Below are positions 1 through 45,267 of a stretch of DNA of 45,267 nt, one piece after another (the stretch's first letter is position 1; each line of letters starts with the position of its first letter). The notes under the pieces were generated by a model. The model saw only the letters and a list, made by a program, of their open reading frames with translations, did not search any database and was not told the origin of the DNA. Both the position numbers and the translations under genes were made by a program. The stretch is from positions 1 to 45,267 of IMG/VR virus record IMGVR_UViG_3300044837_000033; one strand, 5' to 3'. This stretch comes from a virus.

Positions 1-24
1 CCCCAAAATATCCCCGGGGGGACA
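1..24. other. G/C-run cluster at the left edge, possible part of a packaging site
   Basis: Runs of C (1-4, 12-15) and G (16-21) surround an AAAATAT stretch. A similar arrangement (G runs, CAAAATA, C run) stands at the right edge, 45228-45258, so if the genome is circular or circularly permuted the two edges form one cluster of homopolymer runs. It lies between the last early-type gene and the first small gene of the terminase side, where cos or pac sites often sit. This role is inferred from position only. Confidence 0.3.
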
Positions 25-64
25 CTCCATACGAAAGTGAACCTAACGCGGGAGAGGAGGATGA

Positions 65-481
65 GTGGATTTCATCCTTGCTGATGTCGATCCGGGATCG
101 TCCTCGGCCTATAGCACGTGGTTACCTCTGGTCAACCTCGGACTCGCCGGGCTTTTCCTGTTCTACTTCATAGTCAACAAGATCCACAGTCATCCCGAAC
201 TCCAACGTGTTGAACTAGCGAACGAAAGAGCACTCTCTGAACTACGAGCTCAGCACCAAGCCGCAATCATAGCACAGAAAGAATCCCACGCGGCCGCCAT
301 GGAACGCATGGATGATCACGTGCGAGCCCTGATTCTCGAAAGAGACAAAGCCAACGCGGAGCGGAATGAGGCGATCGGGATTATGCGGGACTTCACCATC
401 GCTGCTGGAGTTGTCTTTAGTAACCAGCAGCCCCCGAAGTGGGAGCCACCGCGTAGGCAGGGTGAGGTTAGTGATCGCTGA
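65..481 (+). CDS. Small membrane protein with cytoplasmic coiled coil
   Basis: 138 residues. One hydrophobic segment at about residues 20-40 (LPLVNLGLAGLFLFYFIV) is followed by a charged alpha-helical stretch rich in Glu, Arg, Ala and His that looks like a coiled coil up to about residue 110. No signal peptidase site is evident, so an N-out/C-in bitopic protein is likely. The GTG start at 65 sits four bases after the strong GGAGAGGAGG at 51-60. The next gene begins inside its 3' end. It opens a run of four overlapping small genes near the endolysin, so a lysis or envelope role is possible, but no holin family is recognised. Confidence 0.75.
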   Translation: MDFILADVDPGSSSAYSTWLPLVNLGLAGLFLFYFIVNKIHSHPELQRVELANERALSELRAQHQAAIIAQKESHAAAMERMDDHVRALILERDKANAERNEAIGIMRDFTIAAGVVFSNQQPPKWEPPRRQGEVSDR

Positions 482-614
482 GATTCCCCCACCCAAGCCT
501 GCCAACCAGTTTACAGCAGAAGAGAAAGACAAGATTCTGCAAGACGCTAAGGCAGCAGCCGACCTCCTCGTGCAGAAACTTCAGAGATTACTGGAGCTTG
601 AGGGGGCGCAATGA
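471..614 (+). CDS. Small helical protein, 47 aa
   Basis: GTG start at 471 preceded by GGTGAGG; it overlaps the end of the upstream gene by 11 bases. The product has a short proline-rich N-terminus (IPPPKPANQF) and then one amphipathic helix rich in Lys, Ala and Leu (about residues 16-42). No family is recognised. The overlaps on both sides suggest translational coupling within the small-gene run. Confidence 0.6.
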   Translation: MIAEIPPPKPANQFTAEEKDKILQDAKAAADLLVQKLQRLLELEGAQ

Positions 615-763
615 CAACCGAGACCAATGCGGTAGATCGTGCAGCTGATGAACGTAGGCAAATTCTCGACGATGCGCGGATCCTGGCGAAGAACCTTGCC
701 GTCTACGCCGAGCTCATGAAGCAGTGGAACGCGGAAGGATGGACGCCAGATGCCCACGAGTGA
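611..763 (+). CDS. Small helical protein, 50 aa
   Basis: The ATG at 611 overlaps the stop of the preceding gene as ATGA, after a GAGGGGG binding site. The 50-residue product (begins MTTETNAVDRAADERRQ) is predicted to be almost entirely alpha-helical and resembles its upstream neighbour in length and charge pattern (DDA/QDA then AKxL), so the two may be diverged duplicates. Function unknown. Confidence 0.6.
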   Translation: MTTETNAVDRAADERRQILDDARILAKNLAVYAELMKQWNAEGWTPDAHE

Positions 764-1208
764 ACAGGCAGAACGGCTCATCAAGATCAACGACATGCTT
801 GTTGGTCAGGTCACAACTCTGAACAGACGTATCGAGACCCTGAACAAGAAACAAGAACATACGCAATGGGCAGTTACGGCCGTGTCCGGTGTACTCGCCA
901 TCATCGTCATCATTGGCGGTTGGACCAAGTTGAACCACGTGGATGACAAAGTTGACAAGTCATTCGACGCTCAGCTAGCAACGTGTGAATCCCAGAACAT
1001 CTCGCGTGCTGAATCCAAGTCCATGTGGGATAAGAACGCAATGGCGATCAAAGCGCTTGCTCCAGGGGTTGCTTCGGTTCAAAAGTACGCAGATGACACC
1101 AGAGCTCAGGCAGCAAAGACTTTTGGGCAGAAGGATTGTAGCCAGATTAACCAGGGTAAAAGTCCTACCTATCTACCTACAACCCCGCCAATAGTACCTG
1201 CGAAGTAA
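750..1208 (+). CDS. Membrane protein with N-terminal coiled coil
   Basis: 152 residues; ATG at 750 inside the preceding gene, with GGAAGGA at 732-738 as binding site. Residues 1-35 form a polar helix (TTLNRRIETLNKKQEH), followed by one membrane segment at about 40-58 (AVTAVSGVLAIIVIIGGW) and a polar 90-residue tail with two cysteines. The topology resembles phage lysis-accessory or tail-associated membrane proteins, but no named family is recognised. Confidence 0.7.
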   Translation: MPTSEQAERLIKINDMLVGQVTTLNRRIETLNKKQEHTQWAVTAVSGVLAIIVIIGGWTKLNHVDDKVDKSFDAQLATCESQNISRAESKSMWDKNAMAIKALAPGVASVQKYADDTRAQAAKTFGQKDCSQINQGKSPTYLPTTPPIVPAK

Positions 1209-1229
1209 TTCCTTCAACAAGTAAAGGAG

Positions 1230-1592
1230 GTGAAAGTCATTCCTAAGTCCCATGCAAGATCGGGCAGAGATCCGGATGACCTCCCTCCTCTGCCTGCTCC
1301 GGCTAAAAATCGTGAAAGACGTACGCAACAACTTGTTGCGGCCGCCGAAAAACTGATCGAAGAGCGTATTCACAAAGGAATTGCCTCGCCAACTGAGGTT
1401 GTCGCGATTATTCGTCTCGGAACGGAGATGGAGCGCGCCAACATCGAGCGAATCCGGATGCACACCGAGTATTTGCAAGCTCAGAAGGCTAAAGCCGAGT
1501 CCGAGACCGTCCGGGAAGAGCTATTCACTCGAGCTATGCAGGCAATGTCTCGTTACCAAGGTCGGGATGAGGATAATGAGAACGTACAGTGA
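1230..1592 (+). CDS. Probable terminase small subunit (DNA-packaging adaptor)
   Basis: 120 residues: proline-rich N-terminus, then long charged helices ending in a pattern (IERIRMHTEYLQAQKAKAE, EELFTRAMQAMSRYQG) like that of several siphophage small terminases, which bind the packaging site and load the large subunit. Size and placement, beside the HNH nuclease and at the likely packaging end, fit. The start is odd: the first in-frame GTG (1230) overlaps the perfect AAAGGAGG at 1223-1230, and the codon at normal spacing is ATT (1239). The large subunit is 4.5 kb downstream, so the small-terminase call is an inference. Confidence 0.45.
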   Translation: MKVIPKSHARSGRDPDDLPPLPAPAKNRERRTQQLVAAAEKLIEERIHKGIASPTEVVAIIRLGTEMERANIERIRMHTEYLQAQKAKAESETVREELFTRAMQAMSRYQGRDEDNENVQ

Positions 1593-1980
1593 ACTCATTA
1601 AGCGAACTGCGCTCATCTCTCGATTTCGCTATCTCAAGCTCGAGGGCGAGATCGGGGTTGCGACCTTCGGTTACGACCGACCACTTAACCAGGGGTTCTA
1701 CCACAGCTTTGAGTGGAAGAGAGTACGAGATCTTGTCATTATTCGCGATCAGGGATGTGACATGGGCCTCCCAGCCTTCCCGATCCACGACAAGGTCCTG
1801 GTTCACCACATGAACCCCCTGGCTGCGCACGACATTCTTCATGGCAACGCCGACATTCTCGATCCTGAGTTCTTGATCTGCGTTTCACCAAGTACACACA
1901 ACGCGATTCACTTCGGAGACGAGAGTCAACTACCGAAAACCTTCGTGGAGAGAACTCCCGGAGATACCAAACTCTGGTAA
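1576..1980 (+). CDS. HNH endonuclease
   Basis: 134 residues, starting at the ATG at 1576 inside the end of the preceding gene (an ATG at 1567 is also in frame). The conserved core is visible: RDQGCDMG at about 57-64, HHMNPL at 77-82 supplying the catalytic histidine, then a C-terminal segment with THNAIHFGD at about 107-115 supplying the Asn/His metal ligands. Phages of this type keep such an HNH enzyme near the terminase genes, where it assists DNA packaging cuts. The ordinary zinc-finger cysteines are reduced to Cys61 and Cys102. Confidence 0.8.
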   Translation: MRTYSELIKRTALISRFRYLKLEGEIGVATFGYDRPLNQGFYHSFEWKRVRDLVIIRDQGCDMGLPAFPIHDKVLVHHMNPLAAHDILHGNADILDPEFLICVSPSTHNAIHFGDESQLPKTFVERTPGDTKLW

Positions 1981-1990
1981 GGAGATCAGC

Positions 1991-2245
1991 ATGACCGAGC
2001 AGACCCCCGAGAACATGACCCAGGACCCGCAGGGCGACGTCGTCGAGCTCGAGACCGAGGGAACTGAGGTCCAGCAGCCTGCTGCCCCGACCACCTCTCC
2101 GGACGTCGTCATCACCGACGACCCGGGTGACGCTCCGGACCCCAACGCCGCTCAGGGCGATGACGGATCCTCCGAGGACACCGACGACGACCCGGCTTCG
2201 GCCGACGAGGCCGTCTCGGCCGACAACGTTCTCAACGAAGAGTAA
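1991..2245 (+). CDS. Very acidic low-complexity protein, 84 aa
   Basis: ATG at 1991 behind TAAGGAG. The product is dominated by Asp, Glu, Pro, Ala, Ser and Thr, with almost no basic or aromatic residues and no cysteine, so its isoelectric point must be very low and it is probably disordered. Codons are strongly C/G-ending, like the abundant structural proteins. It ends as TAATG, overlapping the endolysin start. Possible roles are a scaffold, decoration protein or DNA-mimic inhibitor; nothing in the sequence decides. Confidence 0.65.
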   Translation: MTEQTPENMTQDPQGDVVELETEGTEVQQPAAPTTSPDVVITDDPGDAPDPNAAQGDDGSSEDTDDDPASADEAVSADNVLNEE

Positions 2246-2841
2246 TGCGCAAGGGCAAAGCCGCAGGTCAATGGGCACTCAATCGGGTTAAGAACGAATC
2301 GTACCCCGGTTACTGCAAGAAGTTCGTCCGTTCGGCCTTCGACGTTCCGAGCAAGTCGCTCTCTGCGGCGCAAGCATGGCGCGAGACCAAGTTCAAGGTA
2401 ACACCCAAGGACATCAACGACACTCCTGCGTTTGTCCCAGCGTATTTCGACACTGGACCTAATGGTCACGTCGTAATCACCATCGGTAAGGACCGTCAGG
2501 GACGTCGTCTTTGTGTGTCGACAGATGTACAAGACAGCGATCATGACGGACGCCGAGAAGTTGGAATCGTTCCCCTCGAGTCACTGAAAAAGTGGGGTCC
2601 GTTCCAAGGTTTCGGCTATGACTTCGATGGAGTGATGGTGGCAGACCGACCGGCAGCAAAGAAGGCCCCAGCAAAGAAGGCTACGGTCAAGGGCAAGACG
2701 CTCTCGGTCGAAGACATCGCAGCAGAGGTCGTCGCAGGCAAGTGGGGTAACGGCGTCGAACGCAAGCACCGGGTTCAGCAAGCTGGTTACAACTACAGCG
2801 AGGTTCAGGACGCGGTAAACGCAATCCTCAAGCGGCGCTAG
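2245..2841 (+). CDS. Endolysin: cysteine peptidase/amidase-like domain plus Cpl-7 wall-binding repeat
   Basis: 198 residues. The N-terminal part has a Cys near the start (GYCKKFVRSAF, Cys24) and a downstream His (GHVVITIG, His75), the spacing of NlpC/P60 or CHAP-type peptidoglycan hydrolases. A Lys/Ala/Pro linker (about 134-152) leads to a clear Cpl-7 repeat at about 154-195 (AAEVVAGKWGNG, AGYNYSEVQDAVN), which binds muropeptide. It has no signal peptide, so release would need a holin; the best holin candidate is at 24209. The catalytic class is not certain from the motifs alone. Confidence 0.8.
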   Translation: MRKGKAAGQWALNRVKNESYPGYCKKFVRSAFDVPSKSLSAAQAWRETKFKVTPKDINDTPAFVPAYFDTGPNGHVVITIGKDRQGRRLCVSTDVQDSDHDGRREVGIVPLESLKKWGPFQGFGYDFDGVMVADRPAAKKAPAKKATVKGKTLSVEDIAAEVVAGKWGNGVERKHRVQQAGYNYSEVQDAVNAILKRR

Positions 2842-2859
2842 CCGCAACGGAGGGAAGAC

Positions 2860-3240
2860 ATGAGCAGCATTCTGGATGATGTTAAGCACATGCTGGGTCT
2901 TCTCCCTGCAGAAACAGCGTTCGATTCCGATGTTATCATCCACATCAATTCCGTGTTCGGGGTCCTGCATCAACTCGGTGTGGGACCCCCCGGCGGATTT
3001 CGGATCGACGACAACAGCACCGACTGGGACGACTTCATCACAGATGATCGCCTCAACGGCGTGAAGAGTTACATGTTTCTGAGGGTGAAGTTGTTCTTCG
3101 ATCCGCCTCAGACCGGCTTTACGGAGCAATCAATGCAGCGACAGATCACTGAGCTGGAATACCGTCTCAATGTTGCTGCAGAGTACCCGTACTTCGGAGC
3201 TGGCGGACAAACAGTAATCCTTGAAGGTGGTGTTGGCTGA
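2860..3240 (+). CDS. Head-tail connector-like protein (Gp6-like)
   Basis: 126 residues; ATG at 2860 after GGAGGG. It contains the helical pattern DVIIHINSVFGVLHQLGVG near the N-terminus and VKSYMFLRVKLFFDPPQ further on, as in small siphophage proteins commonly assigned to the gp6-like connector fold, which forms a ring under the portal. It is encoded before the terminase with fibre genes rather than after the capsid, as in some other Gram-positive siphophages. It stops at TGATG, coupled to the next gene. Confidence 0.55.
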   Translation: MSSILDDVKHMLGLLPAETAFDSDVIIHINSVFGVLHQLGVGPPGGFRIDDNSTDWDDFITDDRLNGVKSYMFLRVKLFFDPPQTGFTEQSMQRQITELEYRLNVAAEYPYFGAGGQTVILEGGVG

Positions 3241-3521
3241 TGGCCGAGTCCCAAGAGGTCATCATCCACTTTCGAAAGAATACTGCTGAAGGTTGGCTCG
3301 TCAACGACCGTATTCTGGATGCAGGAGAACCGGGATTCGAGATGGACACTGGGCGAATGAAAATTGGAAATGGGCGAACCCCGTGGTCGCGCCTTCCGTA
3401 TCTGAATTCCGATTCGGACGCCGCAGCGGCGCTTCTGGCGCACATCAATTCACCGGCTCCTCATCCAGTGTACGACGACGGACCCACGTTGACTCTACTC
3501 TATGAGAACTCGAAGGTGTGA
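3240..3521 (+). CDS. Fibre N-terminal domain protein (Mtd_N-like)
   Basis: 93 residues, starting at TGATG. The motif order FRKNTAEGWLVNDRILDAGEPGFE, then DTGRMKIGNGRTPWSRLPYL (split here), is the repeat seen at the N-terminus of many phage fibres and hyaluronidase-type proteins and in the Bordetella phage tropism determinant, where it forms a trimeric attachment module. The rest of a fibre is missing, so it may serve as a separate adaptor or decoration unit for the following genes. Confidence 0.6.
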   Translation: MAESQEVIIHFRKNTAEGWLVNDRILDAGEPGFEMDTGRMKIGNGRTPWSRLPYLNSDSDAAAALLAHINSPAPHPVYDDGPTLTLLYENSKV

Positions 3522-3524
3522 TCC

Positions 3525-4688
3525 ATGGCTAGTCTAATTAGCCGACTCGGTGATTTGATCACCGCCATCGGCACAGACATCAAGCAACAGCGGACGTGGA
3601 TCACCGGGTCTTCGTCTGGAAACCTCACCGGCCTGACTACCACGGACAAGACCAGCATCGTTAACGCGATCAATGAGGTCAAGGCCGGTAGTGGTGCACC
3701 AGCGGCGGCATCCGAAACCGTTTCGGGTATCATGGAGCTTGCCACCCAGGCCGAGACCAACGCCGGAACAGATGACCTTCGGGCCGTCACTCCGCTCAAG
3801 TTTCAGACGCGCATGGCCGCGTACGCGCAACCGCTCGATTCTGATCTGACGGCGATCGCCGCTCTTACTACGACTGCTTTTGGTCGGTCTTTCCTAGATC
3901 GCGTCGACGCTGCTGCTGGTCGTACGCTTCTCGGGCTTGGTACCGCAGCGACTACTGCCGCTTCCGCTTATGAAGTTGCAGGGGCAGCAGCTGCAGCACA
4001 AGCAGCTTCTCAGCCGCTTGACTCAGACTTGACGGCGATTGCTGCACTCACCACTACCGCGTACGGGCGCGCGTTCCTGGCGCTCGTGGACCAAACAGCA
4101 CTTCAGGCGTTGCTTGGTCTGGACACGGACGTGGCTCTTGCTGCGAACAGTGACGCCAAGATTCCCACGCAGAAGGCAGTTAAGGCCTACGCGGATGGTC
4201 TTCTCGACGCCAACAATGCCTACCAGTACAAGGGCGTCATCGACGCGAGCCTCAACCCGAACTACCCGGCCGCGTCTGCTGGCCACACCTACAAGATCAG
4301 CGTCGCAGGTAAGATCGGTGGGGCTTCGGGCATCAACGTCGAGGTTGGCGACACGATCACGGCTCTCGTTGACGGTTCTGCTGCGGGCAACCAGGCAACT
4401 GTCGGTGCCAACTGGATCGTCATGCAGACCAACATCGATGGTGCTGTGGTCGGTCCCGCGTCCTCGACTGCTGGTGACCTGGTCACTTTCTCAGGAACCA
4501 CGGGCAAGGTCGTTCAGGACTCGGCCGTCTCGATCTCGACCGACGGCACCCTGGCGACGAACAACAACACCAAGGTCCCGACTGAAGGTGCGATCCGTAC
4601 CTATCTTGCGGCGACCTACTACAACGCGGCTGCTCTTGGTAACCCCGACACTGACCTCGTGGCTCTGTACACGACCGCTAAGACGTAA
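3525..4688 (+). CDS. Tail or head fibre protein with internal repeats
   Basis: 387 residues; ATG at 3525 after GAAGGTG. The N-terminus (MASLISRLGDLITAIGTD) recurs in the next gene. Two copies of a PLDSDLTAIAALTTTA module lie at about residues 103-125 and 165-187, separated by an Ala-rich stretch, and a further repeat-like segment NSDAKIPTQKAVKAY / TNNNTKVPTEGAIRTY flanks a beta-rich central region (about 230-350). This architecture is typical of trimeric phage fibres. Its adsorption role is inferred. Confidence 0.7.
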   Translation: MASLISRLGDLITAIGTDIKQQRTWITGSSSGNLTGLTTTDKTSIVNAINEVKAGSGAPAAASETVSGIMELATQAETNAGTDDLRAVTPLKFQTRMAAYAQPLDSDLTAIAALTTTAFGRSFLDRVDAAAGRTLLGLGTAATTAASAYEVAGAAAAAQAASQPLDSDLTAIAALTTTAYGRAFLALVDQTALQALLGLDTDVALAANSDAKIPTQKAVKAYADGLLDANNAYQYKGVIDASLNPNYPAASAGHTYKISVAGKIGGASGINVEVGDTITALVDGSAAGNQATVGANWIVMQTNIDGAVVGPASSTAGDLVTFSGTTGKVVQDSAVSISTDGTLATNNNTKVPTEGAIRTYLAATYYNAAALGNPDTDLVALYTTAKT

Positions 4689-4690
4689 AC

Positions 4691-5104
4691 ATGGCGTCAC
4701 TTCAGAGTCGCCTAAACGATTTGATTGTGGCACTGGGTGCCGACTTCAAGCTCGACACGGTTCCGTTTATTTTCTCTTCAGCCGGTGCTCAAACCGTGAA
4801 GACAGGCGTCTCTAAGGTTCCGTTGTTGGGCAGTGGAACAATCGTAGCGGTCAAGGGGTATTTGAACACGGCCCCTACAGGAGCAACATTCATTGTCGAC
4901 GTCAATAAGAACGGCACAACCATTTTCGGCACGCAAGCTAACCGTCCGACGTGGTCGATTAGCGCGAATGCAGCGACTGTTGGTGCACTGTCTGTTACCA
5001 CTTTCGCCGCCAACGATGTTCTTAGCGTTGATGTTGATCAGATTGGATCTACTGTTGCTGGATCCGATCTTACAGTTGTCGTCTACTGTCTGAGAACTAG
5101 CTAA
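4691..5104 (+). CDS. Small fibre or appendage protein sharing an N-terminal adaptor with its neighbour
   Basis: 137 residues. The first 20 residues (MASLQSRLNDLIVALGADFK) closely match those of the fibre protein just upstream, while the remainder is an unrelated beta-rich domain (GSGTIVAVKGYLNTAPTGAT, then FAANDVLSVDVDQIGS) like a small jelly-roll. A shared N-terminal attachment peptide with different heads suggests two appendages docking on one site of the virion. The binding site is weak; coupling to the upstream gene two bases away is likely. Confidence 0.6.
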   Translation: MASLQSRLNDLIVALGADFKLDTVPFIFSSAGAQTVKTGVSKVPLLGSGTIVAVKGYLNTAPTGATFIVDVNKNGTTIFGTQANRPTWSISANAATVGALSVTTFAANDVLSVDVDQIGSTVAGSDLTVVVYCLRTS

Positions 5105-5113
5105 GGAGAAGCC

Positions 5114-5365
5114 ATGACAACGCCGGGTTCAGAGAATCGCCCCCAAGGCGAGTACGTCCTGCAGGTCGTGATCGGCGTGGACGATCAGTACCAAACCATG
5201 CTGAACAACGCGCTCAAGACGCATCTCACCGATGCGATGAAGACCGCGATCATTCAGTGGAACAAGATGATGACCGGCATCAAGCCCGACGCCGGAGACC
5301 GTGGGACCGCTGTTCAGAAGTCCCTCACCTGGGTCGACACCGATGGGGTCCCGACCGGACAGTAG
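5114..5365 (+). CDS. Hypothetical phage protein, 83 aa
   Basis: ATG at 5114 after CTAAGGAG. Soluble, mixed alpha/beta, no cysteines; contains YVLQVVIGVDDQYQTMLNNA followed by a helix. No family is recognised. It lies among fibre genes and is probably a virion or fibre-assembly component. Confidence 0.55.
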   Translation: MTTPGSENRPQGEYVLQVVIGVDDQYQTMLNNALKTHLTDAMKTAIIQWNKMMTGIKPDAGDRGTAVQKSLTWVDTDGVPTGQ

Positions 5366-5372
5366 GTAACTT

Positions 5373-6056
5373 GTGGCAATTTCACTGCTAGCTACGGGAC
5401 AGTCGGTTACGGCAAACGCTGCTGCTCCTGCGGCTATCACGTGGACTACTGCCCCGATTCAAGGCGACGTTGCTGTTGTCTTTGGCGGTCATGCCGATCC
5501 TACGGCGGGAAAGGCCTACGGTCCTTCTACTGCGGGTTATACCTTAGCTGTCGGAAGCAACTCTGCTCGTCCGAACATCGGCCTTTGGTACAAGGTCATG
5601 GGCGCTTCTCCGGATACGTCCGTGGCCTTTCTCGGAACCACCACTGCAGGCACAGCAAACAACTATGTGTCATTCATCTTACGCGGAGTCGATCCTACCA
5701 CTCCGTTGGATGGAACGGCCGTTCTAAGTGCGGTTGCGGCTACTTCGGGTGATCCGATTACAACAACTCAAAACAACTCCTGGGTGATCGTAGGCGGCGC
5801 TGGTTCAGGAACGCTTAACCCAACAGGTTTCCCAACAGGTTACACCAGCATCAAGGGTCAAGCTTCTTCCGCAGCAACCAACTCCCTCCAGCTGAGTGTG
5901 GTTCGAAAGACTGTTACTCCTGCTGGAGTTGAAGATCCGCCGGACTGGTCTGCGTGGTCGCGCGTCGCACCACAGCGCCACATCACCGCTGCTTTCCGTG
6001 AGCTGGTAGCAGGCGGAGGTCCGGCAGCATTTGAAGGTTGGGGGATTCCGATCTAG
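5373..6056 (+). CDS. Beta-rich virion protein (fibre or decoration)
   Basis: 227 residues; GTG at 5373, eight bases after the previous stop, with only a weak AGG behind it. The product is rich in Gly, Ala, Thr and Ser with alternating hydrophobic strands (VAVVFGGHAD, YVSFILRGVDP, NSWVIVGGAGSG), as in lectin-like or jelly-roll appendage proteins. It ends in a Gly/Ala-rich tail (VAGGGPAAFEGWGIPI). It is the last gene before the large terminase. Carbohydrate binding is a guess. Confidence 0.55.
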   Translation: MAISLLATGQSVTANAAAPAAITWTTAPIQGDVAVVFGGHADPTAGKAYGPSTAGYTLAVGSNSARPNIGLWYKVMGASPDTSVAFLGTTTAGTANNYVSFILRGVDPTTPLDGTAVLSAVAATSGDPITTTQNNSWVIVGGAGSGTLNPTGFPTGYTSIKGQASSAATNSLQLSVVRKTVTPAGVEDPPDWSAWSRVAPQRHITAAFRELVAGGGPAAFEGWGIPI

Positions 6057-6069
6057 AAAGGAGTAGCCG

Positions 6070-7815
6070 ATGGCACTCGATAATGCGGCAACTCCGATCT
6101 ATTACGGACTCTTCCGGGAGAAAGTGCTTCGCGGCGAGATTCCGGTATGCGAAGAGATCTCTTTGGAGATGAACCGAATCGATGAACTCGTTAGGAACCC
6201 GAATGTCTACTATGACGACAGGGCCATCGACGGTTTCATTGCTTTCGTCGAAGAAGAGATGACGCTGACGGACGGATCTGATGTCCACCTAATGGATTCG
6301 TTCAAGCTCTGGGCCGAACAGCTGCTTAGCTGGTTCATATTCGTCGAACGTAATGTCTGGGACAACGACACCCAGTCTTTCCAGACAAAGACGATTAAGA
6401 AGCGACTCCGGGACACCCAGTATCTTATCGTCGCTCGCGGTTCAGCTAAGTCGATGTATGTCACGTTCCTTCAGGCATATTTCTTGACTGTCGATACATC
6501 GACAACGCACCAAGTCACAGTCGCTCCGACCATGAAGCAAGCCGAAGAAGTGATGACGCCAATCAAGACGGCGATCACTCGAGCTAAAGGGCCTTTGTTT
6601 CAGTTCCTGACCGAAGGATCTCTCAACAACACTACGGGCGCGCGCTCGGGTAGACAGAAGCTCACCTCCACCAAGAAGGGGATTGAGAACTTCCTTACCA
6701 ACTCGTTGCTCGAGATCCGACCGATGGACATTGATAAGCTCCAAGGCCTTCGAACCAAGTACAACTCGGTCGATGAATGGCTCTCTGGCGAGACCCGAGA
6801 GAACGTCATCACGGCCCTCATGCAAGGCGCGCGTAAGTTCGAAGATCCGATCCTCGTTGCCATCTCGAGCGAGGGAACGATCCGTAACGGTATCGGCGAC
6901 ACGATCAAGATGGAGCTTGCCCTGGTCTTAAAGGGCGAGATGATTCAAGACAACGTGTCCATATTTCACTACAAGCTCGATCAGGTTGAAGAGGTTGCCC
7001 ATCCGCACCTTTGGATCAAGGCCAACCCCAACCTAGGCATCACCGTCTCGTACGAGACCTATCAAGCTGATGTCGAGCGCGCCGAGCAACTTCCTGCGTC
7101 ACGCAATGAGATCCTAGCTAAGCGGTTTGGTCTTCCGATGGAGGGCTACACCTACTTCTTCACCTATGAAGAGACCTTGATGACTCTGAAGCAGCACATG
7201 CCAGGACGATTCATGGGAATGCCTTGTTCGCTCGGCATTGACCTCTCCCTGGGTGATGACTTCACGGCGTTCACCTTCCTGTTCCCGCTCAGCTCTGGAG
7301 AGTTCGGAGTTAAGACGCGAAGCTACATCACGCGCCGGACCCTCGAGCTTCTACCGACGGCTAAGCGCCACAAGTACGACGAGTTCGTCGAAGAAGGAAC
7401 GCTGATCATCTTTGATGACAACGTTCTGGAGATGATGGATGTTTACGATGACGTCAGTGCTCACTGGGAACAGATGGAGTACGACATCCGTACCGTTGGT
7501 TATGACCCCTATAACGCAAAGTCCTTCATGGAGCGTTATGAGCGTGAGAATGGGCCCTACGGGCTTGAACGAGTTATCCAAGGCGCGCGTACGGAGTCAG
7601 TACCTTTGGGGGAACTTAAAATCCTCGCGGGTCTCAAAGCCCTGAAGTTCGATGAGAAGATCATGCAGTTTACGATGGGCAACGCTGTGACCTGGGAAGA
7701 TACCAACGGAAACAAAAAGCTTGTCAAGCGTCGTAACGACGAGAAGATCGACAACGTCTCAGCCCTCATGGACTCATACGTTGCGTACAGGAACCAAGTG
7801 GACCACTTCAGCTAA
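6070..7815 (+). CDS. terL: Terminase large subunit
   Basis: 581 residues; ATG at 6070 after AGAAAGGAG. The ATPase half has a Walker A-like loop RGSAKS (residues 123-128, Lys127) and a Walker B-type VDEW with acidic pair Asp235-Glu236. The nuclease half begins with GIDLSLGDD (Asp391 the likely first metal ligand) and contains later acidic residues. The enzyme packages DNA into the prohead through the portal encoded next, and cuts it. Length is normal for the family. The portal gene follows after 12 bases. Confidence 0.95.
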   Translation: MALDNAATPIYYGLFREKVLRGEIPVCEEISLEMNRIDELVRNPNVYYDDRAIDGFIAFVEEEMTLTDGSDVHLMDSFKLWAEQLLSWFIFVERNVWDNDTQSFQTKTIKKRLRDTQYLIVARGSAKSMYVTFLQAYFLTVDTSTTHQVTVAPTMKQAEEVMTPIKTAITRAKGPLFQFLTEGSLNNTTGARSGRQKLTSTKKGIENFLTNSLLEIRPMDIDKLQGLRTKYNSVDEWLSGETRENVITALMQGARKFEDPILVAISSEGTIRNGIGDTIKMELALVLKGEMIQDNVSIFHYKLDQVEEVAHPHLWIKANPNLGITVSYETYQADVERAEQLPASRNEILAKRFGLPMEGYTYFFTYEETLMTLKQHMPGRFMGMPCSLGIDLSLGDDFTAFTFLFPLSSGEFGVKTRSYITRRTLELLPTAKRHKYDEFVEEGTLIIFDDNVLEMMDVYDDVSAHWEQMEYDIRTVGYDPYNAKSFMERYERENGPYGLERVIQGARTESVPLGELKILAGLKALKFDEKIMQFTMGNAVTWEDTNGNKKLVKRRNDEKIDNVSALMDSYVAYRNQVDHFS

Positions 7816-7827
7816 GGAGGTGAAACT

Positions 7828-9123
7828 GTGGGACGAGTTGTCCGGGCGTTGAAGCACGCTTGGAATGCGTTTGAAGACGCGCCAAGGGATCTGAGTCCTA
7901 CGTACGTCGGTGGGCCCAGCGTACCTCCGAGGCAAAATCGGTATCCGATGCGCTTCGTCAACGACAAGTCCATCATCGGGGCTATCTATACCCGACTAGC
8001 GCTTGACGTTGCCAGCGTTGAGTTCATCCACTGCAAGATCGACGATCACGGCGTTGCGACCGAGTTGGTTAAAGATTCTCTTCACGACCGAATCAGTCTT
8101 GACCCCAACATCGACCAGTCGGCTCAGGCCTTCAAGCAGGATGTTGCTCTTACGATGTTCGAGCGAGGCCACGTCGCGATTGTTCCAATCGAAAGTGACA
8201 TCAACCCGCTGATCAGTACGGCGTACCAGATCAAGCAGCTGCGAGTTGGTTACGTGGTCGCTTGGTTCCCGAAGAAGGTTACGGTTGAGGTCTATGATGA
8301 CCGTGAGACTGATGGTTCGGGAAATCCGGTCAACGGAGGCATCGTAAAGCAGATTACTTTGCCCAAGGACATGGTCGCCATCATCGAGAATCCGTTCTAC
8401 TCGGTGATGAACGAACCCAGCGGAACGCTTCAACGGCTTCTTCGCAAGCTCTCGATTCTTGACGGGATCGATGAAGCAATCGGCTCGGGCAAGCTGGACC
8501 TGATCTTCCAGCTCCCCTACACGGTTCGTAGCCCTGCCCGAAAGCTCGAGGCCGAGGGTCGACGGGCGGCTCTTCGCGATCAGCTTAAGGATGACGAACT
8601 GGGCATTGGCTACATCGATGTCTCGGAGAAGGTCATCCAGCTTAACCGGCCGATCGAAAACAAGCTGCTCGAGCAGATCACTGCTTTGACTAAACAGCTC
8701 TACGACCAGCTCGGTGTGACGCCCGAGATTCTCAACAGCACGGCAGATCGAAACGCGGTCAACGGCTACTACGACCGCACGATCGAACCCATTGCAAATG
8801 CGATCGCCTTGGAGATGAAGCGTAAGTTCCTCACCAAGACCTCGCGTGCGCAGAACCACTCGATCGAGATCTACCGTGACCCGCTCAAACTCATCCCTGT
8901 TGAGGAGCTGGCTGAGGTGGCGGACAAGCTGATTCGTAACGCGATCCTTACGGCGAACGAGTTCCGCCCGAAGATCGGTTACTGGCCGTCGTCTGAACCG
9001 AGCGCAAACGTTCTACAGAATCCGAACATGCCAGTTCATGATCAGATTCAAGCTCCACAAGCGCCACAACTTCCCGCTGGAGAGGGGGATCCGAATGGCC
9101 AAGGATTACGTCGCATCGTTTAG
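7828..9123 (+). CDS. Portal protein
   Basis: 431 residues; GTG at 7828 with AAGGAGGTGAA seven bases before it. The N-terminal region (YPMRFVNDKSIIGAIYTRLALD), the Gly/Pro-rich wing region and the long stem/crown helices (EQITALTKQLYDQLGVTPEIL, then NSTADRNAVNGYYDRTIEPI) are characteristic of the HK97/SPP1-type portals of siphophages. It forms the dodecameric ring through which DNA enters and leaves. Its 3' end overlaps the next gene by 29 bases. Confidence 0.9.
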   Translation: MGRVVRALKHAWNAFEDAPRDLSPTYVGGPSVPPRQNRYPMRFVNDKSIIGAIYTRLALDVASVEFIHCKIDDHGVATELVKDSLHDRISLDPNIDQSAQAFKQDVALTMFERGHVAIVPIESDINPLISTAYQIKQLRVGYVVAWFPKKVTVEVYDDRETDGSGNPVNGGIVKQITLPKDMVAIIENPFYSVMNEPSGTLQRLLRKLSILDGIDEAIGSGKLDLIFQLPYTVRSPARKLEAEGRRAALRDQLKDDELGIGYIDVSEKVIQLNRPIENKLLEQITALTKQLYDQLGVTPEILNSTADRNAVNGYYDRTIEPIANAIALEMKRKFLTKTSRAQNHSIEIYRDPLKLIPVEELAEVADKLIRNAILTANEFRPKIGYWPSSEPSANVLQNPNMPVHDQIQAPQAPQLPAGEGDPNGQGLRRIV

Positions 9124-9811
9124 CGAGGTCAAGGCCTCGGACGCTCTTCACTTCGGTGTGAAGGGAATGCATTGGGGCGTTCGTAAGTCTCGTTCCGGTG
9201 GTGGATCTTCTGGATCGGCAAAGCCCACGCACGCGCGCAAGAAGGAAGATGCCGCAAAGGCTAAGGCTAAGGTCGGCGCAGCTCACGATGCTCGAATCGA
9301 AAAGCTGAAGGCGGGAACCGGAAGGCCGTTGATCGTCAACGGCAAGAAGCTTTCCACCAAAGAGTCGATCGATCATCTCGAGAAGCAAAAGAAGAAGCTG
9401 GGTCTGAAGCCTTTGAAGAAGGTTGAAGCCAAGCCGACCGACGTCATCAAGAAGGACGAGTCGCCGAACGACACCTATGCTCGGCTTAAGGCAAAGGCCA
9501 AGAAGGATGGGCCAAACAGCCTGACTGATGACGAGCTGAAGTACCTCAATGGCCGATCGGAGGCCTTGAGTAAAGCGCAGAAACTTGTGGCTGATCCTGA
9601 ATCTTGGCTTTCAAAGACCGTGAAGTCTACGTTCCAGAGCGTTCTGCAGGACACGATGAAGAATGTAGCCACTACGGCGGCCACAGCCTTCGTTGCAGAT
9701 CGCGCTAACACCAAGATCAAGACGGCGGCCAAGACAAAGTCGGGAACTGGGACAGCAACAACCTCCAAAGGTCACATACTTCCAGTTCCGTTTAAGGTGA
9801 CGACACTCTGA
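9095..9811 (+). CDS. Head-associated basic protein with HFGVKGMHWG motif
   Basis: 238 residues. The start chosen is the ATG at 9095 inside the portal gene, after GAGAGGGGGA. The N-terminus carries ALHFGVKGMHWGVRKS, the Hx-G-x-KGM-x-WG motif found in many phage proteins encoded beside portal and protease genes. The remainder is very rich in Lys and Ala, with a helical middle and a Thr/Lys tail. Its place between portal and protease-capsid suggests an internal head or scaffold-like protein. A related motif stands at the N-terminus of the RNA polymerase-like protein at 42171. Confidence 0.65.
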   Translation: MAKDYVASFSEVKASDALHFGVKGMHWGVRKSRSGGGSSGSAKPTHARKKEDAAKAKAKVGAAHDARIEKLKAGTGRPLIVNGKKLSTKESIDHLEKQKKKLGLKPLKKVEAKPTDVIKKDESPNDTYARLKAKAKKDGPNSLTDDELKYLNGRSEALSKAQKLVADPESWLSKTVKSTFQSVLQDTMKNVATTAATAFVADRANTKIKTAAKTKSGTGTATTSKGHILPVPFKVTTL

Positions 9812-9828
9812 GTGAGGAAACCGTCAAA

Positions 9829-11832
9829 ATGACAGTGAAAACCAAGACTCCTAGTTTCTCGGGGTACGTCACCAAGGCGAACCTTGAGTGCTCGGATGGT
9901 CGGATCATCATGTCCGACGCGTTCAAGCACCAGGACGGGACGAAGGTCCCGTTGGTGTACCAGCATAACCACAAGGACGCAGGTCAGGTCCTTGGTCACG
10001 TCGTTCTGACCCACAAGGAAGACGGGATCTGGGGCGACGCCTACACCAACAACACGGTTCAGGGCAAGAACGCAGTGGAGTTGGTTCAGCACGGCGACAT
10101 CGACAAGTTCTCCATCTGGGCGAAGAACCTGGTGGAGAGCGGACGCAATGTCAAGAAGGGTGACATCCAGGAGGTGTCCATCGTTCTTGCTGGGGCGAAC
10201 CCCGGCGCTCTGATCACGGAGCGTGAGTTGGCCCACTCCGGCTACGACGAGGATGTTGAGTTTGTCCTCGTAACCGGCGAACTGACTCACGCCGATCCAA
10301 CTCCTCCGACCGAGCCTGCTCCTCCGGCTCCTCCGGCCAACGCCGATGGGGCTGAGAAGACCGTCGGTGAGGTCCTTTCCACCCTTTCCGAGGAACAGCA
10401 GCAAGCAGTCAACCAGGTCATCGAAGAGGTTGTCACCGAAGCCGTTGCCGAGGCGACCACCCAGGCCGCCCTTCAGCACGACGCTCTTAAAACTCAGGAG
10501 GAAAACAGCATGACTCGCAACGTCTTCGACCAGACGACGGACGGCGGTAGCAAGCTTCCGCAGCTGAAGCACGCAGACGTCCAGGCGCTGTTCACTGCTG
10601 CCCGTGAAGGCAAGGTGGATTCCCTCAAGGAGTTCCTCCGTAGCAACAGCGGCCAGGAGCTCATGCACGCTGTCGACTACGGTGTCGACAACATCGAGGT
10701 TCTGTTCCCGGACGCCCAGGCGCTCATGCGTACCCCGACCTGGGTCGACCGTCGCCAGGAGTGGGTCAAGGTCTTCATGGCGGGAACCAGCAAGTCCCCG
10801 TTCAGCCGGGTCAAGACCATGTACGCCGACATCACGGCGGAAGAGGCCCGCGCGAAGGGTTACATCAAGGGCAACCAGAAGACCGAAGAGGTCTTCCCGG
10901 TGTTCAAGCGGAGCACTGGCCCGACGATGGTCTACAAGAAGCAGAAGCTCGACCGCCAGGACATCATCGACGTCACAGACTTCGACATCGTCGCATGGCT
11001 CAAGGCCGAGATGCGGGGCAAGCTCGACGAGGAAATCGCACGGGCTGGCCTGTTCGGAGATGGCCGCGCTGCGGACTCCGACGACAAGATCCAGGAGCCG
11101 ACCGGCAACTCTGGTGACGGCATCCGTTCCATCATCAACGACCACGAACTCTACGCCGAGACCATCGGTGTCGACCTTCCTGCAACTCCTGTCAACGACC
11201 AGTGGAACGCGCTTATCGACGCGGCCGCTGTCAACCGTGAGTCCTACATGGGCTCGGGTAACATCACTGCCTTCATGACATTCGGCACGGCGGCGAAGAT
11301 GCTTACCGTCCGGGACGAGTTCGGTCACCGGATGTACAAGAACCTCTCCGAGCTGGCCGGGGACATGGACGTCAACCAGATCGTTCGCGTTCCGACCTCT
11401 CTGTGGGCCGACACGGACATCTTGATGATCCTCGTCGACCTCTCGGACTACAACTTCGGTACGAACGCCGGTGGGCAGGTCACCCTGTTCGACGACTTCG
11501 ACATCGACTTCAACCAGTACAAGTACCTGATGGAGACATACCTCTCAGGTGCTCTTACTCTTCCGTACTCGGCGCAGATCTACCGTCGCAACGCCGCTGG
11601 CGGCACGGTTGCTATCGCTGCCCCGACCTTCACGGATGGCGAAGACGGTACCGGCACCATCGTGATCCCGGCCCGCGTTGAGGGTCGTACCTACCTGGTC
11701 AACGGTCAGCCGCAGGCTCCTGGCTCGACTGTCACGATCAACGACCCGGCCAACGTCGTGGTTCGCGCGGACGCGGGATACACCCTCGCTGCGGGTACTT
11801 CGAGCTGGACCTACACCCCGACCACGGCCTGA
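9829..11832 (+). CDS. Fused prohead protease and HK97-type major capsid protein
   Basis: 667 residues, one open frame. Residues 1-150 match the U35-type prohead protease: LVYQHNH around His46/His48 and FSIWAKN with Ser95 as likely nucleophile. A Pro-rich linker (about 160-175) and a helical, Glu-rich scaffold-like segment (about 180-225) follow. Residue 228 is Met10510 (position 10510), preceded by CAGGAGG, and begins the HK97-fold capsid (about 228-600). Residues about 600-667 form an Ig-like or beta-sandwich domain (VEGRTYLVNGQ, VVVRADAGYTLAAG). Codons are strongly C/G-ending, as expected for an abundant protein. ATG at 9829 after GAGGAAACC. Confidence 0.9.
   Translation: MTVKTKTPSFSGYVTKANLECSDGRIIMSDAFKHQDGTKVPLVYQHNHKDAGQVLGHVVLTHKEDGIWGDAYTNNTVQGKNAVELVQHGDIDKFSIWAKNLVESGRNVKKGDIQEVSIVLAGANPGALITERELAHSGYDEDVEFVLVTGELTHADPTPPTEPAPPAPPANADGAEKTVGEVLSTLSEEQQQAVNQVIEEVVTEAVAEATTQAALQHDALKTQEENSMTRNVFDQTTDGGSKLPQLKHADVQALFTAAREGKVDSLKEFLRSNSGQELMHAVDYGVDNIEVLFPDAQALMRTPTWVDRRQEWVKVFMAGTSKSPFSRVKTMYADITAEEARAKGYIKGNQKTEEVFPVFKRSTGPTMVYKKQKLDRQDIIDVTDFDIVAWLKAEMRGKLDEEIARAGLFGDGRAADSDDKIQEPTGNSGDGIRSIINDHELYAETIGVDLPATPVNDQWNALIDAAAVNRESYMGSGNITAFMTFGTAAKMLTVRDEFGHRMYKNLSELAGDMDVNQIVRVPTSLWADTDILMILVDLSDYNFGTNAGGQVTLFDDFDIDFNQYKYLMETYLSGALTLPYSAQIYRRNAAGGTVAIAAPTFTDGEDGTGTIVIPARVEGRTYLVNGQPQAPGSTVTINDPANVVVRADAGYTLAAGTSSWTYTPTTA
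10510..11832 (+). CDS. Major capsid protein from an internal start within the fused gene
   Basis: An in-frame ATG at 10510 lies eight bases downstream of AGGAGG (10496-10502 region, CAGGAGGAAAACAGC). Translation here yields a 440-residue capsid protein without the protease and delta-like segment. Internal initiation would provide the large excess of capsid over protease that assembly needs, comparable in logic to lambda C/Nu3. That the site is used is inferred; the binding site and frame are directly visible. Confidence 0.65.
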   Translation: MTRNVFDQTTDGGSKLPQLKHADVQALFTAAREGKVDSLKEFLRSNSGQELMHAVDYGVDNIEVLFPDAQALMRTPTWVDRRQEWVKVFMAGTSKSPFSRVKTMYADITAEEARAKGYIKGNQKTEEVFPVFKRSTGPTMVYKKQKLDRQDIIDVTDFDIVAWLKAEMRGKLDEEIARAGLFGDGRAADSDDKIQEPTGNSGDGIRSIINDHELYAETIGVDLPATPVNDQWNALIDAAAVNRESYMGSGNITAFMTFGTAAKMLTVRDEFGHRMYKNLSELAGDMDVNQIVRVPTSLWADTDILMILVDLSDYNFGTNAGGQVTLFDDFDIDFNQYKYLMETYLSGALTLPYSAQIYRRNAAGGTVAIAAPTFTDGEDGTGTIVIPARVEGRTYLVNGQPQAPGSTVTINDPANVVVRADAGYTLAAGTSSWTYTPTTA

Positions 11833-11840
11833 TCTGACCC

Positions 11841-12161
11841 ATGAAGTACTCGGGAAAGATCGGCTTTGCGTCTAAGGTCGAGACTTCCCCGGGCGTCTGG
11901 GAAGACGTAATCACCGAACGCGACTACATCGGTGACGTGCTTCAGAGGACGGAGCGGCTGGATACTGGTTCTACGATTATCCCAAGTTATCGTACAACTA
12001 CCAGCTACTCCGTCCTCTCAGACGGCGTTCTGAAAGAGCGCTACTCCGACGTTCGCTACATTTCCGATCAGGGAACCCGGTGGAAGGTCGATTCGATCAT
12101 CCGCAAGTTCCCTCGCATGGAGATGTTCGTATCTGAGGAGTACAATGGGCCAACGCCTTGA
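11841..12161 (+). CDS. Head-tail connector / head closure protein
   Basis: 106 residues; ATG at 11841, no clear binding site, eight bases after the capsid stop, so re-initiation is likely. A small beta-barrel pattern (YSGKIGFASKVETSPGVWED, then RWKVDSIIRKFPRMEMFVSE) matches the head-closure proteins of siphophages that sit under the connector and plug the portal channel. It overlaps the tail terminator gene by 17 bases. Confidence 0.75.
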   Translation: MKYSGKIGFASKVETSPGVWEDVITERDYIGDVLQRTERLDTGSTIIPSYRTTTSYSVLSDGVLKERYSDVRYISDQGTRWKVDSIIRKFPRMEMFVSEEYNGPTP

Positions 12162-12450
12162 GCTTCAGACGTTACTAGAAGAGATGGCTGCGCCGCATTC
12201 GGTATATTTCCAGCCACCTCAAGATAGCGGTATGAGTTACCCATGCATTGTATACCAATGGGACGACGCAATCGTCGACCACGCGGACAATGTTAACTAC
12301 AAGTACTCAAAGCGCTATCAAGTCACGGTCATCGACCGTAACCCCGACAGCGAAATCGCAGATGCGGTCAAAGAGCTTCCCTATACGAGGTTTGATCGTT
12401 TCTTCGTCACCGATGGCTTAAACCATACGGTGTTCCAGATGTTCTTCTAG
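12145..12450 (+). CDS. Tail terminator protein
   Basis: 101 residues; ATG at 12145 after GAGGAG, overlapping the upstream gene. The pattern YPCIVYQWDDAIVDHADN, KRYQVTVIDRNPDSEIADAV and FVTDGLNHTVFQMFF is that of siphophage tail terminator (neck-end) proteins, which cap the tail tube and stop its growth. Order connector, terminator, tube is conserved. Confidence 0.8.
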   Translation: MGQRLELQTLLEEMAAPHSVYFQPPQDSGMSYPCIVYQWDDAIVDHADNVNYKYSKRYQVTVIDRNPDSEIADAVKELPYTRFDRFFVTDGLNHTVFQMFF

Positions 12451-12465
12451 GAAGGAAGACATAGC

Positions 12466-13344
12466 ATGACCGCATTGGTCTGGGACGCTCCTGAAGAGCG
12501 TGTCTTTGAGACCGGCGTCGATCACGGTGTTCTGTACACGCCTGACTCCAACGGCGAGTACAACACGGGAGTGGCCTGGAACGGCCTTACCGGTGTCACC
12601 GAGTCGCCTTCGGGTGCCGAACCGCAGAAGACCTACGCAGACAACATTCTGTACGGAACGCTGTTCTCCGCTGAGGAGTTCGCGGCCACGGTCGAGGCCT
12701 ACACCTGCCCGGACGAGTTCTGGGAGTTCGATGGTGTGAGGGTCACCGCTGGTGGCGTTCAGCTCGGTCAGCAGAGCCGACCCGCTTTCGGCTTCTCCTA
12801 CCGCACCAACAAGGGCAACGCCCTCGACGGCGACGCCGGTTACGTCCTTCACCTCGTCTACGGTTGCCAGGCGGCTCCGAGCGAGAAGGCGTACAAGACG
12901 ATCAACGACAGCCCGGAGATGACGACCTTCAGCTGGTCGCTGTCGACGACTCCTGTCGCGGCCACGGGTTACAAGCCCACGGCCATCGTCAAGGTCGACT
13001 CGACGGACCCGCGCGTTGACGCTGGTCGTCTGGCTGCCCTCGAGGCGATTCTCTACGGCGGACCCGGCGTGGACCCGCGTCTTCCGCTTCCGGATGAGGT
13101 CGTCACGCTCATCGGCACTGGCGTCAGCCTGATCACGCCGACTGCTCCGACCTACAACTCCACCACTGACATCATCACGATCCCCTCGATCACTGGTGTT
13201 CAGTACTCGATCGACGGTGTCGGCGATGTCGACCCGGGCCCGTACGGTCCGATCGCGGCCAACACCGTGGTTCGCGCTCGTCCGGAGCCGGGTTACAACT
13301 TCACCGGTACCTACGTCACCGCTTGGCTGATCGTCTTCAGCTAA
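12466..13344 (+). CDS. Major tail tube protein with C-terminal Ig-like domain
   Basis: 292 residues; ATG at 12466 after TAGGAAGGAAG. Residues 1-205 show the tube fold signature VYTPDSNGEY-type loop, GVAWNGLTGV at about 38-47 and RPAFGFSYRTNKGN. Residues about 225-292 (APTYNSTTDIITIPSITG, NTVVRARPEPGYNFTG) form a beta-sandwich that resembles the C-terminus of the major capsid protein. Highly C/G-ending codons suggest abundant expression. A paralogue lies at 13887. Confidence 0.85.
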   Translation: MTALVWDAPEERVFETGVDHGVLYTPDSNGEYNTGVAWNGLTGVTESPSGAEPQKTYADNILYGTLFSAEEFAATVEAYTCPDEFWEFDGVRVTAGGVQLGQQSRPAFGFSYRTNKGNALDGDAGYVLHLVYGCQAAPSEKAYKTINDSPEMTTFSWSLSTTPVAATGYKPTAIVKVDSTDPRVDAGRLAALEAILYGGPGVDPRLPLPDEVVTLIGTGVSLITPTAPTYNSTTDIITIPSITGVQYSIDGVGDVDPGPYGPIAANTVVRARPEPGYNFTGTYVTAWLIVFS

Positions 13345-13368
13345 ACCCTCACAAACAGGAGGAAGAGA

Positions 13369-13875
13369 GTGCTCGAGCTAAAGGTTACACAGAACGACAA
13401 GCCCGTAATTCTCAAACTTGAGCACTCTCTTCTATCCCTGTCAAAATGGGAGTCAAAACACCGTAAGGCCTTCCTTGGCCCCACGGCAAAGACGCATGTC
13501 GAGATGATCGAGTACTTCGAAGACATGCTAGTTACCCCCGGAAACAAAGATCTGGTGTACCTACTTGCGCCGGATCAGCTCGAGGAAGTTACCAACTACA
13601 TCAACGCAAACCGATCTGCTTCATCGGTTCCTGAGATCCAATCCAAGAGTCCCTTCCAGAACGAGATCGTAACTTCGGAACTGATCTACTACTGGATGGT
13701 CGCACTCCGCATTCCGTTCGACGCCGAGAAGTGGCACCTCTCGCGGCTTCTCATGCTGATCCGAATCACCAACTTCAAGTCTGAGCCGCCCAAGAAGCAG
13801 AGTGCTGCTCAGAAGATGGCGGATTGGCGCAAGTTGAACGAAGAGCGTAAGGCAAAGCTCAATACTAAGGGTTGA
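13369..13875 (+). CDS. Tail assembly chaperone
   Basis: 168 residues; GTG at 13369 after ACAGGAGGAAGAGA. The protein is helical with VILKLEHSLLSLSKWESKH, ELIYYWMVALRIPFDAEKW and a basic C-terminus ending near AAQKMADWRKLNEERK, the layout of gpG-type chaperones that coat the tape measure before tube assembly. No second overlapping reading frame with an obvious slippery site was seen, so the usual G/GT frameshift is either absent or not recognisable. Unusually, four genes separate it from the tape measure. Confidence 0.75.
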   Translation: MLELKVTQNDKPVILKLEHSLLSLSKWESKHRKAFLGPTAKTHVEMIEYFEDMLVTPGNKDLVYLLAPDQLEEVTNYINANRSASSVPEIQSKSPFQNEIVTSELIYYWMVALRIPFDAEKWHLSRLLMLIRITNFKSEPPKKQSAAQKMADWRKLNEERKAKLNTKG

Positions 13876-13886
13876 AAGGAGGCTAG

Positions 13887-14687
13887 GTGCTTACCTGGGA
13901 TCCCCCAAATGAGAGATACTTCCATCAGGGCTTAGATCGCGCGGCTATCTACATCGGAGATGATCCGCCGGTAGCTTGGAATGGTCTCACCGATGTTAGC
14001 GAGGGCGGCTCGAACAACAGCGACATCATGTATCGAGACGGTAAGATCATCCTAGCCGACATGGATGCATCCGACTTTCAAGCGAGTATCACGGCGCTGT
14101 TCTTCCCTGACGAGTTCTCAGCGTGCATTGGAATTCCGGAAGTAGCAGAGAATCTCTACGTCGACAACCAGAAGCCCAAGCGATTCAATCTCACCTATCG
14201 CACTCTGGTTGGTAACGGTAGTACTGGAGACCTGTTCGGTTACCAGATTCATCTGGTTTACAATGCTCTCGCGGCCGTGGGCACGCGCGCGCGAAAGACT
14301 CTCAGTGACAATCCCGAGATGATGCCGTTCTCGTTCGATCTGGTCTGCACTCCTGTGAAGCTTCCCGGCTTCCGTCCGAGTGCGCACTACATCATCGACA
14401 CTCGAGGAATGCAGTCGGGCCAGCGTCAAGAGCTGGAAGATCTTCTCTACGGCAAGGGCGTGACACCCGGACATTTCCCCACTGTCGATGAGTTGTTCGA
14501 ACTGATGAACTTCGGCGTCATCATGAAGGTCCACAATAACGGCGACGGAACATACAAGATCTACGGTGCGGAACAGTACTTCACTGACAACGGTGACGGT
14601 TCTTACGTGGTCACTAACATGAATGCTGTTGTCGCTGGAAGCAATTACGCCATTAGCGACGGCGGCAATACCGTCATCGTGCCATAA
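13887..14687 (+). CDS. Second tail tube-like protein
   Basis: 266 residues; GTG at 13887 after AAAGGAGG. It shares the tube core of the 12466 gene: AIYIGDDPPVAWNGLTDV, FSACIGIPEVAENLYVDNQ and KRFNLTYRTLVGNG. The C-terminal 60 residues differ, with two NNGDGTYKIYG / DNGDGSYVVTN repeats in place of the Ig-like domain. It could be a minor tube component, a tip or neck tube protein, or a tube initiator. Codons are less optimised than in the major tube gene, consistent with lower expression. Confidence 0.75.
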   Translation: MLTWDPPNERYFHQGLDRAAIYIGDDPPVAWNGLTDVSEGGSNNSDIMYRDGKIILADMDASDFQASITALFFPDEFSACIGIPEVAENLYVDNQKPKRFNLTYRTLVGNGSTGDLFGYQIHLVYNALAAVGTRARKTLSDNPEMMPFSFDLVCTPVKLPGFRPSAHYIIDTRGMQSGQRQELEDLLYGKGVTPGHFPTVDELFELMNFGVIMKVHNNGDGTYKIYGAEQYFTDNGDGSYVVTNMNAVVAGSNYAISDGGNTVIVP

Positions 14688-14697
14688 GGAGGAGTGC

Positions 14698-15186
14698 GTG
14701 GCTACCATCAATGTGCTGACGCAGGCAGCTGCGGACGCCGTTCTTGCTCAATCTGTCGTGTCGTTCTCGATCAATGGTTCTGGACACCTGATCGGAACCA
14801 AACATGACGGTTCAACATTCGACGCCGGTGACTTCAACACGGTGATCACTTCGCTGATCAACACGGTCCTGGCTTCAGCCACCCTCAACAAAATCCTTGT
14901 GTCGGTGACCAACGTAGCTGATATCCCCATCCGTGCAAAAGGCATGTCCGGTCAGACCGGTGACCTTCAGCAGTGGCAGAACAACGCAGGTACCGCTCTG
15001 GCCAAGATGGACAAAGACGGCAAGCTCACCGCCGTTGCGCTTCTTGGAACTGCGATCGATGGCGATTTGAACACGCTGACGAATCTGAATGCGGCAAAGG
15101 TCGATAGCAAGAAGGTTACGGTCAACGCGACAGCTCCTTCGACGCCCTCGACCGGTGACATCTGGATCAACCCAACTGGGGCGTGA
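14698..15186 (+). CDS. Minor tail or fibre protein, 162 aa
   Basis: GTG at 14698 after AAGGAGGAG. The first 65 residues are helical and Ala/Leu-rich; then VSVTNVADIPIRAKGMSGQ and LQQWQNNAGTALAKMDKDGK resemble beta-prism-like fibre shaft repeats of phage tails (QWQNxxGTxLAxIDxxG). The end (APSTPSTGDIWINPTGA) is a typical fibre C-terminal cap motif. It probably attaches to the tail tube proteins encoded around it. Confidence 0.6.
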   Translation: MATINVLTQAAADAVLAQSVVSFSINGSGHLIGTKHDGSTFDAGDFNTVITSLINTVLASATLNKILVSVTNVADIPIRAKGMSGQTGDLQQWQNNAGTALAKMDKDGKLTAVALLGTAIDGDLNTLTNLNAAKVDSKKVTVNATAPSTPSTGDIWINPTGA

Positions 15187-15191
15187 TTTAG

Positions 15192-16298
15192 ATGACACTC
15201 ACCGCCTCGGCCAAGTCAGAATCAATTGCTGACTTTAGTGCATCAATGGCCGGTCACATTCAGGCGTGGGTTTGGACCGGAGTCAACTCACAAACCACGA
15301 CCCAAACGCTTATCGACTACGTCTTCGGCTTCAAGCAGACACAGTCATATTCCGACACTCAGGACTTTGATGCCTGGATCAACGGCACCAACGTCCATTC
15401 GGAAACCACGACCAACAACAAGGGTGCCGATGAGTGGCAGTTCTACACGGTAACCAAGACCTACAACCGGCCCGCTTATGGCTCAGCAGATGTCTATCAG
15501 GACGCTCGTTGTCGCGTTGATGGCATCTTCGATGGCCCGACGTCAGACACCGGTACGCACAACATCACCACCAAGGTCCCGGCCAAGGCAGGTACGGTTC
15601 TTGCCGCTCCGAGTGGCGTTTACTGGGCTGCCGCTACTTCATCGTCGCTGACGTTCAACTGGAGCGATCCTCCGAGTGCCGGAATTGGTCCTGCTCCGGA
15701 CAACATGTGGGTTCAGTTGGCGACCGATCCTGGGTTCACCAACCTGGTTGCTAACGGCTTTGCCGGAAACGTCAACACATGGACTGCAACCGGTCTCACT
15801 CGAGCCACGACGTACTACTTTCGCGTCTACGCTCACAACTCGGTCGGTGCCAGTCCATTCTCGGGCGGTGTTGGTGGAACCACTTCGCCAACTGTTCCGG
15901 ACACAATGGCGGCTCCGACGGTTCTTACGCCCACTACTGACGGCTTCAGTGTTCAGTTCACTGCGCCCAACAACGGTGGATCTGCGATCAGTTCTTATGA
16001 GATCCAGGTCAGTAAGGACAACTTCGCTACGGTTGCAGCTACTTTCACTGGCGTAACCTCTTCACCCAAGGTACTGACCGGACTAAGTCCCGGAACCAAG
16101 TATCGAGCTCGAGTTCGAGCGATCAACGCAGTGGGCGGAGCATCTTGGTCTGCGTCATCAGCAGAGATTCAAACTCTGGGTGGTGTCAAAGTCTGGAATG
16201 GAACGGCGTGGATCGAAGGTATCGTCCGAACCTGGGACGGTTCTTCGTGGAAGGTTGTCGTTGTCCGTAAGTGGAACGGAAGCAGTTGGGTCGTATGA
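15192..16298 (+). CDS. Minor tail protein with two fibronectin type III domains
   Basis: 368 residues. Residues 1-130 are beta-rich and unrecognised. Two FnIII domains follow at about 135-232 (TRATTYYFRVYAHNSVGASP) and 238-328 (SPGTKYRARVRAINAVGG). The C-terminus has three Trp-rich repeats, VWNGTAWIEG, TWDGSSWKVV and KWNGSSWVV, common at phage surface-protein ends. Such domains decorate tails and may give weak carbohydrate contact. The stop overlaps the next gene's ATGA. Confidence 0.8.
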   Translation: MTLTASAKSESIADFSASMAGHIQAWVWTGVNSQTTTQTLIDYVFGFKQTQSYSDTQDFDAWINGTNVHSETTTNNKGADEWQFYTVTKTYNRPAYGSADVYQDARCRVDGIFDGPTSDTGTHNITTKVPAKAGTVLAAPSGVYWAAATSSSLTFNWSDPPSAGIGPAPDNMWVQLATDPGFTNLVANGFAGNVNTWTATGLTRATTYYFRVYAHNSVGASPFSGGVGGTTSPTVPDTMAAPTVLTPTTDGFSVQFTAPNNGGSAISSYEIQVSKDNFATVAATFTGVTSSPKVLTGLSPGTKYRARVRAINAVGGASWSASSAEIQTLGGVKVWNGTAWIEGIVRTWDGSSWKVVVVRKWNGSSWVV

Positions 16299-16672
16299 TC
16301 GGATTCACTACTTCCGGCGACACTAAGAAGACCGAAGCCTTCCTCGATGCCATGATCCATGATAAGCCGTACAAGAATGCTGAGCGTATGGCCCAATTGG
16401 GCGTCGCAATGCTTCGTCAAGCCACCCCTGTTGACTCCGGTCTAACGGCCGAGAAATGGGGTTATGAAATCGTTCAAAATGGGAGTAGTTTTACCATCTG
16501 GTGGACTAACACTCACGTCCAAGACGGTTTCAACATTGCGGTTGGTCTCCAGTATGGACATGGAACCGGACGCGGAGGCTATGTCCAGGGTCGGGATTAC
16601 ATCAATCCTTCGATGGCTGGCGTCTTTAAGAAGATCATCGACGATGTGTGGAGGGAGGTTCAGAAGGCATGA
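16295..16672 (+). CDS. HK97 gp10-like tail completion / neck protein
   Basis: 125 residues; ATG at 16295 in an ATGA overlap. The signature is AMLRQATPVDSGLTAEKWGYE followed by LQYGHGTGRGGYVQGRDYINP and a terminal helix with IIDDVWREV (first motif split by one residue here). This family makes the ring between connector and tail. Its position just before the tape measure, rather than beside the connectors, is shared with other phages that have this domain layout. Confidence 0.75.
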   Translation: MIGFTTSGDTKKTEAFLDAMIHDKPYKNAERMAQLGVAMLRQATPVDSGLTAEKWGYEIVQNGSSFTIWWTNTHVQDGFNIAVGLQYGHGTGRGGYVQGRDYINPSMAGVFKKIIDDVWREVQKA

Positions 16673-19600
16673 GTTCTACAGACAATCGCATAGTCAAGAT
16701 GGTCTTCGACAACGCGACGTTCAAGCGGGCGGCAGAGGAAACCAAAGCCAAGCTTGCCCAGGTTAACGACGCGATTGACCGTGCTGGTAAAAGCAAGGGT
16801 CTTCTGAACCTTAACTCCAACATGAAGGAAGTTGCGATCAATGCATCCAAGATGCAGGTTGCAACAGCTGCAGCAATCGGTGCCGTCTCAGCTAAGCTCG
16901 CGATAGCCGGTAGCAACATGTTGAAGTCGTTCGCCATTGACCCCATCAAACAGGGTTTCAATGAGTATGGTGAACTGCTGACGAAGCAGAACACCATCAT
17001 GAACGCCACACACAAGTCTGCAGCCCAGGTCAAGGCCGTCCTCAACGACCTGAACCACTACTCAGACAAGACGATCTACAAGTTCAGTGACATGACGAGC
17101 GGTCTTACCAAGTTCGTCAACGCTGGCATTCCTCTGAAGCAAGCTGCAACGGCGGTCCAGGGTGTTGCCAACGCGGCTGCATATGCGGGAGCAAATTCAG
17201 ATGAAGCAGGCCGTGCTATGTACGGCTTCAGCCAGGCACTGGCCACTGGTTATCTGGGTCTGCAGGACTTCATGCAGATCGAGAACGCAAACATCGCAAC
17301 AAAGGAATTCAAGAAGAACCTGCTTGACGCAGCAGTTGCTGTGGGAACGCTTAGTGAAAAGGGCGGTAAGTACTTCACTAAGGGCAAGAAGGCCGTCGAG
17401 GTTACCACCCAGAATCTTCGAGGGAATCTCAAGAGCCAAATCATTACCTCCAAAGCTCTTAGTATGGCCCTTCAGGGCTACACCAAGGGCGATCTGGGTA
17501 GGAAGGCAACTGAGGCAGCCACTAAGGTTCGTACTCTGGGTGCATTCCTGGACACCACCAAGGAAGCAATCGGTTCTGGTTGGGGTCAGGTATTCACCGC
17601 GCTGTTGGGCGGCCTCGACGACGCCACGAACATGTGGACGAAGCTCTCTAACGCGGTCAACGGCGCGATCAGTACCTTCTTCAACTTCATCTCCGCTTCC
17701 CTTCAAGTATGGCGTGATCTGGGCGGCGCAGCCGAGATCGGTAAGGCGTTGCAGAACGCGTTCTCTCCGATCGGCGCTATATTTAAGGTTCTGGGAGACT
17801 CGTTCCACAAGGCATTCGGTGGAGAGGGAAGTAAGGGTCCAGGCTCCACTCTCTATGCGCTTTCTGTAGCCATCAAGATCCTTACACTACCTCTATTGGG
17901 TCTGGCTAAGCTCATCCTGCTCCTGGAGACTCCGCTAACTATATTCTTCCAGATCATCCGTCTTGGCGGTCTGGCAATCGGCGCAGTCATTCAGTACTTC
18001 ATCTCCTTCGTCAAGGTGTTCATCAGCCTGACGACGTTCAAGATGCCAGGAGCCCAGGACACCAGCAACATCCTGGGATGGATCATCGCTCTGGCTCACG
18101 CCATTGCTGATGCAGTGAAGCAGTTCAAGGTTCTTATTCAGGGTGGAGCATCCATCAGCGATGCATTCAAGTCGATCCACTTTAGTCTGCCTAAGTTCCC
18201 TGATCTGAAGAACTGGTTCTCCGGCATCAAGCTGCCCAAGATCAAGTTCCCGGGCTTCGATGCACCGCAGCTGCCTAAGTTCGGTGGTTTCGGACTCGAT
18301 CTTCCGGGGATCTTTGGTGGCGGTAAGGGCGGCAAGAGCGACGATCAGGTTTCCAAGGTGCAAGAGCTCTCGACTAAGGTCATGGAGCTCACCTCGAGCA
18401 GTAAGTCGCTCGACTATGTCATGCAGGGCCTTTCTGAGAATTCGATTCTACACGATTCCGGGGACCAGTTCCAAGGCGTCGTCAATATTCGTAATCTCGA
18501 GCAGGGCATGGATCAGGTCTCGGTCAAGGTCGAGAAGGGCAAGAACATCCTCGGCCAGTTCTGGGACTTCATCAAGAAGATCGGCAGTGCGATTGGAACC
18601 TTCCTGGGCAAGATTCAGGGAGATGACGTTGTCACTGCTACGAACTTCGCGATCCTGGGCACCATGGGTCTGATGTTCGCTCGCTTCATCAAGGCTCTCA
18701 CCACCGGCTTGTCTACGTTCCAGGACATTGGTAAATCGGCTAAGAACGTCTTGGATTCGACCAGTAGTGCACTTAAGTCTTTCCAGACTGTAGCTAAGGC
18801 TCAGCTGATCAAGACCATCGCCATTTCGCTGTTGCTTCTGGCCGGAGCATTGGTGATTCTTTCTCTTATTCCGAGAGAAAAGCTAATCACGGCTCTTATG
18901 GGTATGGCAGGCGTTGTTGCCGCACTGAGCATCATCATGCTGGTCTTCACCAAGACGATCAAGTCTCTGGACGGCAAGAAGGTCGCATTCAAGCTCTATG
19001 CTCTGGGCTTCGCTATCGCGGCCGTTGGTCTTGGTATGCTCTTCCTTGCTGGCGCTATGCTGATTATGCAGCATGTGGACAACAAGTCGATCGTCAAGAC
19101 TCTGCTCACGCTCGTGGTTATATTTAAGTCCCTCGAGCAGTTCGGTAAGCTCGGAGATAAGTCTGGCCGTAAGATCCTGGCAGCAGCGATCTCGATCGGC
19201 ATTATCGGCGCGTCTTTGATCATCTTGGCCACAGCGATGCTGTTGTTCAAGCTGGTCGATTACAAGTCGATGGCTAAGGCTGGTGCCGTAATTACGGTAC
19301 TGACCGCTGCGCTTCTGCTCCTTGGATCTGTTCCGGCTGCACGTTTGGCTAAGTCCGGAACGGCAATCCTGGCGATCTCGGTTTCGATGTTGCTTCTTGC
19401 CAATGCGCTGATCATATTTGCGCGGATCGACTGGCAATCCATCGTCAAGGCGGGCGTGGTTCTTGCTGGGCTTACTCTGGCATTGATATTGATGTCGGGT
19501 GTAGGCATTCAAGGTGCTGCGGTTATCGTCGCAGTAGGTGCTGCAATGCTTGCTATTGCAATGGCCTGTTTGATCTTCAACAAGGTCAACTGGAAAGCCA

Positions 19601-21687
19601 TCGCTATGGCTGCAGTTGTGATGGGAATCTTGGTTCTAGCCTTCGCTGCAATGCTGGCGGTTATCACCATATTTGCCCCAGCGGTAGCACTGCTTACAAC
19701 CTTGGCTCTCGGTCTGGCCGCTCTTGCGGCTGCTGCAGCGTTGTTGGCGTTCGCCTTTGCAATTGTTCTGCCTCTTCTCGCTGTAGGTGCTGCTGGATTC
19801 GCGGCCTTTGCCGCCGCTGCTGCGGTTGCGATTGCGGTGTTCCTGCAGACTCTTGCAGCCGAGATGCCAAACATCAAGAAGTCGCTCGACAAGATCTTGC
19901 GCATATTTGTCGACTTCGTGGTGGAAGCAACGCCGGTTCTTCTCGACGGCTTGCTGGACATGATCGATGCTCTACTAGCAGAAACGCCTCGATTCCTCCA
20001 GCAACTGATCGTCTTTGTCGGTCAGCTTATCCATGCCATCATCAATGCGTTGGCTAGCTGGACTGTCGACATTGTCGATGCTGGTGTGAATCTGATTCTC
20101 AGTCTGATCAAGGGAATCGCGGCTCAGGCGGTTAAGTTGAGTGCGGCCGCCATTGATCTGCTCCTGACGTTCATCAAGGCGATCACGGATAACGTCTTCA
20201 CCTTGGTCAACGGTGCTATCGCGGCCTTCGCGAGCTTCTTGCACCAGCTTGCGGATGCACTTCGCAGTGGTGCAGGAGAACTCGGGGCGGCTATCGGAGA
20301 CGTCGTTGAGGCAATGGTCGAGCTTGGTCCTCGATTCGTCGCGGGTCTGGCTAAGGGTATTGCTGAAGCTCCGCTTGACGCACTTACCGGTGCGGTTAAG
20401 GGTTTGGTCGGTCATATTCCAGGCGCCACCAAGATCTTTGGTGGGATCAAGTCTCCGGCACGAATCATGATCCCGCTGGGCAAGTTCTTTGTTCTTGGTC
20501 TCGCTAAGGGTATTCAGGACAATGCGGCAGCAGTCATTGTTGCCACGGCTGGGATGGTTACAGGCGTCATTGCTACGGCAATGGAGTATATTTCCAGCTA
20601 CGTCCAGAAGCTCGACCAAATGGGCATTGCCGCCAGGGCTAAGGCAGAAGGTCTTGCCGAGGCAGCCAAGCGGGCAGCAGATGCCGCAAGTAAGACCGAG
20701 AAGAACAAGAAGGATGACGCTGCCGCTGCGAAGTTGCAGACGCAGGCAGACCAAGCCTCTACCGCAGCCGATAAGGCCGAGGAGAAGGCTCAGAAGGCAA
20801 AGGACGCCGCTAATCGCCAGAAGGAATTCGAGCAAGCAGCAACGCTCGATAAGGCGAAGATGAAGTCCGAGGACGCCCAAACTGCAATCGACGACGCCAA
20901 GGCAGCAGAAGCTAAGGCCGCTAAGGACGTCGTAGAAGCACGTGCTCTGGAAGCCCAGGCTAAGTCCGGTAAGTACTCCTCCGTCGAGTCCAAGAGAATG
21001 CTGCGTGAAGCAGAGAAGCTCAGGGAAGACGCGAAGAAGGAAGCCAAGCTGGCCAATGCATATTTGGACACGGCTAAGCAGGATGCAGCACAGGCATTGG
21101 CTCTACAGAAGCAGGCGGGAGCTGAAGCTGCGGCAAGCTACCAAAAGCAGTTTGATGCTGCCGCTAAGGACGCGGCTGACTCGGATGCTTTCGACGCGCT
21201 AACTGATGCAGAGAAGGCGACCAAGAGGCGTGCGGATGCTGCCGAACTTCAGAAGCAGTCTGTAGAGAACTTGGCTAAAGCGAAGCTCCTTGCCTACAAG
21301 GACGTCGACGCGGCCAATGAACTTGCTCAGACGGCTTTGGATCAAGCAGATCAGGCACGGCAGTACCTCAAGGATGCAGCTGACTACGACCAGCAGGTCG
21401 CTGATGCTGCTGCAGAGGCTGCTCAGAAGGCCAAGGACGAGCAGGACGGTACTGCCACGGACAAGGTCACACCGACCGTGGATCTTACCGCTTCCTCACA
21501 AGCCGCTCTTGCCTTTGCCAACCTGCAAGACATCTTCGACTCGGCTACAGCTGCGGCTGCGACGGAGCAGAAGGTGGAGTTCAACCAGTACAACACCTCG
21601 CCGGAATCGTTGTCTCCGACAGAGGTCTACCGTCAAACCAACAACCTGCTTACCCATGCATACGACAAGCTAGGGAAAGCGGCTTAG
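16669..21687 (+). CDS. Tape measure protein
   Basis: 1672 residues, the longest gene. ATG at 16669 in an ATGA overlap after GGAGGGAGG. N-terminal coiled region, then a conserved TP901-type segment with FVNAGIPLKQAATAVQGVANAAAYAG and SGWGQVFTALLGGLDDA, many hydrophobic helices between about residues 715 and 1090, and an Ala/Lys/Glu/Asp coiled-coil C-terminus (about 1330-1600). At roughly 0.15 nm per residue the tail would be near 250 nm. It sets tail length and is ejected at infection. It contains an unusual concentration of ATATTT/C hexamers. Confidence 0.95.
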   Translation: MSSTDNRIVKMVFDNATFKRAAEETKAKLAQVNDAIDRAGKSKGLLNLNSNMKEVAINASKMQVATAAAIGAVSAKLAIAGSNMLKSFAIDPIKQGFNEYGELLTKQNTIMNATHKSAAQVKAVLNDLNHYSDKTIYKFSDMTSGLTKFVNAGIPLKQAATAVQGVANAAAYAGANSDEAGRAMYGFSQALATGYLGLQDFMQIENANIATKEFKKNLLDAAVAVGTLSEKGGKYFTKGKKAVEVTTQNLRGNLKSQIITSKALSMALQGYTKGDLGRKATEAATKVRTLGAFLDTTKEAIGSGWGQVFTALLGGLDDATNMWTKLSNAVNGAISTFFNFISASLQVWRDLGGAAEIGKALQNAFSPIGAIFKVLGDSFHKAFGGEGSKGPGSTLYALSVAIKILTLPLLGLAKLILLLETPLTIFFQIIRLGGLAIGAVIQYFISFVKVFISLTTFKMPGAQDTSNILGWIIALAHAIADAVKQFKVLIQGGASISDAFKSIHFSLPKFPDLKNWFSGIKLPKIKFPGFDAPQLPKFGGFGLDLPGIFGGGKGGKSDDQVSKVQELSTKVMELTSSSKSLDYVMQGLSENSILHDSGDQFQGVVNIRNLEQGMDQVSVKVEKGKNILGQFWDFIKKIGSAIGTFLGKIQGDDVVTATNFAILGTMGLMFARFIKALTTGLSTFQDIGKSAKNVLDSTSSALKSFQTVAKAQLIKTIAISLLLLAGALVILSLIPREKLITALMGMAGVVAALSIIMLVFTKTIKSLDGKKVAFKLYALGFAIAAVGLGMLFLAGAMLIMQHVDNKSIVKTLLTLVVIFKSLEQFGKLGDKSGRKILAAAISIGIIGASLIILATAMLLFKLVDYKSMAKAGAVITVLTAALLLLGSVPAARLAKSGTAILAISVSMLLLANALIIFARIDWQSIVKAGVVLAGLTLALILMSGVGIQGAAVIVAVGAAMLAIAMACLIFNKVNWKAIAMAAVVMGILVLAFAAMLAVITIFAPAVALLTTLALGLAALAAAAALLAFAFAIVLPLLAVGAAGFAAFAAAAAVAIAVFLQTLAAEMPNIKKSLDKILRIFVDFVVEATPVLLDGLLDMIDALLAETPRFLQQLIVFVGQLIHAIINALASWTVDIVDAGVNLILSLIKGIAAQAVKLSAAAIDLLLTFIKAITDNVFTLVNGAIAAFASFLHQLADALRSGAGELGAAIGDVVEAMVELGPRFVAGLAKGIAEAPLDALTGAVKGLVGHIPGATKIFGGIKSPARIMIPLGKFFVLGLAKGIQDNAAAVIVATAGMVTGVIATAMEYISSYVQKLDQMGIAARAKAEGLAEAAKRAADAASKTEKNKKDDAAAAKLQTQADQASTAADKAEEKAQKAKDAANRQKEFEQAATLDKAKMKSEDAQTAIDDAKAAEAKAAKDVVEARALEAQAKSGKYSSVESKRMLREAEKLREDAKKEAKLANAYLDTAKQDAAQALALQKQAGAEAAASYQKQFDAAAKDAADSDAFDALTDAEKATKRRADAAELQKQSVENLAKAKLLAYKDVDAANELAQTALDQADQARQYLKDAADYDQQVADAAAEAAQKAKDEQDGTATDKVTPTVDLTASSQAALAFANLQDIFDSATAAAATEQKVEFNQYNTSPESLSPTEVYRQTNNLLTHAYDKLGKAA

Positions 21688-21702
21688 AAGGAAAGGTCCG
21701 CG

Positions 21703-22515
21703 ATGCTCGACCAGGTCGTCATTCAGTCGTCCACCCCGACGACGTTAAAAGTTTCAGATGTCGATCCAGACGAGATTCTTCTCATCAAGAGCATCGCGGG
21801 CCTTTCCCCGAAGGGCCTGACGCTCTTCACAGGGGAATTCGCTCGAGACGGTGGCTACTACCAAGGCCGTCGTGCAGGAAAGCGCAATCCAGTCTTCACC
21901 TTCAAGCTCAACCCCAACTATGCCGAGGACATCGAAGTAAGTGATATCCGCGAGCTTCTATACAAGATGTTTCTTCAGCCGCAGGTTGGTTCAGATGCAG
22001 TTCAAGTTCTACTTCAAGATGACCGAAAGCCCGATCGCTACTTCATCGGATACACCGAAGACATAGACACCGACATGTGGACTGCTGAGCAGACTGCGAT
22101 GGTGTCTATGATCTGCACGGATCCATATTTGCGTTCAGCGGCGTTGACCTCAGGATCCAATCCTGCAGGATGGCTTTCGGTTCCTCTGACCTACGATGGC
22201 TCTGCCGGGACCGGGTTCGTGGTGCAACTTAAGGTTACCACCGCAAACACGCAGGTGACGCTCGATCTCAATGGCAACCTCATGGTCCTCACTGGCACCT
22301 TTGCTCTCAATGACATCATTGACATCAGTACTGTCGAAGGAAGTCGTTATATTCGTCAGAATGGCGTCGACATCATGGGCAAGTTGAGTGCTGCATCTAC
22401 CTGGCTCCAACTTTCGGCTGTGTCCAACACGTTGCAAACCTACAGCACGGTGGTGGGTGACGCTAAGGTCAAGGTCTTGTCATATTCTTACCGCTCGGCT
22501 TGGTGGGGCATCTGA
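21703..22515 (+). CDS. Distal tail protein (Dit-like)
   Basis: 270 residues; ATG at 21703 after GAAGGAAAGG. Features are ILLIKSIAGLSPKGLTLFTG, YYQGRRAGKRNPVFTFKLNP and RYFIGYTEDIDTDMWTAEQ, with ICTDPYLRS, the siphophage Dit pattern (the N-terminal belt domain and a galectin-like C-terminal half). Dit forms the hub ring at the end of the tail tube. It stands in the standard place after the tape measure. Confidence 0.85.
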   Translation: MLDQVVIQSSTPTTLKVSDVDPDEILLIKSIAGLSPKGLTLFTGEFARDGGYYQGRRAGKRNPVFTFKLNPNYAEDIEVSDIRELLYKMFLQPQVGSDAVQVLLQDDRKPDRYFIGYTEDIDTDMWTAEQTAMVSMICTDPYLRSAALTSGSNPAGWLSVPLTYDGSAGTGFVVQLKVTTANTQVTLDLNGNLMVLTGTFALNDIIDISTVEGSRYIRQNGVDIMGKLSAASTWLQLSAVSNTLQTYSTVVGDAKVKVLSYSYRSAWWGI

Positions 22516-23105
22516 TGTTCCGCCAGAAGAACGATAGAGGCAGGACCACGCAGATCGTAGGGGGCTTGACGCTCCCTGGGATTATCAACGTGCTCTACCC
22601 GGTCAACAGCCTTCTGATCACCACGGACAACGTGAACCCCGGTACGCGATTCACTGGGACTACATGGATTGCTTACGCTGCTGGTCAAGCCTTAGTTGGT
22701 GTTGGTAACAACGGCGAACACACCTACACCGGAGGCCAGGCCTTTGGGGCGGATTCGATTACCCTGACTGCTGCTCAATCTGGGGTTAATGCTCACACGC
22801 ATACTTCCGGTGCGTCCCCGGGTTACACCGGAACGGTTAGCTCCGACCACACTCATAACGTGGTTCAGCTTCAGAAGACACTAAACGCCGGTAGTACCTC
22901 CTCTGATAACGCCGGTGGTTCCGTGGTTCAGGGTGCGACTTCTGGTCGATTCGTAGCAGCTCAAACCTCAGCAACCCCATCCACAAGTGGTATCAGTGCA
23001 AACCATCAACATGCAGTCGGATCTGTAGATGGTGCTAGCGGAGCAACTGCTCACGAGAATCGTCAGCAGTCCATTGCGGTCTACGTATGGAAGAGGACTG
23101 CCTGA
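22515..23105 (+). CDS. Tail collar-like receptor-side protein with His-rich metal motifs
   Basis: 196 residues; ATG at 22515 overlaps the Dit stop. The core GTTWIAYAAGQALVGVGNNG and FGADSITLTAAQSGVNAHTHT is the phage tail collar domain. Several HxH pairs (HTHT, DHTHN, NHQHA) resemble the histidine-coordinated metal sites of T4 gp12-type fibre needles. The last residues (RQQSIAVYVWKRT) are the common collar end. It is probably a tip or baseplate fibre. No binding site is seen, so expression depends on coupling. Confidence 0.75.
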   Translation: MFRQKNDRGRTTQIVGGLTLPGIINVLYPVNSLLITTDNVNPGTRFTGTTWIAYAAGQALVGVGNNGEHTYTGGQAFGADSITLTAAQSGVNAHTHTSGASPGYTGTVSSDHTHNVVQLQKTLNAGSTSSDNAGGSVVQGATSGRFVAAQTSATPSTSGISANHQHAVGSVDGASGATAHENRQQSIAVYVWKRTA

Positions 23106-24199
23106 TGGAACTGATGATTCTGGATGCTAACAATCAGCCTTCGAAGCTGGTTGAGGATTACGACAGCTTGATCTGGACCGAGCGGTTCAACACCGTGGGT
23201 GACTTTGAGTTAAAAGCTGGCGATTCAGCAAAGTTCCTAACGCTTCTCCCGGAGGGTACCAGGGTGACTCTCCGGGAGTCGAATATTGCGATGGTGGTGG
23301 AGACTCACCTCATCGAACGCAAGAAGCGACAGTCGGAAACCATCACGATCACCGGGCGATCCTTTACCTCAATCCTGGATCGAAGAGTCGCGCTTTACCA
23401 AGTCGTCGGAGCTGCTCCAGACTTCATCGTGGCTACCAAGCAGCCCTCCGATGTCGCCTGGTATCTTATCGATCAGATCTGTCGTGCGGGCATTCTGGAT
23501 ACGAATGATATTTTCCCGTCTACGATGGTGCAGTTCCCGGCACCGGCGGATTACCTGACCGGCACGGGACCGACTAAGAACTTCACGGTTCCTAAGGGCA
23601 ATCTGCTTGACGTTGTTCTGGGCCTCCTTCAGACACAAACCAAAGCAGACGCGACCACTTCCCCGGCCACGCCCGCTTATCCGCAACACGGTCTTCGCGC
23701 AGTTCGTCCAAGTGCAGCTGCAACCTATATTCAACTGCAGATCTACACAGGGACCGACCGTAGTGCAACGGTTCGTTTCGAGGGAACTCGAGATGCACTT
23801 GATGACGGCAAGTACCTGTTCAGCAAGGCCGGTTCAGGGACGAGCGCGTATGTCCTTGGACCAAGTGGAGCAGTCAAACTCGAGAAGACCGCCTCGACAC
23901 CATCGGGGCTGGCCAGGCGAGTTCTGTTGGTCGATGCTACCGCTAGCGATATTTCAACCAACGCTGTGCTCCAACAGCAAGGCGAGCAGTCCCTTGCAGA
24001 AGCACCAGAGCTAGCACTGTTTGACGGATCTCTTAACACAGATCTGAGTCCGTACAAGTTCGGGGTCGACTATTTCCTTGGCGACACTGTCAAGTTGGTT
24101 GGCGATTATGGTCTCTCCCAAAACAGCCTAGTGACCGAGTATATTCGCTCTTCCGACAACACGGGAAACAAGGCGTATCCCACTCTGGTCACCGTTTAG
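23105..24199 (+). CDS. Tail-associated protein, ReqiPepy6 Gp37-like
   Basis: 364 residues; ATG at 23105 overlaps the preceding stop (TGATG). N-terminal MELMILDANNQPSKLVEDYDSL, IWTERFNTVGDFELK, and ITITGRSFTSILDRRV place it with the Siphovirus Gp37-like family (named from Rhodococcus phage ReqiPepy6), a Tal/gp27-like hub protein at the tail tip. The C-terminal DYFLGDTVKLVGDYGL and VTEYIRSSDNTGNKAYPTL fit the family end. It closes the structural module. Confidence 0.85.
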   Translation: MELMILDANNQPSKLVEDYDSLIWTERFNTVGDFELKAGDSAKFLTLLPEGTRVTLRESNIAMVVETHLIERKKRQSETITITGRSFTSILDRRVALYQVVGAAPDFIVATKQPSDVAWYLIDQICRAGILDTNDIFPSTMVQFPAPADYLTGTGPTKNFTVPKGNLLDVVLGLLQTQTKADATTSPATPAYPQHGLRAVRPSAAATYIQLQIYTGTDRSATVRFEGTRDALDDGKYLFSKAGSGTSAYVLGPSGAVKLEKTASTPSGLARRVLLVDATASDISTNAVLQQQGEQSLAEAPELALFDGSLNTDLSPYKFGVDYFLGDTVKLVGDYGLSQNSLVTEYIRSSDNTGNKAYPTLVTV

Positions 24200-24208
24200 G
24201 AGAAATCC

Positions 24209-24508
24209 ATGAACTTCCAGTTCGAAGAGTCCACATACAAGTTTCTCAAGTGGGTAGCCACGGTCGTGCTTCCCGCTGTAGCCACCTTCTACGCCGGTTT
24301 GGGCGCCTTGTGGGGCTGGGGCAACATCACCCCTGTGGTGGGCACTATGACGCTCACAGACACGCTCCTGGGCTCCCTCTTGCAACTGTCTTCCATCAAC
24401 TACAACAAGACACAGGAAGACCCGGCCGTAGTAGGGGCAACCGAAGAAGGTGAGAAAAACATACCTTATGATGCAGATGCACCGCCGTCTCATCGTAAGG
24501 AGAACTAG
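24209..24508 (+). CDS. Holin (Dp-1-like)
   Basis: 99 residues; ATG at 24209 after TTAGGAG. Two membrane segments lie at about 14-35 (WVATVVLPAVATFYAGLGALW) and 40-60 (VVGTMTLTDTLLGSLLQLS), followed by SSINYNK and a charged tail. This matches the small Dp-1/LL-H-type holins that make membrane lesions to release the endolysin. The endolysin itself is at the far end of the window, but next to it if the genome is circular only through the early region, so lysis genes are split. Confidence 0.8.
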   Translation: MNFQFEESTYKFLKWVATVVLPAVATFYAGLGALWGWGNITPVVGTMTLTDTLLGSLLQLSSINYNKTQEDPAVVGATEEGEKNIPYDADAPPSHRKEN

Positions 24509-24810
24509 TGTTCAATCGCCTAAAAAGCAACACCAGAACCTACGAGGACGAACGGCAACGGCTGTTGTTGAAGGCTTCAGAGCTCGAGCCAACCAGCGAT
24601 GAATACCACAAGGTAATGACCAGGATTGACCTGTTGGACAAGATCACAAAACGATCTTCCGACTTGGTTAAGACGATCATTCCTGCTGGTGCGACCGTCG
24701 CTGGATTGGTTGGAATCTATGCCATCCAGCAATTCGCCGGTGTCGCCGTCCCGAAGGCAATGGACATGCTTGTTGGTCGGAGAAACAAAAACTCAGACGA
24801 ACAGGACTAA
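24508..24810 (+). CDS. Small membrane protein downstream of holin
   Basis: 100 residues; GTG at 24508 after TAAGGAG, overlapping the holin stop. N-terminal 50 residues are charged and helical (ERQRLLLKASELEPTSDEYH), then one hydrophobic helix at about 60-82 (IIPAGATVAGLVGIYAIQQF). It may assist the holin or act as its antagonist; the same layout of short charged arm plus one helix recurs in small genes further downstream. Confidence 0.7.
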   Translation: MFNRLKSNTRTYEDERQRLLLKASELEPTSDEYHKVMTRIDLLDKITKRSSDLVKTIIPAGATVAGLVGIYAIQQFAGVAVPKAMDMLVGRRNKNSDEQD

Positions 24811-24824
24811 CGTCATCAGCAAAA

Positions 24825-24856
24825 GGCTCTAATTCCCACAAGGAGTTAGAGTTTTC
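24825..24856 (+). terminator. Intrinsic terminator after the late operon
   Basis: CTCTAA (24827-24832) pairs with TTAGAG (24846-24851), with inner TCC/GGA pairing and a CACAA loop, followed by TTTTC. The loop type (CACAAGG) recurs in most terminators downstream. Confidence 0.8.
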
Positions 24857-24868
24857 TCCGCATAAATT

Positions 24869-24894
24869 ACATACCTCATATTGAGAGAATACGA
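24869..24894 (+). promoter_or_regulatory. ACATACC / -10-like element upstream of the structured RNA
   Basis: ACATACC followed by the -10-like CATATT (24877-24882) and GAG matches the repeated ACATGCC-TATAGT-GAG element seen before many small genes. An imperfect inverted repeat (CTC-TATT / AATA-GAG) covers 24876-24894. No standard -35 was found. Confidence 0.5.
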
Positions 24895-25060
24895 GATGTA
24901 GCCCTGTGATGGGCTGGTCGACTGTTGAAAGCAGTCCCGTATGGTGCCTAGTCAAGCGATCCCCCGTCACAGGGGAAGCTGGAGAAAGGTATGAATGGAA
25001 GCCCATCCGACCCGCTGTCTCTTAACAAGATGTCCCCGCAAGGGACTACGGTTTTTATTT
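24889..25060 (+). ncRNA. Predicted structured RNA with pseudoknot
   Basis: About 170 nt between a promoter-like element and a terminator, without a good gene. CCCTGTGA (24902-24909) pairs perfectly with TCACAGGG (24967-24974), and the adjacent TGGGCT (24910-24915) pairs with AGCCCA (25000-25005), giving an interlocked H-type pseudoknot with no joining base. Inside, GGTCG (24916-24920) can pair with CGATC (24957-24961), or GACTG (24920-24924) with CAGTC (24932-24936). A 30-codon frame from ATG 24991 with GGAG upstream exists, so it might instead be a leader controlling a peptide. No known RNA family is recognised. Confidence 0.55.
25032..25060 (+). terminator. Intrinsic terminator closing the structured RNA
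   Basis: GTCCC (25032-25036) and GGGAC (25042-25046) form a short stem with a CGCAA loop, followed after five bases by GTTTTTATTTT. Confidence 0.65.
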
Positions 25061-25070
25061 TCCGCAGGAA

Positions 25071-25128
25071 TTACACCCCCTAAGATGAGAAGGCATGTAA
25101 CTATGCAGTGCAGTGATGCACACTTCTC
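25071..25128 (+). promoter_or_regulatory. -10-like box and nested hairpins before small membrane genes
   Basis: TTACACCCCC then TAAGAT (25081-25086) resembles the repeated element. GAGAAG (25087-25092) can pair with CTTCTC (25123-25128), enclosing the hairpin GTGCA-gtga-TGCAC. These would be in the leader of the transcript for the gene at 25150. Confidence 0.4.
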
Positions 25129-25149
25129 ACCCTTTATGTCTGGAGAATT

Positions 25150-25311
25150 ATGCTGGACTTCTTTGCTGCCCTGTTGCTCATTACAGGCGGCATAGCTTGT
25201 GTCATATTCTGGATCGTTCTAATCGGAGCGATCGCAATCGAAGTGAACGATCGAAGGAGGGAACGTGGCGTTTTGGAACAAGGGGGAGCTGAGGGTAGCG
25301 ACCCGCAATGA
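25150..25311 (+). CDS. Single-span membrane peptide, 53 aa
   Basis: ATG at 25150 after TGGAG. Hydrophobic residues 3-30 (FFAALLLITGGIACVIFWIV and onward) form one membrane helix, followed by a basic NDRRRERG stop-transfer and a polar tail. First of many such mini membrane proteins in this phage. Function unknown. Confidence 0.65.
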   Translation: MLDFFAALLLITGGIACVIFWIVLIGAIAIEVNDRRRERGVLEQGGAEGSDPQ

Positions 25312-25417
25312 CGTCGTGATGGCAGGTGCTGCGGCACTGCTCGCCGTCTGGGCGTTCATCGACAAGAACAAGCAGTATCAGGATCACAAGAAGGAGCTCG
25401 AGCATGAATCTGCCTGA
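25265..25417 (+). CDS. Small membrane protein, 50 aa
   Basis: GTG at 25265 with GGAGGGAAC in front, inside the previous gene. A short polar arm is followed by a membrane helix at about 17-34 (VVMAGAAALLAVWAFI) and a charged tail (DKNKQYQDHKKELEHE). It overlaps the next gene by 14 bases, suggesting a coupled set of three. Confidence 0.65.
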   Translation: MAFWNKGELRVATRNDVVMAGAAALLAVWAFIDKNKQYQDHKKELEHESA

Positions 25418-26204
25418 CGTTCGCGGAGTTGTCTCCGTGGGCAAAAGCTTTATCAAAGCGAATCGCCCGGAGATTCTTCTGGGCGCGAGTGTCGCTGCGA
25501 CCGCCCTCTCGGTGGTAAGTGCAGCAATCGGTGGGTACCGATCCGGCAAGCAGGTGGCTCTCAAGGAGGCCGAAACCGGCGAGGTTCTCACCAAGACCGA
25601 GATTGCTCAGGAGACTTGGCAGAACTACGTGGTTCCTGCCGGTACGACGGTTGCCGCTGTGGCATCGACGTTCGGTCTACATGTCGTCCACCTGCAGGAC
25701 AAGAAGGCCCTCGTAGCGACTGCCCTGGCCGCTGTCGAGGAAGTCCGTGAGACGGCTCGAGCTTACATCGAAGACCTGAACGAAGCTGTGGATGAGAACG
25801 CCACGGACAAGTCCAAAGAGAAGATCAAGGCCGCGCACTTGGAGAAGTCCGCTGCGCGTGGCAATGGGATTGTCAAGGGCATTGATCCGGCGTCCGGAGT
25901 CCTGTTCGAGCAGTATCTGGTGCGTGATGCCAAGTCCGGTCAGACGGTCTACGCCAATCAGCACGAGGTCGAAGAAGCTCTGCTCCGGTTGAACGAGGAG
26001 CTTCAGCAGGACGGCGAGGTGGGTCTGGAGACGTTCATGTCCGAACTCGGGTATGAGCCCTCGGACGACCAGGAGCGCTACGGCTGGTCCGGGGCGGAGA
26101 AGGTCCGTCTTCACTGGGAGACGACTAGAACGGGTGACGGACGTCCAGTCTGCGTGTTCTCCTTTGACCCCGCTCCGCGCGTGGGGTACGACAAAAGTAG
26201 ATGA
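25404..26204 (+). CDS. Membrane protein, DUF6353-like, paralogue of the 28368 gene
   Basis: 266 residues; ATG at 25404 behind AAGGAGCTCGAGC. Two hydrophobic segments at about 22-44 and 76-96 flank a KEAETGEVLTKTE helix; the C-terminal half is soluble with helices and a beta domain around MSELGYEPSDDQERYGW and VCVFSFDPAPRVGY. The gene at 28368 has the same order: two helices, a long charged helix, then DSLGFEESD and a beta end. Phages often carry this family near DNA-replication genes; its job is unknown. A further frame continues past its stop. Confidence 0.65.
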   Translation: MNLPDVRGVVSVGKSFIKANRPEILLGASVAATALSVVSAAIGGYRSGKQVALKEAETGEVLTKTEIAQETWQNYVVPAGTTVAAVASTFGLHVVHLQDKKALVATALAAVEEVRETARAYIEDLNEAVDENATDKSKEKIKAAHLEKSAARGNGIVKGIDPASGVLFEQYLVRDAKSGQTVYANQHEVEEALLRLNEELQQDGEVGLETFMSELGYEPSDDQERYGWSGAEKVRLHWETTRTGDGRPVCVFSFDPAPRVGYDKSR

Positions 26205-26370
26205 CCCAAAAGATCCAACTCCGGGTCGGGCCGTTGTGGTCTACCACGGTGCGACTGCGAAGACGAGGACGGACCCGCCTTTCGAGGAGTGTCTGTGCAG
26301 GGAGTGCGCGGAGTGGATCGATACTCCGCCGTTCCCGAAATTCCGCCTGGAAAATCTGAAGACTGGATGA
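26164..26370 (+). CDS. Possible small Cys-motif protein with unclear start
   Basis: The frame covering 26197-26370 encodes a plausible soluble protein with PGRAVVVYHGATAKTRTD, FEECLCRECAEW (a C-x-C-x2-C zinc-type cluster) and a basic end. Codon third positions fit coding. However, the only in-frame upstream start is a TTG at 26164 with no binding site, while the well-placed ATG at 26201 reads a different, Arg-rich frame. Options are TTG initiation, a +1 frameshift from the preceding gene at its AGA-TGA stop, or a sequence error. Confidence 0.4.
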   Translation: MTPLRAWGTTKVDDPKDPTPGRAVVVYHGATAKTRTDPPFEECLCRECAEWIDTPPFPKFRLENLKTG

Positions 26371-26408
26371 TGTGGGCGATCCAGAACATGCTTGGATGAC
26401 GTGAGAAA

Positions 26409-26435
26409 GCTGGGCTCTGGAGCTCGGGGCCCAGC
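26409..26435 (+). other. Hairpin between genes
   Basis: GCTGGGC (26409-26415) and GCCCAGC (26429-26435) make a perfect 7-bp stem. It is not followed by a T run, so it may be an RNA-stabilising or weak terminator structure. The next gene's AGGAG follows 16 bases later. Confidence 0.5.
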
Positions 26436-26458
26436 CCTCGCATATTTAGGAGACACCT

Positions 26459-26776
26459 ATGGCCTGGTTCAACGAACGTGAAAAAGGAATCGTTGCCAAG
26501 TATCAGAACATCATCGATGATCTAACGCTTGAACTCACAGCCGCAAAGATGGAAAACGAGCGTCTCCTCAAGGAGATCAAGGATCTTGAGCAGGGTCGCG
26601 ACGAGCAGGACGAGAACTGGCAGCAAATCATCCTTGATGCAGGCGATCGTATCAAGAAGCTCGAGGCACACGTGGATTCGCTACAGGCAAGGCTCGAAGA
26701 CCACGAGAAGTTCTGCCTTCCAGAGTTCAAGAATTACATCTCTCTTAATGAAGATGTATCTACTACTGAAAGGTAA
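26459..26776 (+). CDS. Coiled-coil protein, 105 aa
   Basis: ATG at 26459 after TTAGGAG. Almost the entire length is a heptad-patterned coiled coil (LTLELTAAKMENERLLKEI, then IKKLEAHVDSLQARLEDHE). No membrane segment. Probably oligomeric; it may bridge the neighbouring membrane proteins, but nothing specific is known. Confidence 0.65.
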   Translation: MAWFNEREKGIVAKYQNIIDDLTLELTAAKMENERLLKEIKDLEQGRDEQDENWQQIILDAGDRIKKLEAHVDSLQARLEDHEKFCLPEFKNYISLNEDVSTTER

Positions 26777-26781
26777 TCATC

Positions 26782-27084
26782 ATGTCGAACGAGAAGACCG
26801 TCCCAGCTGAGCAGCCGCTCGAGGGTACCATCATCTCCCCGAACCCCGACGTTCCCGCCGAGCCCGCAAAGCCCAGTCGGATCAAGAACGCACTCCGCCA
26901 CCCGGTGACCACCGTGAAGAAGCACAAGCTTCCGATCACGGCTGCTGTCGCTGCGATGGCCGGAGCCGCGTCCATGGCCCTGCTGAACGCTAAGAAGAGC
27001 AAGGAGGACGACGTCGAGGAGTACGAGGAGGAGAGCACCCCGAACCTGACTCTTCTGGAGTCCTACAACGACACGACCAACTGA
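26782..27084 (+). CDS. Single-span membrane protein, 100 aa
   Basis: ATG at 26782 after GAAAGG. Pro/Glu-rich N-terminal arm (about 40 residues), basic patch TVKKHKLP, membrane helix at about 52-68 (ITAAVAAMAGAASMALL), and a very acidic tail (KKSKEDDVEEYEEES). Optimised C/G-ending codons suggest it is well expressed. Function unknown. Confidence 0.65.
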   Translation: MSNEKTVPAEQPLEGTIISPNPDVPAEPAKPSRIKNALRHPVTTVKKHKLPITAAVAAMAGAASMALLNAKKSKEDDVEEYEEESTPNLTLLESYNDTTN

Positions 27085-27099
27085 AGTACAAAACATCGA

Positions 27100-27140
27100 A
27101 AGACCCTGGATCCCACAAGGATTCATGGTCTTTTGTTTTC
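27100..27140 (+). terminator. Intrinsic terminator
   Basis: AAGACC (27100-27105) and ATCC (27110-27113) pair with GGAT (27119-27122) and GGTCTT (27127-27132) around a CACAA loop, followed by TTGTTTTC. Confidence 0.8.
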
Positions 27141-27162
27141 TCCCTTCCTAGAAAGGCTCCAA

Positions 27163-27747
27163 ATGTCTGACAACCTCGTCTACGAGGCCGCTGTCTACTC
27201 GCGCAAGATCACCTACAAGAACTTCAAGGGTGAGGAGAAGACGACCGAGGTCAGCTTCACGCTCGACCCGATTCAGCTCATGGCGGTCATGGCTGGGTAC
27301 AACCCGAAGAAGATCAAGAGCGGAAACCCGTCGCTCAATGGCAAGGACGCGGAACCCACTGATGCCGACCAGATCAAGATGGTTCGCAATCTCGCCATGC
27401 AGGCTGCGGGGACGCCAAGTGAGGACGGAGAGAGCTGGATTCCCTTCGAGGACTTCGGTGACACCATCGTCGGCAAGGCCTTCCTGACCAAGCTGGTGGC
27501 CTCTGACGCTGACCGTCGTGAGTTCGCCGACAAGGTGATCCTGGACCCGTTCCGGGCGTTCACTCGGTACTTCTCTTCCGACGCCTCGAACTCCGCCACG
27601 GAGATCAAGGAGATGCAGGTCATGCTCACTCAGATGGAGAAGGTGTTCGCCACGCCGAGCACCGAGAACGAGACCGCTGAGGAGCGCCGGGCCCGCCTGG
27701 AAGCCGAGATCGCATCTCTGAATGCCCTGTCGGCTGAGAACAAGTAA
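27163..27747 (+). CDS. Conserved-type phage protein, 194 aa
   Basis: ATG at 27163 after GAAAGG. It begins with a beta pattern (YSRKITYKNFKGEEKTTEVSF) and a long helix, and ends in a helical EERRARLEAEIASL segment. The N-terminus resembles small phage tail-chaperone-like proteins, but the locus is among membrane genes. C/G-ending codons suggest strong expression. It overlaps the next gene as TAATG. Confidence 0.6.
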   Translation: MSDNLVYEAAVYSRKITYKNFKGEEKTTEVSFTLDPIQLMAVMAGYNPKKIKSGNPSLNGKDAEPTDADQIKMVRNLAMQAAGTPSEDGESWIPFEDFGDTIVGKAFLTKLVASDADRREFADKVILDPFRAFTRYFSSDASNSATEIKEMQVMLTQMEKVFATPSTENETAEERRARLEAEIASLNALSAENK

Positions 27748-28358
27748 TGGCTGACTTCCCCAACAAGGCTGGGGGAGGTGGTCCATCTCTACCTAGCAAA
27801 CGACCCAAGCCCGCTCCTGTGGTGCAAGGGGCTAAGGCTAAGAAGTCGATTGGTTCGCGGCTTCGAAGTGCTCTCCTCACCGATAACCCCAAGGCCTTGG
27901 GATCCCAGATCGGTAAGGATATTCTCGTTCCTCGGCTCAAGCTAGGCGTTCAGGAAGCTCTTAACTCCCTGGTCGCTGGAATGCTGTGGGGGAACATTGG
28001 CCAGCAGTCCTCTCTCAGCCAGAGAGTTGCAGGCAACATGCTACGCAGCACTACGCCATATTCTCAGATCTCCAACCCGAACTCTATTACGCAAGCCCAA
28101 CAGGCGATCGTAAGGACGGGCGGGAACTATGAGAACGTGATCTGTCCGAATGAGTTCGATGCAGCAACATTGCTTGCTCGAGCTCAAGAGTATCTCGCTG
28201 AGTACAACGTAATGGCCGTGGGTGACTTGTACGAGATGGCCACACTACCAACGGGCGTCTCCGACGCTGCTTACGGCTGGCATTCAATTCAGGGTGCGCG
28301 GATTGTCCAGACCGTAGACGGCTGGGAACTCAAGCTGCCGCCACCCACTCTACTGTAG
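27747..28358 (+). CDS. Conserved-type phage protein, 203 aa
   Basis: ATG at 27747. Lys/Pro-rich disordered N-terminus (about 40 residues), a helical middle containing LKLGVQEALNSLVAGMLWG, and a compact C-terminal part ending AAYGWHSIQGARIVQTVDGW-ELKLPPP. The C-terminal pattern GW-x3-GA-x-V is one I associate with proteins that travel with DUF6353-like membrane genes in other Gram-positive siphophages. Role unknown. Confidence 0.6.
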   Translation: MADFPNKAGGGGPSLPSKRPKPAPVVQGAKAKKSIGSRLRSALLTDNPKALGSQIGKDILVPRLKLGVQEALNSLVAGMLWGNIGQQSSLSQRVAGNMLRSTTPYSQISNPNSITQAQQAIVRTGGNYENVICPNEFDAATLLARAQEYLAEYNVMAVGDLYEMATLPTGVSDAAYGWHSIQGARIVQTVDGWELKLPPPTLL

Positions 28359-28367
28359 GAGTACTAA

Positions 28368-29264
28368 ATGAGCAAAATTCGTGAGGCGTTGGGAGCGCTG
28401 AAACTAACTCTCAAGGAGAACTCTCCGACCATCCTCGTCATCGGCGGAGTGGTTGTCATGGGCACCGGGACGGTTATTGCGTGTAACCGTACGCTCAAGC
28501 TCAAGGCCACCATCGAGCCTCACGTCGAGGTACTCGAGGAGATCGCCGATCCCACCGGGCGATTTGAGAACAGCGCTGAGAACAAGCAGATCGCCATCTC
28601 CAAGGCGTCACTGGACGTGGCCAAGCTCTACTTCCTGCCCTTCGTGCTCTTCGTGAGTGGATCGGGCATGGTCTTCTGGGGCCACAACATCATGATCAAG
28701 CGCAACGCTACGTTGGCTGTTGCGTTCACGACCCTGAAGAAAACCTTCGATGCTTACCGAGCTCGAGTCATCGGAGCATCTGGGCATACTGCCGATCAGT
28801 ACTACATGAACGGCGATCGAACCGTCTCAGGAGAAGAGATCGGTGCAGATCCAACCAAGGACTACTCCTCTCGTGACTGGGAGGCCTCGGGCCGAGATCC
28901 CTACAATCGAGTCTTCGCTCAGCAAACTAGCGATGAATGGGAGAACGACCTTGGAGCCAACAAGTTCTTCATCGGATGCAAGCAAAAAGAAGCGCAACGT
29001 CTGCTCAATCGACGGGGTTACCTTTACCTGTCCGAGGTGTATGACTCCCTTGGATTCGAGGAAAGCGATATTTCAAGGGTCGTTGGTTGGCGAGTGTCCA
29101 CGCTGCCTGACGGTTCACGTGATATTCCAGTCGTCGACTTCGGTTTAGACAAGCCGCTTCCGGATGATTGGAAGTACAACAACAAGCGTGAGGTCTACCT
29201 GGACTTCAACTGCCAGGGACTGATCGTTGGCGGTAAGGTCCAGAAGATGTTGGAGAGCGCATGA
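28368..29264 (+). CDS. Membrane protein, DUF6353-like
   Basis: 298 residues; ATG at 28368 after GTAGGAG. Membrane helices at about 21-40 (PTILVIGGVVVMGTGTVIAC) and 86-105 (LYFLPFVLFVSGSGMVFWG) separated by a charged helix; then a long helix and a soluble C-terminal domain (YLYLSEVYDSLGFEESD, VVDFGLDKPLPDDWKYN). This looks like the DUF6353 family of phage membrane proteins. Shares layout with the 25404 gene. The stop overlaps the next ATG. Confidence 0.65.
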   Translation: MSKIREALGALKLTLKENSPTILVIGGVVVMGTGTVIACNRTLKLKATIEPHVEVLEEIADPTGRFENSAENKQIAISKASLDVAKLYFLPFVLFVSGSGMVFWGHNIMIKRNATLAVAFTTLKKTFDAYRARVIGASGHTADQYYMNGDRTVSGEEIGADPTKDYSSRDWEASGRDPYNRVFAQQTSDEWENDLGANKFFIGCKQKEAQRLLNRRGYLYLSEVYDSLGFEESDISRVVGWRVSTLPDGSRDIPVVDFGLDKPLPDDWKYNNKREVYLDFNCQGLIVGGKVQKMLESA

Positions 29265-29437
29265 GCTTCGAAATCATCCAGGTCCAGACAATGCCTGGAG
29301 GAAACATCAAAGCTCGGTGTACCAAGTGTGGAGATGAAGAATTTCTTTATCCAGCAATGATCTCTGATTCTTCGCCTGTGATGGGTGCTTCGATGCAGAT
29401 CAGTCATGTCTGTCGACTTCGGGACGGGATGCGATGA
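29261..29437 (+). CDS. Small zinc-ribbon-like protein, 58 aa
   Basis: ATG at 29261 in an ATGA overlap; stop overlaps the next gene in the same way. CTKCGDEEF at about residues 20-28 gives a C-x2-C knuckle, and HVC at 49-51 could complete a metal site. Rubredoxin-knuckle peptides of this size are frequent in phage early regions. Confidence 0.6.
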   Translation: MSFEIIQVQTMPGGNIKARCTKCGDEEFLYPAMISDSSPVMGASMQISHVCRLRDGMR

Positions 29438-29931
29438 GAAAAGCGCTGGGGTTCGCTCTGGCGTTTGTCTCTGGTACGTGCTTTGGCTGTGTGCTTGCTT
29501 GGGAGACTGCCAAGGGAGCAATCGAAAACGAGGTTAAACGTCAGACGGCTTCGTTGTTCCTGGCAGCTGACATGGTTGAGCCGGTCGAACCCTCAGAGGA
29601 CCGTTGGGTGCCTGAGGACGGCGTTGCCATTGCCGAGGCTGTCAACAGCACGAACTACCAGATAGACATCGCGCAACCGAACGACGGAATTCAGCATATT
29701 TCCGAGATCGAATACGAGCACGAAGACTCTTTCGACAAGTGCGTGGTTGAGATCTTCTTCAACGACGACATGCCCGTGTTCCTATTCAATAGCGTTCAGG
29801 TGGAGGATTGGTTCTCCCATCTGGGCGAGACAATCGTACTGACAGGAGATGAAACCAAAGACACCGAAACCTTTTACGTCCGCAACCACAACCTGCGAAC
29901 GGACTATGAGGTGACCTGGGGTCAGCCGTGA
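29434..29931 (+). CDS. Membrane-anchored soluble domain protein, 165 aa
   Basis: N-terminal membrane helix at about 4-24 (ALGFALAFVSGTCFGCVLAW), then a polar helix and an alpha/beta domain from about 80 onward (ISEIEYEHEDSFDKCVVEIF, FYVRNHNLRTDYEVTW). The C-terminal pattern is similar to phage proteins found with DUF6353-like genes. Three-gene overlap with neighbours implies one coupled operon. Confidence 0.6.
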   Translation: MRKALGFALAFVSGTCFGCVLAWETAKGAIENEVKRQTASLFLAADMVEPVEPSEDRWVPEDGVAIAEAVNSTNYQIDIAQPNDGIQHISEIEYEHEDSFDKCVVEIFFNDDMPVFLFNSVQVEDWFSHLGETIVLTGDETKDTETFYVRNHNLRTDYEVTWGQP

Positions 29932-30488
29932 TTACTCGCGAGGAGTTCATCAATCGATACTTCTCCAGGTTGATGGAACAGGCCTTCGCGACTAACACGG
30001 AGCGGGAGATGTATGAGGGCACTTGCGCTTTGCTTTTCGACATCCCCTTCTACTGGACGCATTCGAATCTAAACGATGAGAATCGTGCAGCAGACGCCGC
30101 GATCTACCGCAAGTACGAGCGTTTCGTGCTAGATCAGGAGAAGCACCGTATTGCTCCTGAGTGGCTGAACGCATGGGAGAGTGCCACGCCCAGCGTATTT
30201 GAGGTCATGATCGCAATCGCAGAGCGGTGGTCGGAGTTCTTTGAGCGCCCGATCGCATACTACTTCTCTCGTCACTTGTTTCGGAACTTGGGATTTCATC
30301 AATTCCGGGGTTCGCTACGTAGGACGGAAGAAGAGGCAGTTCGCTGGACCGTGGACCGGTGGATGTCTCGTCAAATTGAGCATAATGGCGAGGGTTCTCC
30401 GTTTCCGCTACAACATCATAATGTGGATATGCGAACGGCTGACATCTGGAATCAGATGAACGCGTATTCACATCAATATTTTCAGTGA
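29928..30488 (+). CDS. Conserved-type helical phage protein, 186 aa
   Basis: GTG at 29928 overlapping the previous stop. Patterns CALLFDIPFYWTHSNLNDENR near residues 33-53 and HHNVDMRTADIWNQMNAY near the end match a widespread but uncharacterised siphophage protein of this length, which occurs near replication genes. Helical, soluble, no catalytic motif seen. It is followed after 12 bases by the giant replication gene. Confidence 0.6.
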   Translation: MITREEFINRYFSRLMEQAFATNTEREMYEGTCALLFDIPFYWTHSNLNDENRAADAAIYRKYERFVLDQEKHRIAPEWLNAWESATPSVFEVMIAIAERWSEFFERPIAYYFSRHLFRNLGFHQFRGSLRRTEEEAVRWTVDRWMSRQIEHNGEGSPFPLQHHNVDMRTADIWNQMNAYSHQYFQ

Positions 30489-30500
30489 AGGGAGGCACCG

Positions 30501-33500
30501 TTGGACTTCATTCGTGTTGGCATCAAGGAAAACAAAGATGGCACGAGGGAGTTCTTCCCCTCGCTGCAGGTTCTTCGCTCAGAGGACCTGGTGATCAGAG
30601 GTGGATCGTTCGTCGCGATCTGGGACGAGGACGTCCAGCTCTACTCGAGGAAGATCTACGACGTCGCGGACATCATTGACCGTGCGTTTGCCCACATGAT
30701 TGCGGAAAAGGTTCGGCCCGGCGACTCCATCAAGAAGATGCGGTCGTTTGATAACACCTACTTCACGCGTTTCCTTTCCTACGTTCGTAGCATCGGAGAC
30801 ATGGGGCCGGACCTTGACCAAAGAATCATATTTGCCGACCAACATCCAACGAAGCAGGATGCGGCAACGTTCAAAATGGATTACAGCATGGGCGCAGGAT
30901 CTATCTCCGCCTGGGATGAGTTGCTTGGTGTGCTGTATTCCCAGCACGAACGTCTGAAGATTGAATGGGCCATTGGTTCAATCTTCTCTGGGGATGCGGC
31001 AACCGTAATCCAGAAGATGTACGTGTTCTACGGTCCCCCTGGGTCCGGCAAGTCAACGATCATGAACATCATTGAGCGGCTCTTCGAGGGACACACGGCT
31101 ATATTCTCGGCGTTCGAGATGGGCCGTAGGGATGCACAGTTCTCACTCGAGCCGTTCAAAGACAATCCCCTGGTGGCCATAGATCAAGATGGAGATATGT
31201 CCCGTCTTGAGGCGAACAAGAATCTGAACTCGATCGTGTCTCACGACCCGGTTCTGATCAACGCCAAGGGTAAGAACCTGTTCACGATCAAGCCCCGAGC
31301 TACTTTGTTCGTGGGGTCGAATGAGTCGGTGAGAATCAGCGACCGTAAATCCGGCCTGTTCCGCCGACTCGTTGACATCCAACCGACAGGACAGAGGATA
31401 TCCGAACGCAAATACCATCAGCTCATGAAGCAGGTGGAGTTTGAGCTCGGAGCAATTGCACATCACTGCCTGTCCACCTACAAGGTGCACGGTCCAACAT
31501 ATTTCTCCGAATACCGATCGGTTGAAATGATGTACAGAACCAACGACATCTTCAACTTCGTGGAAGACAACCGCCTGGTCTTGAGTAAAGGCATAGCACT
31601 CAAGCAGGCACATAAGATGTACATGAATTGGTGCGATGAGACTGACACAAAGGCAGTCTACAAACAGTACCGCTTCCGGGACTTGCTTCGAGACTACTTC
31701 GAGGAGTTCCAAGACCAGGTCATGATCGAGGGCCAGCGCTACAGGTCATATTTCTCGGTCCTGAAACCGCTGGAATCTTTTCAATGGGATCCGGAACGAG
31801 AAGAGTTGGTCTCCTGGTTGACATTGAAAGATGAGCTTCTTAAGCCTGGGCCCTTGACTGAAGCCTTGGCCGATTGCCCTGCTCAGTATCATTCTGCAGC
31901 GAACGATCGACCCATGCACAAGTGGGAGAACGTCACCACAACACTCAAAGATCTCAAGACAACGGCGCTTCACTATGTGAAAATTCCGTTGCAACACATC
32001 GTCATCGACTTCGACCTGAAGAACGAAAAGGGCGAGAAAGACCTATCCCTCAACCTCGCAGCTGCAGCGGGGTGGCCTCCTACCTACGCTGAGGTGAGTA
32101 AGAGTGGACAAGGGTTGCACCTGCATTACAACTACGTTGGCGACGTGCATCTCCTTGCGCCAAGCGTTAGCGAAGGCATCGAGATCAAAACCCTACTTGG
32201 TGACGCATCTTTGCGCAGGCGTTATACCAAGTCCAACGATCTACCTATCGCAACCCTCTCCGGAGGTCTGCCTCTAAGAGAGGAGCGAGCCGTGTTAAGT
32301 GCACAATCGTTCATGACTGAGAAGGGATTACGAGACCTCCTGGTTCGTACTCTTTCTCGTCAGATCCATGAACACACTAAACCCAGCATGGACTTCATCA
32401 AGAAGCAGTTGGACGACGCTCTTGCTCAGGGACTCGTATTCGACGTAACAGACATGTACGACGATGTGTTCTCCTTCGCAATGACTTCCTCCAACCAGCG
32501 TGATGTGTGCCTGGAAATCCTCTCCCAACTCAAGTTCCGTAGCGAAGAGGACGTACCAGCAGAGGTACCGCCCGAGACCCCGGTGGTATATTTCGACTGT
32601 GAGGTCTACCGGAATCTATTCGTAGTCTGTTGGATGTACGACCGGGATGATGCTGAACTTGTCGAAATGGTAAATCCCAGTCCTGCTGAAATCGAAGAAC
32701 TCTTCAAGTTCCGCTTGATCGGGTTCTACAACCGCAACTACGACAACCACATCTTGTGGGCCAGGAGTTTGGGGTACAGCAATGAGAAGCTTTATGAGCT
32801 TTCCCAAGCGATTACTTCGAACGATCGTAATGCGATGTTTGGGGCGGCGTATAACCTGCACTACGCAGACGTATACGATTATGCCTCAGAGAAGAAGTCT
32901 CTCAAGAAGTGGGAGATCGAACTGGGTCTACCCCACGTAGAGATCGACATTCCCTGGGACCAGGATGTTCCTGAGGAGCGAATTCATGATGTCGTGCGCT
33001 ACTGCTGCAACGACGTGATCGCGACTCGAGAGGTAGCCAAGGCCCGAGCAGGGGATTTCAACGCGCGTCGAATTCTGGCTGAGCTCTCCGGTCTGGAGAT
33101 CTGCAACACCACTCGCCAGCACACCGAGAAATTGATCTTCGGCGACGTGAAGGACACCAGCGATGAACTGGTTTATACAGACCTATCAAAAGAGTTTCCT
33201 GGATATGTCTTTGACAAGTTCAAGCCAAGAAAAGAGGCTTCTACTTATAAAGGTGAATCCGTCGGAGAAGGTGGGTACGTATACGCGGAACCAGGGATGT
33301 ATAAAGACGTTGTACTGCTTGACGTGGCATCCATGCACCCAACCTCCATCGTAGTCCTGAACGCCTTCGGCAAGTACACCTCAGTATTCAAGCAACTGCT
33401 CGACACCCGCCTGTTGATCAAGGATGGCAACCTGGCAGAGGCCGCTAAACTCTACGGGGGACGTCTGGCTGCATATCTCGGTGATCCCGAGGAAGCAGAG

Positions 33501-34241
33501 CAATTGTCCTATGCACTCAAGATCGTGATCAACACGGTTTATGGCCTTACTGCGGCCTCCTTCCCTAACCGCTTTAGGGACTCGAGGAACATTGACAACA
33601 TCGTCGCAAAGCGCGGGGCGTTGTTCATGGTCGACCTCAAGGAGTTTGTGCAGAACAAGGGCTTTACCGTCGCCCACATTAAGACCGACTCTATCAAGAT
33701 TCCTGGTGCAACCCCTGAACTTATCCAAGAAGTCACACTTTTTGGTGAGAAGTACGGCTACACCTTTGAGCATGAGGCGACATATTCGCGCTTCTGTCTG
33801 GTGAACGACGCAGTTTATGTAGCCAAGTACGCCTGGGCGCAGAAGGAAAAGAAGATCGGCACGTGGGAAACGACGGGGGCCCAGTTCCAGCACCCAGTGG
33901 TCCGCAAGCGGTTGTTCACGGGCGAAGTAGAGGAGTCAAGTGACTACGTCGAAGCAAAGCAGGTATCCAAAGGAGCAATGTACCTTGTTGCTAGCGATGA
34001 AAGTAGGAGTTTCATCGGACGGTTTGGAGCGTTTGTGCCTGTCCTGCATGGAAGAGCTCTCATGCGTGTGGATGGAGACAAGGCCCATGCTGTCACTGGT
34101 ACCAAAGGATACCTCTGGGAGTCAGCTGACGCTGCCTTTGGAATGGGACTGACCGTCGATCAGTCATATTTCGAGGCACTCGTGGTCAACGCAATCGAGA
34201 CCATCAACAACTTCGGCAGCTTTGAAGAATTCGTCGCTTAG
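30501..34241 (+). CDS. Fused replication protein: SF3 helicase, AEP-type primase and family B DNA polymerase
   Basis: 1246 residues; TTG at 30501 after AAGGGAGG. SF3 helicase: GPPGSGKST at 178-186, acidic Walker B AIDQDGD at 226-232, sensor FVGSNES and arginine finger FRRL near 275-295. Primase: VIDFDLK (Asp503, Asp505), SGQGLHLHY (His540, His542), and a third acidic motif at Glu561. Polymerase: proofreading exonuclease FDCE (Asp699, Glu701), NYDNH (Asp748), YCCND (Asp838); motif A DVASMHP (Asp941), motif B KIVINTVYG (Lys1007), motif C KTDS (Asp1063), where Lys replaces the first Asp of the usual DTDS. Together it could unwind, prime, extend and proofread DNA. Confidence 0.85.
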   Translation: MDFIRVGIKENKDGTREFFPSLQVLRSEDLVIRGGSFVAIWDEDVQLYSRKIYDVADIIDRAFAHMIAEKVRPGDSIKKMRSFDNTYFTRFLSYVRSIGDMGPDLDQRIIFADQHPTKQDAATFKMDYSMGAGSISAWDELLGVLYSQHERLKIEWAIGSIFSGDAATVIQKMYVFYGPPGSGKSTIMNIIERLFEGHTAIFSAFEMGRRDAQFSLEPFKDNPLVAIDQDGDMSRLEANKNLNSIVSHDPVLINAKGKNLFTIKPRATLFVGSNESVRISDRKSGLFRRLVDIQPTGQRISERKYHQLMKQVEFELGAIAHHCLSTYKVHGPTYFSEYRSVEMMYRTNDIFNFVEDNRLVLSKGIALKQAHKMYMNWCDETDTKAVYKQYRFRDLLRDYFEEFQDQVMIEGQRYRSYFSVLKPLESFQWDPEREELVSWLTLKDELLKPGPLTEALADCPAQYHSAANDRPMHKWENVTTTLKDLKTTALHYVKIPLQHIVIDFDLKNEKGEKDLSLNLAAAAGWPPTYAEVSKSGQGLHLHYNYVGDVHLLAPSVSEGIEIKTLLGDASLRRRYTKSNDLPIATLSGGLPLREERAVLSAQSFMTEKGLRDLLVRTLSRQIHEHTKPSMDFIKKQLDDALAQGLVFDVTDMYDDVFSFAMTSSNQRDVCLEILSQLKFRSEEDVPAEVPPETPVVYFDCEVYRNLFVVCWMYDRDDAELVEMVNPSPAEIEELFKFRLIGFYNRNYDNHILWARSLGYSNEKLYELSQAITSNDRNAMFGAAYNLHYADVYDYASEKKSLKKWEIELGLPHVEIDIPWDQDVPEERIHDVVRYCCNDVIATREVAKARAGDFNARRILAELSGLEICNTTRQHTEKLIFGDVKDTSDELVYTDLSKEFPGYVFDKFKPRKEASTYKGESVGEGGYVYAEPGMYKDVVLLDVASMHPTSIVVLNAFGKYTSVFKQLLDTRLLIKDGNLAEAAKLYGGRLAAYLGDPEEAEQLSYALKIVINTVYGLTAASFPNRFRDSRNIDNIVAKRGALFMVDLKEFVQNKGFTVAHIKTDSIKIPGATPELIQEVTLFGEKYGYTFEHEATYSRFCLVNDAVYVAKYAWAQKEKKIGTWETTGAQFQHPVVRKRLFTGEVEESSDYVEAKQVSKGAMYLVASDESRSFIGRFGAFVPVLHGRALMRVDGDKAHAVTGTKGYLWESADAAFGMGLTVDQSYFEALVVNAIETINNFGSFEEFVA

Positions 34242-34246
34242 GAAAT

Positions 34247-34275
34247 ACATGTCTTAAGATGACAGATTCATCAAC
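34247..34275 (+). promoter_or_regulatory. ACATGTC / TAAGAT element after the replication gene
   Basis: ACATGTC (34247-34253) and -10-like TAAGAT (34255-34260) match the repeated element; GATGA (34258-34262) and TCATC (34268-34272) form a short inverted repeat just downstream. Confidence 0.5.
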
Positions 34276-34298
34276 CAAGCCCGAAAGGAGCTTCGTCA

Positions 34299-34553
34299 AT
34301 GAGCACTTACACCAACTTCGAGAAGACCACTCACAACGAAGACGGCACGATCACGACCGAGATCATGTACACGGAGCACCCGCCCACCAAGAAGGACCAA
34401 GTTATCGCTTGGACCGTCTTCGGGGGTATTTGCCTCGTGTCCGTGGCCCCGCTCATCATGGTCGGCCTGGACGAAGTGAAGTACCGCCGCGAAGAGCGTC
34501 GTAAGCGCAAGGCTGACGCAAAGTTCATCAAGGACATGCAAGAGAAGATCTAG
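34299..34553 (+). CDS. Single-span membrane protein, 84 aa
   Basis: ATG at 34299 after GAAAGGAG. A polar Thr/Glu-rich arm is followed by a membrane helix at about 34-55 (VIAWTVFGGICLVSVAPLIM) and a strongly basic tail (KYRREERRKRKADAK). C/G-ending codons. An upstream ATG at 34259 reads another frame and lacks a binding site. Confidence 0.7.
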   Translation: MSTYTNFEKTTHNEDGTITTEIMYTEHPPTKKDQVIAWTVFGGICLVSVAPLIMVGLDEVKYRREERRKRKADAKFIKDMQEKI

Positions 34554-34563
34554 TCGAGGCTAC

Positions 34564-34584
34564 GGGCCCCTTAAACAAGGGCCC
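34564..34584 (+). terminator. Strong GC hairpin, possible terminator
   Basis: GGGCC-CTT pairs with AAG-GGCCC around an AAAC loop (one bulge). Only a weak T-rich tail (TCTTGTCT) follows, so termination may be partial. Confidence 0.55.
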
Positions 34585-34625
34585 ACAGTCTTGTCTACCC
34601 CCAAATTTCCCGGGAGGGGAAATCC

Positions 34626-35120
34626 ATGTCAGAGTCAACCCCAGAGCCCGATCCCGAAGACGCCTTGGTCGAAGCGCGACGCAGGGAAGCTGAACTTCTG
34701 CAAGCACAGATGATCGCAGAGCAGATCGCCAAGAACTCACCGGAAGAGGTCGCCGCGGCGGCCGAAAAAGAGCGTCTTCGACAAGTTGATGCAGTTACGG
34801 GACTCGCTATCTGCCGAATGGTGGAGTACCGATCCCGCACAGGCAACTACAGTGTTCCTGCAGTTGTTAATTGTACAACAGATTCTATCTACCAACCTGG
34901 AGTCGAGGCCGGTCACGTGCCTGCGCTCACCTCTGTTGACCGAGTCCACCTCACTGTGTTCACGCCCGGTTTGCCGGGTATGCGTGGAGATGCTGATAAC
35001 TTCGTTGTCGCCTCCGAACAGCCCGTGAGCGAGAACGTGGCTGGCACCTACCAGGAATGGAATATCCCGTATGACCCCGATGGCGGCCCTGGGACCTGGA
35101 AGTGGCCTACGAGAGCGTGA
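34626..35120 (+). CDS. Hypothetical protein with N-terminal helix and beta domain, 164 aa
   Basis: ATG at 34626 after GGGAGGGG. Residues 10-60 are a charged Glu/Ala helix; the rest is a beta-rich domain (YSVPAVVNCTTDSIYQPGVE, VHLTVFTPGLPGMRG, AGTYQEWNIPYDPDGG-type end) with Pro/Gly loops. No membrane segment and no recognised family. Confidence 0.6.
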   Translation: MSESTPEPDPEDALVEARRREAELLQAQMIAEQIAKNSPEEVAAAAEKERLRQVDAVTGLAICRMVEYRSRTGNYSVPAVVNCTTDSIYQPGVEAGHVPALTSVDRVHLTVFTPGLPGMRGDADNFVVASEQPVSENVAGTYQEWNIPYDPDGGPGTWKWPTRA

Positions 35121-35129
35121 GGGGTGAAA

Positions 35130-35390
35130 ATGACTGAGTGGCACACGATCGGGGGGAGCGCCTTGTACGCGGAGAAGGTGTTCCCCAATCGCAAGGTGGG
35201 CCACGTATCAGCAACCACCCGAACCCTGTGGCGATGCAGTCTAGATGGCGTCCCATGCGGCTCAGCCTTTACTCGTGAAGACGCGCAGGCACTGGTCGAA
35301 TACGAGTACGAGATGCGATACGAAAGGGAGAACAATGGAGTTCTGGATCGTAGTCATCGCGGTGTGTTTCCTCGTGGCGATTCTCGTTAA
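35130..35390 (+). CDS. Small soluble protein, 86 aa
   Basis: The ATG at 35130 lies at good spacing behind GTGAGGGG; a GTG at 35124 is also in frame. Contains WRCSLDGVPCGSAFTREDA, resembling a short alpha/beta fold, then a Glu/Tyr-rich helix. Its last 56 bases overlap a tiny membrane gene. Function unknown. Confidence 0.55.
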   Translation: MTEWHTIGGSALYAEKVFPNRKVGHVSATTRTLWRCSLDGVPCGSAFTREDAQALVEYEYEMRYERENNGVLDRSHRGVFPRGDSR

Positions 35391-35403
35391 GCGGTATTTC
35401 TGA
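35335..35403 (+). CDS. Single-helix membrane micropeptide, 22 aa
   Basis: ATG at 35335 after AAAGGGAGAAC. The 22 residues (MEFWIVVIAVCFLVAILVKR then YF) form nothing but one membrane helix with a basic end. Its TGA overlaps the next gene's ATG (TGATG), so it sits in a coupled chain. The hydrophobic pattern together with the binding site makes chance unlikely. Confidence 0.6.
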   Translation: MEFWIVVIAVCFLVAILVKRYF

Positions 35404-35702
35404 TGGTGGACGAAAACATCCCGTCGATCCCCGCTCTTCAGCCTCGACTCAAGGCCCGACTTATGGTGGCAGATTTCACCAAGCGCCACTTCGAGTACGA
35501 CCTGGACCCCGACAAGGATATTTACGTCGTGTGGTTCTGCAAGACGCTTCAAAACTGGAAGGCGCTGTTGAGCACTAATATGCCTGACGGTAACTACTAC
35601 GAGGTGACTTACAATGGCGATCAAGGCGTTGCCTACCTCGACCAGTACAAGAAGATCGTCAATCAGGACTACCCCGACGAGTGGTTCGGAATGAGGCTCT
35701 GA
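35403..35702 (+). CDS. DUF6275-like protein, 99 aa
   Basis: ATG at 35403 in a TGATG overlap. The central sequence IYVVWFCKTLQNWKALLST and GNYYEVTYNGDQ followed by YLDQYKKI is the conserved core of a small phage family I recall as DUF6275, found in many Gram-positive siphophages. Predicted alpha/beta, soluble. Function unknown. It ends in TGATG, coupled to the CAP-domain gene. Confidence 0.65.
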   Translation: MVDENIPSIPALQPRLKARLMVADFTKRHFEYDLDPDKDIYVVWFCKTLQNWKALLSTNMPDGNYYEVTYNGDQGVAYLDQYKKIVNQDYPDEWFGMRL

Positions 35703-36091
35703 TGGCAGTCCTCGCCAAGACCATCAGGCGCCTGGTCAATGAGGAGCGCCACAGAAATGGCCTGCCTGGCCTGAAGGCGTCCAAGAAGCTGAACATATCT
35801 GCTCGAGCCAAAGCAGCGGATATGGTCAAGTACAACTACTTCTCCCACGGTACACCCCACGGCTCCTGGTACGCGTTTCTGTACAAGTACGCAGGTAAGT
35901 CCTGGAACACCATCGGAGAGAACATCGCTCGAGGACAGGACACCGCCTCGCAGGTGATGAAAGCGTGGATGGACTCGCCAGAACACCGAGCCAACATCCT
36001 AAACGTTCACTACAAGGTCCTAGGGATTGGATTTGCTCGTGGCGGAGAGCATGGAGACACAGAGTACTGGGTCCAACACTTCGGAGGTTGA
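35702..36091 (+). CDS. CAP-domain (SCP/PR-1-like) protein
   Basis: 129 residues; ATG at 35702. The order VNEERHRNGLPGLKASKKL, AKAADMVKYNYFSHGTPHG, IGENIARGQDTASQVMKAW, then SPEHRANILNVHYKVLGIGF and WVQHFG is the full CAP fold of bacterial YkwD-type proteins, with His and Glu of the central cavity retained. No signal peptide is present, so it acts in the cytoplasm, in the virion or after lysis. CAP domains are rarely seen in phages; a role at the host envelope is possible. Confidence 0.75.
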   Translation: MAVLAKTIRRLVNEERHRNGLPGLKASKKLNISARAKAADMVKYNYFSHGTPHGSWYAFLYKYAGKSWNTIGENIARGQDTASQVMKAWMDSPEHRANILNVHYKVLGIGFARGGEHGDTEYWVQHFGG

Positions 36092-36257
36092 GGAGTTTCT
36101 TCCTCGCAGAGCCACCGACGAGCACAACTGGCCGAGCGTGGGACATCTGTATTCCGGCTGGCATACGGCCACCGGGCTTCCCAAGGCGACCCAGTATCGG
36201 GTGTGTATCCACCCCTCGTGTACCCACGTCGAATACAGGGATGTCCCGAATGTCTGA
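36051..36257 (+). CDS. Small protein with Cys/His pair, 68 aa
   Basis: ATG at 36051 after GGCGGAGAG, within the end of the CAP gene. It contains VCIHPSCTHVEYRDV, a C-x4-C-x-H arrangement that could bind a metal, and a Trp/His-rich middle (NWPSVGHLYSGWHT). The stop overlaps the next gene by eight bases. Confidence 0.5.
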   Translation: METQSTGSNTSEVEEFLPRRATDEHNWPSVGHLYSGWHTATGLPKATQYRVCIHPSCTHVEYRDVPNV

Positions 36258-36546
36258 CAACGGCATCGAGATCCGCAAGCTGAACGACACCATGAAGGAG
36301 ATCAACAAAACCCTCAACCGTCAGAATTCCCTACTCGAGAAGATGCTGAGGTTCCAAGTTCTTGACTACGAAGAAGGCCAGGCGAGCCGCCGTCGCCGAG
36401 AAGAGGGAGCGGTTCCTAGCACAGGAGAAGGAGATTGGCCTGCAGGCTCTCCAAGCCGACAAGGCCAGCCGAGCCTACAACCGGGAGCACCCGTTGAGCC
36501 CGGACAGCCCGAAGCGCCAAAAGGGTACCAGATCTTCGGGGAGTAA
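36250..36546 (+). CDS. Small coiled-coil protein, frame-shifted or overlapping
   Basis: ATG at 36250. The first 36 codons (IRKLNDTMKEINKTLNRQNS, a helix) show good C/G third positions. Past about 36358 this frame becomes Pro/Gly/Arg-rich with poor third positions, whereas the +1 frame (36362-36550) encodes a regular charged helix with strongly C/G-ending codons. The two may be one protein joined by a +1 frameshift, or two overlapping genes. Confidence 0.45.
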   Translation: MSDNGIEIRKLNDTMKEINKTLNRQNSLLEKMLRFQVLDYEEGQASRRRREEGAVPSTGEGDWPAGSPSRQGQPSLQPGAPVEPGQPEAPKGYQIFGE

Positions 36547-36550
36547 GTAG
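36362..36550 (+). CDS. Charged helical protein in the +1 frame, 62 aa
   Basis: Frame opens at TTG 36362 after an in-frame stop at 36347; GAGG lies 12 bases upstream. The sequence (KKARRAAVAEKRERFLAQEK, then ALQADKASRAYNREHPL) is a long basic helix and has better coding statistics by eye than the overlapping frame of the 36250 gene. Start or frameshift undecided. Confidence 0.45.
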   Translation: MTTKKARRAAVAEKRERFLAQEKEIGLQALQADKASRAYNREHPLSPDSPKRQKGTRSSGSK

Positions 36551-36562
36551 CTACAAAGGGGA

Positions 36563-36594
36563 CCTAGCCCGGGGTATAAGAAAGGCTTAGGTTT
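36563..36594 (+). terminator. Terminator-like hairpin
   Basis: CCTAGCC (36563-36569) pairs with GGCTTAGG (36584-36591) with one bulge, followed by TTTAAA. Confidence 0.6.
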
Positions 36595-36656
36595 AAACGA
36601 CAGCGACGGATTGAGTAGATTCATCTATCCCCACGTGACTGCGCCCCGCACTAAAA

Positions 36657-36685
36657 ACATGCCTTACAGTAGGAAACTACTAAGG
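36657..36685 (+). promoter_or_regulatory. Promoter-like / SD-pairing cassette
   Basis: ACATGCC (36657-36663), -10-like TACAGT (36665-36670), and an inverted repeat CTTA-c-AGTA (36663-36671) / TACTAAG (36678-36684) whose right arm runs into AAGGAGG of the next gene. Confidence 0.55.
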
Positions 36686-36692
36686 AGGAACC

Positions 36693-36923
36693 ATGTCACG
36701 TAAGCACGCAATGCTCGCAGTCATCGTCACTGCGGTTGCTACGGAGCGACTCGCCAACCTCGGCTACAAAGAAATTCTGAAGAAGGTTGAGGCTATCTAC
36801 AAAGATGGCCTGGACCAGTCCTTCGGGAAAGGCTTTGACGCCGGGTGGGAGAGCGCCCTGGAGAACCGCTACGCCGTATCGAATGCGTACATGCGCAACG
36901 CACGAATCATGGAAATGAACTAG
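36693..36923 (+). CDS. Small protein, 76 aa
   Basis: ATG at 36693 after TAAGGAGG. A short hydrophobic N-terminus (MLAVIVTAVATERLANLGY) followed by a helix and SFGKGFDAGWESALENR, where a Gly/Phe repeat FGKGFDAGWE resembles the GY/F-x-x-G patterns of peripheral membrane proteins. Stands alone between a promoter-like cassette and a terminator. Confidence 0.6.
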   Translation: MSRKHAMLAVIVTAVATERLANLGYKEILKKVEAIYKDGLDQSFGKGFDAGWESALENRYAVSNAYMRNARIMEMN

Positions 36924-36933
36924 TACCACCAAA

Positions 36934-36964
36934 GCCTAGGCCCCCACAAGGGGCTAAGGTTTTA
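36934..36964 (+). terminator. Intrinsic terminator
   Basis: CCT-AG-GCCCC pairs with GGGGC-TA-AGG around CACAA, followed by TTTT, whose last bases begin the next ACATGCC cassette. Confidence 0.8.
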
Positions 36965-36992
36965 CATGCCTTAGTATAGGAAACTACTAAGG
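36964..36992 (+). promoter_or_regulatory. Promoter-like / SD-pairing cassette
   Basis: ACATGCC (36964-36970), -10-like TAGTAT (36972-36977), perfect 8-bp inverted repeat CCTTAGTA (36969-36976) / TACTAAGG (36985-36992); the right arm contains the ribosome binding site AAGGAG. Confidence 0.6.
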
Positions 36993-36999
36993 AGATTTG

Positions 37000-37251
37000 A
37001 TGACCCACATCGCTATCGCCCTGAACTACGCAAACCTCAAACTTGTAAAGTCGCTGGTTAAGACCATCATCGAATTCGATATCTACACCCCGAATCCCCT
37101 CGCATCAATGCATGAAGCAAATGTTGCAGAGTGGATCGCCGTGATTGATCTCGAGTCGCCGAGTCTTATCCTCGTCTACTACAAGGACTTTGAGGAGCAC
37201 TACGAAGGCCGATACTCATCTGGAGTATTCAGCAAAGTCACCCCTAAGTAA
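37000..37251 (+). CDS. Small soluble protein, 83 aa
   Basis: ATG at 37000, seven bases after AAGGAG; a TTG three bases earlier is also in frame. Alpha/beta sequence (VKSLVKTIIEFDIYTPN, WIAVIDLESPSLILVYYKDF) without membrane helix or cysteine. Unrecognised. It is monocistronic between cassette and terminator. Confidence 0.6.
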   Translation: MTHIAIALNYANLKLVKSLVKTIIEFDIYTPNPLASMHEANVAEWIAVIDLESPSLILVYYKDFEEHYEGRYSSGVFSKVTPK

Positions 37252-37256
37252 CCAAG

Positions 37257-37284
37257 CCTAGCCCCCACAAGGGGCATAGGTTTT
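37257..37284 (+). terminator. Intrinsic terminator
   Basis: CCTA-GCCCC (37257-37265) pairs with GGGGC-a-TAGG (37271-37280), followed by TTTT that merges with the next ACATGCC. Confidence 0.85.
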
Positions 37285-37322
37285 ACATGCCTTATATTGA
37301 GAACATAACTTCAATAGAAAGG
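37285..37322 (+). promoter_or_regulatory. Promoter-like / SD-pairing cassette
   Basis: ACATGCC (37285-37291), -10-like TATATT (37293-37298), inverted repeats TATTGA (37295-37300) / TCAATA (37311-37316) and CCTT (37290-37293) / AAGG (37319-37322, the ribosome binding site). Confidence 0.6.
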
Positions 37323-37323
37323 T

Positions 37324-37476
37324 ATGACAATGGCATTCGTCGTAATCATCCTTGCACTCGCGCTGACCCTGGTCGCATTCCTCTACGGACATTCCGTTGG
37401 GGTTGGCGACAAGATGATGTCGCTTCGCAAGATGCCCGCGCCGCCTGCAAACGTCTGGACCGTTGAGAAGAAGTAA
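37324..37476 (+). CDS. Single-span membrane peptide, 50 aa
   Basis: ATG at 37324 (an ATG at 37330 is better spaced from AAAGG and gives 48 residues). Membrane helix at about 3-22 (AFVVIILALALTLVAFLYG), then a Lys/Met/Pro-containing tail ending VWTVEKK. Its own terminator follows. Confidence 0.65.
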   Translation: MTMAFVVIILALALTLVAFLYGHSVGVGDKMMSLRKMPAPPANVWTVEKK

Positions 37477-37485
37477 ACTCAAAAG

Positions 37486-37512
37486 CCTATGCCCACAAAG
37501 GGTGTAGGTTTT
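37486..37512 (+). terminator. Intrinsic terminator
   Basis: CCTA-t-GCCC pairs with GGG-t-GTAGG around ACAAA, followed by TTTT and the next cassette. Confidence 0.8.
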
Positions 37513-37544
37513 ACATGTCCTATAGTAGGAACCTACTCATAGGA
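37513..37544 (+). promoter_or_regulatory. Promoter-like / SD-pairing cassette
   Basis: ACATGTCC (37513-37520), -10-like TATAGT (37521-37526), inverted repeats TCCTAT (37518-37523) / ATAGGA (37539-37544) and GTAGG (37525-37529) / CCTAC (37532-37536); ATAGGAG is also the ribosome binding site. Confidence 0.65.
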
Positions 37545-37550
37545 GAAGTA

Positions 37551-37658
37551 ATGAAGAAGTATCGTTTTCGAAGCTTCCTGCTTGACGCCATCCTCGTCTG
37601 CCTCACCGGCGGACTCTGGCTCATCTGGATCTTCGTTCGCGAAATGCGTCGTCGCTAA
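37551..37658 (+). CDS. Single-span membrane micropeptide, 35 aa
   Basis: ATG at 37551 after ATAGGAG. Basic N-terminus (KKYRFRS), helix FLLDAILVCLTGGLWLIWIF and a basic end (REMRRR). The LTGGLWLIW pattern is one commonly seen in tiny phage and bacterial membrane proteins. Too short for a database-style call. Confidence 0.65.
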   Translation: MKKYRFRSFLLDAILVCLTGGLWLIWIFVREMRRR

Positions 37659-37673
37659 TCATGAGAGTTTAAA

Positions 37674-37703
37674 GCCTATATTCCGCAAGGAGTATGGGTT
37701 TTT
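37674..37703 (+). terminator. Intrinsic terminator
   Basis: CCTATA-TTCC pairs imperfectly with GGA-gTATGGG around GCAA, then TTTTTT merging with ACATGCC. Confidence 0.8.
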
Positions 37704-37704
37704 T

Positions 37705-37742
37705 ACATGCCTTATAGTGAGAACTATTCCCACAACTAAGGA
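37705..37742 (+). promoter_or_regulatory. Promoter-like / SD-pairing cassette
   Basis: ACATGCC (37705-37711), -10-like TATAGT (37713-37718), GAGAAC; weaker inverted repeat CTTA (37711-37714) / TAAG (37737-37740) with inner GTG/CAC. The right arm leads into TAAGGAG. Confidence 0.55.
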
Positions 37743-37748
37743 GTCCCA

Positions 37749-37871
37749 ATGCAGACTTTTGTCCTCGCCATGTTCATCATGATGTTCGCCACCTTCGCCG
37801 GTGCGATCTACATGACACGCTGGGCGACCAAGAAGACCACACGAGGAATTCGTAAGCTTGTACGTCGATAG
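37749..37871 (+). CDS. Single-span membrane micropeptide, 40 aa
   Basis: ATG at 37749 after TAAGGAG. Helix at residues 3-22 (TFVLAMFIMMFATFAGAIYM), then a basic tail (TKKTTRGIRKLVRR). Followed directly by a terminator. Confidence 0.65.
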   Translation: MQTFVLAMFIMMFATFAGAIYMTRWATKKTTRGIRKLVRR

Positions 37872-37876
37872 TCCTA

Positions 37877-37910
37877 AAGATTCTGATCCCACACGGGGTC
37901 AGGGTCTTGT
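37877..37910 (+). terminator. Intrinsic terminator overlapping the next leader
   Basis: AAGA-TCTGA-CCC pairs with GGG-TCAG-TCTT around ACAC; the downstream GTGGAGG is the binding site of the next gene, with no promoter-like box in between. Confidence 0.65.
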
Positions 37911-37919
37911 GGAGGGTCG

Positions 37920-38045
37920 ATGAGTTGCAACATTGTGAACTGCAACAATCTCGAAGCAATCCAAGCTTTATTTGAAGAGAACCAGCGCTTACAACAAGTG
38001 ATCGCGGGGCTCGCTCATGCAATCATCGAGTTGGACGCAAAATGA
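37920..38045 (+). CDS. Small helical protein, 41 aa
   Basis: ATG at 37920 after GTGGAGG. Two cysteines at the N-terminus (MSCNIVNCNN) and a leucine-patterned amphipathic helix (ALFEENQRLQQVIAGLAHAI). The end overlaps the next ATG as ATGA. Confidence 0.55.
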   Translation: MSCNIVNCNNLEAIQALFEENQRLQQVIAGLAHAIIELDAK

Positions 38046-38242
38046 CATTCAAGTGCATCCAGCACAACAGAATCATATTCTTCGTGGATGACTTGATCTT
38101 TCATATGAACAAGACTCCATGTTGGTCCAGGCTAATCTCAACACCCTACGAGAATGAGGATCCAAATGTCGAAGAAGAAGGTAACGATGATCGTCCTGCT
38201 GGTGGCCTTCCTGGGCTTCATCGCGGCAGTGATCAAGGCTGA
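38042..38242 (+). CDS. Small hypothetical protein, 66 aa
   Basis: ATG at 38042 in an ATGA overlap. N-terminal part FKCIQHNRIIFFVDDLIFHM has alternating hydrophobics; the C-terminal third is low-complexity and overlaps a better-supported micropeptide in another frame. Its true extent is uncertain. Confidence 0.4.
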   Translation: MTFKCIQHNRIIFFVDDLIFHMNKTPCWSRLISTPYENEDPNVEEEGNDDRPAGGLPGLHRGSDQG

Positions 38243-38267
38243 CAAGCTCGAGCTTCCTGGGAAGTGA
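38166..38267 (+). CDS. Single-span membrane micropeptide, 33 aa
   Basis: ATG at 38166 with GAGGATCC upstream. Basic start (MSKKK), helix VTMIVLLVAFLGFIAAVI, short charged tail. It overlaps the 3' part of the previous gene. C/G-ending codons support it. Confidence 0.6.
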   Translation: MSKKKVTMIVLLVAFLGFIAAVIKADKLELPGK

Positions 38268-38611
38268 CCCCTCTCTGCTTGGATTGTCCAGACCATGAAG
38301 CATGTATGACGAATTGGCCGTGTCACATCGTAAAGGCCCTCGACAAGGAAAACATGCTTCTTAATGGACACACTACCAAAAGGAGGAACGCAATGGCATT
38401 TGACTTTCGCCAGTCTTGGGAAAACATCAAGCGCGAAATCGAAGACCGACCTGTTGTAGTCATGGGTGTGCTGGGAACCGTCTTGTACGGAGCCAGTCAC
38501 ATCATGGACTCCAACACCCGTCGCGTCAACGCCAAAACGCAACGCAAGTACCAGAAGGACTGGGAACGAGAAGTCGCTCGCCGTGAGCGTAAAGCCGAAC
38601 GTAAGAAGTGA
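38264..38611 (+). CDS. Cys-rich N-terminus joined to a membrane protein, with internal start
   Basis: GTG at 38264 overlapping the previous TGA opens a 115-residue frame. Residues 5-20 (CLDCPDHEACMTNWPC) form a C-x2-C-x5-C-x5-C cluster. At 38393 an in-frame ATG follows AAAAGGAGG and would give a separate 72-residue protein with a short membrane helix (VVVMGVLGTVLYGASHI) and a very basic tail (REVARRERKAERKK). Whether both forms are made is undecided. Confidence 0.55.
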   Translation: MTPLCLDCPDHEACMTNWPCHIVKALDKENMLLNGHTTKRRNAMAFDFRQSWENIKREIEDRPVVVMGVLGTVLYGASHIMDSNTRRVNAKTQRKYQKDWEREVARRERKAERKK

Positions 38612-38619
38612 CCAAGAAG

Positions 38620-38648
38620 CCAAGATTCCTACATGGAGTCTTGGTTTT
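38620..38648 (+). terminator. Intrinsic terminator
   Basis: CCAAGA-TTCC pairs with GGAG-TCTTGG around TACAT, followed by TTTT. The next gene's GAAGGAG follows at once. Confidence 0.8.
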
Positions 38649-38661
38649 GTGAAGGAGAGAG

Positions 38662-39207
38662 ATGGCATTCGAACCGCTAGATACCCTAGTCACATATCAC
38701 CAGGGCTACGGTAACAAACCCGGCAACATCACCCTCGAGGGGTGCCGCTTCTACGGGCGTCCCAACTTCCAGGGCGAGCTGAGAGATCATGGTTCCTGGC
38801 AGGAGGACAAGCGTAACTTCACGGTGCTCATTCCGAATGAGGAAGCAGACCGGATGAGGGACCTGCGCTGGCCTGTGAAGACGAACGTTCCAACGGATGA
38901 TGAGAAAGCTCAGGGTCGTGAGCCGTTGTCCTACCTCAAGTCCAGCGTCTTCTTCAGTGTCGACAAGAACCCGCACCAGCCCCTCGAGGAGCAGCGATAC
39001 CCCGATATTTGGGTGATCCAGGGCGATGATCGGGAGAAGCTGACCTTCCGTACGGTGGGTCTGATGGACACGGCACGCTTCGACATGATCGACATGGAGT
39101 TGCGTCTGTGGGAGTACAAGCCCGATCAGTGGTCTGCAACACTGGTCACTCTGGTCGCTGTGATGCGCACTTCCAGGCTTTCAGAGAAGTACGGCCGTCT
39201 GCTCTGA
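38662..39207 (+). CDS. Probable single-stranded DNA-binding (OB-fold-like) protein
   Basis: 181 residues; ATG at 38662 after GAAGGAGAGAG. It has DKRNFTVLIPNEEADRMRDL, RWPVKTNVPTDDEKAQ, then KLTFRTVGLMDTARFDMID and MELRLWEYKPDQWSATL (motifs separated), matching phage proteins of similar length that I associate with an SSB-like OB fold. Codon use suggests high expression, as expected for an SSB. Assignment rests on pattern memory, so it is tentative. Confidence 0.5.
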   Translation: MAFEPLDTLVTYHQGYGNKPGNITLEGCRFYGRPNFQGELRDHGSWQEDKRNFTVLIPNEEADRMRDLRWPVKTNVPTDDEKAQGREPLSYLKSSVFFSVDKNPHQPLEEQRYPDIWVIQGDDREKLTFRTVGLMDTARFDMIDMELRLWEYKPDQWSATLVTLVAVMRTSRLSEKYGRLL

Positions 39208-39217
39208 GGCAGGGAAA

Positions 39218-39257
39218 ACATACCTTTAGATGGAGTTCTAACCCTTCTATCTAAAGG
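39218..39257 (+). promoter_or_regulatory. Promoter-like / SD-pairing cassette
   Basis: ACATACC (39218-39224), -10-like TTAGAT (39226-39231), perfect 9-bp inverted repeat CCTTTAGAT (39223-39231) / ATCTAAAGG (39249-39257); the right arm includes the binding site AAAGGAG. Confidence 0.65.
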
Positions 39258-39265
39258 AGAAAGCA

Positions 39266-39361
39266 ATGAAGTTAGATAAGGAATGGGCGTCGATCATGAA
39301 GGTTTTCGGCATCCTATTCGTCATATTTCTCGTTGGATTGACCCTAAAACGAGACCGGTAG
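39266..39361 (+). CDS. Single-span membrane micropeptide, 31 aa
   Basis: ATG at 39266 after AAAGGAG. Short charged N-terminus, helix IMKVFGILFVIFLVGLTL, basic end (KRDR). Flanked by a cassette and a terminator as a one-gene unit. Confidence 0.65.
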   Translation: MKLDKEWASIMKVFGILFVIFLVGLTLKRDR

Positions 39362-39373
39362 AACTCCGGGAGA

Positions 39374-39402
39374 CCCTAAATCCACACGGGTTTAGGGTTT
39401 TT
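39374..39402 (+). terminator. Intrinsic terminator
   Basis: CCCTAAA-TCC pairs with GGG-TTTAGGG around ACAC, followed by TTTTT; one of the strongest in the window. Confidence 0.9.
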
Positions 39403-39475
39403 CAAAATGGAGCTCCCCGTTTTTAAAAATGTGTAATGAGTATCAACTGTCACAACAGTCTCTTTTGTCAATCTG

Positions 39476-39518
39476 GCCACTCTAGTTCATGATCATCTTT
39501 TACCTTTACTGGAGTGGC
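39476..39518. repeat. Inverted repeat
   Basis: GCCACTCTAGT (39476-39486) and ACTGGAGTGGC (39508-39518) pair over 11 positions with one G-T wobble, with a 21-base loop containing TGATCA. It is not followed by a T run, so a protein or origin site is more likely than a terminator. Confidence 0.65.
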
Positions 39519-39598
39519 TGGATGATAGTTATGGGACTGATGTGGTCGCATTTCACGGAAATTTGTGGGGAGTTCCCGGGGGACTTGAGAAGAATGTG

Positions 39599-39630
39599 CA
39601 GGGGTCACACATATTCTGACCTGCGGTTTT
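39599..39630 (+). terminator. Terminator-like hairpin in the gap
   Basis: GCAGG..TCA (39599-39608) pairs with TGACCTGC (39617-39624) with two unpaired Gs, followed by GGTTTT. Confidence 0.5.
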
Positions 39631-39670
39631 ACTTGGGATTACACGTTTCCTCTCTCTTTCTTCATTAAAA

Positions 39671-39694
39671 GTAGTAGTAGTAGTAGTAGTAGTA
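39671..39694. repeat. Trinucleotide repeat (GTA)8
   Basis: Eight perfect GTA units in a row, inside the AT-rich gap. Such microsatellites are rare in phage DNA and could mark an iteron-like or slippage-prone site. Confidence 0.9.
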
Positions 39695-39762
39695 TAGAGA
39701 TATACAAAATACATGGCGAAATAAAATCGTTTTTTCGTGCGTTTTTGTGCACATGATGATTT

Positions 39763-39794
39763 ACATGCCTTAGAGTGAGATCCCAACCCTAAGG
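39763..39794 (+). promoter_or_regulatory. Promoter-like / SD-pairing cassette
   Basis: ACATGCC (39763-39769), -10-like TAGAGT (39771-39776), inverted repeat CCTTAG (39768-39773) / CTAAGG (39789-39794) with inner GT/AC; the right arm is part of CTAAGGAG. Confidence 0.6.
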
Positions 39795-39800
39795 AGCCCC

Positions 39801-39962
39801 ATGACTATCCTAATGACGATATTCATCGGACTACCGACATTCCTCTACAGCCTGGTGTCGACCAAAGACTTTAAGAAGTCGATGCTCAGGCTGATAGCGA
39901 TTGCGGTATTCGGATGCTGTATCGATCTAGCACTGATCACAATGGCAATTCACGGTTCGTAA
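39801..39962 (+). CDS. Small two-helix membrane protein, 53 aa
   Basis: ATG at 39801 after CTAAGGAG. Two hydrophobic stretches at about 3-18 (ILMTIFIGLPTFLYSL) and 29-48 (LRLIAIAVFGCCIDLALITM) separated by a Lys-rich turn, forming a hairpin in the membrane. Followed by a terminator. Confidence 0.6.
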   Translation: MTILMTIFIGLPTFLYSLVSTKDFKKSMLRLIAIAVFGCCIDLALITMAIHGS

Positions 39963-39970
39963 TCTCAAGT

Positions 39971-39997
39971 CCTAGCCGCACACGCGGTTGGGATTTT
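39971..39997 (+). terminator. Intrinsic terminator immediately before the helicase binding site
   Basis: CCTAGCCGC (39971-39979) pairs with GCGGTTGGG (39984-39992, with G-T pairs) around ACAC, then ATTTT. The AGGAGG of the next gene begins at the T run, and no promoter-like box lies between, so the helicase must depend on read-through. Confidence 0.75.
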
Positions 39998-40010
39998 AGG
40001 AGGTGATCAC

Positions 40011-41177
40011 ATCAGCAACTTTGAACTACACCAGCATCAGAAGATAGCACTAGGCAAATTGCGTAACGGATCCATCCTTGTAGGCGGGGTTGGAAGCGGT
40101 AAGTCAATCACAGCTCTGAGCTATTTCAACCTGATAGCCCCTAAAAAGCCCATAATCGTCGTCACAACGGCCAAGAAGAGGGATTCAGGGGAGTGGTACT
40201 CAGATGCCATGAAAATGGCTCTACGGGCCGATTTGGAGGTTTACAGCTGGAACAACATCAAAAAGCTCACTGAAATCCGTGATTCGTGCTTCATATTTGA
40301 CGAACAACGAGTGGTGGGATACGGGGTATGGACGGAAAGCTTCCTGAAGATAGCGAAGAACAACCAGTGGCTGTTGTTGAGTGCAACACCTGCCGATACC
40401 TGGATGGACTTAGTCCCTGTGTTCATTGCACATGGTTTCTACAAGAACAAGACGGATTTTACGACTAACCACGTGCGCTGGTCGCGTTTCGCCAAGTATC
40501 CCAAGGTCGATGGCTACGTAGGCATGAACCACCTCATCGAGCTGCGTAAGAAGATATTCGTCGAGATGCCCCACATCAAGACTGCTGAACGAGAGGAACA
40601 CATCGTCAATGTGGACTTCGATCGAGGAGAACAAGCGCTCCTACATCAAGATCGATGGAATTTTTACGATGGCGAGCCTATCAAGGACGCAGGAGAACTC
40701 GTTCGGCTCTTACGTCGAAGTACAAATTCGCACCCATCGCGCCTGGAAGCAGTTCGAGAGATATGTCGCGCTAATCCGCGAGTCATCATCTTCTATAACT
40801 ACAATTACGAGCTCGACATTCTTCGTCTACTTCACACCGAGCTTGATGTGGCGGTTGCGGAATGGAATGGGCACCTTCATGAGGACCTTCCTAAAGGTGA
40901 ACGCTGGATTTACATCGTCCAGTATCAAGCCGGTTCGGAAGGGTGGAATTGTATTACTTCAGACACCGTCGTGTTCTACAGCCTTCCATATTCCTACCGT
41001 AACTTCGAGCAAGCAAAAGGTAGGATAGATAGAATCAACACGAAGTACGAATTCCTGCATTACTACATCCTACGGTCTCAGTCGATCATCGACCGAGCAG
41101 TATGGCAGACCCTGATGCGGAAGAAGTCGTTTCAAACCTCGGCTTTCGCGCGGCATCACTGGGATAAACAAGAGTAA
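40011..41177 (+). CDS. SF2 (SNF2/DEAD-like) helicase
   Basis: About 388 residues. Motifs: GGVGSGKS (I, about residues 25-32), FDEQR (II), LLLSATP (III), and QAKGRIDRIN (VI), with TAKKRDS in Ia. Phages use such helicases with VRR-NUC nucleases for replication or recombination. Start: AGGAGGTGATC (39999-40008) is a perfect match to the 16S tail, and the in-frame codon at proper spacing is ATC (40011), giving NFELHQHQKIALGKLRNG before the P-loop as in related helicases. The first standard in-frame start is TTG 40059, which would cut this region off. Confidence 0.8.
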   Translation: MSNFELHQHQKIALGKLRNGSILVGGVGSGKSITALSYFNLIAPKKPIIVVTTAKKRDSGEWYSDAMKMALRADLEVYSWNNIKKLTEIRDSCFIFDEQRVVGYGVWTESFLKIAKNNQWLLLSATPADTWMDLVPVFIAHGFYKNKTDFTTNHVRWSRFAKYPKVDGYVGMNHLIELRKKIFVEMPHIKTAEREEHIVNVDFDRGEQALLHQDRWNFYDGEPIKDAGELVRLLRRSTNSHPSRLEAVREICRANPRVIIFYNYNYELDILRLLHTELDVAVAEWNGHLHEDLPKGERWIYIVQYQAGSEGWNCITSDTVVFYSLPYSYRNFEQAKGRIDRINTKYEFLHYYILRSQSIIDRAVWQTLMRKKSFQTSAFARHHWDKQE

Positions 41178-41181
41178 CAAA

Positions 41182-41212
41182 AACTGCGGGTCCTACATGG
41201 GCTCACAGTTTT
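41182..41212 (+). terminator. Intrinsic terminator
   Basis: AACTG-GG-CC pairs with GG-C-CAGTT around TACAT (imperfect middle), followed by TTGACA, which is also the -35 of the next promoter. Confidence 0.65.
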
Positions 41213-41242
41213 GACATAGGCGGAAAAAACACGCGTTATAAT
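41211..41242 (+). promoter_or_regulatory. Sigma-70-type promoter
   Basis: TTGACA (41211-41216) and TATAAT (41237-41242) are both perfect consensus hexamers, spaced 20 bases apart rather than 17. TATAATG-AGG also resembles the -10 part of the repeated cassettes. It heads the nuclease / RNA polymerase operon. Confidence 0.65.
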
Positions 41243-41256
41243 GAGGAGAGTATACT

Positions 41257-41328
41257 ATGTCTAGATTTCGAGAGAAAACTAAACTAGTAAACAACCCCTC
41301 ACACTTTATCTGGAGGACAAATGCGTGA
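41257..41328 (+). CDS. Possible leader peptide, 23 aa
   Basis: ATG at 41257 with GAGGAGAG upstream; the peptide (MSRFREKTKLVNNPSHFIWR then TNA) ends at TGA 41326-41328, overlapping the start of the next gene (41321). The arrangement suggests translational coupling or a control peptide for the operon. Confidence 0.45.
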   Translation: MSRFREKTKLVNNPSHFIWRTNA

Positions 41329-41617
41329 GGCAGATTACCAAGCAGGTCTCAAGATCAAGATTGAAACCCTTCTGCCCGGCTGCCTCGTCACCAAGAACGA
41401 TGCGAACCATATTCAAGGTCTTCCCGACCTTACTGTGTTCTATCGAGACCGGTGGGCCTTTCTCGAGGTTAAGGCGTCGGAGAAGTCCAGAGAACGCCCC
41501 AACCAACGGTACTACATCGAGAAGTGGTCTGAGCATTCCTTCGCTGCTTTCATATTTCCAGAGAACGAGAATGAGGTTCTCTCCGCACTCGAGCAGCACA
41601 TGGCGGTTAGATGCTAA
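41321..41617 (+). CDS. VRR-NUC-type PD-(D/E)XK endonuclease
   Basis: 98 residues; ATG at 41321 after TGGAGG. Active-site pattern GLPDLTVF (Asp36), LEVKAS (Glu49, Lys51) and Gln62 in RPNQRYY match the VRR-NUC fold, which cuts branched or single-strand junctions. Its partner is commonly an SF2 helicase, which is encoded just upstream here. Confidence 0.8.
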   Translation: MREADYQAGLKIKIETLLPGCLVTKNDANHIQGLPDLTVFYRDRWAFLEVKASEKSRERPNQRYYIEKWSEHSFAAFIFPENENEVLSALEQHMAVRC

Positions 41618-42174
41618 AGTTCAACCACCATCCATATTTCGAGGGTAGGCACGCTTTCTTAGGTGCTAGTAAGTACCACTGGGTCAACTATGACCTCGAG
41701 AAGATGGAGCACGTTTTCAACAATCAGTTTGCTGCAGCCAAGGGCACACGGATGCATGATTTGGCTGGAACGCTGATTAGAGAACGCGTGCGTCTTCCCA
41801 AGAACAACAACAGCTTCAACGCTTACGTCAATGACGCCATCGGTTATAGGATGACTCCAGAACAACTGTTGGTTGTCAGCGAAAACGTTTTTGGCACGGC
41901 CGATGCAATCTGCTACAACAAAGGTGTCTTGCGGATCCATGATCTCAAGACGGGAGCGTTTCGAGCGAGCGGCTACCAAGTCGATATTTACGCAGCGTTC
42001 TTCTGCCTCGAGTACAAACTCAATCCTTACGACATCGAGATGTACCTCCGAATCTACCAGAACGATCTTCCCTTCGTCGAACATCAAGGCAATCCAGAGT
42101 GGATCAAAACCATCATGGATAAAGCTATTGCTTTCGACAAGCGAATCGTGGAGATGAAAGGCGTGTCAGTGTGA
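41611..42174 (+). CDS. RecB/Cas4-like PD-(D/E)XK nuclease
   Basis: 187 residues; ATG at 41611 overlapping the previous stop. RecB-type motifs: GTRMHDLAG (His49), GTADAI (Asp98), IHDLKTG (Asp111, Lys113) and QVDIYAAF (Gln123, Tyr127). The iron-sulfur cysteines of Cas4/AddB are missing. It probably processes DNA ends in replication or recombination. No CRISPR features are nearby. Confidence 0.8.
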   Translation: MLKFNHHPYFEGRHAFLGASKYHWVNYDLEKMEHVFNNQFAAAKGTRMHDLAGTLIRERVRLPKNNNSFNAYVNDAIGYRMTPEQLLVVSENVFGTADAICYNKGVLRIHDLKTGAFRASGYQVDIYAAFFCLEYKLNPYDIEMYLRIYQNDLPFVEHQGNPEWIKTIMDKAIAFDKRIVEMKGVSV

Positions 42175-44966
42175 CACAAGAAGATGAAGAAGTAGAAGGC
42201 CTACTTCACTATGGCATCCTGCGTAAATCGGGACGCTATCCTTGGGGTTCGGGTAAGGATGAATACACTCGTAGCCAAACGTTCCAAAAGATGGTGGGAG
42301 ATCTAAAGAAGCAGGGAATTGCGGATAAGGACATTGCTCAGGCTCTGGGCCTGGATCCTAAAGTCTTTACCCTCACTGCTCTTCGTGATACCCGTACCAT
42401 CGCTAAAGAAGAGATCGTCAAGAACGAAACAGACATGGCCACCTCTCTTAAGACCAAAGGCATGTCTATCTCGGCAATCTCAGAACGTATGGGCATCCCA
42501 GAACCCACAGTTCGTCTTCGCATCAAGAACGCTGAGAATCGCAACAAAGAATCGCTCAAAGCAACAGCTGATGTAATTAGAAAAGCCGCTGATGAACACG
42601 ATATTGTGGACATCGGTAAAGGCAACAACATTCAAATGAACATCAGCCCAGAGCGCTATCGAGCAGCAATCTCTATCCTTCGTGACGAGGGATATGAGAC
42701 GTACACCCTACCGGTCAAACAGCCTGGTTCTAAGAACAATACGAACCAAAAAGTGATTGTTAAACCTGGAACGGGGTATGGTGCTGCTCGAAAGATGACA
42801 GACCGCATTCATTCGATGGTTGAATGGTCTGAAGATGACGGCCGGACATATCATAACATTCATCCTCCGATGAGTGTTGATTCCAAGCGTTTAGCCATTG
42901 CGCATCAATCGGACAAAGACGGAATTGTCTATGTTCGTCCTGGTGTAAAAGATTTGGACATGGGTAAGAATCAGTATGCCCAGGTTCGAATCATGGTTGA
43001 CGGCACCCATTACATCAAGGGTATGGCCATCAAGAGCGATGACATCCCTGCTGGTAGAGATTTGCTGTTCCACACCAACAAAACAGCAGACACCGAGCTA
43101 AAAGGCGATAACGGCATCCTGAAGAAGCTGAAAGATGATCCAGACAACCCGTTTGGCTCAACTATCAACCGTCAGATTGTCGAAATCGATCCTAAAACAG
43201 GTAAAGAGCACTTGAAGTCCGCTATGAACCTGGTAAACGAAGAGGGTGACTGGGAAACGTGGAGCAACTCACTTGCTTCGCAGATGTTGTCCAAACAACC
43301 CCAGTCTCTGATCAAGTCTCAGCTAGCCGAAACTGTCAAACAGCAGAAAGCTAAAATTGATGAGATCAACTCGATCACGAGCCCGGTCCTTCGTCGCAAA
43401 CAGCTGGAAAAGCTATCCGACCAAATCGATGCAGATGCGGTGGATCTTAGAGCAGCGGCTATGCCGAGGCAAAAGACGCAGGTAATCATCCCTGTGCCAA
43501 AGCTTAACCCTCATGAGATCTATGCACCCCGCTTCGAAACGGGGGAGCGAGTTGTTCTCATTCGATATCCACATGGTGGGAAGTTTGAAATCCCTGAAGT
43601 CACGGTTAACAATAACAATCGTGCTGCAAAGAAACTTCTTGGTAATGCTCCTGACGCTATTGGTATTCATCCCAAGGTTGCAGAAAAGCTGTCGGGTGCG
43701 GATTTCGATGGTGATACCGTCGTGGTTATTCCAAATCCAAAAGGCCTGATTCGTAGCTCAAACACTCTAGGTAAAGCAGCATACGAATATGACAAAGGCC
43801 TCAACGGATTTAATCCAAAAGAGAAGTACGGGAATTTCGAACAGGCGAAAAATGCAGACGGTACACCTAAGGTTGATGCTAAAGGCGACCCTATCGGCAA
43901 TTTCAAGTTGATGAAGAACACCGGTATGGAGATGGGTAGTATTACCAATCTCATTACGGATATGTCCATTCAAGGTGCCAATCCAGAGCACATTGTTAGG
44001 GCAGTACGTCATTCAATGGTGGTCATCGACGCTGAAAAACACAAGCTGGACTACAAGCGTAGTGAGATTGACAATGGTATCCGTGCCCTGAAAAAGCAAT
44101 ACCAGGGGTCTGAGAAATCGGGTGCTAATTCATTGCTATCCCTGGCCACCGCTACTGAACGTATCCCAGAACGTAAACTAAGGGGTGCTAAAGAAGGTGG
44201 TCCTATTGACCCCCGTACTGGTGCAAAGGTCTTTGTAGAAACAGGGCGTACCCTAAACAAGTTCGATAAGAAGACCAATACCTACCTTCCTGAGAAGGTA
44301 CCGGTACTGGTGTCTGAAAAGAAATTGGCCCTAACCAAGGATGCACATACCTTGGTCAAACAGGGCGCCCCTGTAGAACTGCTTTATGCAGATCATGCTA
44401 ATACCATGAAGGGCCTGGCTAATCAAGTACGCCTCCAGTCAAGCAAGATAGCAACACCTAAACAGAACCCTGCTGCTAAGAAGGAGTACAAGGCCGAGTA
44501 CGATGACCTAGTACACCAACTACGCAAGGCACAGGCACAGAAGCCCTTGGACCGTAAGGCTCAAGTAATCGCTAATGCTGTAATCAAGCAGAAGCTACAA
44601 GAAGACCCCACCCTACGCTATGATAAGGACCGTCGTTTAAAGGTAGAGCGCCAGACTAGAGATGGTGTTCGCACTAGAATGGGACTTACTAAACACCAGA
44701 TCACTATTAGTGATAGGGCATGGGACGCAATTCAAGCAGGCGCCATCTCTAGCAACATCTTCAAACAGATCCTTGATGGCAACTATGTTAAGGAAGAAAG
44801 ACTGTTTGAGTTAGCTATTCCTCGTAAGAACCATGTTATGTCAGGACCTCTTACGTCGAGAGCTAAAGCAATGTTGAATGCTGGAATGACTAATGCTGAC
44901 ATTGCTCGTGTTCTTGGTGTTCCTGCTTCAACCATTCGAAGCGCTGTTGTTAGAGGAGATCTCTAA
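42171..44966 (+). CDS. RNA polymerase beta-prime-like protein (single-polypeptide type)
   Basis: 931 residues; GTG at 42171 overlapping the previous stop. The key motif SGADFDGDTVVV holds Asp511, Asp513 and Asp515, matching the catalytic NADFDGD of multisubunit RNA polymerases; upstream VVLIRYPHGGKF and IGIHPKVAEKL align with the beta-prime NRAPT and HPLVC segments. A Lys-bearing segment (HYIKGMAIK, about 280-288) may be the partner barrel. Helix-turn-helix units lie near 48-65, 95-115 and the C-terminus (ADIARVLGVPASTIRSA). The start has LLHYGILRKSGRYPWGSG. Codons are more A/T-ending than in the structural genes. Confidence 0.8.
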   Translation: MTQEDEEVEGLLHYGILRKSGRYPWGSGKDEYTRSQTFQKMVGDLKKQGIADKDIAQALGLDPKVFTLTALRDTRTIAKEEIVKNETDMATSLKTKGMSISAISERMGIPEPTVRLRIKNAENRNKESLKATADVIRKAADEHDIVDIGKGNNIQMNISPERYRAAISILRDEGYETYTLPVKQPGSKNNTNQKVIVKPGTGYGAARKMTDRIHSMVEWSEDDGRTYHNIHPPMSVDSKRLAIAHQSDKDGIVYVRPGVKDLDMGKNQYAQVRIMVDGTHYIKGMAIKSDDIPAGRDLLFHTNKTADTELKGDNGILKKLKDDPDNPFGSTINRQIVEIDPKTGKEHLKSAMNLVNEEGDWETWSNSLASQMLSKQPQSLIKSQLAETVKQQKAKIDEINSITSPVLRRKQLEKLSDQIDADAVDLRAAAMPRQKTQVIIPVPKLNPHEIYAPRFETGERVVLIRYPHGGKFEIPEVTVNNNNRAAKKLLGNAPDAIGIHPKVAEKLSGADFDGDTVVVIPNPKGLIRSSNTLGKAAYEYDKGLNGFNPKEKYGNFEQAKNADGTPKVDAKGDPIGNFKLMKNTGMEMGSITNLITDMSIQGANPEHIVRAVRHSMVVIDAEKHKLDYKRSEIDNGIRALKKQYQGSEKSGANSLLSLATATERIPERKLRGAKEGGPIDPRTGAKVFVETGRTLNKFDKKTNTYLPEKVPVLVSEKKLALTKDAHTLVKQGAPVELLYADHANTMKGLANQVRLQSSKIATPKQNPAAKKEYKAEYDDLVHQLRKAQAQKPLDRKAQVIANAVIKQKLQEDPTLRYDKDRRLKVERQTRDGVRTRMGLTKHQITISDRAWDAIQAGAISSNIFKQILDGNYVKEERLFELAIPRKNHVMSGPLTSRAKAMLNAGMTNADIARVLGVPASTIRSAVVRGDL

Positions 44967-45211
44967 TGGCTGTTGCTATGCTTTCTCTTGTTTCGAATCC
45001 TTTTGATCCATTTAGAGAATTCGAACTTTGGTCAGCCTTTGACCGTACTGAAGGCTTCGATACAGCTGGTTTCCTTGCTAGATGTGTCTCTTTATCATCA
45101 GAATTGCCTGATGAAGTCAATGAAGACACCATTGAGCAAGCAATTGATGACATTCTGAACAATCCAAGCTTCTCTGGACTGTACAAGAAGGTCTTCAGAG
45201 ACGCAGCTTGA
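44966..45211 (+). CDS. Small protein downstream of the RNA polymerase, 81 aa
   Basis: ATG at 44966 in a TAATG overlap. SLVSNPFDPFREFELWSAFD and a helical end (EQAIDDILNNPSFSGLYKKV) resemble a small protein that follows the same type of polymerase gene in other Gram-positive siphophages. Acidic, helical, no membrane part. It may be a partner of the polymerase, but that is inferred only from linkage. Confidence 0.6.
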   Translation: MAVAMLSLVSNPFDPFREFELWSAFDRTEGFDTAGFLARCVSLSSELPDEVNEDTIEQAIDDILNNPSFSGLYKKVFRDAA

Positions 45212-45227
45212 AGCGTTTCTTGACGTA

Positions 45228-45267
45228 GGGGGGAGGGGGGTCTTCAAAATACCCCCCCTTCCTTCTT
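45228..45267. other. G/C-run hairpin at the right edge, possible packaging site
   Basis: GGGGGG-A-GGGGGG (45228-45240) is followed by TCTTCAAAATA and CCCCCCC (45252-45258), which can fold into a stem-loop; a pyrimidine tract ends the window. The CAAAATA-C-run pattern repeats at positions 4-15 of the window. Confidence 0.4.

Follow-up and report, generated by a model that had tools for sequence, protein, structure and literature searches.

Can one phage gene supply a helicase, a primase and a proofreading DNA polymerase in a single chain, and would its product be a new kind of replicase? The window, the whole 45,267-base stretch of DNA analysed here, encodes a terminase, portal, head maturation protease, tail tape measure and tail genes, and thus belongs to a long-tailed phage. 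Megablast of window positions 28001-45000 against phage records gave no match. Two neighbouring genes (12466-13344 and 13887-14687, plus strand) both match the major tail protein family phrog_2645. The locus of interest was singled out in a preliminary description, which had read one uninterrupted 1246-residue frame with motifs of all three activities. Taken together, sequence comparison, structure models and analogy with a characterised relative indicate that this gene very probably encodes the main replicase of the phage, a HelPrimPolB protein.

The frame is open for 1246 codons from a TTG start, with no internal stop, and in coordinates, start and continuity it stands as first described (Table 1). 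Among the tblastn matches listed, most relatives have an annotated start that aligns with residue 1, and purine-rich sites comparable to the GGGAGG found here precede the annotated start in most annotated relatives.

Table 1. Features of the predicted replicase gene and its surroundings (window positions).
Feature	Position	Strand	Basis or remark
phrog_4079 protein	27747-28358	+	Upstream; relatives in 124/173 loci
DUF6353 protein	28368-29264	+	Upstream; relatives in 139/173 loci
165-aa protein	29434-29931	+	Upstream of replicase
phrog_4678 protein	29928-30488	+	Just upstream; relatives in 139/173 loci
Shine-Dalgarno-like GGGAGG	30490-30495	+	5 bases 5′ of TTG start; from sequence
Predicted HelPrimPolB-type multifunctional replicase, 1246 aa, TTG start	30501-34241	+	Frame, PHROG and tblastn matches, alignment
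SF3 helicase with flanking helical parts, residues 50-424	30648-31772	+	Pfam DUF5906, profile and fold matches
Walker A GPPGSGKST, residues 178-186, K184 (GP55 K189)	31032-31058	+	167/167 in alignment; GP55 alignment
Walker B acid, Asp230	31188-31190	+	D in 165, E in 2 of 167 aligned
AEP (PriS-like) primase, residues 445-593; D503/D505, H540/H542, E561	31833-32279	+	Model, fold matches, PHROGs
Four-helix domain, residues 607-676, counterpart of GP55 aHD	32319-32528	+	Four helices in model; alignment
Family B DNA polymerase with 3′-5′ exonuclease, residues 683-1243	32547-34229	+	Foldseek, profile and fold matches
Exonuclease motifs: Exo I D699/E701, Exo II D748, Exo III Y834/D838	32595-33014	+	Invariant in 167/167
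Polymerase motifs: A D941, B K1007/N1011/YG1014-1015, C KTDS 1061-1064	33321-33689	+	167-sequence alignment
phrog_4291 'RNA-dependent RNA polymerase', 931 aa	42171-44966	+	DFDGD motif; helix-turn-helix matches at both ends

Modules and catalytic residues of the predicted replicase

The preliminary description had placed an SF3 helicase at the N terminus, an archaeo-eukaryotic primase (AEP) in the middle and a proofreading family B polymerase (PolB) at the C terminus, and each of the three assignments is borne out by fold. A lack of SF3 or AEP matches in the N-terminal and middle segments had been named as a ground for refutation, and both segments do match these folds. For the helicase, the N-terminal part matches Pfam DUF5906 at 3.3e-14, and its profile matches 7ola (the SaPI5 primase-helicase) and 6k9c (NrS-1). 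The AlphaFold2 model of this part finds 7ola as its best fold match (Z 22.4 over 320 residues), followed by the helicase parts of poxvirus D5/E5 and of the asfarvirus PrimPol. The SF3 set of residues is present (K184, D230, sensor N274 and arginine finger R288/R289).

The primase model (residues 432-700) has a mean pLDDT of 90.5, and the top ten structures found with it by Foldseek are without exception primase-polymerases of NrS-1 or pRN1 (E 5e-05 to 6e-04). The best of them is the NrS-1 primase-polymerase (E 5.2e-05), to which VIA-align superimposes the model with a Z of 9.7. Searching PDB sequences with a profile of the middle domain turned up no primase, so the AEP assignment rests on the fold matches and on PHROG primase families, of which phrog_3022 is matched by 56 of 61 replicase members and phrog_695 by 51. 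Behind the AEP, and before PolB, the model and the alignment place a predicted four-helix domain where the aHD of GP55, a replicase of lactococcal phage 1706, sits; F647 and F659 of the window protein align with Y655 and F667 of GP55.

The PolB model matches 4k8x (9N polymerase) in Foldseek at E 2.9e-17 and PolB folds at Z 14-17, and the corresponding profile matches E. coli Pol II (3k57) at E 3.4e-08. D941, N1011, Y1014, G1015 and the KTDS of motif C are invariant in an alignment of 167 full-length relatives, and K1007 is kept in 165. The modelling does not fix how the domains are arranged relative to one another (pTM 0.53).

Fourteen residues had been proposed as catalytic or motif positions. 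Eleven of these (K184, D503, D505, H540, E561, D699, E701, D748, D838, D941 and D1063) are identical in 167/167 sequences, and H542 and K1007 in 165/167. The exception is Asp228, listed as one of the SF3 helicase motif residues: this position is mostly glutamine (Q in 146, D in 13, E in 8 of the 167), and the conserved Walker B acid is D230.

Kinship with GP55 and other known replicases

A helicase, primase and polymerase in this order had been thought to lack a well-described precedent. That statement is out of date, because the HelPrimPolB group was named in a 2020 survey of B-family polymerases, its domain organisation having been shown earlier still (PMC7544198), and GP55 was purified in 2025 and found to have helicase, RNA-primase, polymerase and 3′-5′ exonuclease activities (PMC12205980). 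In the window protein, SF3 helicase, PrimPol (AEP) and PolB lie in one chain with PolB C-terminal, as in HelPrimPolB, and by its sequence and predicted folds it is one more member of this group, not a new kind of replicase.

GP55 primes at CCAAC with GTP, unwinds with UTP or dTTP, forms dimers, hands primers over in trans, and alone copies single-stranded M13 DNA de novo; its authors count more than 1000 homologues (PMC12205980). End-to-end alignment with the window protein gives 36.8% identity over 1221 positions. The two proteins share the domain order, the four-helix domain between primase and polymerase, the KTDS motif and the tested catalytic residues, such that K189, D509, D712, E714 and D949, mutated in GP55, correspond to K184, D505, D699, E701 and D941 here. 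GP55 differs in its length (1317 versus 1246 aa), in its phage lineage and in carrying Tyr655 where the window protein has phenylalanine. Mutation of Y655 abolished priming (PMC12205980), and Phe647 may mark a point of difference between the two enzymes; phenylalanine also occupies this position in 12 other relatives of the 167 aligned.

Related in part are the NrS-1 primase-polymerase-helicase and pRN1 ORF904, which share the AEP catalytic fold (and, in the C-terminal region of NrS-1, the SF3 fold) but carry the AEP before the helicase and no PolB, whereas the window protein has its helicase at the N terminus and a PolB. The GP55 aHD is reported to be unrelated to the helix-bundle domain of NrS-1 and ORF904 (PMC12205980).

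From what was observed for the window protein, namely an intact frame, three folds, conserved catalytic residues and kinship with GP55, we infer by analogy that it works as GP55 does. The AEP and the four-helix domain would lay a short RNA primer on a single-stranded template, and the C-terminal PolB, using the exonuclease that it carries, would both extend and proofread it. Unwinding of the duplex ahead, and with it strand displacement, would fall to the SF3 domain at the N terminus, which probably also mediates dimerisation; the replicase is probably dimeric. By the same analogy, 'a near-complete replisome in one chain', as the protein was first called, is a fair description. With no more than 26% identity between the two helicase parts, the nucleotide preference of GP55 cannot be carried over.

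An alternative is a replicase in which the primase or the helicase, as the likeliest modules, has lost its activity and now serves only in structure or DNA binding, with host DnaG or DnaB filling in. Identity to GP55 is lowest in the helicase and N-terminal parts (20-26%), compared with 46% in the AEP, 42% in the exonuclease and 44% in the polymerase; the neighbourhood of Walker B is variable; and GP55 minus its helicase still carries out de novo synthesis on M13 (PMC12205980). However, the Walker A lysine, the sensor asparagine and both arginines are invariant across the replicase family (167 aligned) and the AEP motif residues checked are kept, His542 included in all but two of 167, which makes such decay unlikely.

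More improbable still is that PolB itself starts synthesis in the manner of a piPolB, with the AEP as an accessory. Motif C reads KTDS instead of DTDS in 167/167 sequences, so that the usual first aspartate of DTD is absent throughout (the group's motif C is described as divergent, its letters not being given in the text; PMC7544198), and primer-independent PolBs exist in some self-replicating elements (cited in PMC12205980). GP55, which also has KTDS, nevertheless loses de novo synthesis when its primase domain is not functional (PMC12205980), and we regard self-priming by the PolB of the window protein as very unlikely.

Relatives, gene neighbourhood and a co-occurring RNA polymerase

The family phrog_4210 matches residues 1-1245 of the replicase (E = 0), and tblastn matched 365 phage records, 252 of them covering 80% or more of its length. 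A scan of viral contigs with the single protein gave no match, and alignment-based scans were needed, which yielded 80 viral loci and 80 bacterial-genome loci. The helicase-primase-PolB order, for which homologues were to be sought, is present in one frame in 166 of 173 related loci. The phrog_4210 match, the 252 tblastn matches and these 166 loci rule out both chance and an assembly join, and with the latter the two-gene join that had been named as a possible refutation. That separate genes for a primase-helicase and a polymerase were fused by an assembly or sequencing artefact is hardly conceivable, as the 166 loci show the same unbroken order in phages, metagenomes and bacterial genomes that are independent of one another, the other seven are five fragments cut by contig ends, one insertion (L169) and one frame break (L173), and GP55 is made as a single 1317-aa chain (PMC12205980).

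In L169, an insertion of about 1.15 kb (8710-9850) splits the polymerase part of the gene; by eye, its frames look like anti-repressor-type and HNH-type proteins. A split gene was also considered for the Streptomyces phages GirlPower and CherryBlossom, each matched by tblastn in two pieces, but GirlPower has one intact 1333-aa gene.

Across the 167 relatives, pairwise correlations of domain distances are 0.70-0.89, values reached in none of 200 permutations, so the replicase modules have travelled together. The nearest relatives (L015, a viral contig, and L095, L016 and L017) are 59-64% identical; among bacterial genomes the closest match, at 62%, is L095, whose contig was binned as Candidatus Dependentiae. 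Phages named for Gordonia, Arthrobacter, Streptomyces, Rhodococcus and Curtobacterium encode full-length phrog_4210 matches, annotated 'DNA polymerase' or 'DNA primase/polymerase', with 47-52% identity over the whole chain; their loci also include a relative of the gene that directly precedes the replicase. These proteins differ in being known from sequence only, mostly as primase/polymerase and usually with the helicase part unnamed.

Downstream of the replicase lie genes for an SF2-type helicase, a VRR-nuclease-like protein and an exonuclease (phrog_3953), all three with relatives in phage 1706, together with a gene whose 931-aa product is related to single-chain RNA polymerases. Because of the short flanks at the related loci, any count for these downstream genes is a lower bound. 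Upstream, the DUF6353 protein, a few genes 5′ of the replicase, and the product of 25326-26204 (plus strand) both belong to phrog_2152, and for a nearby gene the annotation of phage ReqiPoco6 gives a membrane protein. After the replication genes, a stretch of about 2 kb (36550-38660) has few long plus-strand frames.

The phrog_4291 protein is possibly a YonO-like single-chain RNA polymerase, and a full-length relative of it occurs in 245 phage records. Compared as full-length counts per genus, in which related phages are not independent, replicase and RNA polymerase are equally frequent in Arthrobacter (95), Gordonia (55), Streptomyces (54), Lactococcus (13), Siphovirus (12), Curtobacterium (7), Rhodococcus (4) and Microbacterium (4) phages. 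This co-occurrence is the basis for a tentative and rather doubtful proposal that the two enzymes would act together as a self-contained replication-transcription module, for example with the RNA polymerase supplying origin transcripts.

CCAAC, the priming site of GP55, occurs 132 times in the window against 87.7 expected from dinucleotide shuffles. It ranks 91st of 1024 5-mers and its count equals the expectation of a third-order model; the excess is therefore no evidence for priming sites, and was dropped as a sign of them.

The family has one characterised enzyme, and the window protein enlarges it by a diverged member, kin to soil and oral phages; the comparison across 167 relatives tells fixed from variable residues. 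Its main use would be comparative, in asking whether unwinding with UTP or dTTP and priming at CCAAC, as found for GP55, are traits of the family.
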